DNA of 48,325 nucleotides from Gammaproteobacteria bacterium (GTDB lineage Bacteria > Pseudomonadota > Gammaproteobacteria > Pseudomonadales > Azotimanducaceae): positions 1-48,325 of the forward strand of contig VXPO01000167.1 in assembly GCA_009839505.1 (NCBI GenBank), written 5' to 3'. Positions 1 to 48,325 of this stretch are shown here, one piece after another. Below the pieces are notes generated by a model. That model made no database searches. It was not told the origin of the DNA and was given only the letters and a program-made list of their open reading frames with translations. The translations under genes and the position numbers were made by a program. Numbering within the stretch: position 1 is the first letter of the stretch; each line of letters starts with the position of its first letter.

Positions 1-51
1 GACGACGACCGCCACAAGCACGGCACCTAATGCAAACGCCGCAGGCCGCAT
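1..51 (-). CDS. N-terminus of an exported or membrane protein (partial)
   Basis: Only the first 17 codons lie in the window; the gene runs off the left edge. The visible residues are MRPAAFALGAVLVAVVV: one early Arg, then an uninterrupted hydrophobic run, as in a signal peptide or first membrane segment. An ATG at 49-51 is preceded by GGTGAG, a weak ribosome-binding site. It has the same strand as dapA-bamC and follows bamC by about 157 bases. The function cannot be told from this fragment. The start is inferred from the short hydrophobic reading frame alone. Confidence 0.4.
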   Translation of the reverse strand, partial: MRPAAFALGAVLVAVVV

Positions 52-208
52 CTCACCAAAATATCCAGAATATTCCCACCACGCCTCCCAGCTTGGCAGC
101 TCGAACGGATCGGAAACGACCGGCAACTGGATTGGCGGCCAAGTAGGGCAATTGGCTGCCGGGATCCGGCGGTGAGCACCATAGGCGGCGGAAAGGGCGT
201 TGCCGACC

Positions 209-1309
209 CTATGTGGCGAACTCCCTCAGGGTGCGCAGAATCTCTTCCGCCAACTCCCGGTCGACCCGCTCCTCGCCTTCGCCGCGGATGCTCACCGCGA
301 TACCCGTCGCGGTCGCCGCCAGTTCGATGGACACCGTCGGACCCACGTCGCCTCTCCCGCCGGAGATGCGCGAGAACAGTCCCTCCTTGGGCTTGTTCCC
401 CAGGACGACGCGGAACACACTCCGGTCCCGGTCCGCTTCGACCGTTCCTAGTTCGGCGCGTTGGAGTGCCTGGTCGATGGTGGCCCAAGCGCGGTCGAAG
501 TCAACGTTCAGGTAAAGGACCGGCAAACCGGTCTCGTCCTCGGCGATTCGCGCCTTGCTTGCGGAGGCGATGTCCCTGCCGACCATCGATACCGGCCCCG
601 TCGCCACCGCCGCGGCGAGATAGTCGGCGAGTTCGGCAATGAGCTTCGTTTCGACCTCGATCACGGCCGGCAGTTCGCCGGCGGATCCCTTGCGACTATG
701 CACCACGTGGATTTCCGACGAGCCTTGACGAATGCCGCGTTCCACCCGGACGTGTACGCGTTCCAGCAAGCCTTCGTCCGCGGTTTCGTCGGGTTCTCCG
801 GTTTCGTCGCCGCCTTCCCGATCCGCGAGACCCGACCGGATGGCCTCGCGCACTGCGTCGTCACCCTCAGTGGCTCGCAACCACGAGGTTTCCACGACGC
901 CGGCGGGCGGATCTTCCTTGTCGATGCCTACCCGGCTGTCGAGGAGGAACTGTTTGATCTGCGGCCAGACTTGGCTGGGCGCGTCCCCCGAGACAATCCA
1001 CGAGCGCGACCCCAGACGTTGAATCCTCACCGCGTCGAGGTTGCGTCCCACCAGCACTTTCGGTCGCGGCGGGTCGCGCGGGAACGTCCGCGCACCTGCT
1101 TGTTCGGCGACCTCCGGGATCGGCCAGGTGTCCTCGATGCGAATGGCGACCATGTTCTCCGGAACGACAAGGGGTCTGCCGGGGGTTGCCTCGAGATAGT
1201 CATCTCGGGGATCGACGAAGATGCCCTTGTCGTCCCTGAGCGTGTGGCAGCCAGCGAGGACGAACAGGGCGACCGCAAGGGTCGTACCTACGTGATTTCT
1301 TCCGTTCAA
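209..1309 (-). CDS. bamC: Outer membrane assembly lipoprotein BamC
   Basis: This is a 366-residue lipoprotein of the BamC (NlpB/DapX) family, an accessory subunit of the BAM complex that inserts beta-barrel proteins into the outer membrane. I chose the TTG start at 1307-1309, which gives a short signal peptide ending in the lipobox LAGC, with the lipidated Cys at residue 21. Longer upstream starts would bury that signal inside dapA. The body has the two alpha/beta helix-grip regions of the family, including VSGDAPSQVWPQIKQF near the middle. The TTG start overlaps the dapA TGA stop as TTGA, so translation is probably coupled. dapA-bamC adjacency is conserved in Gammaproteobacteria and supports the call. 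Length is slightly above the E. coli protein. Confidence 0.85.
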   Translation of the reverse strand: MNGRNHVGTTLAVALFVLAGCHTLRDDKGIFVDPRDDYLEATPGRPLVVPENMVAIRIEDTWPIPEVAEQAGARTFPRDPPRPKVLVGRNLDAVRIQRLGSRSWIVSGDAPSQVWPQIKQFLLDSRVGIDKEDPPAGVVETSWLRATEGDDAVREAIRSGLADREGGDETGEPDETADEGLLERVHVRVERGIRQGSSEIHVVHSRKGSAGELPAVIEVETKLIAELADYLAAAVATGPVSMVGRDIASASKARIAEDETGLPVLYLNVDFDRAWATIDQALQRAELGTVEADRDRSVFRVVLGNKPKEGLFSRISGGRGDVGPTVSIELAATATGIAVSIRGEGEERVDRELAEEILRTLREFAT

Positions 1310-2205
1310 AGCCCCGATCCCGTCAACGCCTCGAGTCGACGGCGAACTTCGACCTGCGCGGCGGTCGTTAGTTCCACCAGCGGCAGGCGAATGCCCGAGT
1401 CGATCCGGCCCATGGCACTGAGCGCCCACTTGGTGGGAATCGGGCTGGTTTCGACGAACAGTATCTCGTGGATGGGTTGCAGCTTGGCGTCCAACGCACT
1501 CGCCTTGGCCTCGTCGCCGGCAAGGAACGCTTCGCAGAATTCGGCCATCAAGCCCGGCAGGACGTTCGCCGTCACGGAGATCGCCCCGACCGCGCCGTAG
1601 CCCGCCATCGTCAGGGTCTGCCCGTCTTCGCCGGAGAGCAGGATGAAGTCATCCGGGACGAGGGCGCGGATCTCCGCAACGCGTTCGGCATCCCCGCAGG
1701 CTTCCTTGATGCCGACAATGCTGTCGACCTCCGCCAGTCTCGCCACCGTCTCGGCAAGCATGTCGCAAGCGGTTCGCGGCGGCACGTTGTAGAGCACCAT
1801 CGGCAGGTCGGAGGCCTCGGCAATGGCGCAGTAGTGTTGGTAGAGGCCCTCCTGGGTGGGCTTGTTGTAGTAGGGAGTGACCGATAGGCAGTAGTCGGCA
1901 CCGTCGATCTGCGCCGAGCGGGTGAACTCGATGGCCTCCGCGGTGGCGTTTGCGCCGGCACCCGCGACCACGGGCACGCGCCCGTCCACTCGCCGCACGA
2001 CGGCTGCCACGACCTGTTTGTGTTCCGTCGGCGTCAGCGTCGCGCTCTCGCCCGTGGTACCCACAGGAACGATGCCGTGCGTACCCGACTCCAAGTGCCA
2101 GTCGACAAGGCCATCCAGCGCCGCCCAGTCCACGCCACCGTCGCTCTTCATCGGCGTGACCAAGGCCACGAGACTGCCTCTCAAGCCCTTGTTGTTGGCG
2201 GTCAT
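1306..2205 (-). CDS. dapA: 4-hydroxy-tetrahydrodipicolinate synthase
   Basis: DapA condenses pyruvate with L-aspartate semialdehyde, the first committed step toward diaminopimelate and lysine, in the cytoplasm. The 299-residue protein is a complete TIM barrel of normal family length. It shows the GTTGES pyruvate-binding motif, YYNKPTQEG, the YNVPPRT segment with a catalytic Tyr, and the Schiff-base Lys at about residue 167 in VGIKEACGD. I chose the ATG at 2203-2205 because the protein then begins MTANNKGLRGSLVALVTP, which fits the family, and a GGGGGTG ribosome-binding site precedes it. The reading frame stays open upstream but without family similarity. bamC follows with a TTGA overlap. Confidence 0.95.
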   Translation of the reverse strand: MTANNKGLRGSLVALVTPMKSDGGVDWAALDGLVDWHLESGTHGIVPVGTTGESATLTPTEHKQVVAAVVRRVDGRVPVVAGAGANATAEAIEFTRSAQIDGADYCLSVTPYYNKPTQEGLYQHYCAIAEASDLPMVLYNVPPRTACDMLAETVARLAEVDSIVGIKEACGDAERVAEIRALVPDDFILLSGEDGQTLTMAGYGAVGAISVTANVLPGLMAEFCEAFLAGDEAKASALDAKLQPIHEILFVETSPIPTKWALSAMGRIDSGIRLPLVELTTAAQVEVRRRLEALTGSGL

Positions 2206-2312
2206 GGCACCCCCGCAATCGGGACCAGCGTTGACGGCAGGCATGGTACTGACGGCAGGTTCCGACCACAACCTGCGCCCTTTGACGGGGGTTCTGCGTC
2301 ATCGGACGGGCG

Positions 2313-3383
2313 TCACCCCGCCGGCTCGGCGACCTCCTGCTTCGGCCAGGCGTTGAGCACCGCCTTCACCAGTGTCGCCAGGGGAATCGCGAAGAACACG
2401 CCCCAGAATCCCCAGATGGCACCGAATACCAGCACTGCCCCGATGATCGCAATGGGATGAAGATCCACAGCTTCCGAGAACAGCAGCGGCACCAGCACGT
2501 TGCCGTCGAGTCCCTGGATGATCACGTAGGCGACGACGAGTACCAGGAAGTCCACGCTCCAGCCGAACTGAACCAGGCCCACGGCAACCACGGGAATGGT
2601 CACCACGATCGCGCCCACGAAGGGAACCACGACGGAGAGGCCGACGAGCAACCCCAGAAGGGCCGCGTAGTTGACGTCGAGAATCCAGAACGTGAGATAG
2701 CTGACGACGCCGACGATGAGAATCTCGATGAGCTTGCCGCGGACGTAGTTCGCGATCTGGCGGCTCATCTCACGCCCGACCTGGTTCAGCAAACGACGCT
2801 CGCGGGGAAGCAAGGCTGCGAACGACGCCAAGATTCGATCGCCATCTTTAAGGAAGAAGAACAGCGCCACGGGCACGAGCACGACGAAGATCATCACGCC
2901 GAGCACGTTGGAGAGCTGCGTGAACACGCCCTGGACGACGTCGCCGCCCAGCCCCGTGACCTGTTCACCGAAGTTGCCCCAATCGGTCGTCGTGGTCTCG
3001 GGGAAAAACTCGGGGTAGCGGGTGGTGAAGTCGACGACCAAGTCCCTCAGGCGGTCGAGAAAACTCGGTAGCGCCTCCACGAGGTCCCGCAGCTGCCGCC
3101 AGACCAACGGCAGGATGCCGACGACCATGGCAATCAACAGGCCGAGGAACAGCAACTCGACCAAGCCGACGGCCACCAGTCGCGGTACCCGCCAGGCGAC
3201 CAGCCGATCGACGACACCGTGCAACAGGAAGGCGAACGCGAGGCCCGTGAGGATCGGTGCTAGCACGTCGCCGAGGAAGATCAGCACGAGGAGGACGGCG
3301 ATCATGAAGACCACGAGGAAGATGGCCTCCTCGTTGGAGAAGTAGCGGTTGATCCAACCGCTGATGACCTCGACGAATTTCAT
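2313..3383 (-). CDS. perM: AI-2E family (PerM-like) membrane permease
   Basis: This 356-residue inner-membrane protein belongs to the AI-2E/PerM family of putative transporters. Hydrophobic segments occupy roughly residues 20-85, followed by an amphipathic soluble stretch around 100-150 and further membrane segments to the C-terminus, the usual pattern of about eight helices. The late segment VIIQGLDGNVLVPLLFSEAVDLHP is typical of the family. It starts about 10 bases after tusA, forming a tusA-perM operon. perM also lies beside bepA in E. coli, consistent with this neighbourhood. The substrate is unknown; the autoinducer-2 export role suggested for some members cannot be inferred here. Confidence 0.85.
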   Translation of the reverse strand: MKFVEVISGWINRYFSNEEAIFLVVFMIAVLLVLIFLGDVLAPILTGLAFAFLLHGVVDRLVAWRVPRLVAVGLVELLFLGLLIAMVVGILPLVWRQLRDLVEALPSFLDRLRDLVVDFTTRYPEFFPETTTTDWGNFGEQVTGLGGDVVQGVFTQLSNVLGVMIFVVLVPVALFFFLKDGDRILASFAALLPRERRLLNQVGREMSRQIANYVRGKLIEILIVGVVSYLTFWILDVNYAALLGLLVGLSVVVPFVGAIVVTIPVVAVGLVQFGWSVDFLVLVVAYVIIQGLDGNVLVPLLFSEAVDLHPIAIIGAVLVFGAIWGFWGVFFAIPLATLVKAVLNAWPKQEVAEPAG

Positions 3384-3393
3384 CGCCGGCGGG

Positions 3394-3654
3394 TTAACCC
3401 GCCGTCGTCGCGGGACGACCCTTCTCGAGCAGGTAGTAGTAGCGGCCCTGCTGTTCGCGGGATTGCAGCAAGGGGTGTCCGCTTTGTTCGGAAAAGACCT
3501 CGAAGTCCCTCACTGAGCCCGGGTCCGTGGCGATCACCTGCAGTCGCTCACCCGGCTCCATGCGGTTCAGCGCCTGCTTGGCCTTGAGCAACGGCATCGG
3601 GCAGTTGAGTCCGGTGGCGTCCAGGCGGGTGGGTTGGTTGGGTTCGTCCGACAT
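3394..3654 (-). CDS. tusA: TusA-family sulfur carrier
   Basis: This small cytoplasmic protein of 86 residues has the SirA/TusA fold. TusA-family proteins carry persulfide sulfur on one conserved Cys for tRNA 2-thiouridine formation, molybdenum cofactor synthesis or sulfur oxidation. The CPxP motif is present as CPMP, with the active Cys at residue 18, followed by LLKAKQALNRMEPGERLQV, the usual first helix and strand. The ATG at 3652-3654 is preferred over an upstream in-frame codon because it gives the normal length. The gene is divergent from bepA by 85 bases and leads into perM. Which sulfur pathway it serves is not shown by the context. Confidence 0.88.
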   Translation of the reverse strand: MSDEPNQPTRLDATGLNCPMPLLKAKQALNRMEPGERLQVIATDPGSVRDFEVFSEQSGHPLLQSREQQGRYYYLLEKGRPATTAG

Positions 3655-3739
3655 GCCCGGATTATGGCATAGCGGGAGGCCCCCCCCTGCCGCACGCGCT
3701 GCCGGGAGGCGGGGAACACTAGGCATCGAAGGAGGTCGT

Positions 3740-5221
3740 ATGGCGTATGATCCCCGACATGTGGCGACGTTGCTTGGAGTCCCGATCTTGAGGCCCGCGC
3801 TGCTCTTTCCGATGCTCTTGCCGGTGCTCGTCGCAGCCTATGTCCGGGCTGCCGAACTGCCCGAGCTCGGGGATCGGTCGTCCGCCCACGTCTCGACCAC
3901 CGTGGAGCGACAACTCGCCGAAGTGGCGCTCAAACAGATCCGCGCGAGCCTGGACACCATCGCCGACCCCATCCTCAAGTACTACGTACACGTCAACATC
4001 CACCGCCTCGCCGAGCACTCCGACTGGAACGAACCCAACCTCGTCACGGTTCTCGTGGACAACCCGCAGATCAATGCGTTTGCGGTGCCTGGCGGGATCG
4101 TCGGCGTGAACTTAGGACTGCTGCTCTATGCCGAAGACGAGAGCGAGTACTCCGCGGTGATCGCCCATGAACTGGCCCACTTAGGTCAGCGTCACTACGC
4201 GCGAAGCCTGGAGGAGCAGCGCGCCATGACCCCCTGGATGCTCGCCGGGGTGATCGCCTCCCTCGCCATCGCCGCGGCCGGCGGCAGCAGCGATGCCGGC
4301 ATGGCGACCATGTACGGCACCCAGGCCCTGGCGGAGGATAGAGCGTTGCGCTTCAGTCGCACCCGCGAGCAGGAAGCCGACCGCATCGGCCTGAACACGC
4401 TGGCCCAAGCGGGTTTGGACCCTCACGGGGTGGCGCGGATGTTCGTACGCATGCAGACCGCCTTCCGTTTCGTCGACAAGCCGCCGGAGTTCCTGCTCAC
4501 GCACCCGTTGACCGAGTCCCGCATCACGGATGCCCGCAACCAAGCACAGCGGTTCGAGGTGCGCGAAGTTGCGCCCTCGCTCGACTACCAGTGCATGCGT
4601 GCCCGTGCCCAGGTCCACTACGCCGAGTCTGCTGGGCGGGCGTTGGCCGAGGCCAAGGACCGCCGGGGCAGTGGTCATGCTGACGCCGACGTCTACGCCT
4701 ACGCCCTGGCGCTCGCCCGCGACCGCCAGCACGATCAGGCTGTTGAGGTCATGCGGCCGTTGCACGACAAGCACCCCACGAGCCTGATCATGACCGCGTC
4801 GTTCGCCGAGGTGCTGATCGGCGCCTCCCGACTCGACGAGGCACTGGCCCTGCTAGCCCACCAACTCCGGATCAACCCGGACAACGAACCACTCACGTAC
4901 TTCTACGCCGAAGCGCTCAACGCCGCCGAGCGCCACGCCGAAGCGGCTGACGTGCTGTGGCGGCACATCCGCGTCAACGACAACGATATCGATGTCTGGG
5001 AACTGCTCGCCGAAACCGCCGGGCTGGCCGGCGACACCGTCGGCGTTCACCGGGCGCGTGCCGAATACTTCGCGCGGATCGGTGCCTACCGGCAAGCCAT
5101 CCAGCACGTCGACTACGCCCGGCGACTGGTGGACGAAGGCGAACGCCAGCTAATGGCGCGTCTCGACCAGCGCATCCTGGACCTGCGCACGGAGTTCGAG
5201 GCGATTCGGACACAGAACTGA
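3740..5221 (+). CDS. bepA: BepA-like periplasmic M48 metalloprotease with TPR domain
   Basis: This 493-residue protein is the size of BepA (YfgC), a periplasmic zinc protease and chaperone that supports assembly of LptD and other outer membrane proteins. A signal peptide covers about residues 1-38. The M48 zinc site HELAH spans residues 143-147, with the third ligand Glu at about 212 in REQEADRIG. The C-terminal half (about 270-490) is built of TPR-like helical pairs. The start ATG at 3740 has a strong GGAGG site four bases upstream of the codon. The gene is divergent from tusA-perM. Together with bamC in the same region it points to outer membrane biogenesis. Its stop lies 35 bases before a palindromic repeat element. 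Confidence 0.92.
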   Translation: MAYDPRHVATLLGVPILRPALLFPMLLPVLVAAYVRAAELPELGDRSSAHVSTTVERQLAEVALKQIRASLDTIADPILKYYVHVNIHRLAEHSDWNEPNLVTVLVDNPQINAFAVPGGIVGVNLGLLLYAEDESEYSAVIAHELAHLGQRHYARSLEEQRAMTPWMLAGVIASLAIAAAGGSSDAGMATMYGTQALAEDRALRFSRTREQEADRIGLNTLAQAGLDPHGVARMFVRMQTAFRFVDKPPEFLLTHPLTESRITDARNQAQRFEVREVAPSLDYQCMRARAQVHYAESAGRALAEAKDRRGSGHADADVYAYALALARDRQHDQAVEVMRPLHDKHPTSLIMTASFAEVLIGASRLDEALALLAHQLRINPDNEPLTYFYAEALNAAERHAEAADVLWRHIRVNDNDIDVWELLAETAGLAGDTVGVHRARAEYFARIGAYRQAIQHVDYARRLVDEGERQLMARLDQRILDLRTEFEAIRTQN

Positions 5222-5256
5222 CGCGACCGCTTCGCGGAATCTCGAGAACAAGCCGT

Positions 5257-5373
5257 GTAGGGGCGACCCTTGTGGTCGCCCGTCTTGGTGGTCGCCCGTC
5301 TTGGCGGTCGCCCGTTTTGGCCAATCGACACCGCGCTGTGACGGCCAAGGGCGACCACAAGGGTCGCCCCTAC
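5257..5373. repeat. Palindromic repeat element, copy A
   Basis: The element is bounded by perfect 25-base inverted repeats: the left arm at 5257-5281 begins GTAGGGGCGACCC, and the right arm at 5349-5373 is its exact reverse complement. Inside the left half, a unit of about 16 bases containing GGTCGCCCG is repeated three times in tandem. The centre carries TTGGCCAA. It lies between the convergent ends of bepA and a secreted-protein gene. Related copies occur at 7170, 12206, 18153 and 20532. There is no coding capacity, so it resembles a MITE or REP-type element and may also act as a transcription barrier. Confidence 0.85.
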
Positions 5374-5392
5374 GGCTTGGTTCGGAACTATC

Positions 5393-6487
5393 TTAGTCTC
5401 CGGATGCCTCGGCCGCGGCAGCCCGCCGGGCGAGTTCCTCGCGCTCTTGCCGCCGTGCGCCGCGAAGGATGTTGAACATCGAGTAGTTGCCTTCGTGGCA
5501 GGCGTATTCGTACACGGGCTGATCGCTCTTCTTCCAGACGTACATGCCGCTCCACGGACCGTCCCAAGCCGTCGGATCGTTGACGGTGAAGTCGTAGAGG
5601 AGATTGCCGTCGTCCTGCAGGCTGAAGCGTTCGACGAGATGGAGGTTCGCGTCGCCACCGTACAGGCCCGTGTCCTCGCGGAAGTTGGTGGTGTCGACGA
5701 CCAACGTGTCCCCCTCCCACCATCCGATGGAATCGCCGAGCCAACGACGCATGTCCTCGGGGGCGTGCTCGTCGTTCATCCGGATGACGCGCGCGTCGTG
5801 CACCATCTCCAGCAGGATCATGACGTGGTGTTCGGACTGCACGATGCGCTTGTAGTTGTTGTAGACGCCCGGCAGCGAGGGCGGTCCGGCGCTGAAGCCG
5901 AGCAGGCACCGTTCGGCCAGGGCGAGTTCCTCGGGACCGTCGAACGGCCCCGGACCGTCGCTGTCGAGCCACGTGGGCCGACCGTCGTTGTTGTAGGTGA
6001 ACGAACTGAAGTTGTCGGCCTGCTTCATCATCGCCTTTATCGTCATCCTCGGCCGGCGCCCGTTCGGCGGGTCGTAGACGATGGAATTCCGGAACTTCCC
6101 GTCGATTGGTGCGACGCCGCTCCCCGGATCCAGCCAGAACGAGTTGTAGCCGCCGACGTTGCCTGCGCCGAAGGCGTTGATGCCGTCGCCGCCCTTGACC
6201 GGCGGACCACGGTTCGGATCGTTCGAACGACCGTCTTCCAGAAAGGCCGTTCCCGAACCCAGCCGCTCGACTTCCTCCTGCGTCATGAATTCGCGCTCGC
6301 CGAAACGGGCCGGACGCTCGAGCGGTGTCAGCGACCCGCCGTCGTAGTAGCCCGAGAGATCCGGCTTGCCGGAGGTCGTGCGCGGAATCTCCGCCGCGGC
6401 CGTGGCGGCCAAGGCCATGGCCACCGCCGCCCAGAGGGTCCGCCCTGCGGCGGCGCGCAAATCCGATGGGTCGGTTGCTGATCGCAT
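5393..6487 (-). CDS. Secreted protein of unknown function (PDLSG type)
   Basis: I do not recognise a characterised function. The 364-residue protein starts with a signal peptide (about residues 1-34, hydrophobic core LWAAVAMALAATAAA, likely cleavage before EIPR). The mature N-terminus reads PRTTSGKPDLSGYYDGG, a type of segment I associate with poorly described secreted proteins of environmental Gammaproteobacteria and Acidobacteria. The rest is rich in Asp, Gly, Asn and aromatic residues, suggesting a beta-rich periplasmic fold, with no obvious catalytic motif. The ATG at 6485-6487 was chosen because it directly precedes the signal peptide. The gene is divergent from the cupin gene by 211 bases. 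It may belong with the cupin and TonB receptor in uptake or breakdown of a substrate, but this is inference. Confidence 0.75.
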   Translation of the reverse strand: MRSATDPSDLRAAAGRTLWAAVAMALAATAAAEIPRTTSGKPDLSGYYDGGSLTPLERPARFGEREFMTQEEVERLGSGTAFLEDGRSNDPNRGPPVKGGDGINAFGAGNVGGYNSFWLDPGSGVAPIDGKFRNSIVYDPPNGRRPRMTIKAMMKQADNFSSFTYNNDGRPTWLDSDGPGPFDGPEELALAERCLLGFSAGPPSLPGVYNNYKRIVQSEHHVMILLEMVHDARVIRMNDEHAPEDMRRWLGDSIGWWEGDTLVVDTTNFREDTGLYGGDANLHLVERFSLQDDGNLLYDFTVNDPTAWDGPWSGMYVWKKSDQPVYEYACHEGNYSMFNILRGARRQEREELARRAAAAEASGD

Positions 6488-6698
6488 GTTGGTCCACTCA
6501 TGCCGATTCGACGGCAATCTTGCCCTTGTGCGGCATCCCTGTCGACCGATTAAGAGCTCGAAAAAGGCTCCATGAGCTCGGGTTGACCTGCGGTGAAGTC
6601 GCGCGGACACTAGGCGTGGGACCGGTTGCCGCACGTCGCGCACCGGAATAGCTGGAAACACGGCGGAAACGTCTTTCGCCGTTGGGAGGATAAGAGAT

Positions 6699-7145
6699 AT
6701 GGCAGAAGCCGCAAACGCCGAAGGCGACTACGTTCAGATGGACGCCGTGGACTGGGTGCCCTTTCCCCAGGGTCTGTGCCAAGGACCGATCAAGTGGAAA
6801 CTCCTGCACGTCTCCCCGGAGGCGGGGGCGTGGACGGCGATCTTCGACTGTCCCGCAGGTTCTTCGTTCGCCAAGCACATACACATGGGCCCCGGCGAGT
6901 ACTTCCTGACCAAGGGAAGAATGCACGTCCGTGGCGGCAGCGCGGAGGGCGGCGCCACGGCGGTTGCCCCCGGCTACGGTTACGAAGCCTGCAACGCGCA
7001 GCACGACCACACGGAGTTTACCGAGGACAGCGAGTTCTACATGACCTTTCTCGGGCCGCTGAACTTCATCGACGACGACGGCAACACCATCGCGCTCGTC
7101 GGCTGGCGCCAGGTGTACGACGCCTGGAAGGCTTCCACCGGCTAG
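6699..7145 (+). CDS. Cupin similar to 2,4'-dihydroxyacetophenone dioxygenase family
   Basis: This cytoplasmic protein of 148 residues has a single cupin barrel. The metal-binding motif is HIHMGPGEYFLTKGRMHV (two His and a Glu), and a later His lies in HDHTEF. The C-terminal phrase LGPLNFIDDDGNTI is characteristic of cupins related to 2,4'-dihydroxyacetophenone dioxygenase and Dke1-like carbon-carbon cleaving dioxygenases. The ATG at 6699 is preceded by GGGAGGA at 6684-6690. A dioxygenase reaction is the family expectation, but the substrate cannot be read from the sequence, and a non-catalytic sensor role (ChrR-like cupin) is possible. It is the only plus-strand gene between two minus-strand genes. 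Confidence 0.75.
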   Translation: MAEAANAEGDYVQMDAVDWVPFPQGLCQGPIKWKLLHVSPEAGAWTAIFDCPAGSSFAKHIHMGPGEYFLTKGRMHVRGGSAEGGATAVAPGYGYEACNAQHDHTEFTEDSEFYMTFLGPLNFIDDDGNTIALVGWRQVYDAWKASTG

Positions 7146-7169
7146 TACGACCCGCCGTTCGAGAAGCGC

Positions 7170-7321
7170 GTAGGGTCGACCGCGCGCCCTCGCGGGCGCG
7201 TCATGGTCGCTCGTGCCAATCACCGCACGGTGTCGGTTGGCCAAGAGGGGGCGACCACAAGGGCCGCCCCGACGGGTTGCTTCGTTGAGCGCGCGCGGGC
7301 GACCACAAGGGTCGCCCCTAC
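7170..7321. repeat. Palindromic repeat element, copy B (compound)
   Basis: This is a longer, compound member of the GTAGGG...CCCTAC family. The left end GTAGGGTCGACC is followed by an internal hairpin (CGCGCCCTCGCGGGCGCG). The right half contains two successive right arms, at about 7248-7272 (degenerate) and 7297-7321 (identical to the right arm of copy A). The centre has TTGGCCAA. It fills the gap between the convergent ends of the cupin and TonB receptor genes. The doubled right arm suggests insertion of one element beside or into another. Confidence 0.8.
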
Positions 7322-7328
7322 GACATTC

Positions 7329-9572
7329 CTAGAAGAAGTAGCTGAAGCTCGCGGTGAGTAGCTGCGGCTGACCCAACGTGCCGATGACGACACTTTCGCC
7401 ACCATCGAGTAGGTAGTAGTTGGGGAAGTGCTGCACGTCCGTGTAGTACGCCTCGTCCGTCAGGTTCTCTACGTTCAGCATCAACTCCCAACTCTCCTTG
7501 GCGAAGCCGACCTGGGCATTGACGATCGTGAACGCTGGGTTGGTGACCGGATTCCAAGCCTGCAGGCCCTCGTACTCGCCGTTGTGGCTGACCTGGACAC
7601 CGGCGATGAAGTCCAGACCGCCCATCGGACGCCGGTAGTCGAGGCCGAGATTCCAGCTCAAGTCCGGAACAACAGGGGGCGTGCTGCCGCCGAGGTCGAC
7701 ACCGGCCGCCTCGACACCGGAATCCCATTCCGCGTTGACCACACCGAGCGCCGCCGACAGGGTCAGCTCGTCGCTGACGCGCATTTCGACCGCGCCTTCG
7801 ATACCCGACTGCGTCGAATCACCGAGATTGATGATGCCTTCGATCACGCCGCCGTCGGACCCGGTTGCCTGGTACTCGATCTGCCGGCTGCTGTAGTCGA
7901 TGTAGAACACCGCGACTTCCGCCGAGACGGTGCCGTCCATCAGCCGTCCCTTCCAGCCTCCCTCAAGGCTGGTCGCCTCCTCGGGATCGAACCCGAACAG
8001 CTCCGACTGACCCTCGAAGTTGGTCAGGTTGAAGCCACCCGGTTCGTAGCCCCGCGAGACCGTCCCGTAGACCATCGAGTTGTCGTCGAGCCACAGGGTG
8101 GCGGAGACTCGGGGCAGAACCTCCGTACCCGACTGGTCGCCCAGAAGGCCGGTGTCCCAGTTCTCGGTGTCGTTGGACCACTGGTCGAGGCGCAATCCCG
8201 CGCTGAACTCCCAGTTGTCGACGGAGTAAGTTGCGTTGGCGAAGGCACCGAAGTGACTCTTCTCGCGATTGCGTTTCTCGAAGGGCGTGCGCAGGGTCCG
8301 CGTCTCTTCGCCCAGACCCAGGGTCTCGCCCGCCCATACGCCGGAGCAGGTCGGCATGTCCAAGGCGCAGCCAAGCGGTCCGGTGAACATGTCATCGGGC
8401 GTGGCCAACGTGTTGAACCAGATCAGATCCGCGTCCATCGTCTCGTCGTAGCGTGAGTAGTAGACCCCGCCCAGCCACTGCGTGGGACCGTCACCCGTCG
8501 TGGCGACCCGGACCTCCTGGGTGATCACTTCCATCTCTTCGGGCCGAAACAGGTCCAGCAGGTACTCCTGGCTGATGTCGAGGTCGCTGTAGCGGTCGCT
8601 GGCTGTCTTGGTGTGGGAACTCACGGACACCACGTCGAATGTTCCGAGCTCCCAGGTCACTTCCACCATCGCTGACCGGGTGCGACGTTCGTGGCGGGCA
8701 TTGGTCGTCGTGTCGACGATGTTGGGGTGGTCGAGGGAGGTGTCCAACTCGCGTACCCAGGTGTTGTTCGGACCCTCGAATTCGTTCCAGCGAACCGATG
8801 TGTACACCGACATCCCCTCGGTCACGGGACCGGCGAGGGAGATGCGGAAACCCCACTCCTCCGAAGCTCCCACATCGGGGTCGTTGTCATTGCGCAGGCC
8901 GTTTGCCCGTGCACTGTTCGGATTCTCTAGGTAGCCGTCGTTGGTGACCGTGAAGCCGAACAGACGGGCACCCCAGTCGTTGTCCATCGGCGCGTTCAGG
9001 CTGCCTTCAAGATCAACGATGCCCTGGTCGCCGACGGTGGCCTTTACCCGCCCGAACCTGTCCTCGGAGTCGGGCCGGGCGCTGACGAACTTGACCGCGC
9101 CGCCGATATTGCTGCCGCCGTAAAGGGTGCCTTGCGGCCCCTTGAGAATCTCGATGCGGTCGAGGTCGCCGAACCGCGACGACGCATCCGAGAAGATCTG
9201 CACGTCGTCGAGATAAAAGCCCGCGCCCTGGGTGTTGCCGAATGCCCCGAGGCCGCGGATGGAGACGTTGGGAAAGCCGTCGAGGCGTGTCGACAGGTTC
9301 AGGTTCGGCACCTGGAAGCCGATCTCCTCGAGGCCCTTGATTCCTTGGCGGTCGATGTCGCCGCCGGTTATCACGGCCACCGACTCCGGAATCTCCAGCA
9401 GGCTCTCCTCACGCTTGCGCGCGGTGACAAGCACCTCTTCGATCTCGTCATCCGAAGCCGACTCAGACTCGTCGGCACGTACGGTCTGCGTGCCGATCAC
9501 GCACAATCCGAGCACCGCGAAAGCCGCTGAGGGAACGAAGACGCCTGATAGGAATTTGAAGTGATTCTTCAT
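7329..9572 (-). CDS. TonB-dependent outer membrane receptor
   Basis: This 747-residue receptor transports a ligand across the outer membrane using TonB-ExbBD energy. A signal peptide (about residues 1-33) precedes an acidic stretch and the TonB box EEVLVTARKREE. The plug domain follows (GGDIDRQGIKGLEEIGFQVPN, then SIRGLG, FYLDDV and RIEILKGPQGTLYG), then a 22-strand-type beta-barrel ending in the aromatic C-terminal signature ASFSYFF. The start ATG has GGGGAGA just upstream. Overall it resembles the large receptor group expanded in sphingomonads and marine Gammaproteobacteria. The ligand is not identifiable; neighbouring catabolic genes make an organic molecule as plausible as a siderophore. 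Confidence 0.92.
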   Translation of the reverse strand: MKNHFKFLSGVFVPSAAFAVLGLCVIGTQTVRADESESASDDEIEEVLVTARKREESLLEIPESVAVITGGDIDRQGIKGLEEIGFQVPNLNLSTRLDGFPNVSIRGLGAFGNTQGAGFYLDDVQIFSDASSRFGDLDRIEILKGPQGTLYGGSNIGGAVKFVSARPDSEDRFGRVKATVGDQGIVDLEGSLNAPMDNDWGARLFGFTVTNDGYLENPNSARANGLRNDNDPDVGASEEWGFRISLAGPVTEGMSVYTSVRWNEFEGPNNTWVRELDTSLDHPNIVDTTTNARHERRTRSAMVEVTWELGTFDVVSVSSHTKTASDRYSDLDISQEYLLDLFRPEEMEVITQEVRVATTGDGPTQWLGGVYYSRYDETMDADLIWFNTLATPDDMFTGPLGCALDMPTCSGVWAGETLGLGEETRTLRTPFEKRNREKSHFGAFANATYSVDNWEFSAGLRLDQWSNDTENWDTGLLGDQSGTEVLPRVSATLWLDDNSMVYGTVSRGYEPGGFNLTNFEGQSELFGFDPEEATSLEGGWKGRLMDGTVSAEVAVFYIDYSSRQIEYQATGSDGGVIEGIINLGDSTQSGIEGAVEMRVSDELTLSAALGVVNAEWDSGVEAAGVDLGGSTPPVVPDLSWNLGLDYRRPMGGLDFIAGVQVSHNGEYEGLQAWNPVTNPAFTIVNAQVGFAKESWELMLNVENLTDEAYYTDVQHFPNYYLLDGGESVVIGTLGQPQLLTASFSYFF

Positions 9573-9623
9573 CGCTGATCTCCCCTAGATCGCCACTGAC
9601 TGTCGTCCCAACGGGTAACGGCC

Positions 9624-9635
9624 GGAGTATACTCC
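9624..9635. promoter_or_regulatory. Operator-like 12-base palindrome in a divergent promoter region
   Basis: GGAGTATACTCC is a perfect 12-base palindrome in the 118-base gap between the divergent TonB receptor and glyoxalase-fold genes. It contains TATACT, which reads as a -10-like hexamer on both strands. A regulator binding here could control both genes. No good -35 hexamer is seen at 17 bases on either side, so the promoter role is uncertain. Confidence 0.35.
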
Positions 9636-9690
9636 TTAGCCGTGCACCACGCGCCGAAATCGGTGCGCCGCTAGTGAGGGAGACCGTGCC

Positions 9691-10086
9691 GTGGCCAAAG
9701 CCATCCACACCATGATTCGCGTCCTGGACCTCGACCGTTCCGTTGACTTCTATCAGCGCGCTTTCGGCCTCGAGGTCGCCGACAGGTTCGACTTCGACGA
9801 CTTCACGCTTGCGTACCTGCGCAACCCCGAGAACGACTTCGAAGTGGAGTTGACCTGGAACCATGACCAGGAAGAGGACTACACCCACGGTTCAGGCTAC
9901 GGCCACGTCGCCATGTGCGTAGACGACTGCGCGGCGGAGCGCGCACGTTTCGAGGCGGAGGGCTTCGATCCGGGGGACGTCAAGGAGTTCCTCCGCGACG
10001 GCGGCTTGATGGCCCGCTTCTTCTTCGTCCAAGACCCCGACGGCTACAAGATCGAAGTCCTCGAACGCCACGGTCGGTATCAGTAG
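9691..10086 (+). CDS. gloA: Glyoxalase I-like (VOC family) protein
   Basis: This 131-residue cytoplasmic protein of the vicinal oxygen chelate superfamily is most like lactoylglutathione lyase, which isomerises the methylglyoxal-glutathione hemithioacetal. Both beta-alpha-beta-beta-beta modules are present: HTMIRVLDLDRSVDFYQRAFGL at the N-terminus and GYGHVAMCVDD in the second half. The four metal ligands can be assigned to His in HTMIRV, Glu in VELTW, His in GHVAM and Glu in KIEVLE. The start is GTG at 9691 with GAGGG about ten bases upstream. A nearby glutathione-synthetase-like gene fits a glutathione-dependent role. The gene is transcribed away from the TonB receptor. Confidence 0.8.
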   Translation: MAKAIHTMIRVLDLDRSVDFYQRAFGLEVADRFDFDDFTLAYLRNPENDFEVELTWNHDQEEDYTHGSGYGHVAMCVDDCAAERARFEAEGFDPGDVKEFLRDGGLMARFFFVQDPDGYKIEVLERHGRYQ

Positions 10087-10153
10087 GACGCGCCTTCATT
10101 CACCAAGGATCGTACTGAGCGCCGAGTTTGCCGCCAGGCGAACTCGAAACGCG

Positions 10154-10175
10154 CCCGTAGGGCGCGCCCTACGGG
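10154..10175. repeat. Perfect 22-base palindrome overlapping the nadA stop
   Basis: An 11-base arm, CCCGTAGGGCG, is followed immediately by its exact reverse complement. The palindrome contains the nadA stop codon (10169-10171) and sits between the convergent glyoxalase and nadA genes. Its CCCGTAGGGCGCG sequence matches the extra hairpin in the C and D copies of the larger repeat family, so it looks like a minimal member. It may also act as a two-way terminator, although no T-run follows on either strand. Confidence 0.7.
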
Positions 10176-11188
10176 AACTCCAGCATCCGCTGTAGCGGCT
10201 TCATCGCCCGGGCACCGACGGCCGGATCGACGTGAATCTCGTTGTCGCTTGATTCCAGCGTCGCGGCCAGCGCCTCCAGTTCGTTCATCGCCATCCACGG
10301 ACAGTGCGCGCAACTGCGGCACATGGCGCCATCGCCTGCGGTGGGCGCCTCGATGAAGCGCTTGCCCGGTGCTGACTTTCGCAGCTTGTGGAAGATTCCG
10401 CGGTCGGTGGCGACGATGAAGGTGTCGTGGGGCAGTTCCCGGGCCGCCTGGATGATCTGGCTGGTCGAACCCACGCGATCGGCGATGTCGATGACCGCCG
10501 CAGGCGACTCTGGATGCACGAGTACGCCCGCGTCGGGATAGACCTGCTTGATGTCTTCCAACGCTTTGAACTTGAACTCCTCGTGGACCACGCAAGCACC
10601 GCTCCATAGCAGCATGTCCGCACCGGTCTTGGTGCGAATGAAGTTCCCGAGGTGCTTGTCCGGTGCCCAGAGGATCTTCTCGCCCTTGGCTGCCAAGTGC
10701 TCGACGATCTTCAAACCGACACTCGAGGTCACCACCCAGTCGGACAACGCCTTCACGGCGACCGAGGTATTCGCGTAGACCACCACGGTCCGGTCCGGAT
10801 TGGCCTCGCAGAACGCCTTGAACTCGTCCGGAGGACAGCCGAGATCCAGGGAGCACTCGGCCTCGAGGGTGGGCATGAACACCCGCTTCTCGGGCGACAG
10901 GATCTTCGCCGTCTCGCCCATGAAGCGCACACCCGAGACGATCAACGTGGTGGCCGGATGATCGCGGCCGAAGCGCGCCATCTCCAGCGAGTCGGCCACG
11001 CAGCCACCCGTCTCGTCGGCGAGGTCCTGGATGTCGCCGTCCACGTAGTAGTGAGCCACGAGCACGGCGTCGCGTTCCTCGAGCAGGCGCTTGATGTCCG
11101 CCTTGAGCGCATTGCGGCGGGCATCCGAGAGGAACGCCGGGGTGTGTACCGGCACCTCGGCGGGCTGCAGGCTGTAGTCCCTCAACAT
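10169..11188 (-). CDS. nadA: Quinolinate synthase
   Basis: NadA condenses iminoaspartate with dihydroxyacetone phosphate to quinolinate in de novo NAD synthesis, using a [4Fe-4S] cluster. The 339-residue protein shows the family landmarks [17 protein letters not shown], the first Cys region ECSLDLGCP, the central Cys in [11 protein letters not shown], and the C-terminal Cys cluster [15 protein letters not shown]. Length and order match the bacterial enzyme. The ATG at 11186-11188 gives the expected N-terminus; the frame extends further upstream without similarity. It is divergent from the gshB-like gene with a 56-base gap that must hold both promoters. nadB and nadC are not in the window. Confidence 0.95.
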
Positions 11189-11244
11189 GGGCAGATAATA
11201 CACTTCATCGTCGAACCCCCCGGTCGGACCCGTACGCCCCACCC

Positions 11245-12138
11245 ATGCCAAGCGTTGCATTTCTCGTTGCCGATCCTGGCCGGGGTCACCCGGCCAACGA
11301 CAACCACGTTCGCCTGCCCCAGGCGTTCAGCGCTTGCGGCTGGTCGGTGACCCGAATCAACCACGAATCTCTCGCGATGGAGAGCAGACGCGTCGTGGCG
11401 CGCGACTTGGCAGGCGGCGCAGTGCCGCTCTCGGACTTCGACCTCTACTTCGTCCTCGGGTTCGGCCCCGAGGCGACGTTTCTCGACCGGATGCAGTTGC
11501 TGCGCACGCTGGATCAGGATCGGTTCGTGAACACCGTAGACGCCCTCGTTTACCAACACGGGAAGGTCTCGTTGTTCCTCGCCGCCGACGACATTCCCCA
11601 ACCCGAAACTCACGTCGGCAACGACCCGGACCGTCTTGCCGCCATCGCCGCACGGGGCGGAGACTGGATCGCGAAGCCACCCGCAGCCAGTTTCGGGCGC
11701 GAGGTGTTCCGGCTCCGCGAAGGCGACGCCAACCGTCGCGCGATCCTCGAACACCTCACCCGCAACAACCGCTACGCGCTGCTTCAGGCCTACATCGAAC
11801 CCGGTGCCGAGGGCGAGAAACGAACGCTGGTCGCCGCCGGCAAGATCATCGGCACCTACGGCAAGCGTCCGCGCGACCACCGCGGCAACCTCAACGCTGG
11901 GGCCGACGCGTTCCCCACGACGTTGACTCCCGCCGAGGCGGCAACTGTCGGCAGCCTGGCGGACCGGCTCGACGGCCTCGGCGTTCGCTTCGCAACCATC
12001 GACCTGGTGGGATCCTTGGCACTCGAGATCAACGTCGCGAATCCCGGCTGGCTTGCGACCTACGACCAGATCACGGGCGTGGACCTCGCGCCCCGGGTGG
12101 TCGAGGCCCTCACCGCGTGGTCCCGTTACGGCCCCTAG
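11245..12138 (+). CDS. gshB: GshB-like ATP-grasp glutathione synthetase
   Basis: This is a 297-residue ATP-grasp protein resembling glutathione synthetase, which joins gamma-glutamylcysteine and glycine. Landmarks are an N-terminal alpha/beta domain, the ATP-grasp segment [18 protein letters not shown], then [28 protein letters not shown] (the RGNLA-type loop) and the metal-binding end [13 protein letters not shown], with Glu and Asn in place. It is slightly shorter than the E. coli enzyme and diverged at the N-terminus, so a related ATP-grasp ligase is possible. No strong ribosome-binding site precedes the ATG. Divergent from nadA. A second glutathione-linked gene, the glyoxalase-like one, lies about 1.2 kb away. 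Confidence 0.7.
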
Positions 12139-12205
12139 AGCCGTCCCCACCCCGGCGAGGCCAGATCGCAGACGCGCAGGGAACAAGCGTGGAGGCGGGG
12201 ACGCT

Positions 12206-12308
12206 TAGGGGCGAGGCTTGTCGTCGCCCCTATTGGCCAACCGGCAGCGCGCGTCGCACGAAGACGGGCGACCACATCGCGCCCGGTAGGGCGCGCGGTC
12301 GCCCCTAC
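12206..12308. repeat. Palindromic repeat element, copy C
   Basis: This family member begins TAGGGGCGAGGC and ends GGTCGCCCCTAC. The right arm carries an extra internal hairpin (GCGCCCGGTAGGGCGCGC), a variant shared with copy D. The centre reads TATTGGCCAACCGGCA. It lies between the convergent gshB-like and SDR genes, and its last bases supply the SDR stop codon (12305-12307). Confidence 0.8.
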
Positions 12309-13060
12309 GGGAGTGATCCGCCGTCCACGCGGATGATCGCACCCGTGGTGAAGCTGCCCGCCCCGCTTACGAGGTAGAGCGCGGTGCCCACCACCTCTTC
12401 CGGCTGTCCGCCGCGTTGCAGGGCGATACCGGTCTTGGCGTTCTTCTCGAACGCTTCCATGTCCCACGCCTTCGAGATGTCAGTGAGAAACGGGCCCGCT
12501 TGGATGCAGTTCACGCGCACCTTCGGCCCGTAGGCGCGGGCGAGCGAGAGCGTCAGCGAGTTGATGCCGGCCTTCGCCGCGCCGTAGGGCTCGGATCCCG
12601 GCGTCGCCTGTACGGCCGCGGTGCTGCTGACGTTGACGATGGCACCGCCCTCCCCGGCCGCCATGCGCTCGCCGATGATCGCCGAAAGCCGGTACGGACC
12701 CTTCAGGTTGACGCCCACCACCTTGTCGAAGAGATCCTCGGTGACCGCCGAGAGCTTCGGGTAGAGGGGCGACATGCCGGCGTTGTTGACGAGGATGTCC
12801 ACCTTGCCGAACTCGGCATAGGCGGCTTCGGCCAGACCGTCCAGTTCATCCCAGTGACCGACATGGCATCCGTACGGCAGCGCCCGAACGCCCAATGCGC
12901 GGACTTCCTCGGCCACCGCCTCGCAGTTCTCGGCCTTGCGGCTGGTGATCACCACGTCCGCTCCCCGCTCGGCGAACGCAAGCACCATCGCCCGGCCCAG
13001 TCCCCGGCTGCCGCCGGTGACCAAGGCGACCTTGCCGCTCAGGTCGAAGAGATCGGTCAT
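12305..13060 (-). CDS. Short-chain dehydrogenase/reductase
   Basis: This classical SDR of 251 residues is an NAD(P)-dependent oxidoreductase. The cofactor motif TGGSRGLG lies near residues 16-23, the NNAG motif near 90, the catalytic Ser in VNVSSTAAVQ and the YxxxK motif as YGAAK. The end, GAIIRVDGGSLP, is typical. Asn-Ser-Tyr-Lys catalytic residues are all visible, so the enzyme should be active. It resembles gluconate 5-dehydrogenase-like and 3-oxoacyl reductase-like SDRs, but the substrate cannot be assigned. GGGGA precedes the ATG. No operon partner is evident. The gene's last codons and stop run into repeat copy C, so the element may have replaced the original 3' end. Confidence 0.85.
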   Translation of the reverse strand: MTDLFDLSGKVALVTGGSRGLGRAMVLAFAERGADVVITSRKAENCEAVAEEVRALGVRALPYGCHVGHWDELDGLAEAAYAEFGKVDILVNNAGMSPLYPKLSAVTEDLFDKVVGVNLKGPYRLSAIIGERMAAGEGGAIVNVSSTAAVQATPGSEPYGAAKAGINSLTLSLARAYGPKVRVNCIQAGPFLTDISKAWDMEAFEKNAKTGIALQRGGQPEEVVGTALYLVSGAGSFTTGAIIRVDGGSLP

Positions 13061-13117
13061 GGTGATTCCCCAGGTGGAGTCGGACGCGGCAGTTTAAACG
13101 TCCCGTACCACCGTCAC

Positions 13118-14587
13118 CTAGCTCCTCGGCACGTAGACCAGTTGGCCGTCACGCACTTCCAACGTGCCGAAGGGATCATCGCCGCTGCCGCAGTGGGGAT
13201 TCTCTCCGTACTCGACCCGATAGTGGTCCGGTGGACTGCCATCGGCCAGGGTTCGAAGGTCGTAGACATCGTAGACCGTGCGGTACAAGCCGCGTCTGCG
13301 CAGATCGGCGAGACAGGCGTTCTCTGCCGTTGCGTCGACGAGGCGGCGTTCCGTCGGACCGTCGGGTTGATCGCCGATCGTTCTACTCTCAACCTGTTGC
13401 TCAGCGCGACAGCGTGCCAAGTCCTCCGGCTTCGCGACCGGATAGTCAAGCACAAGCCGTCCGTCGTGGAGGCGGACCCGATAGTCGGGCCGGGTCAACC
13501 AGAGGCGCTGGAACACGATATCCCCCGTGGATGCTTCCAGAACGTAGACACCCGCTCCGTCCTGTGCGACGAGCCAGGCACCATCGCCCGTGATCGGCAC
13601 TACCAGGTCTCGAGACCATACGTCCTCGGAGACCTTCCCGTTTTCGTCTCGGAATCTCCGCCTGCTCGTGGTGTACGTGCCGTCGCGATTGTGCGTGATG
13701 AAGTACCCTTCATTCGCTGAAACGAAGCTCTGCCACGTTCCCTGTCGATCCAGCGGGGGAATCTCACGGGGACCGCCGCCGTCTGTTGGCAAGGACAAGG
13801 CACGGTAGTCAGTCAGCCCATCTGGACCAAGCCACCGCAGCGTAAATGACTGCAATACCACCTCTGAGTTATCAATCGCGTACGACCCCGTCGTCAGCCT
13901 TCTTCCGTCAGCGGGGGCCGTCTCAAGTGAAGCCAAGTCATGGTGGGTTTCGTTGCCCAAGTCGAGATTCCTGATCACGAGCCGGGATACGTCGCCCGCC
14001 ATGGGTTCGATGGCGAAGAAGGACGATCCATCTTTGGCCAGGGCGAACTGTCTGACGACGCCGTTCTCGTAGATCACTTGACCGTCGCGGTACACGACCA
14101 CACTCCCAGAGGAGAGCGGTGGTCCCGCCACACTTTGGAAGGCCGCCAGTACCGATCCATCCGGCCGTCGCGCCAGCGCCGGGAAGCCCGTCGATTGGGA
14201 GGGGAGGGTGTCTTCGAAGACGATCCCCGACTCGTCGATCACGGCGAAGCGCAACGCGTCATCGTCCGGGACCAGTACCACCGCCAAGTCACCCCCCGTT
14301 CCGTTTCGCATGAAGCAATCCGGGTTGCCCAGGACATCGGCTGGCGTCAGCCGTTCCGGAGGGGTCGCGGACGCGGCGTCGGGCGCCGGTGGGTTGGGCT
14401 GAACGGCTGGCGAGGTGGCCACGTCCTGACCGAAGGAACGGAGGGCGTTCTGCCGCTCCATGGTCTCGGCAGGTTGGGTGGCCGCCCCGCCGCTAGACAA
14501 GGCCCACCAAGCAACGACTCCGAAAACCGCGACCGCGAAGAAAGCTGCGTACGGCCACCACCGTCTCGGAAACATCCTGTGCGCCAT
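13118..14587 (-). CDS. Membrane-anchored propeller-like protein, function unknown
   Basis: I do not recognise this 489-residue protein. One transmembrane segment at about residues 11-31 (WWPYAAFFAVAVFGVVAWWAL), preceded by a basic stretch, would anchor it with the bulk in the periplasm. A Pro/Ala-rich linker of about 60 residues follows. The remainder has repeated short strands and turns of the form DGS and YRDGQVIYENG, suggesting a beta-propeller or similar all-beta fold. Six Cys residues in the C-terminal half may form disulfides. The ATG at 14585-14587 is preferred over a GTG two codons upstream. It lies downstream of the sugar acid kinase gene on the same strand, separated by 125 bases with two hairpins, so co-transcription is doubtful. 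Confidence 0.7.
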   Translation of the reverse strand: MAHRMFPRRWWPYAAFFAVAVFGVVAWWALSSGGAATQPAETMERQNALRSFGQDVATSPAVQPNPPAPDAASATPPERLTPADVLGNPDCFMRNGTGGDLAVVLVPDDDALRFAVIDESGIVFEDTLPSQSTGFPALARRPDGSVLAAFQSVAGPPLSSGSVVVYRDGQVIYENGVVRQFALAKDGSSFFAIEPMAGDVSRLVIRNLDLGNETHHDLASLETAPADGRRLTTGSYAIDNSEVVLQSFTLRWLGPDGLTDYRALSLPTDGGGPREIPPLDRQGTWQSFVSANEGYFITHNRDGTYTTSRRRFRDENGKVSEDVWSRDLVVPITGDGAWLVAQDGAGVYVLEASTGDIVFQRLWLTRPDYRVRLHDGRLVLDYPVAKPEDLARCRAEQQVESRTIGDQPDGPTERRLVDATAENACLADLRRRGLYRTVYDVYDLRTLADGSPPDHYRVEYGENPHCGSGDDPFGTLEVRDGQLVYVPRS

Positions 14588-14625
14588 TGCCACGATGCCT
14601 AGCGCGCCTCGCTAGTACGCGAGTG

Positions 14626-14644
14626 CGCCTCGTAAGACGAGGCG
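14626..14644. terminator. Hairpin between sugar acid kinase and propeller-like gene
   Basis: CGCCTCG-TAAGA-CGAGGCG forms a perfect 7-bp stem with a five-base loop. A second small hairpin (CTCGC-TAGTAC-GCGAG) lies just beside it at 14608-14623. On the minus strand these follow the sugar acid kinase stop (14713) and precede the next start (14587). No T-run follows, so an intrinsic terminator is only possible, not clear. Confidence 0.35.
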
Positions 14645-14712
14645 ACCAAGAGCAGTCTCAGCCATCTTGCGAAATGCAACCTGTCCGTAAACATCAGCGT
14701 TGCTCAACGAAT

Positions 14713-15771
14713 CTAGCCCGCTTCGTGATCGAGCAGCCTGACCAGCGTTTCTTCTTTCCCAATGCCCCCGCCCTTGGTCACGACCGTGAGACCGTCGTCG
14801 GTTCGGCAAAACGGTACGGCGGTATCCACGCTGCCCAGCACGCGGAGCATTCGATCGCCGAGGATCGCTGCCGCGGTGTCGCCGCCTAGGACAACCAATG
14901 TCGGCGCGCCGGATGAGGCGATCCAATCCCACGTAGTGGCGGCGACGGTCGACGCCATGGATTCCGCTACGGCGTCGGCAATCGTAGCCGTGGTCATTTC
15001 GGTCGCCAAGAGCACATCCTCGCCACGCCGCAAGGCTGCCAGCACCCCCTCGGATTCGGCATCCGGACCGACGGTCAGGCAATCGAGTTTAGCGACCTGC
15101 GTTCGGCTGAGCGGATGCAGGCTCCCGCATACGACAAGCACCGGACGCGGCAATCTCGGCAAGTCACCGCGCCCACGCGAGCGCAGCGTGCCGACGTAGG
15201 CGCCGACGCCGCCCGTGGTGCCGACAAGCGTGCGACCCTGATCGCGACAACGGGCCGCGGCGGCGTTCAACTCGTCATTGGTGTTCGCGTCGAGAACCGC
15301 TACGCGCCCATCGGCCAAGGCCGACTGACACCCTGCCGCACTCAGGTAGTCGGCGGGCCGACTGGACAGCAGGCGGTTGCGGGGATCTCGTCCGAAAGGG
15401 CTTTCCGCGGCCGGCACATCGCGGATGTAAACCGTGCCGTGGTCGCAGCGGCGACCCGCATCGGGAAAACTTGCGAGTACCCCAACGCGTCGGCCCATGG
15501 CAACCAACGCGGCGACCTCGTGCGCCCAGTTGCCGCGCAGACCCGAGTCCATCTTGTGACAGCGGAAGCGGGCGTCGAGACGATGCGCATCGCCGATCCG
15601 ACGCGCCGCTTCGTCGGCATCGCAATGGCGGCTGTCGAGATCGACCACGGCGCAGTCGTTGTAGGCGTCCGGTGTCGTCGTCAAGCGAACGTCGAACCCC
15701 AGATCGGCGCAGGCGCCGCCGGTCTCCAGGGCGCCGGTACGATCGTCGGCAGTAATCAGCAGTTCAAGCAT
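14713..15771 (-). CDS. Four-carbon sugar acid kinase family protein (DUF1537)
   Basis: This 352-residue protein belongs to the DUF1537 family, which includes D-threonate, D-erythronate and 3-oxo-tetronate kinases (DtnK, DenK, OtnK). The N-terminal domain begins LLITADDRTGALETG, with the ADDxTGA motif, and has KMDSGLRGN, the substrate-binding signature. The C-terminal nucleotide domain has VVLGGDTAAAIL and VTKGGGIGKEETL. It is somewhat shorter than characterised members (around 420 residues), with shorter loops but no missing motif. Characterised relatives are encoded with a dehydrogenase and an aldolase; none is adjacent here, so the pathway is unclear. Divergent from creD across 108 bases. 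Confidence 0.85.
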   Translation of the reverse strand: MLELLITADDRTGALETGGACADLGFDVRLTTTPDAYNDCAVVDLDSRHCDADEAARRIGDAHRLDARFRCHKMDSGLRGNWAHEVAALVAMGRRVGVLASFPDAGRRCDHGTVYIRDVPAAESPFGRDPRNRLLSSRPADYLSAAGCQSALADGRVAVLDANTNDELNAAAARCRDQGRTLVGTTGGVGAYVGTLRSRGRGDLPRLPRPVLVVCGSLHPLSRTQVAKLDCLTVGPDAESEGVLAALRRGEDVLLATEMTTATIADAVAESMASTVAATTWDWIASSGAPTLVVLGGDTAAAILGDRMLRVLGSVDTAVPFCRTDDGLTVVTKGGGIGKEETLVRLLDHEAG

Positions 15772-15879
15772 CGGCGGTCCGATTGCTGGGTTTCTGCACG
15801 ATTTCGCCTATCGAATTGCACACCTGCACGCACCGACACCAGTACATTGCCGGTCAGGGCTTGGTCACTGGCGAACAGC

Positions 15880-17181
15880 ATGGACCTCAATGTGGACTCG
15901 TACTCCGCGTCGCTCCGCTTCGTCATCGTAACAGTGCTCATCGGCGTGCTGATGGTGCCGCTGGGCCTCGTTAGCTGCGTCGTATCCGAGCGGGAAGGAT
16001 TCCGCAATGAGGCGATTCGCGGCATCTCGCAATCGTGGGGCGGCCCACAGCGAATCACCGGCCCCATGCTCGTCATTCCATTCGTCCGCGTCGTCGACGA
16101 CATAGAGACCGTTCAGCACATCCACGTCATGCCCCGCGAGCTGGACATGCGCATCGACAGCGACCACGAGATGCGCGAGCGCGCGATCTACTCGACGCCG
16201 GTCTTCGATCTTGAGGTCACCGCGTCCGGCGCGTTCGAACCCCTCGACCTGGACGCTCTCGAAGCGCGCCACGGAGAAGCACGGCTCGATCAAGCCGAGG
16301 TCGTCGTCGGCGTGTCGGATTCCCGCGGCTTGCGCGACGCGTCCTTGTCATGGGACGGAGACGCGATTCCCCTGGAGGCCGGCAGCGGCGCCTTCGACGG
16401 ACCAGCGCTGCACGGGATGGTCGCACAGGATGCGGTCGAGGGCGGCACCTTCGCCCTGTCCCTCGGTCTGCGCGCGACGCGTCGGATCTCCGCCGTGCCG
16501 GTCGGGGACCGCTCCACGCTTGAGATCCAATCCAGTTGGCCTCACCCGAGCTTCGACGGCCGGTTTCTACCCGACTACCACGATGTCAGTACAGGGTTCT
16601 CGGCCTCCTGGACCGTGCACAAGCTCGCCCGTGGCTTTCCAAGCGTATCCACGGACAACCCTTTGGTCAGGCGGTTGGCCACGGGCGTCACGCAGCCCAG
16701 CAACGTCGATGTCGGATTCGCCGCTTTCGAACCCATCAATCTCTACCGGTCGGTGGATCGGAGCGTGAAATACGGCGTGCTGTTCATCGCCCTGACCCTG
16801 GTGAGCATCCTGTGTCTCGAGCTTCTCGCCGGCCTGCGCTTCCATTTCGTCCAGTACGGCGTGGTCGGCATCGCCCTTGCGCTGTTCTTCATCACCCTGC
16901 TCGCGCTGGCCGAGCACATCGGCTTCACCCTCGGCTACGCCACCGCGGCAGCGGTGTTGACGCTCATGATCACCGGCTACGCCCATGCCTCGACGAAGAA
17001 TGTCCGCCTCACCGTGATGACGGCGGTCACCCTCGGCGCACTCTACGGCGTGCTGTTCGTGCTGTTGCGGCTCGAGGCGTTCGCGCTCCTTGTCGGCGCC
17101 GGCGTGCTGCTGTTGATGCTCGGCGTGGTCATGGGCGCGACCCGCAAACTGACACCCAAAGCGGTGGACGACGGCGCCTGA
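15880..17181 (+). CDS. creD: CreD-like inner membrane protein
   Basis: This 433-residue protein matches CreD in size and layout. A first transmembrane helix (about residues 14-34) is followed by a large periplasmic domain and a block of about five helices from residue 295 to the end. The opening of the periplasmic part, GISQSWGGPQRITGPMLVIPF, is a hallmark of the family. CreD belongs to the CreBC regulon in enterics and is linked to envelope and beta-lactam stress in other bacteria; its biochemical role is not established. No creB or creC is present here. The start at 15880 was chosen because it places the first helix at the N-terminus. A weak ribosome-binding site precedes it. Confidence 0.88.
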   Translation: MDLNVDSYSASLRFVIVTVLIGVLMVPLGLVSCVVSEREGFRNEAIRGISQSWGGPQRITGPMLVIPFVRVVDDIETVQHIHVMPRELDMRIDSDHEMRERAIYSTPVFDLEVTASGAFEPLDLDALEARHGEARLDQAEVVVGVSDSRGLRDASLSWDGDAIPLEAGSGAFDGPALHGMVAQDAVEGGTFALSLGLRATRRISAVPVGDRSTLEIQSSWPHPSFDGRFLPDYHDVSTGFSASWTVHKLARGFPSVSTDNPLVRRLATGVTQPSNVDVGFAAFEPINLYRSVDRSVKYGVLFIALTLVSILCLELLAGLRFHFVQYGVVGIALALFFITLLALAEHIGFTLGYATAAAVLTLMITGYAHASTKNVRLTVMTAVTLGALYGVLFVLLRLEAFALLVGAGVLLLMLGVVMGATRKLTPKAVDDGA

Positions 17182-17249
17182 TCCTCCTTGCCTTTGCGCT
17201 GCCGGGCAATACACTGTCCGATTTCGCTTATCCAAGACGGGAGATTTCG

Positions 17250-18125
17250 ATGGGGATGCTGGACGGCAAGGTTGCGCTCGTGACCGGAGCCGGGGGTGGC
17301 TTGGGCCGAACCCATGCGTTGCTTTTGGCGGCGGAAGGTGCCGCGGTGGTGGTCAACGACTTAGGCGGTGCGCGCGACGGCACCGGGGCCGGGACGTCCA
17401 TGGCCGACGGCGTGGTTCAGGAGATTCGCGACGCCGGCGGCGAGGCCGTCGCGGACTACGGTTCGGTATCCAACAAGGAGCACGCCCAGGGCATGGTCCA
17501 AACCGCCGTCGACAACTTCGGCCGGCTCGACATCTGCATCTGCAACGCCGGGATCCTGCGCGACAAGTCGTTCAAGAACATGACCGACGACATGTGGGAA
17601 GTGGTCAACGACGTGCATCTGCGCGGAACCTACTACAGCGCCAAGGCGGCCTACGACCGGATGCTTGAACAGGGCGAGGGCGGTCGGATCATCGTCACCA
17701 GTTCAACGTCGGGGCTGCTCGGCAACTTCGGCCAGACCAACTACGGCGCGGCCAAGGCGGGGATAGCCGGATTCGCCCGCTGCCTGTACCTGGAGGGCGC
17801 CCGCTATGGCGTCACCGTGAATATCCTGGCGCCGACGGCGCTCTCAAGGCTGACCGAGGACATCCTGCCCGAACAGGCCAGGGACGCCGTTCCGCCCGAG
17901 AAGGTGTCGCCCACCGTCGTCTGGCTTTGCACCGACGACGCGAAGGACGTCACCGGACGGACCTGGCTGTTGACTGGCAACCGTGTATCGCTGTTGTCCT
18001 GGCAGCTCAATCCAGTGGCGCACAAGGACGAGTCCGAAGGCCCGTGGGACGTGGAGGAACTCGGAGAAGCGATCCTCGCCTCGAAGGACAGTTGGCCACC
18101 CATCAACCCCATGCGGGGCGGCTAG
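17250..18125 (+). CDS. SDR of the multifunctional-enzyme 2 type
   Basis: This SDR of 291 residues resembles the dehydrogenase part of peroxisomal multifunctional enzyme 2 (17-beta-hydroxysteroid / 3-hydroxyacyl-CoA dehydrogenase). Distinctive signs are TGAGGGLGRTHALLLAAEGA, then VVVNDLGGARDGTG, CNAGILRDKSFKNMT, a catalytic Ser in VTSSTSG, and YGAAKAG. The C-terminal tail of about 60 residues is longer than in small SDRs. GGGAG precedes the ATG at 17250. It is followed on the same strand by two acyl-CoA dehydrogenases, which suggests a beta-oxidation-type pathway for a CoA-linked substrate, perhaps a steroid side chain. A repeat element separates it from the dehydrogenases. Confidence 0.85.
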   Translation: MGMLDGKVALVTGAGGGLGRTHALLLAAEGAAVVVNDLGGARDGTGAGTSMADGVVQEIRDAGGEAVADYGSVSNKEHAQGMVQTAVDNFGRLDICICNAGILRDKSFKNMTDDMWEVVNDVHLRGTYYSAKAAYDRMLEQGEGGRIIVTSSTSGLLGNFGQTNYGAAKAGIAGFARCLYLEGARYGVTVNILAPTALSRLTEDILPEQARDAVPPEKVSPTVVWLCTDDAKDVTGRTWLLTGNRVSLLSWQLNPVAHKDESEGPWDVEELGEAILASKDSWPPINPMRGG

Positions 18126-18152
18126 TGGCGTTGAGTGCCCGAAACCACGCAC

Positions 18153-18252
18153 GTAGCGACCCTTTTGGTCGCCCGTTCTAGCGAACCGAAGCGGTGCGGG
18201 TATCGGCACGGGCGACCACAACGCGCCCGACAGGGCGCGCGGTCGGCCCTAC
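18153..18252. repeat. Palindromic repeat element, copy D
   Basis: This family member begins GTAGCGACCCTTTTGG and ends CGGTCGGCCCTAC. The right arm has the same extra hairpin type as copy C (GCGCCCGACAGGGCGCGC). Unlike most copies it lies between two genes on the same strand, the SDR and the first acyl-CoA dehydrogenase, and occupies most of the 148-base gap. The right end is only 21 bases from the dehydrogenase start. Confidence 0.8.
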
Positions 18253-18273
18253 GGTTGCCTAGCTGAGTGCATT

Positions 18274-19347
18274 GTGGACTTCGGCTTCTCCGAGGAGCAG
18301 AACCTGCTGAGGGAGCAGGTCTCGCGGTTCATGACCGATGCCTGTCCATTGAGCGTGGTGCGCGCGCAGAACGGCGGCTTCCCAGACGAACTCTGGCGGC
18401 AGGCCGCCGACTTGGGATGGCTTGCCCTGATCGTCCCCGAAGCACACGGCGGACTCGGTTTGAAGTGGATCGACTTAGCGGTCGTTCTCGAGGAGAGCGG
18501 TCGGGGATTGAGCCCCTTGCCGATCCTCTCCCAGGCACTGGCCGCCACCGCCATCGGCCGCTGCTCGGGCGACGACGTGAAGAGCGAATGGCTACCGCAG
18601 ATCGCGACGGGCGACGTGGTCTTCGGGGTGGGCCTGTACGACGATCCGACCTGGATCGACCCCAAAGGCGTCGGCCTTGAAGGCGGCGAGACCCTGACCG
18701 GCGCCAAACCGTTCGTCAGCGACGCCACCCGCGCCACGCACCTGCTGTTGGCGACCCGCAACCGAGAGCGGCTTGGCTTGGCCATCGTCGATGCCGGTGA
18801 TGTCACGCTCAAGGCGCAGCCCGGCATCGACCGGACCAAACCCTTCGCCTCCGTGTCGCTCGACCGCGTCAAACCCCTCGCCGCGTTCGCGATGTCGACC
18901 GCCGACCTCGCCTACCTCACCGACTGCGGCGCCGTCGCCGTGACCCTTGAGGCGATCGGTGCAGCAGAAGCCACGATGGCGCTGACCACGGAATACGCCA
19001 AGACCCGCATTCAGTTCGACAATCCCATCGGCAAGTACCAGGGCGTCAAGCACCGCCTGGCGGACATGTTCATCGACATCGAGTCGTTCAAGTCGCTTGC
19101 CTACTACGCCGCGTGGGCCGTCGACGACGCACCGGAGGAACTGCCCCGCGCGGCATCGCTCGCCAAGGCCTACGCGGCAGATGCGTTCGCGCGGATCGGC
19201 ATCGACGGCGTCGGCCTCCACGGCGCCATCGGCTTCACTGCGGAGTACGACGCGCAGCTCTATCTCAAGCGTTCGAAATGGGTGCGTTCCGCATTCGGCG
19301 ACGCCGACTACCACTACCAGCGCGCTGCCGCGCTCGGGGGGTTGTGA
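18274..19347 (+). CDS. Acyl-CoA dehydrogenase, small subunit-like
   Basis: This acyl-CoA dehydrogenase homologue has 357 residues. It has the N-terminal helical domain (FGFSEEQNLLREQVSRF), a reduced middle beta domain and the C-terminal helical domain with TRIQFDNPIGKYQGVKHRLADM and HGAIGFTAEYDAQLYLKR. The start is a GTG at 18274. Its stop TGA shares a base with the ATG of the next dehydrogenase (TGATG), so translation is coupled. Paired, overlapping ACAD genes of unequal size commonly encode heteromeric enzymes in which two unlike subunits build the active site, as in sterol and bile-acid side-chain degradation. That quaternary form is inferred. The substrate is unknown. Confidence 0.88.
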   Translation: MDFGFSEEQNLLREQVSRFMTDACPLSVVRAQNGGFPDELWRQAADLGWLALIVPEAHGGLGLKWIDLAVVLEESGRGLSPLPILSQALAATAIGRCSGDDVKSEWLPQIATGDVVFGVGLYDDPTWIDPKGVGLEGGETLTGAKPFVSDATRATHLLLATRNRERLGLAIVDAGDVTLKAQPGIDRTKPFASVSLDRVKPLAAFAMSTADLAYLTDCGAVAVTLEAIGAAEATMALTTEYAKTRIQFDNPIGKYQGVKHRLADMFIDIESFKSLAYYAAWAVDDAPEELPRAASLAKAYAADAFARIGIDGVGLHGAIGFTAEYDAQLYLKRSKWVRSAFGDADYHYQRAAALGGL

Positions 19348-20507
19348 TGGACTTCGACTTCACCCAGGAAGAACAGGCATTCCGCGCCGAGGTCCGCGAC
19401 TTCCTTGCCGAAAACCTGCCACCGCCCGCCGAGCGCGGACGCGGCTTCATGTCCGAGTGGCTACAGAAGGTTCGCGACAAGCGCTGGGTCGGCTTCTCGT
19501 GGCCCGAGGAGTACGGCGGCGGCGCGGGTAGCCTGACCGAACAGGCGATCCTCAAGGAGGAGATGGCGCTCGCCCGCGCTCCCGCTCTCGGCACCTCGTT
19601 CATGGGACTCGCGTGGGTGGGACCGGGGATCATCCAGTACGGCACCGACGAGCAGAAGCAGCGCTTCATTCCGGACATCCTGGACAGCAAGGTCAATTGG
19701 TGCACGGGCTACTCCGAGCCCAACCACGGCAGCGATCTCGCGGCGATCCAGACCAAGGCGGAACGAGTCGGCGACCACTACGTCGTGAACGGTCAGAAGA
19801 TCTGGACTACCGGTGCTCCGTGGGCCGACTGGATCATCCTCCTCACCCGAACCGAGTTCGAGGTTGAACGCAAGCACGACGGCATCACCTGTCTGCTCGT
19901 GCCCATGGACACGCCCGGCATCGAGGTACGGCCCATCGAGAACATGGCGGGCGACAGCAACTTCGCCGAGGTGTTCTTCACCGACGTGCAGGTTCCGGTG
20001 GAGAACCGCCTGGGCGAAGAAGGCAAGGGCTGGGCGGTCACCATTTCCGCCCTTGCCAACGAGAGATCCAGCATCGGCGAAGTCACGCAGATGTTCGCCA
20101 AGCTGGAATCCCTGAAGAACCTCGTCCGTACCACCACGCGCCAGGGCAGACCGGCCTCCGACGACCCCTCCGTGCGTCGCCGGATCGGCGAGTTCGAAGC
20201 GAAGATCGCGGCGATGAAGTACAACGGCCTGCGCTACCTCACCAAGCAGTTGCGCGGCGAACCGCTGTCGAGCGAGACCTCCGTCAACAAGCTGCACCGC
20301 GCCAGTCTCGAGATCGAGATGGACGACTTCGCGGTCGAGTTGACGGGCCTCGCCGGCGTTCAGCTACCGGGTGGCGACGAAGCGGTAGACGGCGGGCGCT
20401 GGGCGAGATCTTCCCTCGGTTGGCCCGGCGTCGTCATCGGCGGCGGCACCCCCAACATCCAACGCAACATCATCGCCGAACGGATACTCGGCTTGCCGAA
20501 GGACTGA
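19347..20507 (+). CDS. Acyl-CoA dehydrogenase, large subunit-like
   Basis: This 386-residue acyl-CoA dehydrogenase follows the previous gene with a one-base overlap. The N-terminal domain begins MDFDFTQEEQAFRAEVRDFL. The middle domain contains WCTGYSEPNHGSDLA and the substrate/FAD loop VVNGQKIWTTGA. The C-terminal domain ends GGGTPNIQRNIIAERILGLP, a typical FAD-contacting end. The enzyme oxidises an acyl-CoA to the enoyl-CoA and passes electrons to ETF. With the adjacent smaller subunit it likely forms a heterotetramer, and with the upstream SDR it suggests degradation of a bulky CoA ester. Thiolase, hydratase and CoA ligase genes are absent from the window, so the pathway must be completed elsewhere. 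Confidence 0.9.
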   Translation: MDFDFTQEEQAFRAEVRDFLAENLPPPAERGRGFMSEWLQKVRDKRWVGFSWPEEYGGGAGSLTEQAILKEEMALARAPALGTSFMGLAWVGPGIIQYGTDEQKQRFIPDILDSKVNWCTGYSEPNHGSDLAAIQTKAERVGDHYVVNGQKIWTTGAPWADWIILLTRTEFEVERKHDGITCLLVPMDTPGIEVRPIENMAGDSNFAEVFFTDVQVPVENRLGEEGKGWAVTISALANERSSIGEVTQMFAKLESLKNLVRTTTRQGRPASDDPSVRRRIGEFEAKIAAMKYNGLRYLTKQLRGEPLSSETSVNKLHRASLEIEMDDFAVELTGLAGVQLPGGDEAVDGGRWARSSLGWPGVVIGGGTPNIQRNIIAERILGLPKD

Positions 20508-20531
20508 GGCCAGCAAGGCTCCAGACGTACC

Positions 20532-20617
20532 GTAGGGGCGACCCTTGGGGTCGCCCGCATTGGCGAATCCGACCCACGCGTTGAACGAACACGGGCGACC
20601 ACAAGGGTCGCCCCTAC
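20532..20617. repeat. Palindromic repeat element, copy E
   Basis: This is the shortest full copy: the left end GTAGGGGCGACCCTTGGGGT differs from the copy A arm at one base within its 20 bases, and the right arm at 20593-20617 is identical to the 25-base right arm of copy A. The centre reads ATTGGCGAATCC, a degenerate TTGGCCAA. It separates the convergent ends of the dehydrogenase pair and the sulfatase gene. Confidence 0.85.
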
Positions 20618-20624
20618 GGGCGCG

Positions 20625-22118
20625 TTAGCGATAGGGGGACCAATAGTTCCGCCTGTCGGACTTGAACCTGTACCGACGGCGGGGGTGAGGCAGTGGATCC
20701 TGGACGCGCAACGTCCACCCTAGCAAGTTGCCCAACATCTCCGATTGGATATCCGCATATTCCGGTTGGTCGAAGAGGTTATTCAGTTCAACAGGATCCT
20801 CAGCCAGATTGTAGAGCTGTCCGTGTTCCTGCATGTCGAAGATCAGCTTCCAGTCGCCCTTGCGGACCGCGCGCATGGTCCCACTTTGCGACCAGCCGTT
20901 TAGCTCGTCAAAACCGATTGTTGGATTCAGCCCATCTGCATGGGCGTCAAACTCGTCGTCGGCCGTGTAATGCAACCCACCAAATCCGTGTTCCGCGTAG
21001 GCGCTATCGAATTCCGCTTCGGGATACTCCTTTCCGGTCAACAATGCCCATAAGCTGCGTCCTTGTACGCCGCGCGGAATATCCGTTCCGATGGCTTCGC
21101 AGATCGTCGGCATTATGTCTGCAAGGGTGATATGTCCCGGATGGGGTTTGTCAGCCGCGGGGATGCCCGGGCCCACGACCAGGGTCGGAATGCGAATGAG
21201 CACCTCCGGCAATTCTGCACCTTTGCGCATCAATCCGTATTCGCCGACATAATCGCCATGGTCGGCGACGTAGATCACGATCGTGTTGTCCCGTAAACCT
21301 CTCGAGTCCAGGTAGTCGAAGAAGCGTTTGACCTGGTCGTCGATCAAACGAAGCATTCCGAAATAGTTGGATCGCGCACGGGGAAGTTGCTCTGCATAGT
21401 CGGGAAACGCCGTCTCGCCAATGTGACGGATCCATTGGTACTTGAACCCCTTCGTCTCGAGTGCGGATTGGTCGGAGAGCGTAGGCGGCAACGACGCCGG
21501 TGGAAACAGCGAGAAATAGGGTTCGGGCACCTGATACGGATTGTGCGGTTCGGGGAACGACAACCACAAAAAGAACGGATCAGCATCCTCCGGAGTCTCA
21601 CCGATCCAGTTCATCGCCGCGGTAACCGCGCGGAACGGACACTGAACCTCCACGCCATGAGGTGCCGGGTCGAAAGCGGCGCGCATTCGAAGACCCGCCA
21701 AATAGTCGTCGAAGGCAGCTTCTTGATCGGTTCGATTCGCGCCCGACCCACCGTGGTGACCAAGAGGAAAACAGTAATCCATCCGATCCGCACCAACGTG
21801 TGAGTGGTTCTTTCCACAAAGCGCCGTTCTGTAGCCCTGGCGACGCATTACATCGTAGAGGTCCGTCTCGTAGAACGCGTCTTCTCCACTGTGATTCGTC
21901 CGCGCATGCGTTGCGCTCGGATACCGACCTGTCAACATGCTCACCCGCGCCGGAAGGCAGGCGGGCATCGTTGTGTAGGCTTTGTCGAACCACGCGCCCT
22001 GGGTGGCGAGACTGTCCAGAAAAGGCGTGGTGTCGAGTGGGAATCCTTCGCGCTTGGACACATCGGCCCGTTGCTGGTCCGTCATGACTATGACGACATT
22101 GGGCTGCGTCGAGATCAA
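20625..22118 (-). CDS. Type I sulfatase (FGly-dependent)
   Basis: This 497-residue sulfatase hydrolyses sulfate esters through a formylglycine made from Cys. The maturation motif CLPAR is at residues 54-58, within CLPARVSMLTGRYPS. Metal-site residues appear at VMTDQQRAD near the start and ADHGDYVGEYG in the second half. I chose the TTG at 22116-22118, which overlaps the phosphoesterase stop as TTGA and yields MISTQPNVVIVMTDQQ, a normal family N-terminus without signal peptide. It would therefore act in the cytoplasm unless a longer start is used. Its base composition is visibly less GC-rich than the neighbours (31 of 60 in 20881-20940), hinting at recent transfer. The substrate is unknown; no maturase gene is in the window. 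Confidence 0.88.
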   Translation of the reverse strand: MISTQPNVVIVMTDQQRADVSKREGFPLDTTPFLDSLATQGAWFDKAYTTMPACLPARVSMLTGRYPSATHARTNHSGEDAFYETDLYDVMRRQGYRTALCGKNHSHVGADRMDYCFPLGHHGGSGANRTDQEAAFDDYLAGLRMRAAFDPAPHGVEVQCPFRAVTAAMNWIGETPEDADPFFLWLSFPEPHNPYQVPEPYFSLFPPASLPPTLSDQSALETKGFKYQWIRHIGETAFPDYAEQLPRARSNYFGMLRLIDDQVKRFFDYLDSRGLRDNTIVIYVADHGDYVGEYGLMRKGAELPEVLIRIPTLVVGPGIPAADKPHPGHITLADIMPTICEAIGTDIPRGVQGRSLWALLTGKEYPEAEFDSAYAEHGFGGLHYTADDEFDAHADGLNPTIGFDELNGWSQSGTMRAVRKGDWKLIFDMQEHGQLYNLAEDPVELNNLFDQPEYADIQSEMLGNLLGWTLRVQDPLPHPRRRYRFKSDRRNYWSPYR

Positions 22119-22708
22119 CGCAACTTCCAGGGCGGCACCGCATCCCAGTCGAACGGTTCGATGCCGTCGTCGGTGATGAGCCACACCGACGCGTCGGCTC
22201 GGTCTCCGTCGATGTCGAGGAAGCCGATGGTGCCGTACTGCGTATCGTAGTTGTGCGGGTAGGTGGGCGAGCCCGGATTCACGCACAGGATGCCGTCGAT
22301 CTCGGCGATCAGCTCGGTATGGCTGTCGCCGGAGACGATCACGTCCGGCGTCTTTTCCGGCCAGTAGCGGGCCACGAACTTGTCGAGCGTCAGTCCCGGG
22401 GGCCCCTCGTCCACGGGGATGTAGTGCGTCAGACCCACCGTCAATGACTCGATCTGAACCGTCCAGACGTACTTGACCCTCGCGTCTTCCGGTTGGATGG
22501 GCCGCCCGCCCGAGCCATCCTCGCCGTTACCCCGGGCGCAATACACAGGTGCGACCTTCTCGAGTTCGTCGAGCAGCGCGAGATCGTGCACGTCGCCGCC
22601 ATGGAAGATGCAGTCGACGCCCGCGAACGCGTCGTAGACCTGCGGCCAGAGCGTTGCGCGCGCCTCGGGGATGTGGGTGTCGGCAATAAGGCCGATTCTC
22701 GTCGCCAT
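22115..22708 (-). CDS. YfcE-type metallophosphoesterase
   Basis: This 197-residue calcineurin-like phosphoesterase belongs to the small YfcE/MJ0936 group. The motifs are in order: IGLIADTHIPEA (D-x-H), HGGDVHDLALLDEL (GD), CARGNGED (GN with the usual Asp replaced), THY near the middle, and SGDSHTEL, followed by VNPGSPTYP, the NPGS signature. Normally the last motif is GHTH; here it reads GDSH, so one expected His position is altered. It probably cleaves small phosphodiesters, but the natural substrate is not established for most relatives. It is the first gene of a coupled pair with the sulfatase. Divergent from the SCP2-like gene by 74 bases. Confidence 0.85.
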   Translation of the reverse strand: MATRIGLIADTHIPEARATLWPQVYDAFAGVDCIFHGGDVHDLALLDELEKVAPVYCARGNGEDGSGGRPIQPEDARVKYVWTVQIESLTVGLTHYIPVDEGPPGLTLDKFVARYWPEKTPDVIVSGDSHTELIAEIDGILCVNPGSPTYPHNYDTQYGTIGFLDIDGDRADASVWLITDDGIEPFDWDAVPPWKLR

Positions 22709-22782
22709 TGGGTTTCCGTTATCCGACAGCCGTTGGGCGAATCGGCTACCTTAGCGCAAGCGACGCAGCGAGAGGGAACAAG

Positions 22783-23154
22783 ATGCTCGACTGGGACACC
22801 GTCCGCGCACGCGCCAACGACGACGACGAGTTCCGCATTCACGCCAGGTTCTGGAACGCCACCGTCCGCCTGGGCATCGGGCATCGGAACTACCGGATGC
22901 GCATCGACGATGGCTCGGTGAGATCCATCGAGCGTTGGCCGGGCGGAGTGGCCACCGACCTGGCCATCCGTGCCCCGGAAGCGGATTGGAAAGCGATGCT
23001 CGCCGCGACGCCGCGCCCCTTCTATCAGGATCTCTACGCGGCGGGAATCCACCACGACTTCGAGGTGGCGGGCGATGCCACCAACTACTGCGCCTACTAC
23101 CCCGCCGTCCGACGGCTGATAGAGATCATGCGGGAGGTGAACAATGCCGGCTGA
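22783..23154 (+). CDS. Small protein, possibly SCP2-like
   Basis: This 123-residue protein has no motif I can name with certainty. Its pattern (FWNATVRLGIGHRNYRM, then IRAPEADWKAML and a C-terminal helix RRLIEIMREVN) resembles the hydrophobic-ligand-binding SCP2 or sterol-carrier fold. The ATG at 22783 has AGAGGGA just upstream. The gene overlaps the alpha/beta hydrolase start by 11 bases, so the two are almost certainly made together, perhaps as a ligand-binding partner and its hydrolase. The fold assignment is tentative. Confidence 0.65.
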   Translation: MLDWDTVRARANDDDEFRIHARFWNATVRLGIGHRNYRMRIDDGSVRSIERWPGGVATDLAIRAPEADWKAMLAATPRPFYQDLYAAGIHHDFEVAGDATNYCAYYPAVRRLIEIMREVNNAG

Positions 23155-24001
23155 TGCGCGCTTCGACGATGCAGTTGGCCGCTACGTCTATCTGACCCTC
23201 GACGGTGTCGATTACCGCATCTACTTCGAGGAGTCTGGAAGCGGCGACGTCGGCCTGCTCCTGCAGCATACGGCCGGGGCGGACGGTCGGCAGTGGCGAC
23301 ACGTGCTGGAGGACGCCGGACTACAGAAGGACTTCCGATTGATCGCCTACGACCTTCCCTACCACGGCAAGTCCGTCCCGCCGGTCGGCAAGCCGTGGTG
23401 GACCGAGGAGTATCGGCTCACCCGGGACTTCCTAATGGCGGTGCCCATCACCCTGGCGCGCACTCTCGGCCTCGAACGACCGGTCTTCATGGGCAGTTCC
23501 ATCGGTGGACACTTGGCGATCGACCTCGCCCTAAGCCACCCGCGCGAGTTCCGCGCCGTCGTCGGCCTCGAAGCATCCGCCTACACGCCGGGCGGTTTCG
23601 TCGACGAGTTCAACCACCCACGCATCGGCAACGACTTCAAGGCCCACCTGATGTACGGCATGATGGGGCCGACGAGCCCGGAAGCGCTGCGCCGGGAAAC
23701 CGCCTGGGTCTACAGCCAGGGTGCGCCGGCGGTCTTCAAGGGCGACCTCTACTACTACAGCGTCGACCACGACGTGCGCAACACGGCCGCGACCATCGAT
23801 ACCGACGTGTGCTCGGTCGACATCCTGAACGGCGAATACGACTGGAGCGGCACCCCGGAGGCTGGCGAGGAACTTGCCGCCATGATCCCGGGCGCGCGGT
23901 ACAAGACCATGAAGGGATTGGGACACTTCCCGATGAGCGAGAATCCGCAGCGGTTCCTAGCGGAGATTCGGCCCGTGCTGGAGCGAATTAGGTCTCGCTA
24001 G
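23144..24001 (+). CDS. Alpha/beta hydrolase
   Basis: This 285-residue alpha/beta hydrolase has the nucleophile elbow GSSIGG, with Ser119 as nucleophile. The oxyanion region is LLQHTAGADGRQW, the loop after strand 4 is AYDLPYHGKS, the acid is probably Asp in NGEYDWSGT, and the catalytic His is in KGLGHFPMSENP. All parts of the triad are visible, so it should be an active esterase, lactonase or C-C hydrolase. It overlaps the upstream small protein by 11 bases and lacks a signal peptide. The substrate is unknown. The gene ends convergently with the RNA repair operon. Confidence 0.88.
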   Translation: MPADARFDDAVGRYVYLTLDGVDYRIYFEESGSGDVGLLLQHTAGADGRQWRHVLEDAGLQKDFRLIAYDLPYHGKSVPPVGKPWWTEEYRLTRDFLMAVPITLARTLGLERPVFMGSSIGGHLAIDLALSHPREFRAVVGLEASAYTPGGFVDEFNHPRIGNDFKAHLMYGMMGPTSPEALRRETAWVYSQGAPAVFKGDLYYYSVDHDVRNTAATIDTDVCSVDILNGEYDWSGTPEAGEELAAMIPGARYKTMKGLGHFPMSENPQRFLAEIRPVLERIRSR

Positions 24002-24025
24002 TCCCAATCCAAACGGCGGTGGGGG

Positions 24026-24223
24026 CTAGTCGTGACCGAATTGGAGATTGACGTCGTGCGGCGAGGCCGTCCGTGCACTGACAATCTGGTTACCGCGTCC
24101 GTGGATCTCGTCCCGAGGCATGCGGTCCCCACCGCGAAACCCTTTGATCGCCCGCAGGGTCCTGTCCTGAAGTCGTTTCCGGCGAGCGGCCTCGTCGTCA
24201 ATGGTGGCCGAGACATTCTTCAT
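24026..24223 (-). pseudogene. Possible decayed RHH-type antitoxin
   Basis: The 277 bases between the hydrolase and pnkp contain a 65-residue minus-strand frame starting MKNVSATIDDEAARRKR. This resembles the N-terminus of ribbon-helix-helix antitoxins of VapB/FitA type, which often begin MKNVTVTLDDE. The family would next have the second helix and dimer core; here the text jumps to RTLRAIKGFRGGDRMPRDEI, reminiscent of antitoxin C-terminal tails, then becomes featureless. It therefore looks like a relic with an internal deletion. It starts 55 bases after the pnkp stop on the same strand, and no toxin gene is adjacent. The rest of the gap shows nothing else I can identify. Confidence 0.3.
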
Positions 24224-24278
24224 CCAGAGAGGTTCACACTCCGTGATTCCTCCGTCAACACTGCGCGGGGCGCGTCTT

Positions 24279-26825
24279 CTACAACCGCGGGTCCACCGGC
24301 TCGGACTCCATGGCGAGCACGGCGAAGACGCACTCGTGTACGCGGCGCAGCGGTTCCCGCTCCACGAATCGGTGCAGGGCTTCGAGGCCGAGGGCGAATT
24401 CCCGTCGTGCCAGGGACCGCTTGGCGCCGAGGCTTCGCTGCCGCAAGCGAGCAAGGTTCTCCTCGGCAGTGTATTCGGGACCGTAGATGATCCGCAGATA
24501 CTCCCGCCCCCGGCATTTGATCGCCGGCTGGACGAGACCCTTGCCGCTGCGCACAACGAAGTCCCAGGGCTTGACCACCATGCCCTCGCCGCCGGCCGCG
24601 GTCAGCGCCTCCCACCAGGCAATGGCCTCGCTGCAACTGGCGTCGTCGTCGAGTTCCACCAGCCGATAGTCCGTCACGGTCAGGAGTCCGTCGCCCTGGC
24701 ACAGTTCGGCCAGGCGCTCCATATGCCAACCGTGATCCTTGTCGTCGTGCACGGCGGTTTCGGTCGCCAGCAGGTGAAACGGCGCGAGCTTGAGATCGTC
24801 CACGGTGTCCACCGGCCAGTTGTAGCGGCCGACCGCTTCCTCGTAGCCCTTCACCATCTCGGCCTTGCCCCGGAAACGATTCACCAACTCCGCCGTGTCG
24901 GCACCGCGCTCGACGGCGCGTTCGAGCGCATCCACGACCTGTGCCAGGCCGAGGCCGGCGGCATCGGCAACGCTTGCGTATTGCTCGCGGACCAGGTCCG
25001 CGGCCTTCACCGACCACGGCATCAGTTCGCAATCGAGGATCAGCCAGGGCGTATCGAGCTTATCCCAGAGACCGCAGCGGTCCGCCGCCGCTCGAAGCCG
25101 GTCCAGCACCAACTGCTCGAAGCCGGCAAGTTGCCCGCCGAAGAACCGCCGACCGGTCCGCGTATAGATGATGCCAGCGGTCGCGCCCGCCGCGCCGAAG
25201 CGAGTCCGGGCGACATCCGCGTCGCGGCAAACCACCGCGATCGCCCGGGAGCCCATGTGCTTCTCCTGGCAGACGACCCGGTCCACGCCGTTGGTACGGT
25301 AGTAGCCGAACGCCGACGCCGGATGCTCCAACAGATCGCCGGAATTCCTCGTCGCGCACGGCGACATCGTCGGCGGCAGATAGATGAGCCAGTTGGGCTG
25401 AACCGCGAACCGACTCATCACTTCAAGCGCCGCCGCCGCGTTTTCCTCTCTGACGGTGATGTTGGGAACAAGCCGCGTATCGACGATGCGTTTGCCGAGT
25501 ACATCGTCGATCGCGAGGATGTCTCCGGCCGCGTCGGCGGTGTCGGCATCGGGCACCAATGGTCGACCGGTCGACGGGTAGTAGACCTTCGCTGCCGGCA
25601 CGGAAACCAGTTCCCGTTCCGGATAGCGCAACGCGGTCAGCTTGCCGCCGAACACGCATCCAGTGTCGATGCAGATGGTCCCGTTCACCCACTCCGCCTC
25701 GACGACCGGCGTGTGGCCGTAGACGATCATCGCCTCGCCGCGGTACTCGCTCGCCCAGTCGTAGCGTACCGGGAAGCCGTACTCGTCGGTCTCGCCTGTC
25801 GTTTCGCCGAAGAGCGCGAACTCCCGTACCGCGCCCGACGACCGGTTGAGGAGTTCATTCTTCATGCCCGCGTGCGCCACCGCGAGTTTGCCGTCGTCGA
25901 AGAGGTAGTGGCTGACCAGACCGTCGATGAACTCCGCGACGCGGTCGCGGAACGCCGACGGTTCCGACTCCAGTTGCGCGACGGTTCCGTCGAGACCGTG
26001 GGTCAGCCTCACGCGCCGTCCGCGCAGGTGGCGAAGCAGCTTGGTCTCGTGGTTTCCGGGAACGCACAACGCCACCCCGTCATCGACGGCGTCCATCACC
26101 AGCCGCAGGCAATCCGCGACCCTCGGGCCCCGGTCCACCAGATCACCGAGGAATACGAGCCTTCGTGCTTCGGGATGCGAGATTGCAAAGCTCTCGCCTT
26201 CCCTGTCGACGCGGTAGCCGAGTTCGGTGAGCAGGGCTTCCAGCTCGTCGCCGCAGCCGTGCACATCGCCGATGATGTCGAACGGACCGCCGTCCTCGCG
26301 TCGGTCCGTCCACAGGCGTTGACGTTCCACGACCGCGGCGTCGGCCTCCGCTTCGGAACGGAACTGAAACCGATAGCGGAAGCCCTCGCGGCCGAGTCGC
26401 CTCACCGACCGACGCAGCAAACGGACATGGTTGTGTACCACCCGTGGGCCAAAGTCGCGGTCTTCTCGTCGGTCGTTGCGCTCCTGGCAGACGCGCTCTG
26501 GCAGATCGAACACGATGGCCACGGCGAAGGCGTGGAACTCCCGGGCGAGGCGAACTAGCTTGGCGCGGTCCTCGGGACGGACGCTGGTCGCGTCCACGAC
26601 AGTGAGTCGACGGGCGGCAAGTCGCTTGCGAGCGATGAACTCGAGCAGCTCGAAGGCATCCCGGGTAGCCGATTGGTCGTTGGCATCATCGCTGACCAGC
26701 GCCCGGCAGGTGTCGGACGAGATCACCTCCGTGGGGGCGAAGTGCTTGGCCGCGAAAGTCGACTTGCCGGAACCGGATGCGCCGATCAGGACCACGAGGC
26801 AGTATTCAGGAATCTCTATGCGCAT
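24279..26825 (-). CDS. pnkp: Bacterial RNA repair enzyme Pnkp (kinase-phosphatase-ligase)
   Basis: This 848-residue protein carries the three Pnkp activities that heal and seal broken RNA. The 5'-kinase domain (about 1-170) has the P-loop GASGSGKST. The phosphatase domain (from about 180) has GDVHGC, GDLVDRGP, GNHE, HAGM and YGHTPV of metallophosphoesterases. The ligase domain (about 475-848) has the adenylation motif with Lys522 in VCQEKHMGSRA, then EGMVVKPWDF and QPAIKCRGREYLRIIYG. All active-site motifs appear intact. It starts 10 bases inside hen1, so the two are coupled; Pnkp and Hen1 work as a heterotetramer. Known targets are tRNAs cut by ribotoxins. A decayed antitoxin-like frame follows it. 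Confidence 0.95.
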   Translation of the reverse strand: MRIEIPEYCLVVLIGASGSGKSTFAAKHFAPTEVISSDTCRALVSDDANDQSATRDAFELLEFIARKRLAARRLTVVDATSVRPEDRAKLVRLAREFHAFAVAIVFDLPERVCQERNDRREDRDFGPRVVHNHVRLLRRSVRRLGREGFRYRFQFRSEAEADAAVVERQRLWTDRREDGGPFDIIGDVHGCGDELEALLTELGYRVDREGESFAISHPEARRLVFLGDLVDRGPRVADCLRLVMDAVDDGVALCVPGNHETKLLRHLRGRRVRLTHGLDGTVAQLESEPSAFRDRVAEFIDGLVSHYLFDDGKLAVAHAGMKNELLNRSSGAVREFALFGETTGETDEYGFPVRYDWASEYRGEAMIVYGHTPVVEAEWVNGTICIDTGCVFGGKLTALRYPERELVSVPAAKVYYPSTGRPLVPDADTADAAGDILAIDDVLGKRIVDTRLVPNITVREENAAAALEVMSRFAVQPNWLIYLPPTMSPCATRNSGDLLEHPASAFGYYRTNGVDRVVCQEKHMGSRAIAVVCRDADVARTRFGAAGATAGIIYTRTGRRFFGGQLAGFEQLVLDRLRAAADRCGLWDKLDTPWLILDCELMPWSVKAADLVREQYASVADAAGLGLAQVVDALERAVERGADTAELVNRFRGKAEMVKGYEEAVGRYNWPVDTVDDLKLAPFHLLATETAVHDDKDHGWHMERLAELCQGDGLLTVTDYRLVELDDDASCSEAIAWWEALTAAGGEGMVVKPWDFVVRSGKGLVQPAIKCRGREYLRIIYGPEYTAEENLARLRQRSLGAKRSLARREFALGLEALHRFVEREPLRRVHECVFAVLAMESEPVDPRL

Positions 26826-28165
26826 TGGCTGAACCGCCCCATCTGGGTCGGTGCCCCGAGCACCTCGTCAACCTCGCCCACCGGTTCGAACGCTACCGAG
26901 TAGCCATGGGCTGACGCCACCGCATCGGCCCAGGCCGCGAACTCCGCCCGTGTCCATTCGAACCGGTGGTCGCTATGCCGCAAGCCACCAGCGGGGATGC
27001 CTGGATACCTGACGTTGTACTCCCGGTTCGGCGTCGTGACGACCACCGTTTCCGGCTTGGCGAACTCGAACAGCAGCCGTTCGAATGTCCTGAGGCGTTC
27101 CGGGTCGAGATGCTCCAGCGCTTCCACCACCGCCACCGCATCGAAGCCCTGCATGCGCCGGTCGCGATAGGTCATCGTCCCCTGCAGCAGCTTGACCCGC
27201 CGCCGCTGCCGTTGTTGCATGCGATCCAACCGAAGACGGCGGCTGGCCGTCTCCAGCGCCCGGACGGAGGCGTCCACAGCAAGGATCTCCTGGAACTGCG
27301 GGTCTCGGAGCAATTGCTCGACCAACCGCCCCTCCCCGCATCCCAAGTCGATGACGCGCGCGGCGTTGCTTTCCTTCAAGGCGCGGGTGACCGCCGCCAG
27401 ACGGGCATCCGCCAGTGTCACGAACGCCTCCGCGCCGGGTCCGTGGTCGCCATCCGGGGAAACCGCGTCCTCGTCGTCCGCCAAACGCGCCAACGCGTCG
27501 CTCGCCAAGTTGTCCCGATGCTTGAGGTAACGACGCACGATGAGATCCCGGCGCGGATGACCCTCCAGCCAGCCTTCCCCCCGGGCGATGAGTTTGTCCA
27601 CCTCGGCATCGCCCACCCAGTAGTGTTTGCGGCCGTCCAGCACCGGGATCAGCACATAGAGATGGGTCAGCAGCTCGGCCAACGGCTTGCGGCCAGTCAG
27701 CGTGACGTTCCGGTAGTTGCCGCTCGCGTCGTCGCCAGGTTCAAGGTCCACTTCATAGCCCAGCGGTTCGAAGAGTTCCCGCACGTCATCCCCGCTCCTG
27801 CAAGGCAGCGCAGCGATCCCCGCAACGAGCGGCAACGGCTCGCCGACAAGCTCTGGCCTGTCCCGGCAGCGCCCGCCCAAGGCGCTGCTGAACACGCGCG
27901 CAATGGCGACGCTCAAGAAGGACGATGCGACGTACGGCCGGTCGTTGACGTAGTCGGTCGACATCGAGCCACGCCCCCGCACGAGGGCGACGGGATCGAC
28001 ATCGAGCAGCAGTGCCACCGTGCAGCGCGCTTCCGACGCCTGGGGATAGAACACATGCGCCTTGCCGAACGACAACTCGAAGACCTGGACCCGCGCGGGA
28101 TTCTTGTGCAGGAGGTAGCCCAGATCGGTGGCCGGGCTATGCGTAGTCGAGATCGTGAGCAGCAC
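26816..28165 (-). CDS. hen1: Hen1 3'-terminal RNA ribose 2'-O-methyltransferase
   Basis: Bacterial Hen1 methylates the 2'-OH at the 3' end of cut RNA before sealing, which protects the repaired site from renewed cleavage. The N-terminal domain (about 1-245), which activates the Pnkp ligase, begins LLTISTTHSPATDLGYLLHKNP, a strong signature. The methyltransferase domain has VIDLGCGEGRLVEQLL near 270, the metal motif EALEHLDPERL near 347, and PNREYNVRYPG followed by GGLRHSDHRFEW. I chose the GTG at 28163-28165; another GTG three codons upstream (28174) is equally possible and would give 452 residues. The gene overlaps pnkp by 10 bases. It is divergent from the FAD monooxygenase. Confidence 0.95.
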   Translation of the reverse strand: MLLTISTTHSPATDLGYLLHKNPARVQVFELSFGKAHVFYPQASEARCTVALLLDVDPVALVRGRGSMSTDYVNDRPYVASSFLSVAIARVFSSALGGRCRDRPELVGEPLPLVAGIAALPCRSGDDVRELFEPLGYEVDLEPGDDASGNYRNVTLTGRKPLAELLTHLYVLIPVLDGRKHYWVGDAEVDKLIARGEGWLEGHPRRDLIVRRYLKHRDNLASDALARLADDEDAVSPDGDHGPGAEAFVTLADARLAAVTRALKESNAARVIDLGCGEGRLVEQLLRDPQFQEILAVDASVRALETASRRLRLDRMQQRQRRRVKLLQGTMTYRDRRMQGFDAVAVVEALEHLDPERLRTFERLLFEFAKPETVVVTTPNREYNVRYPGIPAGGLRHSDHRFEWTRAEFAAWADAVASAHGYSVAFEPVGEVDEVLGAPTQMGRFSQCA

Positions 28166-28260
28166 GAGCAGCACTCGGACGGGCTGTTAAGCTGCACATG
28201 ATGCAGCCCGGACAGCGTTCCGTCGAACCCATCGTGCTCGCACCGAGGAGGGATGAGCCG

Positions 28261-29454
28261 ATGCGCCCCCTAAAAACCCTGGTTGCCGGCGGCGGGATCG
28301 GGGGACTCGCCGCAGCCTTGTGTCTCGCCAAACGAGGCCACGAGGTCACCGTATTCGAACAGGCCCGGGAGTTCGGCGAGGTCGGCGCCGGCATTCAACT
28401 GTCGCCCAACTGCACCCGCGTACTGCACGATCTCGGACTGGAAGGACCGCTTCGCGCCACGGCTTTCGAGCCCCAGGCAATCCAGTTCAGGAACTGGCGA
28501 ACCGGCCGCGTCATCGGCCAGTCGGCCTTGGGCGAGGAGGCCGTACGACGCTTCGGGTTTCCCTACTACCACATGCACCGCGCCGACCTGTTGCGCGTAC
28601 TGGTGAATGCGGCGTTCGCGAGTCCGCACATCACCCTCCTCCGCGACGCCGCCGTGCGGCGCTTCGACCCACGCGATACGCAGGTGGGATTGACAGCGGT
28701 CACGGGTGACTACGATGGAGACCTGCTCGTCGGTGCCGATGGCATCCACTCGGTGGTTCGCGCCGGACTCTGGGGTGATGACCGCCCACGTTTCACCGGC
28801 TGTGTCGCGTGGCGAGCCCTGGTTCCCGTCGAGCGCCTTCCTCCCGGCCTGATTCGACCGATGGCGACGGCCTGGTGGGGCCCCGGAGGACACTTCGTCC
28901 ACTACTTCGTCCGACACGGCGAACTCGTCAACTGCGTCGGCGTGATCGAAAAGTCGGGCTGGGAAGTCGAGTCCTGGACGGAACGCGGCGACCATGCCGA
29001 GTTCGCCGCGGATTTCGTCGGCTGGCACGACGAAATCCGAAGGCTGATCGACAACGTGGACAGCCACTCCCTGTTCAAATGGGCGCTGCATGATCGCGAG
29101 CCGATGCCCCGGTGGGGCAAGGGACGGGTCACCCTGCTGGGCGACGCCTGCCACCCGACGCTGCCGTTTATGGCCCAGGGCGCGGCGATGGCCATCGAGG
29201 ATGCCGCGGTCCTGGCGGGATGCGTGGCGGGCGACCAAGACTTGCCAGCCGCACTGCAACGCTACGAACGCCTGCGCCGAGACCGGACGGCGCGGGTCCA
29301 GCACGGATCCCGGCGCAACGCCACGCTGTTCCACCTCGCCGGGTTCAAGGCGTGGCTGCGCAACCGGGCGACCGGTCGCGTGGCGGGGCGAACCACGGAT
29401 GATCTGTACCGATACAACGCCCTCGAAGCGGTTCGGTCAAAAACGCACGAATAG
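28261..29454 (+). CDS. FAD-dependent aromatic monooxygenase (salicylate hydroxylase-like)
   Basis: This class A flavin monooxygenase has 397 residues. The Rossmann FAD motif is GGGIGGLAAALCLAKRG. The DG motif is VGADGIHSVVR, and the GD motif GDACHPTLPFMAQGAAMAIEDA ends the FAD domain. These three together mark PHBH-type hydroxylases; closest in style are salicylate and 6-hydroxynicotinate hydroxylases, which use NAD(P)H and oxygen on an aromatic ring. I prefer the ATG at 28261 because GAGGAGGG lies upstream at normal distance; the frame is open 21 codons further. It is a single gene with no ring-cleavage partner nearby. The substrate is unknown. Confidence 0.88.
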   Translation: MRPLKTLVAGGGIGGLAAALCLAKRGHEVTVFEQAREFGEVGAGIQLSPNCTRVLHDLGLEGPLRATAFEPQAIQFRNWRTGRVIGQSALGEEAVRRFGFPYYHMHRADLLRVLVNAAFASPHITLLRDAAVRRFDPRDTQVGLTAVTGDYDGDLLVGADGIHSVVRAGLWGDDRPRFTGCVAWRALVPVERLPPGLIRPMATAWWGPGGHFVHYFVRHGELVNCVGVIEKSGWEVESWTERGDHAEFAADFVGWHDEIRRLIDNVDSHSLFKWALHDREPMPRWGKGRVTLLGDACHPTLPFMAQGAAMAIEDAAVLAGCVAGDQDLPAALQRYERLRRDRTARVQHGSRRNATLFHLAGFKAWLRNRATGRVAGRTTDDLYRYNALEAVRSKTHE

Positions 29455-29545
29455 CGTTCCCCTTGGCGTTTTCGGGCGCCGCAATCACGTCGTCTTTGGT
29501 ATCGTGGACGGCAATCGGCGGGTAGGAAAGTCAAGGACGATCGGC

Positions 29546-32500
29546 GTGGCTGAAGCAACGGAAGTTCTGAACGCCCCGTCCGCCGCCGACCCCTACGCCG
29601 CCCTCTCACCCGGTGCCCGCCTCGTCGCGCAAGCCTATGGCGTCGTCGCGCCGCACGGAATCAGTGTGAACCGCACGGCTCGGATCCTGGTGCAGGCGAA
29701 CATAGACCTGCTCGGCCGCAGCTTGACCCAGGCGGACGTTCGGCGGGCGAATGTCGAACTAATCGATGCCGGGATCGGCACTCGACCGCCGTCCCCGAAC
29801 GTTGGAGTCGCCGCAACACCAAACTGGGCCGTGTCGTTGGCCGTCAGGGCGCAACACGAAGGCCGACTCAGCAAGATCCTGGAGGCCTTTCGAGCCACCC
29901 GGCCAAGACCCGGTGTCGACCGCTACCTGTTCGAGACCATGTTCCGCTGCTACGTGATACGCGGCGACTTCCGCAATCTCGACGCGCTGCTGGACGAAGA
30001 CGAAGGGTCCGTGGACCAGTGGCGCTTTCTGGCGGATCCGCTTGCGGTTGACGTGCTTGCCACCTTGCCAGAGCGCTACATCGACCTCGCCCTGGCGGGT
30101 TGCCTGCGTCACACGCTCGATCTCGCAGCCCCACCGGAACCTGCAATCGAGGCTTGCCGACGTTTGGCTTTGCACTCGGAATGGCATGCTGCCGACATCG
30201 CCTACATCCGCATCCTCCAAGGGCGGTTCGACGCGGCCGAAGCCGTGTTTTCGGAGCTTCCCGCCGAGGCCCGCGATGCAAGACCCGCTACCACCGCACT
30301 CGCGTCGACGCGTGCCATGATCGCCATGCTCCGAGGCAACAATCCCGCCGCTCGTCAACACATCGAAGCGGCCATCGCCGCCGAGAAGGCGGGCACCCGA
30401 AAACGCAACGTGTTCCCCGAGCAAGCGGCGTTCGCGCTCTCGCTGATCGCGCTCGTCCGCTTGGACACGCCCGAATCCCGCGACTTGATGCAGCACCTGC
30501 TGCGCACCGCCGAACGCCGCTATCTCAACCGCGACTTCGAGGTCGCCTTGGCAATGGATGCCGCCCGTCTCCAACGGAATCTCGGCATCCATGCCCGCCG
30601 AACGGCAATTCCGTGCTACCTCACCTTTCTGAACGGCTTCAGGCACTGCTGGCTTGGTTCGGACAACCAAGTGAGCGCCGACTGGCTTGAGTCCATGGAC
30701 GCCTATCACCGTCGAGCCAACGCCAACGGTTACCGGTGGATCGCCGCGGAAGGCGCGTCGATCCTGCACCGGTTGGTCGAGCTGCGCGGCGCGGATTCGT
30801 CCGGACTACCCGATCCACAGCCGGTGCTCGACAAGCTTGGCATCCAGACCCTGGCCGTGCTGGAGCCGCCCATCCTCGCGTGGGAACGCTCGCTCAAGGC
30901 ACTGGAGCAACTGGCCTACGACGCCAAGAACCAGAGCCGCGATAACAAGGCGACGTCGGACGCTGTGGAGAAGCGCCTCGTCTGGGATGTCGATCGCTTC
31001 TACGACAGCGTCAACGTCACTGCCCGCGAGCAGCGCCGAAACAAGAACGGCACCTGGAGCAAGGGACGCCGGGTCGCCCTCAAACGCTTGGCCGAGGAGG
31101 CTGCGTCCATGGCCCACCTCCGCGAAGAGGATCTGGCAGCCGCCGCCGCGGTCACGATCCGCCGTTCCTGGGGACGCGTCGACTATGAACTCGGTATGCG
31201 CGGCCTCTATGCACTGGCCGGCCATCCCCACGTCTTCAATGCATCGGGCGAACCCATCGACGTGGTCCGACGCGAACCGAAACTACACATCGAAGAAAGT
31301 GCCGATGGCGTCGTCGTCGTTGGCATCGATCCGCACGGTTGGAATGCCGACGACGAATACGGCGTCACGCTGGCCTCCGACAACCGTATCGAGGTAACGC
31401 GTTTCACCGACGACCACCGGCGTCTGTTCGACGTCATTCCACCGGAGGGGCTGGCGTTCCCCGCGGATGGCAAGTCGCGGCTCCTGGAGGCGGTAGCGGC
31501 GCTCGTCTCGCAAGTTCGCGTACAAAGCGATGCGGGCCCGGTGGCGGGCGCCGCGGAAGTGCAGGCGGATCCCGAGCCCTGGGTCCGCCTCGAACCCTTC
31601 GAGGCCGGGCTCGCGGTCGCAATCCTGGTCGAGCCCATTGCCAATTCGGGCATCTGTTTCGAATCGGGCCAGGGTGGCGCGACGGTGTTCGCAAACCGCG
31701 ACGGCGAGCATGTCCAGGCGCGGCGCGACCTTTCGCAGGAACGCAACGCGCTCGCCCGACTCGTCGACCGCTGTCCCAGGTTGGCAACGCGACCAACCGA
31801 ATACGCCCCCCTCGTGCTTCCCCAAGCTCTCGAATGCCTAGAGTTGCTGGAGCAGCTCGACGCTGCCGAAGCTCGTTGCAAGTGGCCGAAGGGGGAGCCG
31901 TTCAAGATCGTCGCGCGTCATTCCACGCGGTCGCTGTCGCTCACCGTCAAGCCCGCCGAGCAGTGGCTGCAGACCTCCGGCAAGCTGGTCGTGGACAGTT
32001 CCCGGGTGCTCGACCTAAAACGCCTCTTCGCGCTCCTTGAAGCCAACCCTCAATCGCGCTTCCTTGAACTCGAGAGTGGCGAGTTCGTCGCGCTCACCGC
32101 GGCGTTCCGCCGCCAACTCGACGATCTTGCGAGCCTCTCGACGCCAGCCGCGAAGGGCGCGGTGCGCCTGCATTCCCTCGCCGCGTCCTCCCTCGACGAC
32201 CTGTTCGAGGAAGCCGAGGTCGCCGGTGACGATGACTGGCAGCAGATGCGCGCGGATTTGGACGCCTCTCGATCGTTCGAACCCGAACTGCCGAGCACCC
32301 TGCAAGCCGAATTGCGACCGTACCAAGTCGAAGGCTACCGCTGGCTTGCGCGATTGAGCCGTTGGGGCGCCGGCGCGTGCCTTGCCGACGACATGGGGCT
32401 CGGCAAGACGGTGCAGACGCTGTCCGTGCTCCTGGACCGGGCGCCTGGAGGACCGGCGCTGGTCGTCGCTCCCACCTCGGTCGTCGCCAACTGGGTCGAC

Positions 32501-33733
32501 GAGGCGCGCCGGTTCGCGCCGACCTTGAAGGTCAAGGTCTACACGGGTGCGACCGCGGCCCGTGCCCCACTGCTGGACGATCCCGCCGCATTCGATCTCT
32601 ACCTGACGACCTATGGCCTACTGCAGAACGATGTCGAGGCACTCGCCGGGATCGGTTGGCGCAGCGTCGTTCTGGACGAGGCCCAGGCAATCAAGAACCC
32701 GCTCACGAAGCGCGCGCGGGCAGCACGGGAGCTGAGCGCCGGGTTCCGCGTCGTCACCACCGGCACACCCATCCAGAACAATCTGATGGACCTGCACTCC
32801 CTGTTCAGCTTCCTGAATCCCGGTCTGCTCGGCTCCCGGGAGAGATTCCGCACGACTTTCGGCGAACCGGTGGAGCGCGACGGCGACGAGGAGGCCCGCG
32901 GTCGGCTGCGCCGGATCATCTCGCCGTTCGTGCTCCGTCGGCTCAAGACCGAGGTGCTCGACGACCTGCCCGAGCGCACCGAGATCACGCTCCACGTGAC
33001 GTTGTCCCCCGAAGAATCCGCCCTGTACGAAGTCCTTCGACAGCGTGCCGTCGAGCAACTCGAGGCAGCGCAGGAGGGAAATCCGGACGGCAGCGAGGGG
33101 GAACGCTTCCAACTCTTCGCGCACCTCACCCGGCTCCGACTCGCTTGCTGCAACCCGAAACTGGTGGCCGACTCACCGGGCAAAGCGCCGAAGAGTTCGA
33201 AGCTCGAGACATTCGCCGAAACCCTTGGGGAACTCCTTGAAAACCGCCACAAGGTCCTGGTGTTCTCCCAGTTCGTCATGCATCTCAAGTTGGTCGAGGA
33301 GTACCTCGTCGAGCAGGAAATCGCCTACCAGTACCTCGACGGCAGCACGCCCGCCAAGGCCCGTAGCGAGCGCATCGCCGCCTTTCAAGCCGGGCAAGGG
33401 GACGTGTTCCTGATTTCTTTGAAGGCCGGCGGCACCGGCCTCAACCTCACCGCCGCCGACTACGTCATCCACATGGATCCGTGGTGGAATCCTGCCGTCG
33501 AGGATCAGGCGTCGGACCGCGCACACCGCATCGGACAGACCCGGCCGGTGACCACCTACCGGCTGGTCACGGAGGGCACCATCGAAGAGCAGATCGTGGA
33601 CATCCACCACCACAAGCGCGACTTGGCCGACCGTCTTCTCGAAGGCACCGATACCTCCGGGAGGCTAAGCACCGAAGAACTCCTGGAACTGCTGCAGCGA
33701 CCGCTGGAACGCGACACAAGCCGAAGCCTGTAG
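29546..33733 (+). CDS. SNF2-family ATPase with long unknown N-terminal region
   Basis: This 1395-residue protein is a SNF2/Rad54-type DNA translocase. The ATPase core starts near residue 920: Walker A ADDMGLGKT at about 947, VVAPTSVVANW, motif II as DEAQ at about 1043, and VTTGTPIQNN. The second lobe has VLVFSQFVMHLKLVEEYL, GTGLNLTAADYVIHMDPWWNP and DRAHRIGQTRPV. The first 900 residues have no recognisable catalytic motif; helical pairs between about 80 and 330 look TPR-like. The start is GTG at 29546 with AAGGA eight bases upstream. Related proteins act on DNA-bound proteins, and some belong to phage-defence loci, but no defence partner is adjacent here. The gene stands alone on its strand. 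Confidence 0.92.
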   Translation: MAEATEVLNAPSAADPYAALSPGARLVAQAYGVVAPHGISVNRTARILVQANIDLLGRSLTQADVRRANVELIDAGIGTRPPSPNVGVAATPNWAVSLAVRAQHEGRLSKILEAFRATRPRPGVDRYLFETMFRCYVIRGDFRNLDALLDEDEGSVDQWRFLADPLAVDVLATLPERYIDLALAGCLRHTLDLAAPPEPAIEACRRLALHSEWHAADIAYIRILQGRFDAAEAVFSELPAEARDARPATTALASTRAMIAMLRGNNPAARQHIEAAIAAEKAGTRKRNVFPEQAAFALSLIALVRLDTPESRDLMQHLLRTAERRYLNRDFEVALAMDAARLQRNLGIHARRTAIPCYLTFLNGFRHCWLGSDNQVSADWLESMDAYHRRANANGYRWIAAEGASILHRLVELRGADSSGLPDPQPVLDKLGIQTLAVLEPPILAWERSLKALEQLAYDAKNQSRDNKATSDAVEKRLVWDVDRFYDSVNVTAREQRRNKNGTWSKGRRVALKRLAEEAASMAHLREEDLAAAAAVTIRRSWGRVDYELGMRGLYALAGHPHVFNASGEPIDVVRREPKLHIEESADGVVVVGIDPHGWNADDEYGVTLASDNRIEVTRFTDDHRRLFDVIPPEGLAFPADGKSRLLEAVAALVSQVRVQSDAGPVAGAAEVQADPEPWVRLEPFEAGLAVAILVEPIANSGICFESGQGGATVFANRDGEHVQARRDLSQERNALARLVDRCPRLATRPTEYAPLVLPQALECLELLEQLDAAEARCKWPKGEPFKIVARHSTRSLSLTVKPAEQWLQTSGKLVVDSSRVLDLKRLFALLEANPQSRFLELESGEFVALTAAFRRQLDDLASLSTPAAKGAVRLHSLAASSLDDLFEEAEVAGDDDWQQMRADLDASRSFEPELPSTLQAELRPYQVEGYRWLARLSRWGAGACLADDMGLGKTVQTLSVLLDRAPGGPALVVAPTSVVANWVDEARRFAPTLKVKVYTGATAARAPLLDDPAAFDLYLTTYGLLQNDVEALAGIGWRSVVLDEAQAIKNPLTKRARAARELSAGFRVVTTGTPIQNNLMDLHSLFSFLNPGLLGSRERFRTTFGEPVERDGDEEARGRLRRIISPFVLRRLKTEVLDDLPERTEITLHVTLSPEESALYEVLRQRAVEQLEAAQEGNPDGSEGERFQLFAHLTRLRLACCNPKLVADSPGKAPKSSKLETFAETLGELLENRHKVLVFSQFVMHLKLVEEYLVEQEIAYQYLDGSTPAKARSERIAAFQAGQGDVFLISLKAGGTGLNLTAADYVIHMDPWWNPAVEDQASDRAHRIGQTRPVTTYRLVTEGTIEEQIVDIHHHKRDLADRLLEGTDTSGRLSTEELLELLQRPLERDTSRSL

Positions 33734-33762
33734 TTGGGCCTGTCAGTCGCGGCACGTCTGCG

Positions 33763-33785
33763 CGTGCACGAAAGCCTCGTGCGCG
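33763..33785. terminator. Putative two-way terminator hairpin
   Basis: CGTGCACGA-AAGCC-TCGTGCGCG folds into a 9-bp stem (one T-G pair) in the 56-base gap between the convergent SNF2 and carbonic anhydrase genes. Its position suits a shared terminator. There is no T-run on either side, so its action is inferred from structure and position only. Confidence 0.4.
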
Positions 33786-33789
33786 ACGG

Positions 33790-34521
33790 TCAGCCTCGTG
33801 GCACCGACTCCTGCTCGATCAGCAGTTTCCGGCCATTGAGCGCTTGCACGGGTCGGTTGTTCGTGCCGAGGGCGGCTTCGAAGGCGGCGAGTTCCGCAGC
33901 CGACGCCTCGATGGGCGTCTCGAGCACGAACCAGCGGACACCCTCCGAACAGGGTGGAGTCGTCAACGATCCCTCATAGCGGAAGCTCCGGCGTTCGGTC
34001 GGCAGCAAATCGGCTGCATTGATCATCGTGTGTTGGAGGGTCCGCACCTGGCCCCGGCCTGGGATGTGCTCGGCCACGAGCTCAAGGAGCGGATGGCTGT
34101 TCCCGCGACGCACGAGGATGCCGACCACCGCCAACTCTTCCGCCTCGTTCCGGTGCACCAAGTGAATCTCCATGTCGAAGCGTTGGCCGGCGACGGTGTG
34201 TTCACCCGGCGTGTGGAAGTGGAACTGCACAAGCTCGTAGCTGTCGTCGCCGACCTCAATCCAGTTGTCGTTCGTCGAACGCACCTCCACCGTATGGCCA
34301 TTGTTTTCGATGCTGAGCATCGTCGGCCGATAGTTGAACGCCAAGGCGGCAACAGCAGCCGGCGTAGGATCGACGAGGTTGATCGGCGACTGGTGTTTGC
34401 CGAGGGCGCACAGGGCGTAGTCCGTGCTCAAACAACCCCAAACGGCGGGCCCCGACTCGGCGTCGTAGCCCCAAGCCACCTGCTCATGGGTCGGCTCTTC
34501 GGCCGTTGGATCGTCAGTCAT
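33790..34521 (-). CDS. Alpha-class carbonic anhydrase, apparently without signal peptide
   Basis: This 243-residue alpha-carbonic anhydrase interconverts carbon dioxide and bicarbonate. Zinc ligands are visible as FHFHTPGEH (two His) and MEIHLVH (third His); other family marks are GKHQSPINL and LTTPPCSEGVRW. Cys residues near WGC and PPC occupy the usual disulfide positions. Alpha-type bacterial enzymes are normally exported, yet this one begins MTDDPTAEEPTHEQVAWGYD, with no hydrophobic signal, and the upstream in-frame codons do not supply one either. It may therefore act in the cytoplasm. It follows the SRPBCC-PDZ gene by 51 bases on the same strand, so the two probably share a transcript. 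Confidence 0.92.
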   Translation of the reverse strand: MTDDPTAEEPTHEQVAWGYDAESGPAVWGCLSTDYALCALGKHQSPINLVDPTPAAVAALAFNYRPTMLSIENNGHTVEVRSTNDNWIEVGDDSYELVQFHFHTPGEHTVAGQRFDMEIHLVHRNEAEELAVVGILVRRGNSHPLLELVAEHIPGRGQVRTLQHTMINAADLLPTERRSFRYEGSLTTPPCSEGVRWFVLETPIEASAAELAAFEAALGTNNRPVQALNGRKLLIEQESVPRG

Positions 34522-34572
34522 ACCGTCTCGCCGGTCGATTAGCCACCTTAGCACTTCACGGCCGTGGGTCGC

Positions 34573-35244
34573 TCAATGGCCACCCAGCGCCTGCTCCGCG
34601 TCGATCGCTTCGCCGTCCCGAACCCAACGGGCACGGGCTTCGTCGCCGGGATTCAGGACGGCCAACACCGTCCAGAGCTGCGCCGTGTCGAGGACACGCA
34701 CATCGGCAAGTGTTACCAAGAGATCGCCCACCTGCATGCCGCAGCGGTCGGCAAATCCTTCCGCCACCACGTCGGCTATCACCAGACCCGTCGGTGTCTC
34801 TCGGGTCGTTGCCCCGAGACTCGCCCCCCATGTCGACGCCGGTGCGGTCACGCCGTGTTCGACGTATAGACGGAAGTCCGCAACGATCCGCCGCCAGTGA
34901 GCGTTCAGGTAGTCCGGCAGGTCCGCAAGCGGCGGCGCGAATCCCGCCTGAACCAGGCTCACCCGGGTCGGCCAGCCGCTGGCATTGGCAGGCCCGATCT
35001 CGATGCGGATCGCGGTGCCGCCACAGGGCTCATCCAGCTTGGTGCCGGCGAGTCTCTGCTGCGGCTCGCTGGATTCCACATCCACGATGCAGCCGGGAGA
35101 GCCGTCGCTGCTCGGAAATCCGGGAATCCGACAGGTGCCGGGCGCAAGATCACTCGGCAATCGCAAACGCTCCCAGACGGCCGAAGCGGGCAGGAATACG
35201 TCAAAGCTCTCGCGCAGTTCGACCACGGCGTCCTGTTGCCTCAT
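34573..35244 (-). CDS. SRPBCC (START-like) domain fused to a PDZ domain
   Basis: This 223-residue protein has no signal peptide. The first half (about 1-130) looks like the START/AHSA1-type ligand-binding fold: it begins VVELRESFDVFLPASAVWERL, and ends with a long helix LPDYLNAHWRRIVADFRLYVEHG. The second half (about 140-215) is PDZ-like, with TGLVIADVVAEGFADRCGMQVGDLLVTLADV. Such a fusion is unusual: PDZ domains normally sit on proteases or secretion proteins. A role as an adaptor that binds a hydrophobic ligand and a peptide tail is conceivable but is inference. It is followed by the carbonic anhydrase and is divergent from the ABC-2/M1-like gene across 122 bases. Confidence 0.75.
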   Translation of the reverse strand: MRQQDAVVELRESFDVFLPASAVWERLRLPSDLAPGTCRIPGFPSSDGSPGCIVDVESSEPQQRLAGTKLDEPCGGTAIRIEIGPANASGWPTRVSLVQAGFAPPLADLPDYLNAHWRRIVADFRLYVEHGVTAPASTWGASLGATTRETPTGLVIADVVAEGFADRCGMQVGDLLVTLADVRVLDTAQLWTVLAVLNPGDEARARWVRDGEAIDAEQALGGH

Positions 35245-35255
35245 GGCGCTGCCCC

Positions 35256-35298
35256 GAGGGTCAAGCCCTTGCCGCCGGCGAAAAAGCTCTTGACCCTC
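35256..35298. promoter_or_regulatory. Inverted repeat and possible promoter in a divergent region
   Basis: GAGGGTCAAG at 35256-35265 and its exact complement CTTGACCCTC at 35289-35298 flank 23 bases, between the divergent SRPBCC-PDZ and ABC-2/M1-like genes. The right arm contains TTGACC, a good -35 hexamer for the plus-strand gene, with a weak TACTAC -10 candidate at 35312-35317 (16-base spacing). A dimeric regulator binding both arms could block that promoter. A folded mRNA leader is an alternative. Confidence 0.4.
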
Positions 35299-35366
35299 TC
35301 GTCACGTGAGGTACTACTGTCAATTCAGCGGCCCTCTGACGGGCCCCGTGAGAGGCATCTTAGTCG

Positions 35367-38300
35367 ATGTACCGCGCGGTTGGCCGATCGGAAGGCCTTC
35401 ACAACCTGCTTGCAGTCGCGGTGGCCGAACTGCGCTCGGTACGCCGGCTCGCCCGCACGTGGGTGTTCCTGGCCCTCGGCATTGCCGTCGTGGGAACGGC
35501 CTTCGGGTACTACTCCTACTTGCACGCGACGATCTCGTTCGCCAGCTTGTCCGGCGGAAACACGCTGCCGCGATTCACCACGGCGTATTTCAACAGCTAC
35601 GTGTTGTGGTTCTTCATGGCGGCGATGGTCTTCCTCGCCTTCGACATGCGCCACCGAGACGAGCGCGAGCGGGTGGCCGAGGTTGTCGACTCGCATCCCC
35701 TGTCCAACGTCGCGCTCATCGGCGGTCGCCTTTTCGCCGTCGTGTTCGCCATCTGCGTTCCACTACTCGGCGTACTGCTCCTAGTCCAAGCCGTCGGGAC
35801 GATTGGTCGCGCCCTCGGCTGGTCGGTCGACCCCATCGAACCGGTGGCGACGTTCTCCTTCTTTTTTCTGGACGCGATCCCGGCCTCGATCATGTGGTGC
35901 GCCTTCGTGTTCCTGCTCGCCGCCGGTCTACGCAATCGCCTGACCGTCGCCGTCGTGGCTCTCGCGGTCCTTGCCATTCACATGTGGAGCTTTGCCCTCG
36001 TACCCAGCTACCTGCTACCCGCGGTGTCGCTCCTCTACATCCACGACAACTGGGCGTCCGACCTGGCGCCTCGCCTGCCCGACCTTGAGACGTACCTGCA
36101 CCGCGCCTGCCTGTTGATGCTCGCGGCGGCGTTCGTGGTTTGGGCCGCGGCGATCTACAAGCGCCGCGACGGCAGCTCGCGTCGCGGGCGTCTACTCGTC
36201 GGCATCGCGCCTGCGGCGTTGGCCGTGTTGGGTATCGGGATCGTCGTATTTCGCTGTGGCGAGGCGATGCAGCTGCGCGACGCCTGGCTGGAAGCGCACC
36301 GGACGGCACCCAGCGAACCGGCGGTGTCGGTCGAGCATCTGGTGGGTCGCATCACCATCGATCCCGGCGAACAGCTGAGCGTCGACCTCGAATTGCACGT
36401 GAGTGCCGAACAGGCGAACCTGTCGACTCTGCTCTTCAGCCTCAATCCCGCCCTCGAAGTGTCCGAACCGAGAGTCGACGGCAAGCCAACGCCATTCCGC
36501 CACGAGCACGGGCTGCTGACGATCGAGCTGCCCCAGCCGTTGGTCTCGGGAACCAGGGCCGAGCTGACCTTGCGGGTCACCGGCATCCCGGACCCGGACT
36601 TCGCCTATCTGGACAGCATGGTCGACTGGCGGCGGGAGTCGAGCCGCAACCGAATCCTCTGGCTAGGTACTGCGGCTGGCATATTCGAGAAACGCTATGT
36701 CGCGCTGATGCCGGGGCTATGCTGGCTTCCCGTGCCCGGCGCCAACCTGCACGACGCACGACGCGGGCACTCGCCAACCGTGGATCTCACCGTCGAAGTA
36801 CCCGCCGGTTGGCTTGTCGCCGGACCCGGACGCCGCGAGACGCTTGGGGAAGGCCAGTATCGGTTCCGACCACCGGCGCGCGTCGCGGAGGTAGGACTCT
36901 TCGCCGCGCGCTTCCACCGCCGGGCCTTGGAAGTCGACGACGTCGAATTCGAACTGCTTCTTCACCCGGCTCATCTGCGCAATCTCGACTACTTCGCGGA
37001 CGTACACGAACTCTTGAGATCACGGCTGGAACAGATTCTTCGGGATACCGGGGATCTCGGAATCGCCTATCCGTACAAGGGCTTCAGCATAGTCGAGGTT
37101 CCCGCGCACCTGCGCTCCTACGGCGGCGGACACTGGCTCGATACGCGGATGGCGCTGCCGGGTGTGCTACTGCTGAAGGAACACGGCTTCCCTTACAACA
37201 ACGTCTCGCGCTACGAGGGCGCGAGCCAGTTCGCGAACTTTCCTGGTGGGTTGGGAGCGTTGAAGGTCCTATGGCTCGAGAGTACCTTCTCCAACCCATT
37301 CACCGACGGTAGCGCATCGCGGGCGCTCGCCAGGAACCTGACGATCTTTCAGAGCGCGGCGGACGGACCGGGTGCCCATGCGTTGGACTACGTCTGCGAG
37401 GAACTTGGCCGCGAGCTCCTCGCGAATCCCTCGAGCTACCGCGTCACTGGCCCCTCCATGTACTCGGCCCACTTGTTTCACTCCGACGCCGGCTTCGGGG
37501 CCACGGTCAGCCAGATGATTGACGGTCTCACGAGGGAGACTGGCGAATGGACCGGCTTCCGCCAGTATTTCTACGCCCAATCCTCGGTTTGGGAGCGGGC
37601 CCTGGGCGCTTCACTCTCGGATATGGACTTCCAACGCGAGACCAGAAAGGCAATCGGCGCGTTCGCATTACGCGGCAACGCGGTCGCGCGTTCGATTGTC
37701 GACGGGCTCGGTCGGAATCGGACCGGTGCCCTGCTGGCGGAACTGCGCCGTCACGATGACGGCACCTACGATGCTGGCGAATTCGCCAACGCAGGAGTCG
37801 CCGCGGGTGGCGACCTTGAACGGTTGGTCGGCGACTGGCTCAACGATGCAGCGCTACCCGGATTCGTCGCCTCTCGTGCACACAGCGAACGTATCGCCGA
37901 CGGCCCAGAGGGAGAGCCCCGATACCAGGTTCGCGTGCACGTCAGGAACGACGAACCGACACCGGGCCTGGTGCGTCTGTCCTTAGGCAGGGGTCCTCAG
38001 AGTCGGCGCAGCGAACCGGTCCAAGTCGAGGGCAACTCAACGGTAGAAATCGGCGTCGTGAGCCCCGAACCGCCGCAAGACGTTTGGCTCGAGCCTTACC
38101 TCTCCCTGAACCGTGTGCCGATCCGCATTGAGCTTTCGGAATCCGACGAACCGGACGTCGTGACCGGGCCGCCCCTTGTCGGTGCGCAGCCGAGCACGTG
38201 GATGCCCCCGCCTTCACCGGGAGTTCTGATCGATGATCTGGATCCGGCCTTCGCCGTAGAGAATCGCCGCGACGATGGCCGCCTCGGCAGGTCCCCCACG

Positions 38301-38747
38301 CGTTACGCCCCTGGGCGCGAACTCGATCAAGGACTCCCAACCTGGACAAACGATCCCGGGGAATGGACTCGGGCTCACATCCCGTCGAGCTGGGGCAAGT
38401 ACCGGCACACGGTGACGGGTGCGACGGCCGGCGACGGTACCGCGGTGGGGGTCTTCACCGCCGAACTGCCAAGACCCGGCCGGTGGCAATTGGATTACCA
38501 CGTTCCCAACCCTCAAGTGATGGGATTCGGTTTTTCGCCAACCTACGGGGCGCTCGGGCGCTTCGAGATGACACTGGTCGTCCACGGCAACAGCACACCC
38601 GTCGAGTTCGATGGCAGCCAAGCGCATATCGGCTGGAACAAACTCGGCGACTACGACCTCCCGGCGGGATCTGTTCGTCTCGAGGTCTCCAACCGAACCG
38701 ACGGCGAGATGGTGATCGCCGACGCGATCCGCTGGGTACCGCGCTAA
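35367..38747 (+). CDS. ABC-2 permease / M1 peptidase-like / golvesin-like fusion
   Basis: This is a three-part protein of 1126 residues. Residues 1-310 hold about seven membrane segments of ABC-2 permease style. Residues 310-880 resemble the M1 aminopeptidase part of known ABC-2/M1 fusions (YLDSMVDWRRESSRNR, then FSIVEVPAHLRSYGGGHWL and LPGVLLLKEHGFP), but I find no HExxH or HQxxH zinc motif, so the peptidase part is probably inactive. Residues 980-1126 look golvesin-like, with GRWQLDYHVP, LGDYDLPAGSVRLEVSN and VIADAIRWVP. The usual partner ATPase is not encoded beside it. An NCS2 permease follows within about 35 bases. Its role may be export or binding at the membrane, but this is uncertain. 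Confidence 0.8.
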   Translation: MYRAVGRSEGLHNLLAVAVAELRSVRRLARTWVFLALGIAVVGTAFGYYSYLHATISFASLSGGNTLPRFTTAYFNSYVLWFFMAAMVFLAFDMRHRDERERVAEVVDSHPLSNVALIGGRLFAVVFAICVPLLGVLLLVQAVGTIGRALGWSVDPIEPVATFSFFFLDAIPASIMWCAFVFLLAAGLRNRLTVAVVALAVLAIHMWSFALVPSYLLPAVSLLYIHDNWASDLAPRLPDLETYLHRACLLMLAAAFVVWAAAIYKRRDGSSRRGRLLVGIAPAALAVLGIGIVVFRCGEAMQLRDAWLEAHRTAPSEPAVSVEHLVGRITIDPGEQLSVDLELHVSAEQANLSTLLFSLNPALEVSEPRVDGKPTPFRHEHGLLTIELPQPLVSGTRAELTLRVTGIPDPDFAYLDSMVDWRRESSRNRILWLGTAAGIFEKRYVALMPGLCWLPVPGANLHDARRGHSPTVDLTVEVPAGWLVAGPGRRETLGEGQYRFRPPARVAEVGLFAARFHRRALEVDDVEFELLLHPAHLRNLDYFADVHELLRSRLEQILRDTGDLGIAYPYKGFSIVEVPAHLRSYGGGHWLDTRMALPGVLLLKEHGFPYNNVSRYEGASQFANFPGGLGALKVLWLESTFSNPFTDGSASRALARNLTIFQSAADGPGAHALDYVCEELGRELLANPSSYRVTGPSMYSAHLFHSDAGFGATVSQMIDGLTRETGEWTGFRQYFYAQSSVWERALGASLSDMDFQRETRKAIGAFALRGNAVARSIVDGLGRNRTGALLAELRRHDDGTYDAGEFANAGVAAGGDLERLVGDWLNDAALPGFVASRAHSERIADGPEGEPRYQVRVHVRNDEPTPGLVRLSLGRGPQSRRSEPVQVEGNSTVEIGVVSPEPPQDVWLEPYLSLNRVPIRIELSESDEPDVVTGPPLVGAQPSTWMPPPSPGVLIDDLDPAFAVENRRDDGRLGRSPTRYAPGRELDQGLPTWTNDPGEWTRAHIPSSWGKYRHTVTGATAGDGTAVGVFTAELPRPGRWQLDYHVPNPQVMGFGFSPTYGALGRFEMTLVVHGNSTPVEFDGSQAHIGWNKLGDYDLPAGSVRLEVSNRTDGEMVIADAIRWVPR

Positions 38748-38782
38748 GATTCGCCAAGCGCGCTCCCTTGCGACGGCAATTC

Positions 38783-40516
38783 TTGAAAACACTAAACAAA
38801 GACATTCGGAACGAGCCCGAAGAACCCTGTTCCCCGCAAGCCACGCTGAGCGTGACCCTACAGGGTGCCGTGATCGCGGTGATCAACACGGTGGTGATGG
38901 TGACCATCGTGGTACGGGCTTCCGACGAGGGCCATGCGTACCTGTCGTGGGCAATCTGTTCCGCAATGCTCATCGGCGGTGCCGTAACGGCTCTGCAAGC
39001 ATCGCGAATCGGCCGTTTCGGTGCGGGGCACCTTCTCCTTTGCGGTGCCGGACCACACTGGGTCGCCATTTCCGTCGTCGCCATCAATGTTGGAGGATGG
39101 ACGACGCTCGCCAGTCTCATCGTCGTCTCTTCCCTGGCTCAGTTTGCGTTTGCCGCCTGGCTACCGGTCTTGAGGCGGATCATCACGCCCGTGGTTTGCG
39201 GCACCTCGCTCATGCTGATCGCCATTTCAGTGATCGCGGTTGCGGTCGACAGGTTGGCGCAGGTGCCCGACGGCACGCCCTTGGTCGCGGGTCCACTCGT
39301 TGTGGCGGCGACTCTGGGCGCCGCTGTGGTGATCTCTCTGAAAGGCACCGGGATTCTGCGGTTGTGGGCGCCACTCATCGGCATCCTGTCCGGCTGCGCT
39401 GTTGCGGCCATGTTCGATCTCTACGACCTCGATAGCTTGAGGCGCGCGCCTTGGTTCCAAACGCCGGATTTCGGTGCGTGGCCCGGAATCGACCTGACGC
39501 CTGGAACGGAGTTCTGGACCCTTCTGCCGACCTTCATCCTCGTGACGCTTGTCGTTGCCGTGAAGACCGGTGGCGATGGCGTCGTGATTCAGCAGGTGTC
39601 GCTGCGTAGATCGCGAGCCATCGACTTCCGGGTGGTGCAGGGCACTGTGAACGCGAGTGGTTTGGGAGGACTCCTGTCGGGTTTGGCTGGGACGCCACCC
39701 ACCGTCGTGTATTCGCCATCGAGCATCGCCCTGATCAACCTGACCGGCATTGCGTTTCGAGGCATCGGCTACTGGATCGGTGCCGCAATGATCCTGCTCG
39801 CGTTCCTTCCGAAGATAGCGGCGCTGCTGCTGGCGGCTCCGAGCGCAGTTGTGGCCTCGCTGCTGCTGATGGTGATGGGAATGTTGCTCGTCGAGGGCAT
39901 GCGCATGCTCTTTCGGGAAGGACTCGATCAACGCAACTCGCTGATTGTCGCGATGACCCTTGCGGTGGGGCTGGGCGTGGAGAGTCTGAACGTCTTTGGC
40001 GTGCGTTCGGACAACCTCTGGGCCTCAATCCTCGGAAACGGCACGACCGTTGGGATTCTGGTGATGATCGCGCTGACGACGCTCCTCGAATTGACCAGCC
40101 CACGCAGCAAGAAGCTAGACGTCGAGCTAAGGACCTCGTCGCTACCTAGAATCGACGAATTCCTCTCGAACTTCGCCGCCGAAATCGGATGGTCGGAGGA
40201 GTCGGTCAATCGGCTGCGGGCGTCCGGCGAGGAATCGTTGCTGTGCCTGCTGTCTTCGGGGACCGAGGACGACGAGGCCGGTACCCGACTCATCGTCGTG
40301 GTCCGCTCACAGGACGATAGTGTCGAAATGGACTTCCTGTCTGTCTTCGAAGATCAGAACATCGAAGACAGACTCGCATACATGAGCGAGGAAGCGGAAG
40401 TTCACGATGACCGCGAACTGTCTTTCCGGCTCTTGCGGCACCACGCATCGTCGGTTCACCACAGGAAGTACCACGGCGTGGATGTTGTTACCGTACGAGT
40501 CGAACAGACTGGGTGA
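38783..40516 (+). CDS. NCS2 (xanthine/uracil-type) permease with C-terminal GHKL-like domain
   Basis: The first 435 or so residues form a membrane protein of the xanthine/uracil permease (NCS2) family with about twelve helices; the conserved half-helix region reads NASGLGGLLSGLAGTPPTV, where the family has its substrate-binding loop. The last 140 residues (from about LDVELRTSSLPRIDEF) are soluble and resemble a degenerate GHKL/anti-sigma-type domain, with RLRASGEESLLCLL in place of the N-box and no clear G-box. Such a tail suggests regulation of transport. No ATG lies near the expected start; TTG at 38783 is used here (577 residues), and TTG at 38768 is as likely. It probably shares a transcript with the upstream fusion gene. 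Confidence 0.8.
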   Translation: MKTLNKDIRNEPEEPCSPQATLSVTLQGAVIAVINTVVMVTIVVRASDEGHAYLSWAICSAMLIGGAVTALQASRIGRFGAGHLLLCGAGPHWVAISVVAINVGGWTTLASLIVVSSLAQFAFAAWLPVLRRIITPVVCGTSLMLIAISVIAVAVDRLAQVPDGTPLVAGPLVVAATLGAAVVISLKGTGILRLWAPLIGILSGCAVAAMFDLYDLDSLRRAPWFQTPDFGAWPGIDLTPGTEFWTLLPTFILVTLVVAVKTGGDGVVIQQVSLRRSRAIDFRVVQGTVNASGLGGLLSGLAGTPPTVVYSPSSIALINLTGIAFRGIGYWIGAAMILLAFLPKIAALLLAAPSAVVASLLLMVMGMLLVEGMRMLFREGLDQRNSLIVAMTLAVGLGVESLNVFGVRSDNLWASILGNGTTVGILVMIALTTLLELTSPRSKKLDVELRTSSLPRIDEFLSNFAAEIGWSEESVNRLRASGEESLLCLLSSGTEDDEAGTRLIVVVRSQDDSVEMDFLSVFEDQNIEDRLAYMSEEAEVHDDRELSFRLLRHHASSVHHRKYHGVDVVTVRVEQTG

Positions 40517-40524
40517 GTCGCCGA

Positions 40525-40545
40525 CCCCGGCAGGCCGTGCCGGGG
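40525..40545. terminator. Putative terminator after the NCS2 permease
   Basis: CCCCGGCA-GGCCG-TGCCGGGG makes a perfect 8-bp stem eight bases after the permease stop, in the gap before the convergent DUF1330 gene. It is GC-rich and well placed for both genes. No T-run follows, so it would need a factor or act only as a 3'-end stabiliser. Confidence 0.5.
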
Positions 40546-40580
40546 CGGCGCAAGCGGTAGTGGAGCTTAGCCTGGGCCTG

Positions 40581-40868
40581 TCACACGCCCTCGACGACTA
40601 TCACGTTGGCGTTCGCCGACCGTTCCCGGATCTTCTTAAGGTCGTTGTACTCGGGTGAGTTGAGCCACGCCCGCGCCGCGCCCGCATCGTCGAACTCCAC
40701 GACCACCAGTCGATCCGCGGACCAACTACCTTCGACCACCTCGACGCTGCCTCCACGCACCAAGTATCGACCGCCGTGGGCATCGACGGTTGCGCCGATC
40801 CGTTCCCGGAATTCGGAGAAACCGCCTTCATCCAACACTTCATCGTTAACGATCACGTATGCCGCCAT
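40581..40868 (-). CDS. DUF1330 family protein
   Basis: This 95-residue protein of the DUF1330 family has a dimeric alpha/beta-barrel (ferredoxin-like) fold. Typical features are AAYVIVNDEVLDEGGFSEF, then GGRYLVRGG, the strand RLVVVEFDD and the ending WLNSPEYNDLKKIRERSANAN. Members are small cytoplasmic proteins of unknown function, related in fold to antibiotic-biosynthesis monooxygenases and muconolactone-isomerase-like proteins. A very strong ribosome-binding site, AGGAGGA, precedes the ATG, so it is probably well expressed. It has no operon partner; the upstream gene on the same strand ends 102 bases away, and that gap holds no further gene. Confidence 0.88.
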   Translation of the reverse strand: MAAYVIVNDEVLDEGGFSEFRERIGATVDAHGGRYLVRGGSVEVVEGSWSADRLVVVEFDDAGAARAWLNSPEYNDLKKIRERSANANVIVVEGV

Positions 40869-40970
40869 GGGTATTTCCTCCTAGTTGTCCGGAAAACAGG
40901 TGAGCCGTTCAGCAGCTGCGAACTGTACAGCATAAGGGCCTGCTGCATCGTGATCGACTTCGTTCTTTGC

Positions 40971-41987
40971 TCAGACTATGGATGCCAGTCGCATTCCGGA
41001 GTTGCTGGCACGGGTGCATACGACTCGTCCCTGGATGGCTTCTCGACTACTCAGTTCCCTTCGCAGGTTCGCAGTTACCTCCTCATCCGAGAACTCCGTC
41101 GTGTCGAAGAAACCGAAGAGGGTTGCCCCCGTCGACGAGAGCCCGCAGCCCTGGATTCCGTCAGTCGCGTCAAACGCCGATCTCACGGGTCGGAGCGGTT
41201 CGGTATCGGGCCGAATCCAGTGTCGCCTCTTCCAGCCCACGTCCTGAAGAGCGCTCACACTAGTGCCGAAGGTCTCGAGATCGAGTTCCCGCAGGGCAGG
41301 CAAAAGGAGCATCAGAATGATGTGGCACGTCGACTGGACCTCATCGAGCGGGATCGGCGTGTTGGCAAGCATGAAGTCAAGCTCGTCCTGACCTGACAGG
41401 CCTCGGTGACGGCTCGGCATGAAGAGCACTACGCCCCAGGTCGTTGGGAAGTCCGCGCGTAGGAGGAGCGGCGGTTGACCTGCTTCGGTCGCGAAAGCCG
41501 ACGGCGCGAACGCCTTCTTCTGCCTACCTGCCGAGTGGCCTCCATCGAGGAGAAGCCCTCCAGACCGAAAAGCACGCGTTCCTATTCCCGATGTACCCCC
41601 GCGGGTGGAGATGGCGCCCAGCTCTGATGGCGAGTGGTTCAATCCAAATCGTTGATTCAACGCACTGAGCACCGCGAGCCTGACCTGCGTCCCGGACCCC
41701 AACCCCTGGTGCGGAGGGATCATCTGGCGAATTTTGATTTCAATGTCCGGTTCCACCTGGAGGATCGCGCTACCCTTGGCGAGCTCGGCTAGAACCAACT
41801 CCTGCTCTTTCGGAACGCCTCCTCGAACCACGGTTCCATTGTGTGGACCGAAGTCGAAGGACACGCCCGGATATTGGATGGAAAGGCCGAGACTGCCGTC
41901 CACGCGGCCAATCTCGCCATTCATGTCGATCAGTGTGAAGTGCAGTCGTGAGGGCGTGCTAATTCGATGAGTCAAGGTCGAGCACAT
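40971..41987 (-). CDS. Beta-RFAP synthase-like protein of the GHMP superfamily
   Basis: This 338-residue protein resembles beta-ribofuranosylaminobenzene 5'-phosphate synthase, the enzyme that joins PRPP and 4-aminobenzoate with loss of CO2 in methanopterin synthesis. Matching features are RISTPSRLHFTLIDMNG at the N-terminus, GRVDGSLGLSI, the GHMP motif PPHQGLGSGTQ near residue 95, GGTSGIGT, and GGLLLDGGHS. The start ATG overlaps the TrpB2-like gene by 29 bases and has AAGG upstream, so the two are translationally linked. No other methanopterin gene is present. The enzyme may use another aromatic acid or produce a different C-riboside. The sequence is less GC-rich than the surroundings. Confidence 0.8.
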   Translation of the reverse strand: MCSTLTHRISTPSRLHFTLIDMNGEIGRVDGSLGLSIQYPGVSFDFGPHNGTVVRGGVPKEQELVLAELAKGSAILQVEPDIEIKIRQMIPPHQGLGSGTQVRLAVLSALNQRFGLNHSPSELGAISTRGGTSGIGTRAFRSGGLLLDGGHSAGRQKKAFAPSAFATEAGQPPLLLRADFPTTWGVVLFMPSRHRGLSGQDELDFMLANTPIPLDEVQSTCHIILMLLLPALRELDLETFGTSVSALQDVGWKRRHWIRPDTEPLRPVRSAFDATDGIQGCGLSSTGATLFGFFDTTEFSDEEVTANLRRELSSREAIQGRVVCTRASNSGMRLASIV

Positions 41988-43287
41988 CTGAGAAGCCTTT
42001 CAGATCCAGGTACCCGTGACCCGACAAACAGAACACGATGACCTGCTTCTCCCCGGTTTTCTTGGCCTCCCTCGCCGCATCGATGGCACCTAGGACGGCA
42101 TGAGCGCTTTCTGGCGCGGCCAGTACACCTTCGGTCTTCAGGAATAGGCGCCCCGCGTCAAAGACCTCCCGTTGTCCATAGGTCCTCGTGCCCACCACAT
42201 CGTTCTTGACGAGCGCCGAGAGCACCGGGGTCTTGCCGTGATAGCGCAATCCACCCGAATGGACTGGGGGCGGTACGAATCGATGGCCAAGCGTGTACAT
42301 CAGGATCCGAGGCGTCAGTTCGGAGAAGTCGGCCCAATCGTATCGGTACTCGCCCCGACTCAGCGTGGGTATCGACTCCGGCTCGATGGCGCGAAATTCG
42401 ATGGGGCTTCCACCGATCTTCTCGCGAACGAACGGTGCGATGAATCCCGTGAAATTGCTGCCTCCACCGACGCAGCCGATCATCAGACTCGGTGAACGGT
42501 CGACCTGTTCAAGCTGTAGCTTCGTCTCCAGGCCGATAATGGATTGATGGAGAACGGCGTAGTAGGACATGCACCCCAAGGCCAGCCGCCGGCCGCGATC
42601 CTCCCGGACGAACTCGATGGCCTCACTCATGCCGATTCCGAGGCTGCCGGAATTTTCGGGATCGTCCTTGAGAATTTCTCGTCCCGTGTTCGTCAGTTCA
42701 CTTGGCGAGGAATACACATCCGCGCCGGACATGCGCATCAGGTAGCGGCGATACGGCTTTTCCTCGAAGCTCTTGCGGATCATGAACACACAGCAGCGCA
42801 GTCCGAGCGTTTCGCACGCCATGGCTAGAGCCGCTCCCCATTGTCCCGCTCCCGTATCGGTCACCATGCTGTGGATCCGGGAGTTGTCTTCGCGGGCGGC
42901 GTAGTACGCCTGAACCAATGCCGTGTTGAACTTGTGGCTCCCGGCGGGATTCAGATCCTCACGTTTGTAGTAGATCTCGGCCGGGGTCTCCAAGTACTTC
43001 TCGAGGGAGCGGGCTCTCACCAAGGGTGACGGTCGGTAGCGACGGTAGACGTCTGATATGAACTCCGGAATCTCGATCCATGCATCGGTTCCGTACTCGT
43101 CCTGCTGCAGCTCGATTCGAAGACACTCGCGGGGCCATAGCCAGTCGTAGTCGTCGATTTCGACGGGGCGATCCTCGATCGGGTGCAGCGGCGTCGGCAC
43201 ATCGAACGGCAGTTCGGCCACGATGTTGTACCAATTCCGGGGAAGCTGCGACTCCGGCAGGAAAATCTTGTTCTCGCTCGTTGTCAC
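41959..43287 (-). CDS. TrpB2-like PLP enzyme with altered catalytic residue
   Basis: This 442-residue enzyme belongs to the TrpB2 branch of tryptophan synthase beta subunits. The PLP lysine is Lys119 in GSHKFN, the cofactor phosphate loop is GGGSNFTGF, and the end CLSGHGYLDLKGF fits TrpB2. The catalytic Glu of TrpB, normally in the motif ETGAGQ, is Asp here (residue 144 in TDTGAGQWG). Because that residue controls how the nucleophile is activated, the enzyme may not make tryptophan. No trpA or other trp gene is nearby. It starts at GTG 43287, and its 3' end overlaps a beta-RFAP-synthase-like gene by 29 bases. A shared pathway is likely but unknown. Confidence 0.85.
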   Translation of the reverse strand: MTTSENKIFLPESQLPRNWYNIVAELPFDVPTPLHPIEDRPVEIDDYDWLWPRECLRIELQQDEYGTDAWIEIPEFISDVYRRYRPSPLVRARSLEKYLETPAEIYYKREDLNPAGSHKFNTALVQAYYAAREDNSRIHSMVTDTGAGQWGAALAMACETLGLRCCVFMIRKSFEEKPYRRYLMRMSGADVYSSPSELTNTGREILKDDPENSGSLGIGMSEAIEFVREDRGRRLALGCMSYYAVLHQSIIGLETKLQLEQVDRSPSLMIGCVGGGSNFTGFIAPFVREKIGGSPIEFRAIEPESIPTLSRGEYRYDWADFSELTPRILMYTLGHRFVPPPVHSGGLRYHGKTPVLSALVKNDVVGTRTYGQREVFDAGRLFLKTEGVLAAPESAHAVLGAIDAAREAKKTGEKQVIVFCLSGHGYLDLKGFSDVLDLDSSN

Positions 43288-43368
43288 ACCATTACTCGCT
43301 GGATTTCTGCCGACCGCATTCGCAGAGCTTCGGGTGTCGTTCCTACTCCCGCCTCCAAATGCAGCGCT

Positions 43369-43386
43369 ACACGCTTGATAGCGTGT
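43369..43386. terminator. Hairpin downstream of the dioxygenase gene
   Basis: ACACGCT-TGAT-AGCGTGT gives a perfect 7-bp stem with a four-base loop, 42 bases past the dioxygenase stop and upstream of the TrpB2-like start on the same strand. It could end the SDR-dioxygenase transcript. No T-run follows. Confidence 0.35.
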
Positions 43387-43428
43387 CAGCCGCGCAGTCG
43401 AAAGGCAACCCGCAAGCGCTGGCCGACG

Positions 43429-44601
43429 TCAGATCTCGCGGAACTCGCGACCCTTGCGACGCAACACGGCGAGGCGACTCATGAAGTCGTCCCGGCAGAC
43501 ATAGCAGCCTTGGAGCATGCGATGACCGCTCGCCGGGTCGTAGCTCGACCGAGCGTGCAGGATCCGGCGATTGTCGAAGACTTGGCATTCGCCAGCCTCC
43601 AGCCGGAATCGATACTGCATCTCGGTGCTCGACGCGATGGCAAGCAGCTCCCGGTGCGCACGGTAGAAATCCATCTGGACATCGGGTTCGACATCCACGG
43701 GTCCGAGCAGCGCGGGGTGAAGACGCGTGCCGACGATGTCGCCGTCTTCGTCGACGTCGATGATCGTCGCACGGTTGACGATGTGCCAATCGGGCGAACG
43801 CGATGCAAAGGTCACCTGGCAGTTGGCGAGGATTTCGAAGGCGCAATCGTCCGTACGGCGTAGCGCTTCGGCACAGGCGATCGCATCCACCAATACGCTG
43901 TCGCCGCCCGTGACGTCGTTCCGCAGGCAGTGCAGGAACTGGATACCCGGCGGATAGCGACGACTGGCGAGATCGTTGTGCGGCCGCAGAGCGTTGGGTG
44001 TGTACGCCAGGTTCTCGGCGTGCGGCTTCGACTCGACTTGGAAATAGCGACCGAAGTGGGACTCTTCGACGAAGGCGATGCGCTGGGCGAGGGTCAGCAC
44101 CGCGCCTTCGTCCGCCGGAACGCCGGTCGCCAACGCCACACCGGTGTTCTCCACATGCGCGAGGAGTTCCAGCAGTCCCCCGTCGGTCTCCATGACCTTG
44201 GAATAGTCCACGGCGACCGAGGCCTTGCTGAAGTCGTCCCCTTGCCAACTCGTTGGACGCCGCTTGCGCGCGAGGCGTGCCTCGCGTTCCGCCCGGTGGG
44301 CCTCGAGCCACGCCCAGCTGTAGAAGCTTCCCTCGCACGATGCCTCGTGCGCCGGCCACTCGATGTGCAACCCCGCTGCGTCACCCGTCAATGAGCTCGG
44401 CGTGATGTCGATGGGAATGGCCAGGAAGTCGAGAGTCCGTTCCCACGCATCGGGATGAGTACACGCTGAACAGTGGCAGTTTTCGCGCAACCAGTAGTAG
44501 AGAAAACGGCTCTCGTGCCCTTCCGGCCAGACGACGCGAACGCTGTCATCGTCTGCCTCGAGCCGGGGCGCGCCGGCGGATTCCTGGACCGGTTCAGCCA
44601 T
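43429..44601 (-). CDS. Gamma-butyrobetaine hydroxylase-like 2-oxoglutarate dioxygenase
   Basis: This 390-residue Fe(II)/2-oxoglutarate oxygenase is of the gamma-butyrobetaine/trimethyllysine hydroxylase type. The small N-terminal zinc-binding domain typical of this group is present as WLRENCHCSACTHPD, followed by the TauD-like catalytic domain from about residue 110. Likely iron ligands are His and Asp in LRPHNDLA and a late His; the 2-oxoglutarate Arg is probably in the region around NRRILHARSSY, which also carries a His. Family members hydroxylate gamma-butyrobetaine in carnitine synthesis or breakdown. It lies 31 bases after an SDR on the same strand, suggesting a two-gene operon. Other trimethylated substrates are possible. 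Confidence 0.85.
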   Translation of the reverse strand: MAEPVQESAGAPRLEADDDSVRVVWPEGHESRFLYYWLRENCHCSACTHPDAWERTLDFLAIPIDITPSSLTGDAAGLHIEWPAHEASCEGSFYSWAWLEAHRAEREARLARKRRPTSWQGDDFSKASVAVDYSKVMETDGGLLELLAHVENTGVALATGVPADEGAVLTLAQRIAFVEESHFGRYFQVESKPHAENLAYTPNALRPHNDLASRRYPPGIQFLHCLRNDVTGGDSVLVDAIACAEALRRTDDCAFEILANCQVTFASRSPDWHIVNRATIIDVDEDGDIVGTRLHPALLGPVDVEPDVQMDFYRAHRELLAIASSTEMQYRFRLEAGECQVFDNRRILHARSSYDPASGHRMLQGCYVCRDDFMSRLAVLRRKGREFREI

Positions 44602-44632
44602 GGCGGCCTTAAACGCCGAAAATGCGCTGGTG

Positions 44633-45409
44633 TCAAGCGTTTTTGATTGTCAGTCCACCGTCCACTGGCAACGCCACGCCGGTGATGAACGTCGAGGCCG
44701 GCAGCACCAGGCTCAACGTTGCGTGGGCGACTTCCTCCGGGTCCGCGTAGCGCTTGAGCGCGACGCGCCGACGAGCGTATTCGCGCTTATCGTCCTCGGG
44801 AATCGACTCGGTCATGCCCGTGCGAATCGGTCCCGGACAGACGCAGTTGACGGTGATGTTCTCGGTGCCGAGCTCCACCGCCAACGACCGCGTGAGGCCG
44901 ATGACACCCGTCTTCGCCGCCGTGTACGGGCTCGCATACTTCGTCGCTCCGAGTCCCTCGGTGGAGGCGATGTTGACGATTCGCCCGCCCGCCGACTGGC
45001 GCAGGTAAGGCAGCGCCGCGCGGATGATGCGGACATGGGCCGTGATCAGCACGTCGAATGCCCGCCGCCACTTCTCCTCGTAGTCGTCGCCGTCGACGGG
45101 ACCACCTGCCCCAACTCCGGCGTTGTTGACTAGGATGTCGATGCCGCCAAAGTGAGCGGCCACGTCGGGAACGACGCGGTTGATCGCCTCCAGGTCGGCG
45201 ACGTCCAGGTCCCAACCGTTGATGGGATAGCCAGCTCCCGCGATCTCGTCGACCACCGACTGCAGGGGATCGGCGTTGATGTCGAGTGCCGCCACCTTGG
45301 CGCCCTCGTCCGCGAAAAGCGCGGCGGTGGCTCGACCCATCCCGCTAGCGGCCCCTGTGACGATGGCGACCTTGCCCTCGATGGATCGGCTCAGCTTGCT
45401 CAGTCTCAT
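44633..45409 (-). CDS. Short-chain dehydrogenase/reductase (operon with dioxygenase)
   Basis: This classical SDR has 258 residues. TGAASGMGRATAALF binds the cofactor, and an Asp at the end of the second strand (ALDINAD) points to NAD rather than NADP. NNAG is present, Ser is in VNIASTEG, and YTAAKTG supplies Tyr and Lys. The end is FITGVALPVDGGLTI. It is the upstream gene of a pair with the gamma-butyrobetaine-hydroxylase-like gene, so it may oxidise an alcohol in the same carnitine-like route, although the specific substrate is not visible. The start ATG at 45407-45409 has no strong ribosome-binding site. Downstream of tRNA-Lys on the same strand by 60 bases. Confidence 0.85.
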   Translation of the reverse strand: MRLSKLSRSIEGKVAIVTGAASGMGRATAALFADEGAKVAALDINADPLQSVVDEIAGAGYPINGWDLDVADLEAINRVVPDVAAHFGGIDILVNNAGVGAGGPVDGDDYEEKWRRAFDVLITAHVRIIRAALPYLRQSAGGRIVNIASTEGLGATKYASPYTAAKTGVIGLTRSLAVELGTENITVNCVCPGPIRTGMTESIPEDDKREYARRRVALKRYADPEEVAHATLSLVLPASTFITGVALPVDGGLTIKNA

Positions 45410-45469
45410 GGTGGCGGATTATGGCAAAGGCAAGCGGCCGTAGTGACGTTCGGTTTCGGTCAAAGTATT

Positions 45470-45545
45470 TGGTGGGCCGTCTGGGGCTCGAACCCAGGAC
45501 CAACGGGTTAAAAGCCCGGTGCTCTACCGACTGAGCTAACGACCC
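45470..45545 (-). tRNA. tRNA-Lys (anticodon UUU)
   Basis: A complete 76-base tRNA with encoded CCA folds on the minus strand. The acceptor arm GGGTCGT pairs with ACGGCCC (one T-G pair). The D arm contains AGCTCAGTCGGTAGAGC. The anticodon loop CTTTTAA gives UUU, and the T arm reads GGTTCGAGCCC. The stem beside the loop has a C-T mismatch at its outermost pair (27-43). It reads AAA and AAG codons. The order pal-cpoB-queE-queC-tRNA-Lys is known from Pseudomonas-like genomes. Lys tRNA(UUU) receives 2-thiouridine modification rather than queuosine, so the link with que genes is positional only. Confidence 0.97.
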
Positions 45546-45575
45546 ACAAGCGGCACGCAACTTGGCGCGGCGCGC

Positions 45576-45604
45576 ATTGTAGGCGCGGCGTCGCCGCCTC
45601 ACAA
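45576..45604 (-). promoter_or_regulatory. Sigma-70 promoter of tRNA-Lys
   Basis: Read on the minus strand, TTGTGA (45599-45604) and TACAAT (45576-45581) are separated by exactly 17 bases. Transcription would start near 45569, about 24 bases before the mature tRNA 5' end. The bases just after the -10 (GCGCGCC) form a GC-rich discriminator, a feature of stable-RNA promoters under stringent control. The inverted-repeat element begins six bases upstream of the -35. Confidence 0.7.
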
Positions 45605-45610
45605 GCGCGA

Positions 45611-45697
45611 GGGGACATCCACCCTAGAGGGAAAAAGGGACATCCACCTTTTGGGCGAAGGGTGGATGTCCCCTTTTCTCCATAGGGTGGATGTCCC
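45611..45697. repeat. Four-arm inverted repeat between queC and tRNA-Lys
   Basis: The 14-base word GGGACATCCACCCT (last base varied) occurs four times: forward at 45612 and 45637, inverted at about 45660 and 45684. Outer and inner arms can each pair, making a nested or double hairpin; the inner pair is flanked by A and T runs. The element ends three bases from the queC stop codon. It differs in sequence from the GTAGGG family. Its layout resembles REP or BIME-like elements moved by RAYT transposases, though no such gene is in the window. Confidence 0.75.
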
Positions 45698-45699
45698 TT

Positions 45700-46371
45700 C
45701 TATTGGTAACGCGTGGGGTCGGGTAGGCCTGCTGCTTCGAAGCCGGCGCGGCGGATGCGGCAACTGTCGCACCGTCCGCACGCCTCGCCGACCTCGTTGG
45801 GTTGGTAGCAGGACACGGTGTCGGCGAAGTCGACGCCGAGTTCGGTTCCCCGCTGGATGATCTCCGCCTTGGTTAATCGAATCAGCGGCGTATGGATCTC
45901 GATCCGCTCTCCTTCCACGCCCATCTTGGTTGCGAGATTGGCGAGACGTTCAAACGCCGCGATGAAGGCCGGGCGGCAGTCCGGGTAACCCGAGTAGTCC
46001 ACTGCATTTACACCCATGAATAGGTGCCGTGCGAGCAGCGTCTCCGCCCAGGCCAGTGCCAGGGAGAGGAACACCGTATTGCGTGCCGGCACGTAGGTGA
46101 TGGGTATGCCGTCCGTCGGCGACTCCGGCACCGCACGGGTGGCATCGGTCAGCGCCGAACCTCCGAAGGCACCGATGTCCACGCCAACGACCCGGTGCTC
46201 CACGGCACCGACCGTTTCGGCGACGCGCCGGGCGGCTTCCAACTCGACACCGTGTCGTTGTCCGTATTCCAACGACAGGGCGTGACAGGCGTAGCCCTCG
46301 TGGCGGGCGATGGCCAGCGCCGTGGCCGAGTCGAGGCCGCCCGACACCAGGACGACGGCGCGTTCGCTCAT
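45700..46371 (-). CDS. queC: 7-cyano-7-deazaguanine synthase QueC
   Basis: QueC converts 7-carboxy-7-deazaguanine to preQ0 with ATP and ammonia, in the queuosine pathway for tRNA. The 223-residue protein has the PP-loop [14 protein letters not shown] near the N-terminus, [31 protein letters not shown] and the zinc-binding cluster [17 protein letters not shown]. All are standard for the family and length is normal. The ATG at 46369-46371 overlaps the queE stop as ATGA, showing tight coupling. The gene ends beside a four-arm repeat. Confidence 0.96.
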
Positions 46372-47024
46372 CGTCCCGGTTCGCCGTTCCACAGCACCTT
46401 GTGCAGCTGGATCTGGAAGCGCACGTCGATGCCGTCCGCGAGGATCCAGTCGGCCAGCCGGGTGGCATCCATCTCGTCGGAAGACGGCGAGAACAGCACG
46501 TCGCCCGCCCGGTTCGCCAAGTCGAACTCGTCGCAGCGCGCCTTCGCCCACTCGTAGTCGGCGCGGTCGCAAATGACGAACTTCACCTGGTCCCGAGCCG
46601 TCAAGTGATCGACGTTGGCGAAGAGGTTCCGCGCCACCTCCTTCGATCCCGGTGTTTTGAAGTCGACTACCCGCGACACCCTCTCGTCGACCGCGGATAT
46701 GTCCAGGGCGCCGCTGGTCTCCAACGAAACGTCGAAGCCGTCGTCGCAAAGCCGCCGCATGAGGAGGAGCACCCCGGGCTGGGCCAACGGTTCGCCCCCG
46801 GTGACGGTCACGTAGCGCGTGGGATTGGCGGAGACCTGCCGGCAGATGTCGTCGATGGACACCGAAACACCGCCCGTGAACGCGTAGGCCGTGTCGCAGT
46901 ACTGGCAACGCAACGGGCATCCGGTCAGGCGCACGAACGTGGTGGGTCGCCCAACCGTCCGGGCCTCGCCCTGCAGCGAAAAGAAGATTTCGGTGACCCG
47001 GAGCGTTTGCGCCGGCTCGGTCAA
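46368..47024 (-). CDS. queE: 7-carboxy-7-deazaguanine synthase QueE
   Basis: QueE is a radical-SAM enzyme that contracts 6-carboxytetrahydropterin to 7-carboxy-7-deazaguanine for queuosine synthesis. The 218-residue protein begins [19 protein letters not shown], has the Cx3Cx2C cluster motif CPLRCQYC (Cys36, 40 and 43), [12 protein letters not shown] (GGE motif) and DFKTPGS. The start is TTG at 47022-47024, overlapping the cpoB stop as TTGA. The queC ATG overlaps its own stop. Therefore cpoB, queE and queC are likely read from one transcript with stepwise coupling. Confidence 0.96.
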
Positions 47025-47893
47025 GGAAGTTCCGAAAGGTAGGCGTTGGCGAGGCCCGCCGCGGTACTCGTGGGGTGCTCTCGGATCACGCGTTCGAGAT
47101 ATTCGCGGGCGCGTTCCATGTCGCCCAGCACGCCGTAGACTTCGCCAAGCTTGTACAGCGCGTCCGGCACCTTGGGATGTTCGCCGTAGAGAAGCACCAC
47201 CTGCACGAATGCCTGGCGTGCAAGCTCGGGTTCCTCCAGTGCCAGTTGGATTTCACCGATCCAGTAGAAGGCGTTGGCTGCGAACTCGCCGTTCGGATAC
47301 TCCTTGATCAGATCCTGGAACATGCCGTGGGCGCGTTGGTAGACGGGTCGGCGTTCCTCGGGAGGCAGCGGCCGGGCTTGCACGACTAGGCTGATCGCTG
47401 CGTTGTAGGCTTCGCGTTCCGTCATCTCGACAGGACCCGCCGGGACCTCGGGCACCACGGGGCCGGCCGGGTCGCCGTCATTCACCGGGGTGTCGCTGAC
47501 GGGTCTGCCCTGTCCCAGTTCGAGTATCCGCTGGTCCAGTTCGATATAGCGCTCCCGGTGCTCGCGGGTGAGTCGTTCTATCCGATGATTCTGTTCCTCC
47601 ACGATTCCGTGCAGGCGGCGCACTTCGTCCTGGAGCAGTTGCAACTCGTAGTAGAGGTTGCCCAGTCCCCCGGTCGCTTCCACCGTTGAGGGCCGCACCG
47701 GGGTTCGTGCGCGGTCGCGGGAGTCCACGGGTGCCGCCGGTTCGGGTTCGCGTCGCGCTCCCTCGGACTCCTCCACGGGCACGGGACCCGCGTAGGCGCC
47801 CGGAGTAACCAGGCTGGCAGCACCCACCAAGGCGCCGACAGCCAAGACGGCGAAACGCGATCGTAACCGACTGAGTGTGGACACCCTGAACAT
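47021..47893 (-). CDS. cpoB: Tol-Pal system protein CpoB (YbgF)
   Basis: CpoB is a periplasmic protein that coordinates peptidoglycan synthesis with outer membrane constriction alongside Tol-Pal and PBP1B. The 290-residue protein has a signal peptide (about residues 1-35, ending near AYAG), then an acidic Pro-rich stretch. A coiled coil follows ([19 protein letters not shown] to about 115) that drives trimerisation. The C-terminal TPR domain comes last (about 165-285), with [23 protein letters not shown] and [18 protein letters not shown]. The order pal-cpoB-queE-queC is conserved in many Gammaproteobacteria. The gene starts 34 bases after the pal stop. Confidence 0.93.
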
Positions 47894-47927
47894 CCGATGC
47901 CAACGGCCGCCGACCGCGGCCGACTAT

Positions 47928-48325
47928 TTACCGATAGATCAGCACCGCGCGGCGGTTCTTCGCGTAGGCGCTCTCAGTCTTCCCAGGATCCGCCGGTCGT
48001 TCCTCGCCGTAGCTGACCATATCGATCTGGCTGGATTGGACGCCCGCGGAGGTCAGGTAGTTCTGCACCGCCTGGGCGCGCCGCTCACCGAGAGCCAGGT
48101 TGTATTCCCGCGTACCGCGTTCGTCGCAATGCCCTTCGATCGTCACGCTGTGGGTGCGGAACTCCCGCAGGAAGTCCGCGTGCGTGGCGAGGACGCTGAT
48201 ATCGGATTGGGCAAGGCGCGCCTGGTCGTACTCGAAATAGAACGTGCGGCCAACAATCGTCCCGCCAACGTCGACCAACTCGCCGTCCTCGTTGACGCCC
48301 ATCTTGGGCGGCGGCGGGGGCGCGG
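47928..48325 (-). CDS. pal: Peptidoglycan-associated lipoprotein Pal (partial)
   Basis: The gene runs off the right edge of the window, so its signal peptide and lipobox are not visible. The visible 132 or so codons include a Pro-rich linker (APPPPPK) and the OmpA-like peptidoglycan-binding domain. The domain shows FYFEYDQARL, TIEGHCDERGTREYNLALG, QIDMVSYGEERP and the end NRRAVLIYR. Pal links the outer membrane to the cell wall and works with TolB at the division site. Internal ATG codons were not used as the start because the frame stays open to the edge. Confidence 0.95.
   Translation of the reverse strand, partial: APPPPPKMGVNEDGELVDVGGTIVGRTFYFEYDQARLAQSDISVLATHADFLREFRTHSVTIEGHCDERGTREYNLALGERRAQAVQNYLTSAGVQSSQIDMVSYGEERPADPGKTESAYAKNRRAVLIYR

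Follow-up and report, generated by a model that had tools for sequence, protein, structure and literature searches.

An overlapping TrpB2-family and ForT-type gene pair as the likely core of a C-nucleoside pathway

The TrpB2 form of tryptophan synthase is a PLP enzyme that uses O-phosphoserine. On the nucleoside side, the accessible text of PMC8183095 counts few enzymes known to link ribose to a base through a carbon-carbon bond, and describes PRPP chemistry with an aromatic carboxylate for beta-RFAP/RHP synthase. ForT-type C-nucleoside synthesis and TrpB2 are each known already; their pairing appears new within the literature that we searched, in which no TrpB-RFAP pairing was found and most subscription journals lay outside the scope. 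Here, we analyze a window of 48,325 nucleotides (contig VXPO01000167.1) from a gammaproteobacterium of the family Azotimanducaceae, in which a gene of each kind overlaps the other. We consider it fairly probable that the two products, referred to below as TRP and RF, form the enzymatic core of a C-nucleoside (C-nucleotide) pathway that has not been described before. Their families, residues, conservation and linkage are observed; the activity, substrates, step order and product of the pathway are what we infer.

The overlapping gene pair and its conservation

The pair and its immediate downstream neighbors occupy the following positions in the window.

41959..43287, minus strand: TRP, a TrpB2-family PLP enzyme of 442 amino acids with a GTG start (open reading frame and NCBIfam models)
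40971..41987, minus strand: RF, a predicted ForT-type C-nucleotide synthase of the GHMP fold, 338 amino acids with an ATG start (open reading frame, models and residues)
41959..41987, minus strand: overlap of 29 bases between the 3' end of TRP and the 5' end of RF
40581..40868, minus strand: DUF1330 protein of 95 amino acids
38768..40516, plus strand: NCS2-family nucleobase permease with a C-terminal extension (start inferred; the mechanical open reading frame starts at 38363)

The initial annotation had described a 29-base overlap between a PLP-enzyme gene and a GHMP-family gene, and this arrangement is present at 41959-41987, from which translational coupling can be inferred. TRP scores above the cut-offs of two NCBIfam models named 'TrpB-like' (NF009057, 576 bits against 366; TIGR01415, 525 bits against 518.85). 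RF, the sole homologue of its kind in the window genome (G000; 4.70 Mb, 181 contigs), exceeds the cut-off of the NCBIfam subfamily model TIGR00144 (234 bits against 113.5) but falls below that of the RFAP-synthase equivalog NF040726 (266 bits against 328). Comparison with 12 related loci gave low pN/pS ratios (0.09-0.15 for TRP and 0.21-0.26 for RF, and below 0.29 in every comparison for the TRP, RF, DUF1330 and permease genes), indicating that TRP and RF are not chance open reading frames. GC content dips at the module within the window, to 0.60-0.63 against 0.63-0.67.

The overlapping pair is kept outside the genus, as a check for conserved co-occurrence proposed in the initial annotation revealed. 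A scan of one genome per species across 84,980 species, restricted to exact DTGAGQWG codons, returned 47 stretches, 43 of them with a TrpB2 gene (the four other pattern matches, L106, L113, L133 and L135, are not TrpB2), and RF lies next to TRP in 17 of these 43 Asp-type loci. Six scan loci (L105, L128, L130, L140, L145 and L147) are contigs already represented by L093, L095, L094, L091, L090 and L092, respectively, and were counted once. The 17 pair loci belong to 12 related metagenome-assembled genomes (MAGs), three Streptomyces, Rhodanobacter sp. C05 and Endobugula sertula, the last with RF matches at two contig ends. Half of the 12 MAGs are genus genomes, and the names COS, RHO, IRC and SB, as read from the titles, suggest sponge samples; one MAG is titled Rhodospirillales, reflecting either transfer between classes or mis-binning. 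Within the genus the pair is patchy (7 of 16 sampled genomes), and among 392 sampled genomes of the genus of Streptomyces LBL a close match occurs in LBL only, alongside two distant ones at 32-33%.

Of the 12 distinct related loci, 10 have both the 29-base overlap and the MCSTLTH start of the window (11 of 13 rows, with L094 and L130 being one contig); the overlap is 17 bases in L127 and L131 (pattern-based), 20 bases in the three Streptomyces and 26 in Rhodanobacter (starts called mechanically in both). A DUF1330 gene follows RF in all 12 related MAG loci, and the NCS2 permease is the convergent neighbor in 10, the exceptions being L127, where the contig ends first, and L131, which has no permease in the 3.5 kb read. 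The flanks upstream of TRP vary between genomes. Two window genes on that side were considered as pathway members and rejected: a GBBH/TauD-like dioxygenase (43429-44601) has no match in six genus stretches, and an SDR (44633-45409) has only distant SDR matches there, at 31-34%. In Endobugula, a PurC-like gene, the single match in its genome and a candidate amidating enzyme, lies upstream of TRP; the same kind of search drew a blank for G000 and G426, gave a single weak match for G375, and has little bearing on ordinary PurC.

The TRP active site and the spread of Asp-type enzymes

Residues 143-151 of TRP read TDTGAGQWG, so that Asp144 occupies the catalytic Glu position, just as first annotated. 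TRP accordingly lacks the catalytic Glu of the TrpB2 motif (E)TGAGQW and retains the PLP lysine (Lys119, recognized by the motif GSHK) and the phosphate-binding loop (GCVGGGSN at 271-278, likewise recognized by motif). Whether Asp is common in true tryptophan synthases had been named as a point that might overturn the proposal; every one of the 33 TrpB2-type loci that we read in other genera of the class and family has Glu. These loci come from a search across 369 class genomes and 58 relatives, and the count leaves out 36 further class matches above 300 bits. Within this sample, and with separate trp genes present in the window genome (below), Asp is not a feature of ordinary tryptophan synthases. 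All seven genus genomes having a TRP gene carry Asp.

Inspection of the pair clade, in which Asp is fixed (18/18), revealed a more extensive change. We counted a position as group-specific when it is at least 95% conserved in the pair clade and a different residue occupies it in 90% or more of Glu-types; by this measure, D144 and 17 other positions set the two groups apart. Among these are D111 and N113 by the PLP lysine, G219 and M220 at GIGM, and C239-Y242 and A244 at GCMSYY. Because 17 positions besides the Asp differ, several of them near motifs, the sequences look like those of a re-made active site rather than of an enzyme with a single drifted residue. We take Asp144 to stand at the position of the catalytic Glu of TmTrpB, E105. 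Engineered TmTrpB carrying E105G is described as active on phenol and naphthol in the available text of PMC12909874, which agrees with the earlier proposition that a change at this Glu alters which nucleophile is accepted.

A simpler explanation would be that TRP is a drifted ordinary tryptophan synthase beta chain, serving indole salvage and lying beside RF by chance. TRP does belong to the same family as TrpB2, Asp is the mildest replacement for Glu, and Asp-type TrpB2 genes are found in other contexts; TRP with its Asp could also still work in the ordinary way, only more slowly. On contig 28, however, the window genome carries trpF, trpB and trpA in a run of their own, in which the motif is a normal ETGAGQHG and the three products all exceed their NCBIfam cut-offs (231.6 against 215, 619 against 392.45 and 207 against 102.35, respectively), indicating that TRP is not needed for tryptophan. 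Chance adjacency and drift also fit poorly with a pair that is kept with its overlap in distant lineages, with 18 group-specific positions instead of one, and with purifying selection. We consider this explanation improbable, chiefly on account of the separate trp run.

To place the Asp-type enzymes, we built a tree of 73 sequences, of which 33 are Glu-types and 40 Asp-types, and rooted it at the midpoint; 109 TrpB2-type frames had been reduced to 77 by alignment and removal of near-duplicates, and four fragments shorter than 330 amino acids (L102, L112, L122 and L146) were omitted. The pair TRPs form one clade (support 0.88). Asp-types appear in four places: one is an actinobacterial clade, another is the pair clade, next to which archaeal and acidobacterial Asp-types are found, the third joins L104 and L136, and the fourth is L139. 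The number of Asp origins depends on the root. RF is absent from the stretch read in 26 of the 43 Asp-type loci (for L102, L122, L137 and L146, that stretch stops within TRP or close to it), and a genome-wide search of the L102 genome found no RF match. The notion that Asp marks the pair thus did not hold up: since no RF is seen in 26 of 43 Asp-type loci, Asp alone, as judged from these sequences, does not imply the chemistry of the pair. As natural variants, the Asp-type TrpB2 enzymes merit a trial in noncanonical amino acid chemistry.

RF and the predicted pathway

When RF was compared with the PDB by phmmer, three ForT entries came first. An AlphaFold model of RF (pLDDT 92.0, pTM 0.90) gave the same answer in Foldseek, where ForT structures take ranks 1-3 (E-values 1.7e-29 to 4.1e-27) with TM-scores of 0.80-0.85 and 28-29% identity. 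Residue roles in ForT are described in the available portions of PMC8183095 and PMC9832568. Five PRPP-site residues are kept in RF, namely R14 (ForT R19), H93 (H99), T100 (T106), R129 (R135) and S133 (S139), and the sixth PRPP-binding residue, ForT S142, is replaced by G136. Also kept are the counterparts of five ForT residues for which the accessible part of PMC9832568 reports mutants: L19 (L24), T132 (T138), S163 (S174), E202 (E211) and K253 (K263). Of these, E211 also counts among the PRPP-site residues, and the residues kept in RF extend to the site of the leaving carboxylate. The residues associated with the retained carboxylate are changed, with H16 in place of ForT S21 and H256 in place of ForT Q266, and S285 replaces ForT V294. 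R28, the counterpart of ForT R33 and of RFAP-synthase R26, is present.

The initial annotation had likened RF to beta-RFAP synthase and had called for a check of its active-site residues. The likeness stands at the level of the TIGR00144 subfamily; the equivalog assignment fails, and RF is closer to ForT than to the RFAP-type homologues of the class. In a 49-row alignment (the RF row of L131 is empty, and L152 and L167 represent a single gene), ForT Leu24, Thr138, Ser174 and Lys263 are common to 15 distinct pair RFs, the window's included, whereas at these positions the class homologues (29 of 29 read, with matches in 41 further class genomes) show F, R, a gap, and A or S. In a tree that omits archaeal RFAP synthase, the RF group joins ForT with support of 0.997. 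The residue check came out in favor of ForT, with R28 also present and with His (H16 and H256) at the S21 and Q266 positions. By sequence and modeled structure, RF is a ForT-type C-nucleotide synthase for which formation of a C-riboside is predicted; because S21 and Q266 are both His in RF, its base should differ from that of ForT. As to the aromatic C-riboside product suggested at the outset, a C-riboside is likely; the non-standard amino acid suggested as the other option is possible.

These comparisons also bear on the reading of RF as a methanopterin-type RFAP/RHP synthase and of the pair as a remnant of methanopterin synthesis. Its score above the TIGR00144 cut-off and its possession of His16 and R28 are in keeping with such a reading. 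Against it are the grouping with ForT, the differences at ForT positions 24, 138, 174 and 263 from all class homologues read, which are presumably of the methanopterin type, the score below the NF040726 cut-off, and the status of RF as the only homologue of its kind in the genome; moreover, TrpB is not known to be part of methanopterin synthesis. On the strength of the residues and the tree grouping, we set this reading aside as highly improbable.

The C-nucleoside pathway that we favor would run as follows. Like ForT, RF would couple PRPP through its C1' to a ring carbon in a (hetero)aromatic carboxylate, with loss of CO2 and pyrophosphate. TRP would use PLP to turn serine or O-phosphoserine into aminoacrylate, to which a non-indole nucleophile, admitted by the Asp and the 17 further changes, would be added. 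In this way TRP may build an alanine-type side chain, or a ring precursor, on the base ribosylated by RF, with either order of steps conceivable, and the overlap would keep the two enzymes together. In the lineage of the window, the pathway probably yields a simple C-nucleoside, on which the permease would act; in Streptomyces and Rhodanobacter, a HemN/HemW-like radical SAM enzyme may modify the product further, and there may be a tie to NAD metabolism. The pair predicts a new class of C-nucleosides. In distantly related bacteria, among them probable symbionts of sponges and bryozoans, it would mark a line of ForT-type synthases that have a PLP enzyme as partner and a base pocket unlike that of ForT.

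Wider clusters and comparison with known systems

Streptomyces LBL, S. corynorhini and AW19M42 share genes for TRP, RF, a HemN/HemW-like radical SAM protein, a PfkB kinase, three ABC transporter proteins and a protein with nucleotidyltransferase matches below cut-off, the predicted structure of which is poor (pLDDT 55). In Rhodanobacter, the row comprises TRP, RF, NadD, a radical SAM gene and a HAD phosphatase, adjoined by divergent NadC and NadE genes; AsnA-like, nucleotidyltransferase-like, IMP dehydrogenase (IMPDH) and MATE-like genes lie nearby, all but IMPDH with scores below cut-off.

The radical SAM gene is found downstream of the pair in 4 of 4 non-symbiont genomes. HemN acts on the propionate side chains of pyrroles, and a HemN-like partner would fit an alanine-type side chain, a match that the HemW scores weaken. 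The Streptomyces proteins score above the cut-off for the heme chaperone HemW (244, 248 and 230 against 205.4) and the Rhodanobacter protein falls just under it (202.8). The symbiont genomes have no close radical SAM match, the best being at 30-35%. The role of this protein in the pathway is not certain, given that the Streptomyces proteins pass the HemW cut-off and the symbionts have no close match. At least one additional HemW-like match, more distant than the first, is present in each of these Streptomyces and Rhodanobacter genomes, which makes a second function for the cluster protein besides that of HemW plausible from its sequence.

The NAD genes raise the question of whether the pair contributes to an NAD antimetabolite. 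The TRP-RF product would then supply the base and ribose of a C-nucleoside that mimics nicotinate or nicotinamide mononucleotide and that NadD would adenylylate and NadE amidate to give an NAD analogue, with a second IMPDH as the resistant target. In Rhodanobacter C05, the NadC, NadD, NadE and IMPDH proteins near the pair all score above cut-off and each is a second copy, and an AsnA-like amide-forming protein and a MATE match, both below cut-off, are consistent with this scheme. By analogy with tiazofurin and benzamide riboside, such company suggests a pyridine-nucleotide mimic; the accessible text of PMC6770829 describes C-nucleosides of this type as giving NAD analogues that inhibit IMPDH, and benzamide riboside and selenazofurin as converted via NMNAT.

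All three Streptomyces also have two NadC genes, an excess that rests on position within a count of pair-bearing genomes only: NadC ends the run in S. corynorhini, lies 47 kb from RF in LBL, and in AW19M42 sits with the remaining genes of the shared run on another contig. However, NadD, NadE and IMPDH neighbor the pair in only one of the four non-symbiont clusters, and the window genome and G375 each have a single NadD, a single IMPDH and a single NadC above cut-off. NadC makes an N-riboside and so may be a protected target or unrelated; the support for the cluster NadCs of Rhodanobacter and Streptomyces as one orthologous group is 0.16; and the match for the housekeeping NadE of Rhodanobacter is read through one TGA. 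We regard the NAD antimetabolite reading as possible, if doubtful.

A broader proposal, which we hold to be rather unlikely, is that the TRP-RF pair is the basis of a natural family of antimetabolites, C-nucleotides that imitate pyridine nucleotides. RF would make a hydrolysis-proof C-linked analogue of nicotinate mononucleotide, and TRP and the HemN/HemW-like radical SAM enzyme would build and trim its side chain. Dedicated NadD and NadE would take this compound on to a C-linked NAD analogue in Rhodanobacter, where the second IMPDH would provide self-protection, a natural counterpart to tiazofurin, and the sponge and bryozoan symbionts would have a minimal form. The NAD-gene neighbors make the idea of a natural NAD-mimicking antibiotic directly testable in Rhodanobacter and Streptomyces isolates.

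Set beside described systems, the tiazofurin and benzamide riboside compounds differ in being synthetic drugs, and the comparison with them rests on NadD and IMPDH near RF in Rhodanobacter; our literature search found no natural pathway to tiazofurin-type compounds. Beta-RFAP/RHP synthase belongs to the same superfamily as RF, and the class homologues presumed to be of that type differ from RF at the aromatic-acid site. TRP is homologous over nearly its full length to TrpB2 (PDB 6hul, 4qys, 6hte), with the PLP lysine, phosphate-loop and SGHG motifs in common, but differs in its Asp, in 17 other group-specific positions and in its non-trp context. RF resembles ForT (PDB 6yqq, 8aoz, 8ap0), whose pyrazofurin counterparts are PyfQ and PrfT, in fold and in PRPP-site residues, yet has His at both positions where ForT has Ser21 and Gln266. 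In the formycin system, ForT is presumably accompanied by pyrazole-making enzymes, whereas the partner of RF is instead an enzyme of the TrpB2 type.

Asp-type TrpB2 genes outside the pair clade

In the midpoint-rooted TrpB2 tree, the pair clade (the TRP proteins that accompany RF, the predicted ForT-type C-nucleotide synthase) has as its closest relatives Asp-type enzymes, with Asp replacing the catalytic Glu, from Micrarchaeota, Aenigmatarchaeota and Acidobacteria MAGs (loci L103, L109 and L138); RF was not found within the stretch read around these genes. A second Asp-type clade, from Actinomycetota, includes L114, L142 and L129, and RF is absent from this clade in the loci as read. These three loci possibly represent another TrpB-derived pathway. 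In each, the TrpB2 gene adjoins a protein whose start has a similar Y..(Y/F)I(D/N)G.D stretch.

The TRP-RF module and its surroundings

The entire module (TRP, RF and associated genes) is present on a contig titled Rhodospirillales (L119), at 78-91% identity to that of the window, reflecting either between-class transfer or mis-binning. Other features of the window are as follows.

24279-28174, -, RNA-repair cassette encoding an 848-aa kinase-phosphatase-ligase, Pnkp, together with a 452-aa Hen1
29399-33733, +, SNF2-family helicase, 1444 aa
45470-45545, -, tRNA-Lys(ttt), flanked by an SDR gene and queC/queE

The low-GC module lies ~2 kb away from the tRNA gene, and the NCS2 permease (38768-40516, +) bears a C-terminal extension past the end of its Pfam permease match. 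The helicase gene is close to the repair cassette.

A Rhodanobacter C05 locus

In Rhodanobacter C05 (L158, 1252-14096), genes for IMPDH, NadE, NadC and NadD, each a second copy, lie near a C-nucleotide synthase gene, making this region a candidate NAD-mimic cluster.
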